Notes under the pieces: generated by a model | Seen by the model: only the letters and a program-made list of their open reading frames with translations | What the model was told of the DNA's origin: nothing | Database searches by the model: none | Source: a virus | Length of the DNA stretch: 21,436 bases | IMG/VR virus record: IMGVR_UViG_3300042938_000260 | Coordinates: 1 to 21,436 of that record | Strand: one strand, 5' to 3' | Shown here: positions 1 through 21,436 of the stretch, in pieces | Layout of the letters: each line of letters begins with the position of its first letter | How positions within the stretch are numbered: the first letter of the stretch is position 1 | Program-made: the position numbers and the translations under genes

Positions 1-205
1 ATTTGGATGCCGTACTTTTTACTGTTGCAGGCACATCCTTTTTTGCAACAGGCTTTGGCTTTCCCGGTAATATCTCCCCTACATCTTCGGTTTCTTTAAA
101 ACCAAATTTAGTAATTGCTTTTTGAACATTATCGTCTGTACCGTATTTTTCTAATAATTGATCATAAGAAAAACTAGTTCCGTTGTATGAATATTTTTTA
201 GGCAT
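1..205 (-). CDS. Partial gene, N-terminus of an unknown phage protein
   Basis: An open frame starts at an ATG read from 205 down and runs off the left edge of the window without a stop, giving 68 residues. It begins MPKKYSYNGTSF and continues with a short charged segment (DQLLEKYGTDDNVQKA) that looks helical, then a Lys/Pro/Val-rich stretch (GKPKPVAKKDVPA) typical of a flexible linker. The start is preceded by the A/T-rich leader AAATATAATAAAT, nearly the same as that of the 499-aa gene just upstream, which supports the start. Its place after two likely ejection proteins suggests another virion or internal protein, perhaps a large one, but this rests on position alone. I recognise no domain in the visible part. 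Confidence 0.7.
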   Translation of the reverse strand, partial: MPKKYSYNGTSFSYDQLLEKYGTDDNVQKAITKFGFKETEDVGEILPGKPKPVAKKDVPATVKSTASK

Positions 206-223
206 ATTTATTATATTTAATTA

Positions 224-1723
224 TTATTGTAGATCAGGTAAACCGCCTGTTTCTTGTACTCTTTTTTGTTCGGGGGTATACTTCCTTTTGTTTAATAAAT
301 TTCTTAATTCTGCAGCAGTATATGTTTTTCCATTTTTATCAATTATTTTATATCGGTTTGTAGCTTTTATTTTTGCGTAACTAAAGCTATTATCTAATTC
401 AGGCACCTCTATAATTTCATTTAAATCAGACTTACCGTCTATTAATTTTTTAAATTGTTGGCTAACTTCTTTTTTACGATCTATATCAAACGCGGGTGAA
501 CCGCTAGTATTTACAACTTTTTTACCTTTAGAAACTTCTGTTGCTTCAGGATCCTGAAAAATTTGAACTCCACTATCCTCTTTTAATAAATCTTGTGTAT
601 GTTTAACTTGAGTATTCCAAAAATGTTCTTTATAATTTTTTAAAAAATTAGCTTTATCTTCATCGTTTAAAGCCTTGGTTGGGTTAAGAGTCGGAGCATC
701 TTTTATAGTTTTATCTAAAATGTTATTATTATATATTACAATTTCACTATCTGACATTCCAGCAACACGCGATTTTAATAATACATTAAGATCAGTATTG
801 CCCATAACTTTAGCCTTATCAACTTTTGCAACTAATTTATAAGCACCAGGTTGACCTCCAATATATTCTTTTTGATAATCAATCTTGCCTAATTTGTTTG
901 TAAGCAGCATGGGTTCAGTTAAACGACCTGTAGATTCTTTTACCTCTTCTCCTTTAACGGTTTGAGTTTTAGTTTCAAAAACGGCATTTACTGTATTTTT
1001 AAGTTTTTCATTTGAAACAGACATATCTGGAACAGATCTAATAAAATCCCCATCTCCATAATAATCTAACTCCTTCATTTTATTAGCGTAATATCTTTTA
1101 ATAGGAGTTGTATTTCCTTTTTCATAGATTTCCCACACTAATTTATCAGGGTCATTATCTTCGTATACAGCTTTTTTAGACCCCGGTAATCTACCTTCCA
1201 TAATGTTAATAGCTCTAACGTCCCCTACAGGCATATCTGTACTAAGTCCGCCTTCTGTTCCTGCTGGCTTTAGCATTACAGTTTGTAATTTATTAGAATA
1301 AGAATCAAATTCCCCTAAACTATCAGTAAATCCTGATACAGTGCCGTTTATTTTAGCAAGTTTAGCAATAGCGGCTTGCCTATCCGATATAGTGCCGCTT
1401 AATAATCCCGACTTAAGTTTAACAGCCTCTTGTATAAGTGGTTCAAATGTAGCAGACAAATCTAGTTCCTTGTTCCCTTGCTGGGATTCGTTCATTTTAG
1501 TTCTTAAAGCCAAAGCATAGTCTTCTACTTCTTTTTGGTTGGCCTGTAACTGCTTAGCATTGATCTCTTGTTGCTTCTTTAATTCTTTTTGAACTTCGGC
1601 CTCTCTGGCAGCATAGGTTTGAGCATAACCAGAGAAAGCTCCGGCTACAGTTGCCTGTAAGTTTCTTATATGCTGCCCTGATTGCGTATCTACTATTTGT
1701 TCTGGATTTTCGTATGCTCCCAT
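224..1723 (-). CDS. Putative internal virion (ejection/cargo) protein, 499 aa
   Basis: The protein starts MGAYENPEQIVDTQSGQHIR. After a short Gly/Ala-rich segment (about residues 24-33) it has a strongly charged, Gln-rich coiled coil (about 35-75, with runs such as KELKKQQEINAKQLQANQ). The rest is a mixed alpha/beta, lysine-rich region without any enzyme motif that I recognise. There is no signal peptide or membrane anchor. It lies directly after the 272-aa Ala/Gly-rich protein and at the end of the tail module, where podoviruses place the proteins that are stored in the capsid and ejected with the DNA. The internal virion role is an inference from position and composition. A tail-associated or fibre-attachment protein is the main alternative. 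The stop is TAA and the leader before the ATG is A/T-rich. Confidence 0.6.
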   Translation of the reverse strand: MGAYENPEQIVDTQSGQHIRNLQATVAGAFSGYAQTYAAREAEVQKELKKQQEINAKQLQANQKEVEDYALALRTKMNESQQGNKELDLSATFEPLIQEAVKLKSGLLSGTISDRQAAIAKLAKINGTVSGFTDSLGEFDSYSNKLQTVMLKPAGTEGGLSTDMPVGDVRAINIMEGRLPGSKKAVYEDNDPDKLVWEIYEKGNTTPIKRYYANKMKELDYYGDGDFIRSVPDMSVSNEKLKNTVNAVFETKTQTVKGEEVKESTGRLTEPMLLTNKLGKIDYQKEYIGGQPGAYKLVAKVDKAKVMGNTDLNVLLKSRVAGMSDSEIVIYNNNILDKTIKDAPTLNPTKALNDEDKANFLKNYKEHFWNTQVKHTQDLLKEDSGVQIFQDPEATEVSKGKKVVNTSGSPAFDIDRKKEVSQQFKKLIDGKSDLNEIIEVPELDNSFSYAKIKATNRYKIIDKNGKTYTAAELRNLLNKRKYTPEQKRVQETGGLPDLQ

Positions 1724-1741
1724 TTATTATATTTGTTTAAA
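1724..1741 (-). promoter_or_regulatory. AT-rich translation leader without Shine-Dalgarno, example for this genome
   Basis: On the minus strand the 499-aa gene starts after the sequence AACAAATATAATAAATG. Almost the same string, TTAAATATAATAAATATG, precedes the partial gene at the left edge, and similar A/T-only strings precede the 254-aa and 391-aa genes. No GGAG-like site is seen. In Bacteroidota, an A-rich, unstructured leader is the usual translation signal, so this supports both the chosen starts and the host guess. Confidence 0.5.
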
Positions 1742-2560
1742 TTATTTAACAGGCCATGCTGCTACATTACCGCTTCTACTACTAAATGAACCCGCTGCAG
1801 ATGCTCCAGTGCCGCTATTCGCAGCCCCGCCACCCATAGCGCCCATAAGTGACCCTGCGGTAGAAGCTAATCCACCAATCATACCTGTTATCGCACCGGT
1901 TCTATCCGCTCTAGCTTGCATCTCTTGAGCCTGCGCTCCCCCTAATTGACCCGCAACTCTATTCATTTTAGCTATTTCTCTACCTTCTCTTGTTTCAAAC
2001 ATGAACGATTTGCCTCTAGCCTCAGCCTCTTGTACTCTTTGCGCTTCTGATATTTGCACCCCTTGAATTCTTTGAGCCTCTGACATTTTCATTTGTTGCA
2101 ATTGTTGTTCTCCTTGAGCTCTTAATTTTTCATTACCAGCTTCTTGTTGTTCAATATTTGCAGAGATTCCTTGCTTAGATTTTAAAGCTGCCTGGGCTAA
2201 AGCTGTAGCTCCGCCTGCACTTGCCCCAGTTTCTTTCAATGTATCTAAAGTATTTGCTAAAGACATATCAACTTGCTCTGCCTCAAATTTAGCTGCCTGT
2301 GTAGCTACGCCTAAACTAGCAAATGGATTAGAAAGAGACCCGGATAAATCTTTAGCAATGCCGCTAATGTCTTTAACTCCAGCGTATGGATTTATAATTG
2401 CTTGTCTACTTGCTTCCAAACTATTTAATTCTTTTTGTAATCTATCTTTTTCTTGAGCTGCTCTTCTAGCTGCTTTTGACGCGGCACTAGCCCCGAATAA
2501 GCCTCCTAAAATTTGGACTCCACCCGATATTGCGGCCGCAGCTATTAATGGAAATGGCAT
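1742..2560 (-). CDS. Putative internal virion protein, Ala/Gly-rich, T7 gp14-like in style
   Basis: This 272-aa protein is built of a hydrophobic, glycine/alanine-rich N-terminal segment (residues 5-32), a long Gln/Glu/Ala-rich helical middle (about 33-215) and a second Gly/Ala-rich hydrophobic segment (about 221-248), followed by a Ser/Gly tail. The middle holds a tandem repeat, SEAQRIQGVQ at 160-169 and SEAQRVQEAE at 171-180, in keeping with a continuous coiled coil. Small internal core proteins of podoviruses (T7 gp14, P22 gp7 class) have this kind of composition and insert into or cross the host membrane during DNA ejection. Its position straight after the tail nozzle genes agrees with that. 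The family assignment is by architecture and gene order, not by catalytic motifs. Confidence 0.65.
   Translation of the reverse strand: MPFPLIAAAAISGGVQILGGLFGASAASKAARRAAQEKDRLQKELNSLEASRQAIINPYAGVKDISGIAKDLSGSLSNPFASLGVATQAAKFEAEQVDMSLANTLDTLKETGASAGGATALAQAALKSKQGISANIEQQEAGNEKLRAQGEQQLQQMKMSEAQRIQGVQISEAQRVQEAEARGKSFMFETREGREIAKMNRVAGQLGGAQAQEMQARADRTGAITGMIGGLASTAGSLMGAMGGGAANSGTGASAAGSFSSRSGNVAAWPVK
1960..2085 (-). repeat. Coding repeat: imperfect SEAQR heptad-like units in the 272-aa protein
   Basis: Within the Ala/Gly-rich internal virion protein, two adjacent units of 11 residues share the core SEAQR(I/V)Q, at residues 160-166 and 171-177, and are flanked by similar Gln/Glu/Ala-rich sequence. 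The 11-residue spacing is that of a hendecad coiled-coil repeat. The repeat seems to have arisen by local duplication in the coding sequence. The bounds given are approximate. Confidence 0.5.
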
Positions 2561-2594
2561 AGTTTATTTATTTAAAGTTTATATTTTTTTTTAT

Positions 2595-4130
2595 CTAATA
2601 TGATGATTCTACATAATTTGATGACACTGCAAATAATTCCGCTGCAGCCGGGGTTGAAGTATTTACAAATACCATTTTGACTGTGGAGAAAAATCCTTTT
2701 ATACCATTCATAGAATTACCATAAACAACTTCGCCATAAGTCGGTGGAGTATTATTTATAATAGTACCAAAATATTTGTTTTCTTTTCTTTTAAAATTAT
2801 TTGTAAATAATTGATTTTCTATTTCCGCTAATGTCAATGCATTTGATGATTTTAATATTGGCATTGCAGTATCTGAATTTGAATATAATTCTGATAATGC
2901 CCATCCAGTGGATCCTTCATAATTTAGCGTATTGAAGTTCTTAGACATGGAAACTTCAGGATTAAATATTAAAGTAACATTGGCATCATATTGAGTATTA
3001 TAAAAATTACAATAGTTTACTAATGTTGTAACTGGATCTGCATAATGTTTCCATATATTACCATTCTTAAATGTATAGAAATTATTTCTTAAACTTCCAG
3101 ATAAATCTGGTTTAAATGAAAACCTACTTGTCCAGCCTGTACAATCTTCATCAAATGACAATGTTTGATATTCCGCTGTATTAGGCGGTTGCAATGATAA
3201 AACATATTGCTTGTTATACATATCCCATCCGCCAACTACACTACCAGAACTACCAATTGATGATAAATTATCTCTAAAGTAATCTAACATTCCATATGCT
3301 GATATTTCAGTTATACCATCTTGGGATAATCTTAATACAGAACCTTGGTTTTTATCAGTAAAGTATTTTCTGTACCCGTAAACGGCAAAACTTTCTGGAT
3401 TAGTACTTATGCCATAGTTACCTGCATATTGTTGAACCTGGCCGATTACTTGAGATCCAGACGTAGTGATTGGTTGGCCTTCTGCAGAATAAATTGCGTC
3501 TTTGTCAATTAATGCCCTACTTACTTTAGATTCTTGGAATATAATTAAGTTTGTGTCTTCAGCATATAATTTTTGTATTGATCCAACAGATGGATCTACA
3601 CTTCTGGTTATATCTTCACCAACTGAAAATTGATTTGTATTGTTTACTCCAGTTCTAGAATTAAATACTCCGGAATATATTAAAGAACTTTTTCTATGCT
3701 GCTGATTAATATTATCTTCAACAATATAAGCTTTAACACCGAGATCTACGTTTGTATTATTGTATCCTCCGCGTATTCTAGCTTCTTCTATATACCAATC
3801 CGTTAATCCTGCATCATATGCTGCAGGTATATATGTAAAATCTTGTATTGGGCCAAAGGATAATTCAGTGGCATCGTCTATTGTAACCGATTCACTTAAT
3901 ATAAATGTTTTATTATCAATTTTTTTATAAATTACCGGCAACGGTGATTCAGCTTCAAACCATGTAACTGTTTGCCCGACCCCTATATTTATATTATCTT
4001 CAGTCAAGACTATAGTTGTACTACTAGCTGCGACGTCTAAAATACCTTTAGTATTTTCTACCTCTACTATTGTATCGAGTTTCTTTAACCAGAAAGAGTT
4101 AAAGTATTTTAATTCTAATATTGCTGCCAT
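2595..4130 (-). CDS. Tail nozzle-like structural protein, 511 aa
   Basis: After an N-terminal beta-rich segment (about residues 28-92), the protein has a long beta-strand region with short repeated strand/turn units. These include RKSSLIYSGVFNSRTGVNNT, KLYAEDTNLIIFQESKV and KYFTDKNQGSVLRLSQDGI, and then aromatic strands such as GGWDMYNKQYVLSL and FYTFKNGNIWKHY. Repeated WD/Asp-turn strands of this kind suggest a beta-propeller, as in the nozzle (tubular protein B, T7 gp12-like) of podoviruses. I recognise the sequence as a type common in uncultured marine phage genomes, where it is usually labelled only as structural. It follows the 1847-aa nozzle/muzzle candidate with a 47-base gap. One reading is that the two genes divide between them what is a single nozzle protein in other phages. 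The stop is TAG, unlike the TAA of the other genes whose stops I checked. Confidence 0.65.
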   Translation of the reverse strand: MAAILELKYFNSFWLKKLDTIVEVENTKGILDVAASSTTIVLTEDNINIGVGQTVTWFEAESPLPVIYKKIDNKTFILSESVTIDDATELSFGPIQDFTYIPAAYDAGLTDWYIEEARIRGGYNNTNVDLGVKAYIVEDNINQQHRKSSLIYSGVFNSRTGVNNTNQFSVGEDITRSVDPSVGSIQKLYAEDTNLIIFQESKVSRALIDKDAIYSAEGQPITTSGSQVIGQVQQYAGNYGISTNPESFAVYGYRKYFTDKNQGSVLRLSQDGITEISAYGMLDYFRDNLSSIGSSGSVVGGWDMYNKQYVLSLQPPNTAEYQTLSFDEDCTGWTSRFSFKPDLSGSLRNNFYTFKNGNIWKHYADPVTTLVNYCNFYNTQYDANVTLIFNPEVSMSKNFNTLNYEGSTGWALSELYSNSDTAMPILKSSNALTLAEIENQLFTNNFKRKENKYFGTIINNTPPTYGEVVYGNSMNGIKGFFSTVKMVFVNTSTPAAAELFAVSSNYVESSY

Positions 4131-4177
4131 ACTTTATAATCACGTATTTATAGTGTTTTTATTTTAATCATAGTCTT
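4131..4177 (-). other. AT-rich gap between the two nozzle-like genes
   Basis: This 47-base gap is A/T-rich and carries the heptamer AATACGT (minus strand, 4142-4148) a few bases before the start of the 511-aa gene. The same heptamer is found in two other non-coding positions of the window. No hairpin with a U-run is visible. It may hold a leader or regulatory site, but I cannot identify a promoter in it. Confidence 0.3.
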
Positions 4178-7100
4178 TTACGGGTTATTAGACACGTAGT
4201 ACATGTTGTAACTATAATTTTCAACAGGAACTATTAGTCCTGAATTTGCTGGTTTTTGTCCCTCCCAAGATGTTTGTACATTTGGATAAGGAACTATTTG
4301 ATCTATAACTTCTCCTACTATACTAAATTTAGCACAATAATATGGATATTTACTGTATTTTAGAGGCCCAGCGACAAATGTAACATTATTAGGATTATAA
4401 TCTTTAGAAGTTTGGAAATTATAAAATCTATCTGCCACAGGCGGTATCCATTTTTGAGTAAATGCCGAATCTGTGTATAACCTTTTTATCTCTGTTCCTT
4501 CTTCTGTGTTTGCATATAATACACCTATCGACGGAGGATCAGTTTGAACCACTGTTTCAACCTTAATATTACCATCTACTAAATCACCAGGTACGCTTCC
4601 GCTATAAGGGGATAATAATTGTAAAGCAATTTTGCTAGGATTATTATCAACATTTATTCCCGTAACGTATCCAGTAAATGTAGAAACGGTTGAAGATGTA
4701 AAAGTGTAAAACAATCCAGGTACAATTTGTTCATTAGCTGTGGTTAAAATAAGTTTAACCGATTCATCTAAAGGCAATATTATTCCTGAATTAACGCCGT
4801 TTGTAAGCGAAATAAAATTTGTACCACGTATTGCGTCTTGTGTTGTATACGGAACCGCTGAGGTTTCACCCGGAATTAATGGATTAATATTGTATTCAGC
4901 TACACCTGTATAAAAAGAATAAGCGGTTGTTATTGGAGGTCTTGGTGGCGTAAATGGCAATGTTTGATCATAGCTATAATTTGCATCGTTACCATATATT
5001 CTAAGCCATGGGTTTGCCATATCAGCATTTGAGCGCTCCTGTATTAATTTAACCCCTACTGCATATTCATAAATGGCTGGGGAGATAGATTCGTCCACTT
5101 CAACCGTAAAAGAAGTTGTTAACTCTTGCGGTTGGCCAAAGATTGGTCCGCTACCGTCGTCTATAGTGGACACCACTAATGGCCCTATTCTATATATAGG
5201 AGGCGTAATTCCATAGTTATTTTCATTAGCACTTAAAACCCACGGATTTATTCCTCCAAGCGTGTATATTCTTTTATATAAATATATTTCACCTTCCGCT
5301 CTAATTGTAGCAAAACTTAATCCGCTACAAATGCTAGGAGCCCCTACCTGTAATTCTATGCTAAATCTATATTCACCTTTTTCTAATCCTAATGGCACTA
5401 TAGGGCTAACGCCCGAAGCAGCTGCGTTTTTAACCTCTACATTTTCAACAAATTGATTATTTTCAACAACACATCCAGGGACTACAGGCACATAAGAGGA
5501 GTTTGCTCCAGCATTAGGGCCTATATAAGCTACGCCATAAACAGGTGTAGCGTTAGTTGGACCGCTACAAGGTATTGGGTTTGTTACAATATTACTTGCA
5601 TAATTAGGTCTTAACCAAAATGGAACCGGATCGTCTCCAACATTTATTGTAAATGTTTTTTCATTAAATTTTGTACCAAAGTCTGTTCCTTCAACCGGCA
5701 ATATTGCGCCCGTGCCAGTATTAACCGCGTCCTGTACTTTTATAACTAAATTATATATACCTATCGGTACGTTAGGATTTATTAAAGATAATTCTCCTGT
5801 ATATTCACTTAAAAGAAAAGAAGAAGTAGTATCTCCACTAACTATAGTCCATTTTAATCCTGTTTTTACGCCTGTTGGCGGGACAGGAGGTGGTCCTAGC
5901 GGATCAAAATACGCTCCGTTTACAGCATCCAAAGTTACAATACTTGTTGTATCTTGGGTTATATTATAAAGCGTCTCTGTAGTTCTTATCTCGGGAGCGA
6001 TGTTGCCTAATCTACCAGTGATAGTTAATTGAGTTGCTGTGGAAGGATCAGTGTTGTCTTGTACATTAAATACAAAAGTATAATTTTCCGCGGTAGCCGC
6101 ATTGTTATTAAATACAAATCTAGAAAGAATTTTTAATTTAAATTTATTAACCGGTCCAATAATTGTTTCAAGACCAAATTCAGCAGTCCTGTCTAAAGCA
6201 GGCGGCCCAGTATTATCCGTTACTGATAATAAAGTAACTGATGTATTCGCCAAAGGAAATACATTCTGATCTAATACGTAGAATTCACTTGTTATATATT
6301 TTGAATTAGGATCCCCGTAATTATTAGGACCTAAGTCTGTTCCTAAAGGGTTTTGATTTTCAAATTGACGATACACAAGTTCTCCAAAACTTGACGGACC
6401 TTCAAAACCGGTTAACACGTCGGCGTTTAAATCTGATATTAATCCTGTTGTAGCAGTTTCCCAAAATAATTCTAATAAACTCTGTTCTGGCCTTGTTTCA
6501 TATACTCCTAAAAATGGTATCATATCAGCAGCAATTACTCCCATTTTATTAACAGTGGAAACTCTACCTATTAGAGGTTTCGTTTGTAATTGATAAAAAT
6601 TTAAACCTGCTGTTCCGCTTAAATTATCTTCAGAACTGTCTAAAAAATTAAATTCATCCGCAGACGCAATAGATATTACAGTATCTGCTTTCCTAGTAGG
6701 AAAATATTGTCTATTTTCTGCTCTAGTAATTATAAAAGTTCTATAATCACCACTACCCGGCTGAGGGGATGGAATTGGATTTTGTGCTGCTTGCAATACC
6801 CAGTTAGGTGAAGATATTGTTATAGTTCCTATAGTTCCTACAATTACATTAGACACTACCACTGTATCGCCTAGCCATCTATAAAGGTTAGGCATTGTAC
6901 CACCCGTAGTAGTTCCGGAAACTGTATTAGGAGCGGGCGTATTAGCCTCAACACATTGAATACCATCACCAGGTTTTATTAATGAGTAATCTCCCTGACC
7001 TGGCGTTACTAATGGGTCTATACTATATTCTATAGTTCTTACTTTTGCAGAATAAGCCGGCCATGTAGGTGAATTTCCTTTTATTATAATATTTGCTTCT

Positions 7101-9721
7101 GTATTTTCTACCCTTCCGTATAATTGAACACTACTTCTATATTGTTTTTGGTCAGGACCAACCTCTGATAAATCTCTTGGAACTTTATTAATATTGTCAT
7201 TAATCAATACAATATGAGATGTATTACCAGTTTCACTTACTGGAAATTGCGTAGTATTTATACCGTTTTCTAATGTTGAAGTTGCGGTAGGCCCAATACC
7301 TGAATATACGACTTGAGACCCTGAGGTTTGGCTTTTAGGATACCCGTTTAACATACCGGGCAAATATACATTATAGTAATCTTGCTCTTGTTGCTTTACA
7401 ACTATTTTATATGAATACCAACCAATAGGATTGTATTCGTAAACAAATTTAATATCTTTTATGCCTCCTGCTTGAGACACATATTTATATATATCACCAA
7501 CTCTACCGCTTGTAGTTATTGTGTACTCATTAGGGTTTACTGTAGGTATTGGATTTGATAAAACTTTAACGTAATCTGTATAAAAGCCCCTCATTATATT
7601 ACCATTAACTGGAGGTGTATTTAATGTAGCCGTTGTATCTAAAGTATATTTATATGTTGTATCGGTTATTGTTGACGCTGTAATTGCAAAACCAAAATTT
7701 GACGTTGCTATTGCATACAAACCTGGCGTACCACTTGGAATAGATCTTGCTTGATCTATTGGGGCGTTTAAATATAATATTAAGGCATCTCCGAACCAAG
7801 ATCGTACATCTGTAAACAAAAGTGTATCTTCATAGCCTGAATATACTGTAGAACCTTTAGCAAAATTACCACCGCCAATATTTGTACTTGTTAAATCCAC
7901 AGTTGATAATATAACCGGGGATTGTCTTCCAAATTTATCAGCCAATACAAATCCTACCTGATAATTTCTATTCTTTTTTAATGTATGATTTGGGTATTCT
8001 ATAAAATTAGTTCCTACGGAAGATTTAGTTTGAACCGACATATTATAATTTATAGAAGATAAACAAGTATATTTATCAAAATAATTACCATAAATTATTC
8101 TATTCCCAGCGGACTCCTGTGCCTTTGCTCTAACAGGTACTTTATCATATACTCTTACTGTCTGGTCTTCTGGTAATGTTTTATATGGTTTTTGAGATTG
8201 ATATGGTTGTATATAATAATTATTATTAGTATTGTCTAAAGTGTTTATAGCTGATATAGGAATTGTTTCAAAAACTTTAATAGCATTTGAATCGGACTCT
8301 TTATATAAAATATCAACTTCTTGTATTTTATAACTATTATTTAAATTACCTACTTTGTCAGGAAATGGAACAATTAATTCTATGTTGTTTATATTATTTT
8401 CAAACCAATTTAAAATGGTACTTCTATAAGCATCTGTTTCATTACCTGCAATAAAATAACCTTTTTGTTTTGGTATATAAGCTATTTGAGTGAATGGAGC
8501 CATTAAAGAATATTCATTATCATCGTATTTAAAACGATAACTAAATCTAACATATTTATCTTCTAAGAATGCAGGATCCCCGGGCCATGTAGGGACACTA
8601 GATTTATCGGACATGGTAGATATTAAGAATGTTAATATATAATTATTATTTATATCAGTTGTTGGTTGATATAATGTTAATGTTGTATTGCTCATGCTTA
8701 CTACAGTAGCATAATCTGATCCATCTAAAAACTGAACCCCACTTGAGGAATTTGATAATACTGTTGCTCCAGGTTGTATTGCTCCTAAGTAAGGATACTT
8801 TAATGTAATTGACACTGTACCTGCAGTAAATATGACAGTTGAGGATACTTGTATACTTGTAGGACTAACTATAGAAGTAATAATAATTTGCCCTAAACCA
8901 AAAGAGCCGGTTCCATTAGTACCACCAACGACATCTCCAATTGAAAAATTAGCAAATCCATTTGTAACTGCTGTAGTTATTTTTGCTGTATAAGGTGCAG
9001 GTGGCCCGCCGGACACCGTATCTATAGTACATGCAAGACTGCTCATATTTGATAAACCCCAAGTATCACCTGCTCCAGAAACTACGGTTGCGGTTTCTTT
9101 TTTATACATTGTTATAGGATCTATAGGAGCATACTTTGCGACTGAGATCTGTTCTTCTGTAGTATAATATGTTGGTATTGTTAAATTATTAGGATTTGCT
9201 AAATTAACATTTATTTTTCTAGGTTGATTTCTATTATCAGTCCAAAATAATAATCCTTCAACTAAATTTACTCCGGTTATTCTAAACTGAGTATTCTTAG
9301 CAAAATTTAAAAATAGTCCTTCTACTAATATTACATAAGAAACCGGATCACTTAGGTTATATACTACTATTCGTATTGTCTTACCCTCTGGAGGATATGT
9401 AATTTCATTAGGAATTTCATCCTCGTAATCGGTTAAGAATTGAAATATGCGATTATTTTGGTTGTCCATAAAAAACCCAATGCATTCTAAACCTGGTATA
9501 TAATTTGGATTGATTGTAGTAGTTCCGGGAATAAATTCTGTATTGGTTGTTAATGGCATTCTTTCATTACCATATACGTTTTGTAATACCCCAATATTAT
9601 TTGCTTCAGATTTACCTACTTCAATATTTAACGCGTCTCTATATTGATCATTAGGAATAAGCCGATCATCTAGATCTTTATTCATCTTAGACGATATAAA
9701 ACTATTTTTTATTTCTGCCAT
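4178..9721 (-). CDS. Giant tail nozzle/muzzle-like structural protein with cadherin-like domain, 1847 aa
   Basis: The N-terminus (about residues 8-52: SSKMNKDLDDRLIPNDQYRD, then a GVLQNVYGN motif) is the characteristic opening of nozzle/stabilisation proteins in short-tailed phages of the T7 gp12 and crAss-like muzzle type. It is followed by very long beta-strand-rich sequence with Thr/Asn/Gly-rich turns. At about residues 1238-1365 there is a cadherin-like unit: GNIAPEI at its start, a WTIVSG strand, a TGELSL strand, IYNLVIKVQD and a closing FTINVGDD. This unit contains a proline-rich insert (DPLGPPPVPPTG). The last 480 residues are more beta-rich repeats. T7 gp12 is about 800 aa, so this is more than twice that length. 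The protein probably closes the tail tip, and the extra C-terminal domains may contact the host surface or anchor fibres. It lies between the 429-aa connector-like gene and the 511-aa nozzle-like gene. Confidence 0.7.
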   Translation of the reverse strand: MAEIKNSFISSKMNKDLDDRLIPNDQYRDALNIEVGKSEANNIGVLQNVYGNERMPLTTNTEFIPGTTTINPNYIPGLECIGFFMDNQNNRIFQFLTDYEDEIPNEITYPPEGKTIRIVVYNLSDPVSYVILVEGLFLNFAKNTQFRITGVNLVEGLLFWTDNRNQPRKINVNLANPNNLTIPTYYTTEEQISVAKYAPIDPITMYKKETATVVSGAGDTWGLSNMSSLACTIDTVSGGPPAPYTAKITTAVTNGFANFSIGDVVGGTNGTGSFGLGQIIITSIVSPTSIQVSSTVIFTAGTVSITLKYPYLGAIQPGATVLSNSSSGVQFLDGSDYATVVSMSNTTLTLYQPTTDINNNYILTFLISTMSDKSSVPTWPGDPAFLEDKYVRFSYRFKYDDNEYSLMAPFTQIAYIPKQKGYFIAGNETDAYRSTILNWFENNINNIELIVPFPDKVGNLNNSYKIQEVDILYKESDSNAIKVFETIPISAINTLDNTNNNYYIQPYQSQKPYKTLPEDQTVRVYDKVPVRAKAQESAGNRIIYGNYFDKYTCLSSINYNMSVQTKSSVGTNFIEYPNHTLKKNRNYQVGFVLADKFGRQSPVILSTVDLTSTNIGGGNFAKGSTVYSGYEDTLLFTDVRSWFGDALILYLNAPIDQARSIPSGTPGLYAIATSNFGFAITASTITDTTYKYTLDTTATLNTPPVNGNIMRGFYTDYVKVLSNPIPTVNPNEYTITTSGRVGDIYKYVSQAGGIKDIKFVYEYNPIGWYSYKIVVKQQEQDYYNVYLPGMLNGYPKSQTSGSQVVYSGIGPTATSTLENGINTTQFPVSETGNTSHIVLINDNINKVPRDLSEVGPDQKQYRSSVQLYGRVENTEANIIIKGNSPTWPAYSAKVRTIEYSIDPLVTPGQGDYSLIKPGDGIQCVEANTPAPNTVSGTTTGGTMPNLYRWLGDTVVVSNVIVGTIGTITISSPNWVLQAAQNPIPSPQPGSGDYRTFIITRAENRQYFPTRKADTVISIASADEFNFLDSSEDNLSGTAGLNFYQLQTKPLIGRVSTVNKMGVIAADMIPFLGVYETRPEQSLLELFWETATTGLISDLNADVLTGFEGPSSFGELVYRQFENQNPLGTDLGPNNYGDPNSKYITSEFYVLDQNVFPLANTSVTLLSVTDNTGPPALDRTAEFGLETIIGPVNKFKLKILSRFVFNNNAATAENYTFVFNVQDNTDPSTATQLTITGRLGNIAPEIRTTETLYNITQDTTSIVTLDAVNGAYFDPLGPPPVPPTGVKTGLKWTIVSGDTTSSFLLSEYTGELSLINPNVPIGIYNLVIKVQDAVNTGTGAILPVEGTDFGTKFNEKTFTINVGDDPVPFWLRPNYASNIVTNPIPCSGPTNATPVYGVAYIGPNAGANSSYVPVVPGCVVENNQFVENVEVKNAAASGVSPIVPLGLEKGEYRFSIELQVGAPSICSGLSFATIRAEGEIYLYKRIYTLGGINPWVLSANENNYGITPPIYRIGPLVVSTIDDGSGPIFGQPQELTTSFTVEVDESISPAIYEYAVGVKLIQERSNADMANPWLRIYGNDANYSYDQTLPFTPPRPPITTAYSFYTGVAEYNINPLIPGETSAVPYTTQDAIRGTNFISLTNGVNSGIILPLDESVKLILTTANEQIVPGLFYTFTSSTVSTFTGYVTGINVDNNPSKIALQLLSPYSGSVPGDLVDGNIKVETVVQTDPPSIGVLYANTEEGTEIKRLYTDSAFTQKWIPPVADRFYNFQTSKDYNPNNVTFVAGPLKYSKYPYYCAKFSIVGEVIDQIVPYPNVQTSWEGQKPANSGLIVPVENYSYNMYYVSNNP

Positions 9722-9727
9722 TTAATT

Positions 9728-11017
9728 TTAGTGTTTAATCCATTTAGATTTTCCTCTCATAACCTGGGTAATTTCTTCTAACTTGATGTTAGATAATCTT
9801 ATTTTTGTATTACGTAACATTGCAGAACGTTCGCGTTTAAATCTTTGAACTATGTATTCTTGTACATTACTTCTAGTAGAAAGTATACTATATAAAATAT
9901 GCAAGTACATAGCCTCTTCAGCCATTTTAGGTATCCTAGTATCTAAATCATAAGCTAAACCGTCTGATATATATTCTAAGATTATTAAGGAACCCACAAG
10001 ATCACTACTAAATGAAAATTTATTTTCTCTTTCATTAATTGTAAATGTTCCATTAATATTTGAATACTGCGGATCAAGACCGTATCTTTCTCCATAATAT
10101 CCGCCATACCCGTAGTTATTATATCCATACTCAAGACCTCCTTGAAATGAATTTAAAGCATTTGCAATGTTACCCACATTGTTAGAATTCCAACGTTTAT
10201 CAATTATAGGGGTGCCTTCAATATTATCTCCAAAGTTATCCTGGATAGGTACACCTAAAAAGTCTTGTATTGGAGTTTGAGTTGGATTGCTAGTTAACGT
10301 AGTTGGGTATATTATATGCTTGACGCCAGCGTTGTCAACCCAGGACATCTTAACATAGTTAACATAATCTTGAGGTATTGCCAAACTTAGACTTGGAGGT
10401 ATTGTTAATTCTTGTGATTTAATGCTTTTTAAAGTATCATAACTAAATTCTTGTAATCCTCGTTTCGCATGAAATATAACATCGGTTCTTTTTACATCCG
10501 CAATTAATTTTCCGGCTCCTACATAAGCAACTAAGAAATTATTTATAACATCGTTTAAAGTTATATAAGCATATCCTCCATAATTATTTTCTACAGTATT
10601 TCCATAAGCATAACTTCCTGGTACTAAAGGGTCGCCATAATTACCGCCGTCTAGTGTTTTTAATTGAACAACAACATAAGTTCCTATAGTCCAATATATT
10701 GGATTTATATTGTATATTGTATTGCCTACAACATTGTATTCCGTACTAGGAATAAGGTTATTACCAAGTACCTCTTGAAAATCTCCTGGAAGCCCAGTAG
10801 AGTTAATATATAATTTAAAGTTATTTAAAGCGTAATTAGGATCGTTTGGGTCGTCGCTTCCAAATATTAAGTCTGTATTAAATGTAGTTGTAAAGCTAGT
10901 AGTTGGTTGCGGGGGTCCTATTCCAGTAGTATTTTGATCTACTACTTGAAAACCTTGTGCTCCTTCGTAATATTGTCTATTTGTTTCGGTAATTAAACCA
11001 TTATTAGGTATCGGCAT
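9728..11017 (-). CDS. Connector/tail tubular-like structural protein, 429 aa
   Basis: The core (residues about 152-240) starts ITLNDVINNFLVAYVGAGKL and continues with an amphipathic helix (VIFHAKRGLQEFSYDTLKSI) and strand-rich IPQDYVNYVKMSWVDNAGV. The C-terminus (about 362-429) is helical and very basic, with RFKRERSAMLRNTKIRLSNI. I recognise this helix-plus-strand core as the type found in head-tail connector or tail tubular A-like proteins of marine short-tailed phages. The N-terminal 150 residues are Asn/Gly/Thr-rich and beta-like. A very unusual tyrosine/glycine-rich segment is at 297-313 (7 Tyr and 6 Gly in 17 residues). It lies between the adaptor-like gene and the giant nozzle gene, with 6-base gaps on both sides, which fits a ring or tube protein between portal and nozzle. 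The exact ring in the connector stack cannot be told from sequence alone. Confidence 0.7.
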   Translation of the reverse strand: MPIPNNGLITETNRQYYEGAQGFQVVDQNTTGIGPPQPTTSFTTTFNTDLIFGSDDPNDPNYALNNFKLYINSTGLPGDFQEVLGNNLIPSTEYNVVGNTIYNINPIYWTIGTYVVVQLKTLDGGNYGDPLVPGSYAYGNTVENNYGGYAYITLNDVINNFLVAYVGAGKLIADVKRTDVIFHAKRGLQEFSYDTLKSIKSQELTIPPSLSLAIPQDYVNYVKMSWVDNAGVKHIIYPTTLTSNPTQTPIQDFLGVPIQDNFGDNIEGTPIIDKRWNSNNVGNIANALNSFQGGLEYGYNNYGYGGYYGERYGLDPQYSNINGTFTINERENKFSFSSDLVGSLIILEYISDGLAYDLDTRIPKMAEEAMYLHILYSILSTRSNVQEYIVQRFKRERSAMLRNTKIRLSNIKLEEITQVMRGKSKWIKH

Positions 11018-11023
11018 TTTTTA

Positions 11024-11752
11024 TTAGCTTTTTGAATTAATATTATTTGCTTGTGCTTGCTGAGCCGCTATTTGTACAATTTGTGGGTCCTCAATAACTA
11101 TACCTGAATAAAGTAATATTCTAGTTATTAAATTAGTTTGTTCTGTTGGGTGTAATTCAAAATCAACACTAGGATTTGTAGTACTAGTAGGAGGGCTATA
11201 AATATATTGTTGGTTTGCGCCTAGCGTAAAATTCCATATTGGATCTGCTGGCTTTCTAATATAGGTACAAGTAATCCCAGTAGTTATCGTTGTTGGATAT
11301 ACCTTTATTATAAAGTCTTTAAAAGTATATACTGGCCAATACGGTGAAGGTTTAGTAATTGGCGATAGGTTTAATTCTAATAGTTCATTTGGTTGAACAT
11401 ATTGAATTTCTTTGTCATCATTATATATTACAGTACCTAATTTATAAAAATCAGTTACTGCTGGAATATTAAGTATTCCTGGAACACTAAATCCACCTGC
11501 TGTAGGTAAACAAGTTCCGTCTGTTTGAAAGATTGCAATCTTTTGCTGTAGATTTTTAACACGATCACTATATTCCGTATCATTATCCGGTACGCGAATT
11601 TGTTGATTTAGACTTTCAAAATATTCGTTAAATATTTCTAATTGAACTTGTGTTGCTGTTTTATTAAATTCATCAGGAGTTATATAACCTCTTTGCTCCT
11701 TATTCAAGATTAATAAAACAGTTCTATAAACCGTATTTACACTTACTGCCAT
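11024..11752 (-). CDS. Head-tail adaptor/ring-like protein, 242 aa
   Basis: The N-terminal 50 residues are helical and conserved in style: VNTVYRTVLLILNKEQRGYI then TPDEFNKTATQVQLEIFNEY, followed by a charged helix (YSDRVKNLQQKIAIFQTDG). The middle is strand-rich (about 95-170, including a DFIIKVYPTTI strand and a TYIRKPADPIW motif). The C-terminal 45 residues form a helix (EQTNLITRILLYSGIVIEDP, then a Gln/Ala-rich end). This helix-strand-helix plan, with the helices packing on the portal, is that of phage adaptor proteins (T7 gp11, P22 gp4 and crAss-like ring proteins). It comes straight before the 429-aa connector-like gene in transcription order. The family call rests on pattern recognition plus gene order. 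Confidence 0.65.
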   Translation of the reverse strand: MAVSVNTVYRTVLLILNKEQRGYITPDEFNKTATQVQLEIFNEYFESLNQQIRVPDNDTEYSDRVKNLQQKIAIFQTDGTCLPTAGGFSVPGILNIPAVTDFYKLGTVIYNDDKEIQYVQPNELLELNLSPITKPSPYWPVYTFKDFIIKVYPTTITTGITCTYIRKPADPIWNFTLGANQQYIYSPPTSTTNPSVDFELHPTEQTNLITRILLYSGIVIEDPQIVQIAAQQAQANNINSKS

Positions 11753-11775
11753 CTGTTATTTTTATTATAATATTA

Positions 11776-11799
11776 AGGCGGTAACCTCAGCCACCGCCT
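11776..11799 (-). terminator. Perfect 7-bp hairpin after the 254-aa gene; RNA processing site or weak terminator
   Basis: Between the 254-aa and 242-aa genes, AGGCGGT (11776-11782) is the exact reverse complement of ACCGCCT (11793-11799), with a 10-base loop. The stem is far more GC-rich than its surroundings, so it is unlikely to be chance. On the transcribed minus strand the stem is followed by TAATATTATAATAAAA, without a U-run, so it is not a canonical intrinsic terminator. It may slow decay of the upstream message, act as an RNase site or cause pausing. Confidence 0.5.
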
Positions 11800-11817
11800 A
11801 TATATTAGTATTACGTA

Positions 11818-12582
11818 TTATTCAAATTTTTTCGCTATTGATTGGTAGATCTCAACGCCCTCATCGGTCTTGAAGAATGCTGCCATAGCGGAATAAGGAT
11901 TTTCATCAAATGGAACGGTCATCAATTTCTTACCGTTACTCGCCCATTTAAAATCTCTTTGATCTTGTGATAGTTTGATAATATTTGCTTCACATGCTTT
12001 AATCGCAAAATTACGAAGTTGCACATTTTCATCATTAGCCAGTTCTATGAACAAACTAGGATTGCTTCTAGCAAATAGTAACAAATCTCTTTTTATCTCC
12101 TTAGAAGTCATCTTAGATGCCTTAGATCCTACCTCAACACGTATAATCGCTTCAGCTTGATCTATATCCATACCCATTGCAGCTGTCATTGCTTCAACTT
12201 GTAATTCTAAAATATCCAATTCATTTGTCGCTTTTTGAACAGCGCTAAACTCACGGTATTTTTTGTTTAACATTGGGTGATATAAAGATAATAATTTTTG
12301 TAAGTTTTGTTTTTCTTTTGGCACAGTTAATGTACCATTTTTAAGCATAATATGCCCTAAGGTAGCTTCTCCTTTTTGTTCATCCATAAATGGAGAATTT
12401 TGGTTAGTTGCATATCTTAATTCTTTTTGCTCTTGAGTTACCGGATCAAACCATAATAACGGGAACCTTCTTGAGTGTCTTGAAGATAATGTATAAGTTA
12501 GTGGGTTATGAGCACCCATTAATAGATAAGTTCTATCTTTTATTTCCCAGCTATCTGAGGCAATTGTTTTTTCTTTTGACAT
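11818..12582 (-). CDS. Conserved phage protein of unknown function, 254 aa, between capsid and connector genes
   Basis: The N-terminal half (about residues 15-110) is compact and rich in conserved-looking positions: LMGAHNPLTYTLSSRHSRRF, LLWFDPVTQEQKELRYA, NSPFMDEQKGEATLGHI and VPKEKQNLQKLLSLYHP. A helical linker follows (113-165), with IDQAEAIIRVEVGSKA. The C-terminal third (about 160-254) has an alpha-helical domain, ending with FKWASNGKKLMTVPFDENPY and AAFFKTDEGVEIYQSIA. I recognise this kind of protein from other marine phage genomes but know no function for it. It has no signal peptide or membrane segment. It is the only gene in the block bounded by a hairpin on each side, one after the capsid gene and one after its own stop, which suggests that its dose is separately controlled. 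A virion accessory, a nucleic-acid-binding late protein or an assembly factor are all possible. Confidence 0.85.
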   Translation of the reverse strand: MSKEKTIASDSWEIKDRTYLLMGAHNPLTYTLSSRHSRRFPLLWFDPVTQEQKELRYATNQNSPFMDEQKGEATLGHIMLKNGTLTVPKEKQNLQKLLSLYHPMLNKKYREFSAVQKATNELDILELQVEAMTAAMGMDIDQAEAIIRVEVGSKASKMTSKEIKRDLLLFARSNPSLFIELANDENVQLRNFAIKACEANIIKLSQDQRDFKWASNGKKLMTVPFDENPYSAMAAFFKTDEGVEIYQSIAKKFE

Positions 12583-12672
12583 GATATAATATAATTAATT
12601 AATTGTTTTTATTAAAAGTAAAAGTTACCCCCGTAATTACAACAGGGGTAAAATTTACAATGTGTATTCTAA
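12583..12672 (-). other. Longest gap in the window: leader of the 254-aa gene and tail of the capsid gene
   Basis: This 90-base gap lies between the major capsid gene and the 254-aa gene. It holds the hairpin described separately, and closer to the 254-aa start an A/T-only stretch (AATTAATTAATTATATTATAT on the minus strand), which acts as the AT-rich leader usual in this genome. No Bacteroidota-type promoter (TTTG plus TAnnTTTG) is visible on the minus strand. Confidence 0.45.
12625..12651 (-). terminator. Hairpin with U-rich tail after the major capsid gene; likely (partial) terminator
   Basis: TTACCCC (12625-12631) pairs with GGGGTAA (12645-12651), giving a 7-bp stem with a 13-base loop. 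On the minus-strand transcript it begins about 21 bases after the stop codon of the capsid gene and is followed by CTTTTACTTTT, an interrupted U-run. This is a plausible intrinsic terminator. Since the downstream connector genes must also be expressed and no clear promoter follows, it may terminate only part of the transcripts and so keep the capsid message in excess. Confidence 0.5.
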
Positions 12673-14127
12673 CTAGATTACTGAAGTAAACAACACAAAG
12701 TTGTTAGCTCCTTGTACGCATAAACATCTTTCAGACAAGAAGTTTACCTCCATTGCATCAAGATCAGATGTGTAAGCTCCTCCAACAGATCCAGTTACCC
12801 ATGATTTCATTCTTCTATCATCAGCTTGTGCAGCTCTATAACGAACGTGTAAGAATGGTCTACGGATATTAGTTCCTAAGATTTGATCGTAAACTGTAGA
12901 AGTTCCAGCGGGAACCAAGATACCATCAATACCAGAATTTGCAACAGCTCCACGAGTAGATGCATCATTTAAGTATTTCCAGTCAGTTTTGTAGAAATCG
13001 TAAGAACCTCTTCTGAATCCAGAGAATCCTAAGTTCAAAGCCATTTCTTCAGAGTTTTCAAACAAACCGTAAGCAACACCACCAGCAGCTCCAGAAGATA
13101 ATGCAGCAAGCATATCATCAAAGTCAAGAGATGTTTCACGGTTTAAGAACAACATGTTTTCTTCGATAGCTCCTTGAGTATCTAAGTTTTTCAAGATTGA
13201 ATCAAACTCAGTTAAACCCGCAGCAGCAGAGAAGTTATTCAATACATTACCTCTATCTTGAACAGCAGCAAATAAACCTTGAGTACCTTTAGCCCCAGCA
13301 ACTGTTTTAGCCGCAGACGTTGCTGTAGCTAATTCACCCTCAACAACAGACATTTCAAGATAATCTTCAAAACGTAATCTTGTTTCAGATTCAGCTTTCA
13401 AATACCAGTAGAATCCACCAGCACCATCTTCAGTAGCAATTTCTACCCATCCTACTTGCGCAGTATCAGAACCATTAACAACATATTTGTTACGGATAAT
13501 AATTGGAGAGTTAGAATATTGAGTGAAAGAAGGAGTAATGCTAGTATAGTTATCATTAGCTAAAGTAGAACCTTTTGCATATTCAGAACCATAAACAAAG
13601 ATTTTTAAGCTATCCATATCATCAGTAAATGTTGCAGCAGCCAAAGTAGCAGCGGTATAAGGGGCAACGGTTAAATCACCTGTAGTAATATTACTAGCAG
13701 TAACAATAGCTTTTACCTCTAATCCTGTAGCAGGATTCATAATAACGATAGTTTGGTTGATTGAAATAACGTTTTGTACAAAATCAGCAGGATCCGCAGG
13801 AGTTAAATCTACTGGGATTCGCAAAGTATTTGCAGCAGCACTAACAACATCAACGCCAGTGTAAGCAACGTGTAATCTATTTTGTTCTGACCAAATAACT
13901 TGATCTGAAGACATTGGCATTTCTGCTCCTACCATACGCAAGAATCCAGAAAGAGTTCTGTTTCCGTAACGTTCTACTTCAGCTTCGTAGATTTCAGGTA
14001 AGTATTGCTGTGCGAAAGATGAAAAATCAGGATTAGTTGGATCCGTGAAATTCAAATAGTTTGTGTTTAGAGCTTGTTGCTTCTGAGAAGGAACTATACT
14101 TCCAAACGTAGGCGTAACATTTGCCAT
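12673..14127 (-). CDS. Major capsid protein, 484 aa
   Basis: The protein has a flexible N-terminal arm (about 1-35) and then a conserved helix/loop region (residues 43-87), LPEIYEAEVERYGNRTLSGF followed by a GAEMPMSSDQVIWSEQNRLH motif that I recognise from major capsid proteins of marine short-tailed phages. A beta-rich, Thr/Ala-rich insert follows (about 125-200), then a helix-rich region (about 285-350), and a C-terminal end with SERCLCVQGANNFVLF. The length, the position after portal and scaffold genes, and this motif agree with an HK97-fold capsid protein that forms the icosahedral shell. It is visibly more GC-rich than its neighbours and uses more C-ending and repeated preferred codons, as expected for the most abundant virion protein. 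There is no N-terminal protease-type delta domain, so a separate scaffold is expected, and one is present. Confidence 0.9.
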   Translation of the reverse strand: MANVTPTFGSIVPSQKQQALNTNYLNFTDPTNPDFSSFAQQYLPEIYEAEVERYGNRTLSGFLRMVGAEMPMSSDQVIWSEQNRLHVAYTGVDVVSAAANTLRIPVDLTPADPADFVQNVISINQTIVIMNPATGLEVKAIVTASNITTGDLTVAPYTAATLAAATFTDDMDSLKIFVYGSEYAKGSTLANDNYTSITPSFTQYSNSPIIIRNKYVVNGSDTAQVGWVEIATEDGAGGFYWYLKAESETRLRFEDYLEMSVVEGELATATSAAKTVAGAKGTQGLFAAVQDRGNVLNNFSAAAGLTEFDSILKNLDTQGAIEENMLFLNRETSLDFDDMLAALSSGAAGGVAYGLFENSEEMALNLGFSGFRRGSYDFYKTDWKYLNDASTRGAVANSGIDGILVPAGTSTVYDQILGTNIRRPFLHVRYRAAQADDRRMKSWVTGSVGGAYTSDLDAMEVNFLSERCLCVQGANNFVLFTSVI

Positions 14128-14140
14128 AATTGTTTAAGTT

Positions 14141-15316
14141 TTAATGGTTAAATTTTTTGATTTTTAATTTTGTAGAATCTACGCCGTTAATTGCTTTTAC
14201 TTTTAATCCGTTAATAAAAATCTCACCAGAAGACGTTTGTCTTGGGGCAGTCGTAGTATTATTAGATTTTGCAACAACTTCTTTAATCGCATCGGCTTTA
14301 CCTTGTTCATAAAAATGACTTGCAATAGTATCTATATTCTCAGCGCCATACATAGCTTTGTGATACCCTTTCAAATCTGTAACTTCACCTTTATCGTTTA
14401 AGAACTTCTTAACTAGGTTTGTAATGTTTGATTGTTTATCGGCCACAACGTCCGCATTCTGTACGCCATATCTAAAATTCTTTTCTCCTATCTTGAAATC
14501 AAAACCTTTGAAGTCTTGAGAGAAAAAACCCTTAGTATCGTCTTTAAACTTAGAGTGTTGTGTTTCCACGTATGTTTGTTCTTCATTGTATCGGTTAAAA
14601 AAGTCTGTAGCTTTTTGTTGTTCTTTGGTAACTCCGGGTCTTAACTTAATTTCCTCGTAGTATTTACCTTTAAGATCTTCTAAAAAGTTTTTAGCTTTTG
14701 CAACTTCTTCTTTGAATGCGAGTTTCTTTTTTCTGATGTCTCGCTCATCATCTTCGTCTTCGTCATAACTAAATTCATCCTCCATTAAGAAATCAATTTC
14801 TTCAGCGTCTAAATGTGGTCTTGACTTTTTATAATATTCTTTTAATAATTTTTCATTGCTAATAGAAGAGTAGTCAGCGTTTAATCTAATATAATCTTCA
14901 ACTGTTCCACCGGTCTCTTCCATAAAAGAAACTAATTTCTCAATGTTTTCTGGCAATGGTTTCCCGTTTACCTCGGCTTTTTCAATAGCTCTATTTGTTT
15001 CTTCAATTAATGTCTCAGCAACAGTATTAACTTCTTCCTGGGTTATCTCTTGAATTACAGTAACTACTTCTTCTTGATTAACTTCATTAGCAACTTGGTG
15101 GTTGACGGTGTTTCCTTCGCCCACTTCTTGCAATCCCACTTTGGGCTCTTGATTGACCAACACGCTTTCATTTGTGCTTTGCTCTTGAACGGCATCTGGA
15201 ACTATTTTAGTTGTTAAATCTACTTTTGAAACTACATTAGGTTTCTCTAACTTTTTCATAGGAGCTTTTCTTTTCTGAAGCTTAAACTCCCCTTCTTGTC
15301 TTACTTGTTCTGACAT
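14141..15316 (-). CDS. Scaffold-like capsid assembly protein, 391 aa
   Basis: This is a highly charged, mostly helical and partly disordered protein between the portal and capsid genes, the position of the scaffold in most short-tailed phages. The N-terminal 30 residues are basic (KLQKRKAPMKKLEKP). Residues about 42-115 are Glu/Gln/Val-rich and low in complexity (NQEEVVTVIQEITQEEVNTV). Residues 133-220 form a helical core with the acidic cluster FSYDEDEDDERDIRKKK at about 182-198. The C-terminal 30 residues are basic and end KLKIKKFNH. A basic C-terminus that contacts the coat protein is known from the P22 scaffold, so a similar role is likely here. No serine-protease motif is visible, so a maturation protease is not supported. 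The function is inferred from composition and synteny. Confidence 0.7.
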   Translation of the reverse strand: MSEQVRQEGEFKLQKRKAPMKKLEKPNVVSKVDLTTKIVPDAVQEQSTNESVLVNQEPKVGLQEVGEGNTVNHQVANEVNQEEVVTVIQEITQEEVNTVAETLIEETNRAIEKAEVNGKPLPENIEKLVSFMEETGGTVEDYIRLNADYSSISNEKLLKEYYKKSRPHLDAEEIDFLMEDEFSYDEDEDDERDIRKKKLAFKEEVAKAKNFLEDLKGKYYEEIKLRPGVTKEQQKATDFFNRYNEEQTYVETQHSKFKDDTKGFFSQDFKGFDFKIGEKNFRYGVQNADVVADKQSNITNLVKKFLNDKGEVTDLKGYHKAMYGAENIDTIASHFYEQGKADAIKEVVAKSNNTTTAPRQTSSGEIFINGLKVKAINGVDSTKLKIKKFNH

Positions 15317-15350
15317 AATATAATAATATAAAATTGGTTAATAAAATTCT

Positions 15351-17750
15351 TTACATTCCGAATCCTGATAAATCATCATAAGAAGATTCAAAATCCTTAG
15401 GCATAGAATTATTTTTTCTTTGGTCTATTAATTCCGACTGTTGCGTGGCTTGTATTTTTGTTCTTTGATCTTTACGATCTTCTGCTTGTGTTTGTTTTTG
15501 TTGAGCGATACCTAATTGCACTTGGGCAAGTTGCATATCATACTCAAACTTCTGAGCCATCTTTTGTTTCTCAATCAATAACTCCTGTTGCATTCTTTGT
15601 ATTTCAAATTGAGATTTGGATTGTAATATTTGAATCTCAGTTTGAGCTAACGCTTGTTGCTTTTGTACTTCTGCTAATGCAGCAGCTTCAGATGCTTGAG
15701 CATTTGCTTGTGCTTGCGCTTGTATATTTGCTTGTTGATCTGCTTGTGCTTTTTCTTGTTTCTTCTTTCTTTTATATTTTAAAGATTGATTAGCAAGTTT
15801 AAGATTTTTAATTTCTCTTAAATCAATAGCGTCTTCTAGGTCTATACTACCTGTCTGTAAAGACATTTGTATGTTTTGTTCTAATTGCGCTTTTTCTTCA
15901 TCCTCTGGCTCTAACTCTAAGAAGATACCGAAGTCATGTAAGTTTAAGTTTACAATTTCTTTTAGTGTTTCTACATTAGATATAGATATACTCTCAATTA
16001 AGGATTGCCTTGTTAAAGGAAAGTTTAAAGAATCGCTAATCCTCAAGGATACATTCTCACATACTCTTAATGTTAAGAATAAACTAGCATCTTTAATATG
16101 ACGAGTTGATGTATTTGAATTTGCAGCAGCCATCTTTTGTAATCCTACTAATGCGTCTCTATCCGGTGAACTACCATCTCTTGCTTCGTTTAATCCGGTT
16201 ACATCGCGAATCATCTGTAAGTAATACTGGTAAGTAGATATTAAAGAACTTATCTTAGCATTACCTGACGATGTTTGTAATTCTTGAATTGGTACTTTGC
16301 CTGGGTTTTGTCCACCATCTTGTGATTGAGATCTACCAACAATACTACCGGTTTGGAAATACATATTCAAAGCTTCAGCAGCATTGTAATTTGTACCATT
16401 CCCTAAATCAACTTCTGCTAAACCATCTACATCTACAAAAACTCCATCTGGCACCATTCTAGATAGTACTTGTTGTAGTTTTAAATGCGTTAACTGAATC
16501 ATATCAGCAAACGTAGTAATTCTACTTACTAAAGATTCAATTCTACCTTTATACATTCTAGGTGCACAAATCGCATAATTCATTTCTACTTTAGTAGTAT
16601 CTGCATAAGGTCTAGTCATATTCTCTGCTAACTTCCATTCTAGCATTTTTTCAAATCCTAAAATCTTTGCTCCTGAATATAATACCTCAATTGTTCTAGA
16701 TACTCTTTCAAAGTTATCACTTGTTGGCGGATTAAAAGTATCAGGTTTCTCTAACGCTTTCTCTAATCCTTGTTCTGTTTGTTTAATCTTAAATACTTGG
16801 TTTGAATAAGTTTTATATTCAAAGTAAAGTACTTGTACTGTATTATCGTTTTGATCTTGTCCATAATAATTACGAGTGTAATTAACATCTCCAGGATACT
16901 TTTCTATTTCTTTTAAATCCGCATCAGATAAATGTGGAAATTGTTTTTTCAATTCTTCTAAACTAATAGACTTAACTTCACCAACATAATAAATATCTTC
17001 AAAGTTTGGATCTTCAGTATAAGAATAAACCAATGATGCAGGATCTACCCAATCAATTGTAATACCATTCGCTGGGTTCCAATTTGTTTTTGCAGCTGCA
17101 ATACCTAATACTGTTAAATCATAGTTTAGTCTTTTACTAACTAAATCGTATTTATTAGTATCTAATATCTGATTGATTACTTCTTCTTCTGCAATCTCAA
17201 TAGATTGTTTATAATCTAATTGCAAGTGTACCTCAAGTTCTTCAGTTGTTTCCGGTAATTTACTTGGATCAAGACTATTATATAAATTAGCGCCTAACTT
17301 TGATTGAATCTCATCTAACAAATCTTTTGCCATCATATCTCTCAATATACCGGCGGCATAATCTGTTTTCTGTTTAGTTGCTTCTGGATCTTGGGCATAA
17401 GCTTTAATCTCATAACTCTTATTGCTTAAACCATTAACAACAATATCTACAAACTTAGGTATAACAGGAATTGGTTTCCAATCTAAATTAAGATAAGACA
17501 AGTCTCCATTTATAGATAATTCATCTTTATATTTTTGCACAGGTTGTTCTCCTCTTGCATAAAGTCTAAGTCTATGAAAGTTTTGCCAGTTAGATCCCCA
17601 ACGGTTTCCAACTCCACCGCCAACGCGATCTCCTCTAAACCATTCGTTTTCAATAGCTCGGCCAACTAAAGCGCCATATTCATAACTTTGTTTTTCTTCA
17701 TCAGGCACCACCTGGCTAGGGAAAGAACTATTATTATTTGTATAAATCAT
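15351..17750 (-). CDS. Portal protein, 799 aa
   Basis: This protein forms the dodecameric ring through which DNA enters and leaves the head. It follows the large terminase after 3 bases and precedes the scaffold gene. Near the N-terminus is an aromatic, basic segment (NFHRLRLYARGEQPVQKYKD, about 57-76) followed by WKPIPVIPKFVDIVVNGL, the opening typical of large portals in this phage type. The middle has the clip/wing-type mixture of helices and strands with acidic loops (about 150-420), and a helical crown/stem part (about 420-640). Residues 655-780 form a continuous Gln/Ala/Lys-rich coiled coil (for example IQAQAQANAQASEAAALAEV), comparable with the long C-terminal barrel helix of the P22 portal. 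The C-terminus ends in an acidic, Ser/Tyr/Gly-rich tip (SSYDDLSGFGM). The length agrees with the large portal class (700-800 aa). Confidence 0.85.
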   Translation of the reverse strand: MIYTNNNSSFPSQVVPDEEKQSYEYGALVGRAIENEWFRGDRVGGGVGNRWGSNWQNFHRLRLYARGEQPVQKYKDELSINGDLSYLNLDWKPIPVIPKFVDIVVNGLSNKSYEIKAYAQDPEATKQKTDYAAGILRDMMAKDLLDEIQSKLGANLYNSLDPSKLPETTEELEVHLQLDYKQSIEIAEEEVINQILDTNKYDLVSKRLNYDLTVLGIAAAKTNWNPANGITIDWVDPASLVYSYTEDPNFEDIYYVGEVKSISLEELKKQFPHLSDADLKEIEKYPGDVNYTRNYYGQDQNDNTVQVLYFEYKTYSNQVFKIKQTEQGLEKALEKPDTFNPPTSDNFERVSRTIEVLYSGAKILGFEKMLEWKLAENMTRPYADTTKVEMNYAICAPRMYKGRIESLVSRITTFADMIQLTHLKLQQVLSRMVPDGVFVDVDGLAEVDLGNGTNYNAAEALNMYFQTGSIVGRSQSQDGGQNPGKVPIQELQTSSGNAKISSLISTYQYYLQMIRDVTGLNEARDGSSPDRDALVGLQKMAAANSNTSTRHIKDASLFLTLRVCENVSLRISDSLNFPLTRQSLIESISISNVETLKEIVNLNLHDFGIFLELEPEDEEKAQLEQNIQMSLQTGSIDLEDAIDLREIKNLKLANQSLKYKRKKKQEKAQADQQANIQAQAQANAQASEAAALAEVQKQQALAQTEIQILQSKSQFEIQRMQQELLIEKQKMAQKFEYDMQLAQVQLGIAQQKQTQAEDRKDQRTKIQATQQSELIDQRKNNSMPKDFESSYDDLSGFGM

Positions 17751-17753
17751 CTA

Positions 17754-19973
17754 TTATATTATTTTTGAACTATGACCATCATTATTATATCTTTTAAATC
17801 CTAAAGAAACTGCATCTTTTTGAAAGCTACTTGTTGGTGTATACATGTGTTTATTACACGCCATTATAGCTAAGCCTGAACTAATGGAGGCATCGTGCTT
17901 TGTTCTATCGTTTATATTAAATCTAGCCCAATCTTCTAATGTTTTTTGAAAATACATATCTCCATGAGAATCAGTATTATAACCAACAAAATTTTCTATA
18001 TAGGTTTCTATTGCCGCCGCATGAGCTTGAATAATATCTTGTCCAGAGTTTGGTATTCCGCCAATTTCTTTTTCAGCTGGAGATAATTTGTTCCAAATTT
18101 TATCAGGTCTATTCATTGAGAATCCTCTGTACCCTCTTCTTTTAAAATGGTATAATAGTCTTGCTTTGTTATTTTCAGCCAAAATAGGCATACCGTAAAA
18201 CACACAAGCCATTAGTATTTCTTCAAAGAAAATTTCTGCGGTTTGTGGTCTTGCAATATATTCAAGGAAGAAATGGTTAGGAGGCACATCTTCCATAGAG
18301 AATTTAGTTAATCCATGTAAAGCTCCATTCGAACCTCTATTATCTACTGTTCCCGATATATCGTAACTATCACAACCAAATGCCCCACAATGTTCATTGC
18401 CTGGATATTTGTAACCATCTTTTATTATTACGCGGTTTTGCAGATGTTTAGCGGGAACCCACGAAATTAAAAATCTACCATCTTTGTTTGGATAAAAATC
18501 TACTTTAGAATCTAATATACCATTTGACCATTGGAAACTACCGCGAGTTAAAACCCCAGTATTTCTTAAGTCATCATTGTAATCAATCTGTTCGTATATC
18601 TTAGTAAGATTGAATAATGATTGTTTTGTTTCGTCTCTAAATGCGTGTTGCTCTGTTCTTGGAAATTGTCTGTAATATTCATTTAATCCATCTGAATCAG
18701 ACTTTAAACCGTCCACTTCATTTTGCCAATGCTCAATAACTCCACAGTCTATTTCATTTCCGTCAACTCCTTTGATTGGTTTTTCTGGAGTATCGAACAC
18801 AGGTAAGCCATAAGTATCAATGAATCCCTCGAACGACCATTCCATAGGTATGAACAAACTATATAATCCTGAGCTAGTCTGTCCGTTGCGGTTCCTTTTT
18901 TCAACGTCTGAGTCATAATAAAGTTTTTTATAATTAGATCCACCTTTGTCTAAAGCATTTGATGTAGAACCCATCATGCATTTACCTACAATCTTACTAC
19001 CTAATCTTAAACAAGTTTTAGTAACACGCCAGTTGTTAAGGATATTATCAGGTTTCAACCATTTAGCGGCCTCATCCTGAACTAATATTTTTAATTTTTC
19101 ACCATCATAACTATTGTCTCCGGTATTTTTCCAGTCAATAGTTGTATCTAAGCCTGCTAATTCATCCGCAGACTCGCTGTTATCTAACTTCCTTCTTGTA
19201 AACTTTGAAGCAGGTACTCGATATGCAAGCTCTGTTTTAGGTCTATCCATACCATCTTGGATAGGTTTAAAAAAGAAAGGATAGTTAAGCGATATAGGCA
19301 CAACCTTATCGGTAAACATTGTCTTAGCATCAGACCCAGTCTTTGATAATATACCAAACCTAGAATCGCTAGACATCGTAGCTATGTTAACCAACTCTGC
19401 AGATGACATAAATGAAAATCCGGAACGTCTATTCTTTAAATAACACATCCCATAACATCTACTATCCGCTTTACAAGCCTCCCAGAATATAAAGAATAAT
19501 CTATTAGACTCTCTAAAATCTGGTGCGCCTACGTCAATCTTACTCCATTGCAAGTACATATAATGTGTACCGGTTATATATGTTGGAACGCCATTACTAT
19601 AAAATGAAAAGCCATCGTCTCTATATTTGAACTCGTTGTCTATATAGTCGTAATGCTTCTCTTTAAATGTATCGGGATATTTATTCCAATCAAATACATT
19701 CTTTATTTTTTCTAACTCCTTAGGAACGTCTAATTGCTTCCAGTATTGTTGTTCTTTTTTATCAGATCTTTTATATGAATTTTCTAGTAATGGTAATGCT
19801 ATTTTTAGATTTTGGATTTCAATAATTTCACCAATCTTTCCAGTCTTACTAATAACAACCACATCATGGTCTTTATTATATCCATATTTCCAATTGTTAT
19901 AACGATTTGTTTTCTTTATGATACCAGGTTTTATGTGATCTGGCAGTACTCTGTAAAGTGTTTGCTCGTACAT
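17754..19973 (-). CDS. terL: Terminase large subunit (packaging ATPase and nuclease), 739 aa
   Basis: The protein packs the genome into the procapsid through the portal and cuts the concatemer. A deviant Walker A, KNRRSGFS, is at residues 180-187. Walker B ILVQDE is at 296-301, with D300 and catalytic E301, and a coupling motif GSTSN is at 335-339. The C-terminal nuclease has the RNase H-fold acidic triad: D535 in GCDSYD, E600 in ILAENNKARL, and D694 in KHDASISSG. The nuclease also has an insertion with HFKRRGYRGF after E600. An N-terminal extension of about 100 residues is rich in Tyr/Lys. The start overlaps the stop of the preceding small gene as TAATG, so the two are probably translationally coupled. 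The length is larger than T7 gp19 (586 aa) but usual for large-genome phages of Bacteroidota. Confidence 0.93.
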   Translation of the reverse strand: MYEQTLYRVLPDHIKPGIIKKTNRYNNWKYGYNKDHDVVVISKTGKIGEIIEIQNLKIALPLLENSYKRSDKKEQQYWKQLDVPKELEKIKNVFDWNKYPDTFKEKHYDYIDNEFKYRDDGFSFYSNGVPTYITGTHYMYLQWSKIDVGAPDFRESNRLFFIFWEACKADSRCYGMCYLKNRRSGFSFMSSAELVNIATMSSDSRFGILSKTGSDAKTMFTDKVVPISLNYPFFFKPIQDGMDRPKTELAYRVPASKFTRRKLDNSESADELAGLDTTIDWKNTGDNSYDGEKLKILVQDEAAKWLKPDNILNNWRVTKTCLRLGSKIVGKCMMGSTSNALDKGGSNYKKLYYDSDVEKRNRNGQTSSGLYSLFIPMEWSFEGFIDTYGLPVFDTPEKPIKGVDGNEIDCGVIEHWQNEVDGLKSDSDGLNEYYRQFPRTEQHAFRDETKQSLFNLTKIYEQIDYNDDLRNTGVLTRGSFQWSNGILDSKVDFYPNKDGRFLISWVPAKHLQNRVIIKDGYKYPGNEHCGAFGCDSYDISGTVDNRGSNGALHGLTKFSMEDVPPNHFFLEYIARPQTAEIFFEEILMACVFYGMPILAENNKARLLYHFKRRGYRGFSMNRPDKIWNKLSPAEKEIGGIPNSGQDIIQAHAAAIETYIENFVGYNTDSHGDMYFQKTLEDWARFNINDRTKHDASISSGLAIMACNKHMYTPTSSFQKDAVSLGFKRYNNDGHSSKII

Positions 19974-20248
19974 TATCTAGATCTCCCTTCTGCAAATCCT
20001 TTAAATACTTTGGTATTAGGATCCTTTTCGCTTTCTTCTAACATTCTTTCTTCTTCTTCTATTCTATTAAGAATTTCAAAAGCATCAAAGATCGCTAGCT
20101 TTTTTGTAGCAGCGGCATTCTTTAATTTGTCTGCGCTTAAATCATCTTCCCCGTTATTTAATATCGCTTCTTCAGCAACTTTAATTAATTCAAGAACTGC
20201 TTTATGCCCCGCGGCCACAATATTCCTCTTCGTCTCCTTTATATCCAT
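19973..20248 (-). CDS. Small helical protein, candidate terminase small subunit, 91 aa
   Basis: The gene can start at an ATG at 20266 or, more likely, at an ATG at 20248, because the protein then begins MDIKETKRNIVAAGHKAVLE as an ordinary amphipathic helix. The earlier start would add the hydrophobic MILLLS. The protein is helical, with charged second-half sequence (NAAATKKLAIFDAFEILNRI then a Glu-rich segment). I recognise this sort of short protein beside large terminases in phages of marine Bacteroidota. Its place directly before TerL, with a TAATG overlap, is that of the small terminase subunit, which binds DNA and starts packaging. The family is highly variable in sequence, so this call is by position, size and helix content. 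It overlaps the 198-aa gene by 47 bases. Confidence 0.65.
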   Translation of the reverse strand: MDIKETKRNIVAAGHKAVLELIKVAEEAILNNGEDDLSADKLKNAAATKKLAIFDAFEILNRIEEEERMLEESEKDPNTKVFKGFAEGRSR

Positions 20249-20798
20249 ACTTAATAACAATATCATTAGATTTCATACAATATAATCTCTGGTTATCTAT
20301 AATGAATTCATATTCTCCAAAAGGAGTATAACCCACTAAGTCTCCAGGATTGATTTCTAGCTCTTTTAAAGAGTCATTACCATATTTTAATATACCAATA
20401 AGTCTACGCTCTTTATCAAGCTTTAAATGGTCTATATTTTTTAATGGTTTAACAAAACATCTATCCCCAAATGATTTCCATTGTGTATCTGTTTTGTACA
20501 GGTAGATTTGGTCTGAACTACAGAAGTATAAATCTTCTTTAAAGTACGATCTACTATTTTTTTGTTTACCCTTCATATCATAAAATCGTCTAAAGACATT
20601 ATGATGTATGATTACGGTATCGCCTACTTTTATATCTGTTTTATACGCTAAAGGTATTGAAACCACTTCTGCCATATTATTAACAGATTTAAAACTTTCT
20701 ATCTTAGTATTGAGTATTAATTCTTTGCCTTCAACCTCAATACTATTTTCATATCTATTCCCTATAGGTTTAACTATGAAGTCAAAAACGCCGGTCAC
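20202..20798 (-). CDS. Tandem GroES-like co-chaperonin, 198 aa
   Basis: The protein reads as two GroES-fold units. Unit 1 (about residues 1-102) starts FIVKPIGNRYENSIEVEGKE, has LIL at 27-29 in the place of the GroES mobile-loop tripeptide that binds GroEL, and IKVGDTVIIHH at 56-66. Unit 2 (about 110-186) starts GDRCFVKPLKN, has INPGDLVGYTPFGEYEF at 149-165, and ends with LYCMKSNDIVIKYG, the GroES-like closing strand pattern. Unit 2 lacks an obvious mobile-loop hydrophobic triplet. The start is GTG, one base after the stop of the 75-aa gene. In the same frame a TAG lies three codons farther upstream, and later ATG codons would remove conserved sequence. T4 gp31 is the known phage co-chaperonin that helps GroEL fold the capsid protein. 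Two fused GroES units are known from chloroplast Cpn20. The assignment is from sequence pattern only. Confidence 0.75.
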   Translation of the reverse strand: MTGVFDFIVKPIGNRYENSIEVEGKELILNTKIESFKSVNNMAEVVSIPLAYKTDIKVGDTVIIHHNVFRRFYDMKGKQKNSRSYFKEDLYFCSSDQIYLYKTDTQWKSFGDRCFVKPLKNIDHLKLDKERRLIGILKYGNDSLKELEINPGDLVGYTPFGEYEFIIDNQRLYCMKSNDIVIKYGYKGDEEEYCGRGA

Positions 20799-20799
20799 T

Positions 20800-21027
20800 T
20801 TAATATTCTAAATCGTATTCGACCGCAATGCTCATGTTTGAATTAAACTTCTTCCACGGCATTACTTCGTCATCTTTTTTAATAAATATATTATATGAAC
20901 TGTCTTCTTCTTCTAATAATATATGTGAGATTTCATGCCCTCCATAAACATTTTGTCCTACAGAATAATGCATAGCGTTATCCTTATAGTCCGAACCAAT
21001 GCTTATCTTACGAATAACAGAACTCAT
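20800..21027 (-). CDS. Small unknown phage protein, 75 aa
   Basis: This short protein starts MSSVIRKISIGSDYKDNAM and has a run of alternating hydrophobic and charged residues (YSVGQNVYGGHEISHILLEE) followed by an acidic, then a Lys/Trp-containing stretch (IKKDDEVMPWKKFN). It seems a compact alpha/beta protein without signal peptide or membrane segment. I recognise no family with a known function, although I think similar sequences occur beside the packaging genes of other Bacteroidota phages. It is joined to the gene before it by a TAATG overlap and to the GroES-like gene after it by a one-base gap, so the three are likely translated as one unit. A role in assembly or host takeover is possible but cannot be shown. 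Confidence 0.7.
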   Translation of the reverse strand: MSSVIRKISIGSDYKDNAMHYSVGQNVYGGHEISHILLEEEDSSYNIFIKKDDEVMPWKKFNSNMSIAVEYDLEY

Positions 21028-21275
21028 TACTTTGTTTCTGGTTTTTCAATTTCAGCATACGAGCCATCTTCTAAATTAATATTGATTGCCCCATATTCTG
21101 ATTCTAACTCAGATTTAAACTCCTCAATTGATTGATTCAAATCTGCTAATTGGTGTAGGAATCCATGTTTTTGAGACTCCAATACTCCAATGTTTGATAG
21201 GATTGCTGATAAATCTTTTTGTTGGGCAACTACCTTGTTTAACTGTTCCTGTGTAATTTGTTTTACTACTTCCAT
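21027..21275 (-). CDS. Small coiled-coil phage protein of unknown function, 82 aa
   Basis: Residues about 7-60 form an almost unbroken helix with heptad-like hydrophobic spacing (ITQEQLNKVVAQQKDLSAIL, then HQLADLNQSIEEFKSELESE). This is followed by a short strand-like end (YGAININLEDGSYAEIEK). The protein is acidic at its C-terminus and has no catalytic residues that I can recognise. It probably forms a dimer or bundle. It is the first protein-coding gene of the transcription unit, 26 bases downstream of the tRNA, and it overlaps the next gene as TAATG. The ATG is preceded by TTAAATAAAA, an A-rich leader in place of a Shine-Dalgarno site. No function is known to me; a DNA- or protein-binding accessory role would fit a protein of this shape. 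Confidence 0.75.
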   Translation of the reverse strand: MEVVKQITQEQLNKVVAQQKDLSAILSNIGVLESQKHGFLHQLADLNQSIEEFKSELESEYGAININLEDGSYAEIEKPETK

Positions 21276-21300
21276 TTTTATTTAATTTGATTGTTAATTA

Positions 21301-21375
21301 GTAGCAACGTATCAGAGTCGAACTGATTTAAGCGGGCTTATGAGACCCGTGAGATACCTTACCTCCCACCTGCTA
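21301..21375 (-). tRNA. tRNA with CAT anticodon (tRNA-Met or Ile2), imperfect acceptor stem
   Basis: On the minus strand the anticodon stem is CGGGT/GCCCG with the loop CTCATAA, which gives the anticodon CAT. The T arm is ATCAG/CTGAT with the loop TTCGACT, which has the invariant TTCGA pattern. The D arm can be drawn as GAGG/TCTC with a loop containing GG. The acceptor pairs TAGCA with TGCTA well, but the 3' side has one base more than the 5' side (a bulged G) near the T arm, and no CCA is encoded. The three G:C pairs of the anticodon stem are at 28-30 and not 29-31, so it is not a typical initiator. It may be a Met elongator, or Ile2 if lysidine-modified, and may be partly degenerate. Confidence 0.8.
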
Positions 21376-21436
21376 TTTACGTATTTAATTACGTAATTAT
21401 ATTGTTATTTATCATAAAACTCTCTGGTATATATCC
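21376..21436. other. Non-coding right edge of the window, upstream of the tRNA
   Basis: These 61 bases hold no open frame of note. They contain the inverted repeat described separately and a TATAAT-like box on the minus strand (21396-21401), within a very AT-rich stretch where such a box is expected by chance. The region could be the promoter or leader of the tRNA and the first operon genes, but no Bacteroidota-type TTTG/TAnnTTTG pair is visible. Confidence 0.3.
21377..21396. repeat. Perfect 7-bp inverted repeat beside the tRNA
   Basis: TTACGTA (21377-21383) is the exact reverse complement of TACGTAA (21390-21396), with a 6-base A/T spacer. It begins two bases beyond the tRNA 5' end. It could be a small operator or an RNA hairpin in the tRNA leader. 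The AT content makes a chance origin quite possible. Confidence 0.4.

Follow-up and report, generated by a model that had tools for sequence, protein, structure and literature searches.

The locus and its question

In a virus record of 21,436 bases, referred to here as the window (the whole stretch of DNA that was analysed), a reading frame of 254 amino acids lies between the major capsid protein gene and a connector-type gene, with a hairpin on either side of it. The locus raises the question of what kind of protein is encoded there, and whether it is expressed apart from its neighbours. The explanation favoured here, to which a probability of about one half is given, is that the gene encodes a morphogenesis protein that stays out of the virion and acts together with the product of gene 77, with a hairpin and a start element of its own separating its output from capsid production.

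Gene order and conservation

The head block of the window runs on the minus strand and contains the following genes:

20202-20798, minus strand: GroES-like gene (phrog_13932)
17754-19973, minus strand: large terminase gene
15351-17750, minus strand: portal gene
14141-15316, minus strand: gene 77 (391 aa), an open reading frame in the portal/capsid interval, at the scaffold position (weak match to phrog_22928, E 0.0015)
12673-14127, minus strand: major capsid protein gene (phrog_13704, E 6.7e-96)
11818-12582, minus strand: gene 75 (254 aa, ATG start), the open reading frame studied here (phrog_34748, E 3.7e-23, and phrog_16922)
11024-11752, minus strand: connector-type gene adjoining gene 75 (phrog_14543, E 4.2e-33)

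The names gene 75 and gene 77 follow the gene order in PMC7886860, and in the window the label gene 77 was given by gene order alone. A match of the connector-type gene to the Pfam family SU10_adaptor was weak (E 0.017) and below the cut-off. An earlier sequence-only reading had placed a 254-aa gene between the capsid and connector genes, a placement borne out by the reading frame at 11818-12582 on the minus strand and by its phrog_13704 and phrog_14543 neighbours.

Relatives were gathered by protein, yielding 80 loci with the window protein and, for distant homologues, another 80, 5 and 79; 15 more loci were taken from genome contigs, and the reading frame was complete in 244 of 265 loci. They were divided into clade A (the group of the window), clade B (MW202828-like), clade C (phi38:1-like) and clade D (elemo-like and other loci). 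Among loci with more than 600 nt of flank, a capsid match was located upstream of gene 75 in 92/92 loci of clade A, 69/70 of clade B, 7/7 of clade C and 65/65 of clade D. Within clade A, the capsid match lies at most 250 nt upstream in 91 of 92 loci and the connector match at most 250 nt downstream in 86 of 87. The protein had been described as strongly conserved, in agreement with the purifying selection measured against nine relatives (dN/dS about 0.06-0.19). Many clade-A relatives (L016-L080 and others) carry an extra, variable and charged N-terminal tail of some 20-45 residues, which the window protein does not have.

Family and fold of the gene 75 protein

The window protein is a divergent member of the crAss-like gene 75 family and not an orphan, an identity backed by its gene neighbours, its predicted fold and a comparison of profiles. 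The family is widespread and uncharacterised, and its genes directly follow the capsid gene in crAss-like and marine phages. Named members of this family are PhicrAss001 gp33, phi14:2 g090, phi38:1 and phi40:1 gp094, and phi18:3 gp105. The earlier statement that the protein has no known role therefore holds in part: its two PHROGs, phrog_34748 and phrog_16922, are both of unknown function, but the family as such is a known one, crAss-like gene 75.

A profile of 28 gp33-type proteins was matched by hhalign with E 9e-10 and a probability of 96.5 over 154 columns of the C-terminal half, while the reversed control gave E 0.12 and the best of 60 permuted profiles scored 27.6 against 72. The N-terminal half is outside this match, and it is covered in the alignment with the Pachyviridae orthologue (E 3.2e-19, 215 columns). 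An AlphaFold2 model built from 71 sequences was confident (pLDDT 91.4, pTM 0.69), and its fold matches in BFVD were uncharacterised proteins, namely from Tenacibaculum phage Gundel_1, Cellulophaga phage phi14:2 (S0A085, 294 aa), two CrAss-like viruses and Azobacteroides phage ProJPt-Bp1; the alignments to the CrAss-like proteins spanned 192 columns with a TM of about 0.5. Since g090 of phi14:2 also has 294 aa and is located directly 3' of the capsid gene, S0A085 was taken to be g090. In PhicrAss001, the matching position belongs to gp33.

Nothing credible was found in Pfam for the window protein and 31 relatives, or in the PDB by sequence and by profile. The structure prediction and Foldseek search proposed in the sequence-only reading thus led to phage proteins in BFVD and not to a solved structure: neither the whole model nor the C-terminal domain had a Foldseek match in the PDB at E 0.001, and the best VIA-align Z values (5.4 and 3.9) were inside the range of common arrangements. 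As no solved fold matches, the function of gene 75 has to be read from its context. The C-terminal half, common to gp33, mixes helices with a small sheet; a winged-helix reading of this part came from the order of its elements only, had no support from the searches and was dropped. The literature was similarly silent, with nothing on the function of gene 75 or gp33 in the available text of PMC10136315, PMC12386605 and PMC11054128, and no paper on PhicrAss001 gp33 among the matches listed. In the Crassvirales, gene 75 carries one in-frame stop codon in each of two loci (L285 and L291), perhaps by stop-codon reassignment, which is known for crAss-like phages.

In PhicrAss001 and phi14:2, as in the window, the capsid gene is followed by gene 75 and then by a ring or connector gene, and the likeness extends to the homologous C-terminal half and to the hairpin 3' of the capsid gene. 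The window gene is nevertheless shorter than gp33 and g090, and its N-terminal half was not aligned with gp33 by profile. Counterparts in the Pervagoviridae and Pachyviridae, phi38:1 and phi40:1 gp094 and phi18:3 gp105 (phrog_34748, phrog_16922), occupy the same place, can be aligned over most of their length and are uncharacterised; the window protein is 24% identical to the phi38:1 orthologue. These two families, in which relatives of the window are classed, are outside the order Crassvirales in the classification. The available text of PMC9855967 had already linked both families to the Crassvirales by way of models of capsid and terminase; that these phages are kin is therefore not new.

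Two conserved hairpins flank gene 75

The two hairpins are located in the gaps on either side of the gene:

12625-12651, minus strand: hairpin 3' of the capsid gene, with a T-rich tail, terminator-like (10 pairs including one G-U)
11776-11799, minus strand: hairpin between gene 75 and the connector gene (perfect 7-bp stem, 10 pairs in the fold)

Both had been noticed before with stems of 7 bp; they are real, and the stems are longer than described, with 10 pairs each in the fold. The gap at 12583-12672 (90 nt) folds with an MFE of -19.9 (z -3.6 against shuffled sequence) and the gap at 11753-11817 (65 nt) with an MFE of -19.6 (z -4.2). They are the longest gaps in the listed gene chain; the others, correctly called short and unstructured in the earlier reading, reach at most 47 nt and have an MFE of -1.6 or weaker where folded. 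A perfect stem of at least 7 pairs with at least 5 GC pairs occurs once in the window, at 11776-11799, against 0.1 per shuffle. The first hairpin has the make-up of an intrinsic terminator, a GC-rich stem and then a T-rich tract, whereas the second, a stem without a T-rich tract after it, does not. A simple terminator scan of positions 6000-21436 picks the hairpin at 12625-12651 and omits that at 11776-11799, and gave 6 terminator-like sites against 6.3 expected, with no enrichment as a class. Because the scan is at chance level and picks the first hairpin alone, the evidence from the single sequence is moderate, and it is conservation, the decisive test, that carries the case for the hairpins.

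For this test, gaps of 30-300 nt, with boundaries set by a mechanical chain of open reading frames, were scored as structured at z < -2 against 60 shuffles each. Across these loci, which are related and partly redundant, the gap upstream of gene 75 was structured in 94/94 cases in clade A (the window included), 69/70 in B, 7/7 in C and 59/60 in D, and the downstream gap in 89/89 (the window included), 65/69, 5/7 and 25/37, respectively; other gaps of the same loci passed in 2/91, 13/54, 4/10 and 36/83. For the first hairpin, all 139 scored cells pair in 14 clade-A sequences including the window, and changes on both sides were present in 5 of 10 pairs, a level reached by none of 500 shuffles and lost when the partner strand was slid.

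The two hairpins differ in what follows them. The number of T residues in the 10 nt after the capsid hairpin has a median of 6-7 in all four clades, and after the second hairpin the median is 2 in clade A against 7.5, 6 and 8 in clades B, C and D. In clade A, the clade of the window, the second hairpin therefore may not be a terminator. Crassvirales loci also have a structured gap 3' of the capsid gene, in 46 of 49 scored cases. Downstream of gene 75, most of them leave hardly any space before the next gene (median 5 nt), unlike the hairpin-bearing gap of the window; a second gap is thus not essential to gene 75. A hairpin directly 3' of a capsid gene has a precedent in T-phi of phage T7, which follows gene 10 and separates an abundant message from genes in lower demand. 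The window differs from T7 by having a second hairpin after the next gene and, as in clade A generally, a start element common to that gene and the gene before the capsid gene.

Promoter boxes and transcription boundaries

The promoters of Bacteroidota have a -7 box, TANNTTTG, refined to TAHHTTTG according to the available text of PMC6847099. In the gap after gene 75, the TANNTTTG box is present in 65/69 loci of clade B (shuffle mean 9.3), 5/7 of clade C and 37/37 of clade D (mean 3.6). On the upstream side of gene 75, the gap contains it in 39/60 loci of clade D, 1/70 of clade B and 0/7 of clade C. The TAHHTTTG form was found within 60 nt before the start of gene 77 in 36/39, 4/4 and 37/37 loci of clades B, C and D, and before gene 75 in 46/67 loci of clade D; capsid starts had it in 1 of 113 cases (B 0/53, C 1/5, D 0/55). 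In clade A, the same search gave 0/86 for gene 77, 0/93 for gene 75 and 1/89 for the connector gene, and a host-type promoter sought in the two gaps of the window itself was not found. Over 12 long clade-A records, TAHHTTTG showed little excess (705 occurrences against 629 for the reversed pattern). Matches to sigma-70 promoters in the window were discarded, since they were at chance level (69 against 72.7 expected) and, in the available text of PMC6847099, promoters of Bacteroidota differ from that type. A search of the 12 long clade-A records for a T7-type RNA polymerase gave no match, and neither did the controls.

Unlike the window, four genomes of the Pachyviridae have opposite-strand genes separating gene 75 from the connector gene, so in these phages transcription has a boundary where gene 75 ends. 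In the sister clades, hairpins with T-tracts are followed by host-type TAHHTTTG boxes, and the gene probably forms its own message segment, as the sequence-only reading had proposed.

The Pachyviridae interval comprises 6-11 short opposite-strand genes in phi46:3 (L332), phi18:3 (L335), phi19:3 (L336) and phi13:2 (L337); these genes have no assigned role and their content varies by phage, which marks an insertion hot spot in the head block. Maribacter phage Panino (L082, 12772-14062) also has five short genes in this interval; a T-tailed hairpin is located 3' of its gene 75 and a TATCTTTG box ahead of its connector gene.

A start-codon element common to gene 75 and gene 77

The bases ahead of the gene 75 start are strongly conserved in clade A, and they belong to an element that is also found at the start of gene 77:

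12580-12591, minus strand: start-codon element TATTATATCATG at the gene 75 start (81/93 clade-A gene 75 starts)
15314-15325, minus strand: start-codon element TATTATATTATG at the gene 77 start (67/86 clade-A gene 77 starts)
11761-11772, minus strand: TATTATAATAAA, just 5' of the connector start (at most 30 nt from 47/89 clade-A connector starts)

The 12-mer TATTATATNATG, whose ATG is the start codon, accounts for these 81 and 67 starts, and it was found at none of the capsid (0/84), connector (0/89) or next-gene (0/79) starts of the clade. The 93 clade-A loci (751 kb) contain 151 copies, all of them on the coding strand, and the loci of clades B, C and D contain none; the element is likewise missing from the Pervagoviridae and Pachyviridae orthologues. 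Of 23 sites in twelve long records (38-65 kb), 12 fall by their coordinates at gene 77, 10 at gene 75 and 1 elsewhere, against 0 sites for the reversed pattern.

A protein-independent scan of IMG/VR with a 21-base form of the element yielded at least 120 stretches, of which 80 loci with 103 sites were analysed. Of these 103 sites, among the matches listed, 54 start gene 75 and 42 start gene 77; the other seven comprise five at contig ends (four with gene-77-like N-termini and one a single codon), one short reading frame with a gene-75-like N-terminus, and one other. The two exact matches in the window are the gene 75 and gene 77 starts, and a search allowing one mismatch in the window alone was at chance level (4 against 2.6 expected).

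The start element common to gene 75 and gene 77 is the strongest regulatory feature of the locus, and one that the sequence-only reading had missed. It has A at -3 and T at -6, while several neighbouring starts are A-rich instead; in F. johnsoniae, initiation benefits from A at both -3 and -6, according to the available text of PMC6847099. With a sigma-type -10 box so near the ATG, transcripts would begin within the coding sequence; any promoter here would thus have to be of a kind that starts within or just after the element. A translational operator would be just as compatible with the constant distance to the ATG. On a more far-reaching idea, TATTATATN joined to ATG would serve this marine clade as a control site dedicated to two genes, as a near-leaderless promoter or a translational operator; it would have replaced host-type promoters at genes 77 and 75 and would couple the output of the scaffold to that of its partner around the capsid gene. 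This idea is held as tentative and rather unlikely. The TATTATAATAAA sequence, with 56 coding-strand matches in clade A against 3 on the opposite strand and a fixed distance to the connector start, may be another start signal.

Presence in virions

The evidence on virions consists of MS/MS notes made by others in the deposited records of phi14:2, phi40:1 and phi18:3; labels in the phi38:1, Calle and elemo records were not counted as independent. In all three records, portal and capsid carry such notes and the gene 75 orthologue carries none. In phi14:2, notes are found on the portal, the capsid, the pair of genes that follow g090 and numerous further genes, and are missing from g090, the gene at the gene 77 position, the terminase, g084 and IHF. 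In phi40:1, they are found on gp91, gp92, gp93, gp95 and gp97 and not on gp94 (gene 75) or gp96, and in phi18:3 on gp99, gp104 and gp112-114 and not on gp105 (gene 75) or gp103. Moreover, the two papers on the PhicrAss001 virion (PMC10172136 and PMC6235969) do not name gp33 in their available main text, nor does that of PMC13288928, on proteomics of the phi38:1 virocell and virion, name gp94.

These missing notes count against the earlier suggestion of a virion accessory and slightly favour the other one, an assembly factor. A missing note is weak evidence, however, because phi40:1 gp96, labelled structural in relatives, is also without one, and gp92, at the scaffold position, has one. The third suggestion, an abundant late protein, found no support in this analysis.

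Gene 75 as a candidate assembly partner of gene 77

In clade D, host-type promoters precede the starts of both gene 77 and gene 75 in most loci, and clade A has the common element instead, which argues for joint control of the two genes apart from the capsid gene. The position of gene 77 is where many phages have their scaffold, and genes 75 and 77 are probably co-regulated capsid-assembly genes. Under the favoured explanation, the gene 75 product would work with that of gene 77 during capsid assembly and the fitting of the connector. The abundant capsid message would be terminated or attenuated at the first hairpin, gene 75 would restart from its own start-site element, identical to that of gene 77, and the second hairpin would close or protect the gene 75 segment ahead of the connector gene. 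Homology, gene order, the conserved hairpins and the common element are firm results, while termination, co-regulation and a part in assembly are inferred.

The strongest competitor concerns the hairpins, which might stabilise or process one long head-block message without ending it, with TATTATATN and the ATG serving as a translation signal only. The 0/93 count of TAHHTTTG before gene 75 in clade A, the second hairpin without a T-tract in that clade and the fixed distance of the element to the ATG, as expected of a signal at the RNA level, make this a real possibility, short of even odds given that clades B, C and D have T-tracts after either hairpin, that promoter boxes occupy both gaps in clade D and that the opposite-strand genes of the Pachyviridae mark a boundary after gene 75.

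As for the protein, it could be a low-copy virion component, at the portal vertex or in the head interior, for example, that proteomics missed. Its gene is located inside a block of virion genes, and mass spectrometry does miss low-copy or small structural proteins: phi40:1 gp96 and phi14:2 g084 are also without notes, and gp21, gp24 and gp43 were missed in the 2018 PhicrAss001 study, by the available text of PMC6235969. This reading is unlikely, however, with the gene 75 note missing in three phages of three families, no mention of gp33 in the available main text on the structure of PhicrAss001 (PMC10172136), and a start element that links gene 75 to gene 77 and not to the capsid or connector genes. 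A DNA-binding protein for packaging or late gene control, which the record label of PhicrAss001 gp33 ('double-stranded DNA binding domain') and the helices and small sheet of the shared C-terminal half would suit, is more doubtful still: no DNA-binding family emerged from the Pfam, PDB sequence or fold searches, and the window protein carries almost no net charge (+1).

A morphogenesis protein acting with gene 77 is therefore preferred. According to the available text of a 2023 review (PMC10136315), how the capsids of these phages assemble has still to be worked out; were the two-gene control site real, gene 75 would be the missing assembly partner of crAss-like phages and their marine kin. 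Gene 75 is now tied to cultivable marine phages (phi38:1 and elemo) and, through the start element, to the scaffold-position gene. The element itself, common to genes 75 and 77 in clade A, is new and offers a testable idea on both.

A muzzle-type protein in the window

Outside the head genes, the Crassvirus muzzle protein domain PF25729 was found over its cut-off at 2595-4130, a trait that the phage shares with the order Crassvirales. The crAss muzzle-type protein is seemingly split over two minus-strand reading frames, at 2595-4130 and 4178-9721: positions 1-183 of phrog_14478 match the reading frame of 1847 aa, and positions 924-1256 match that of 511 aa, which also carries PF25729, the C-terminal domain of the crAss muzzle.
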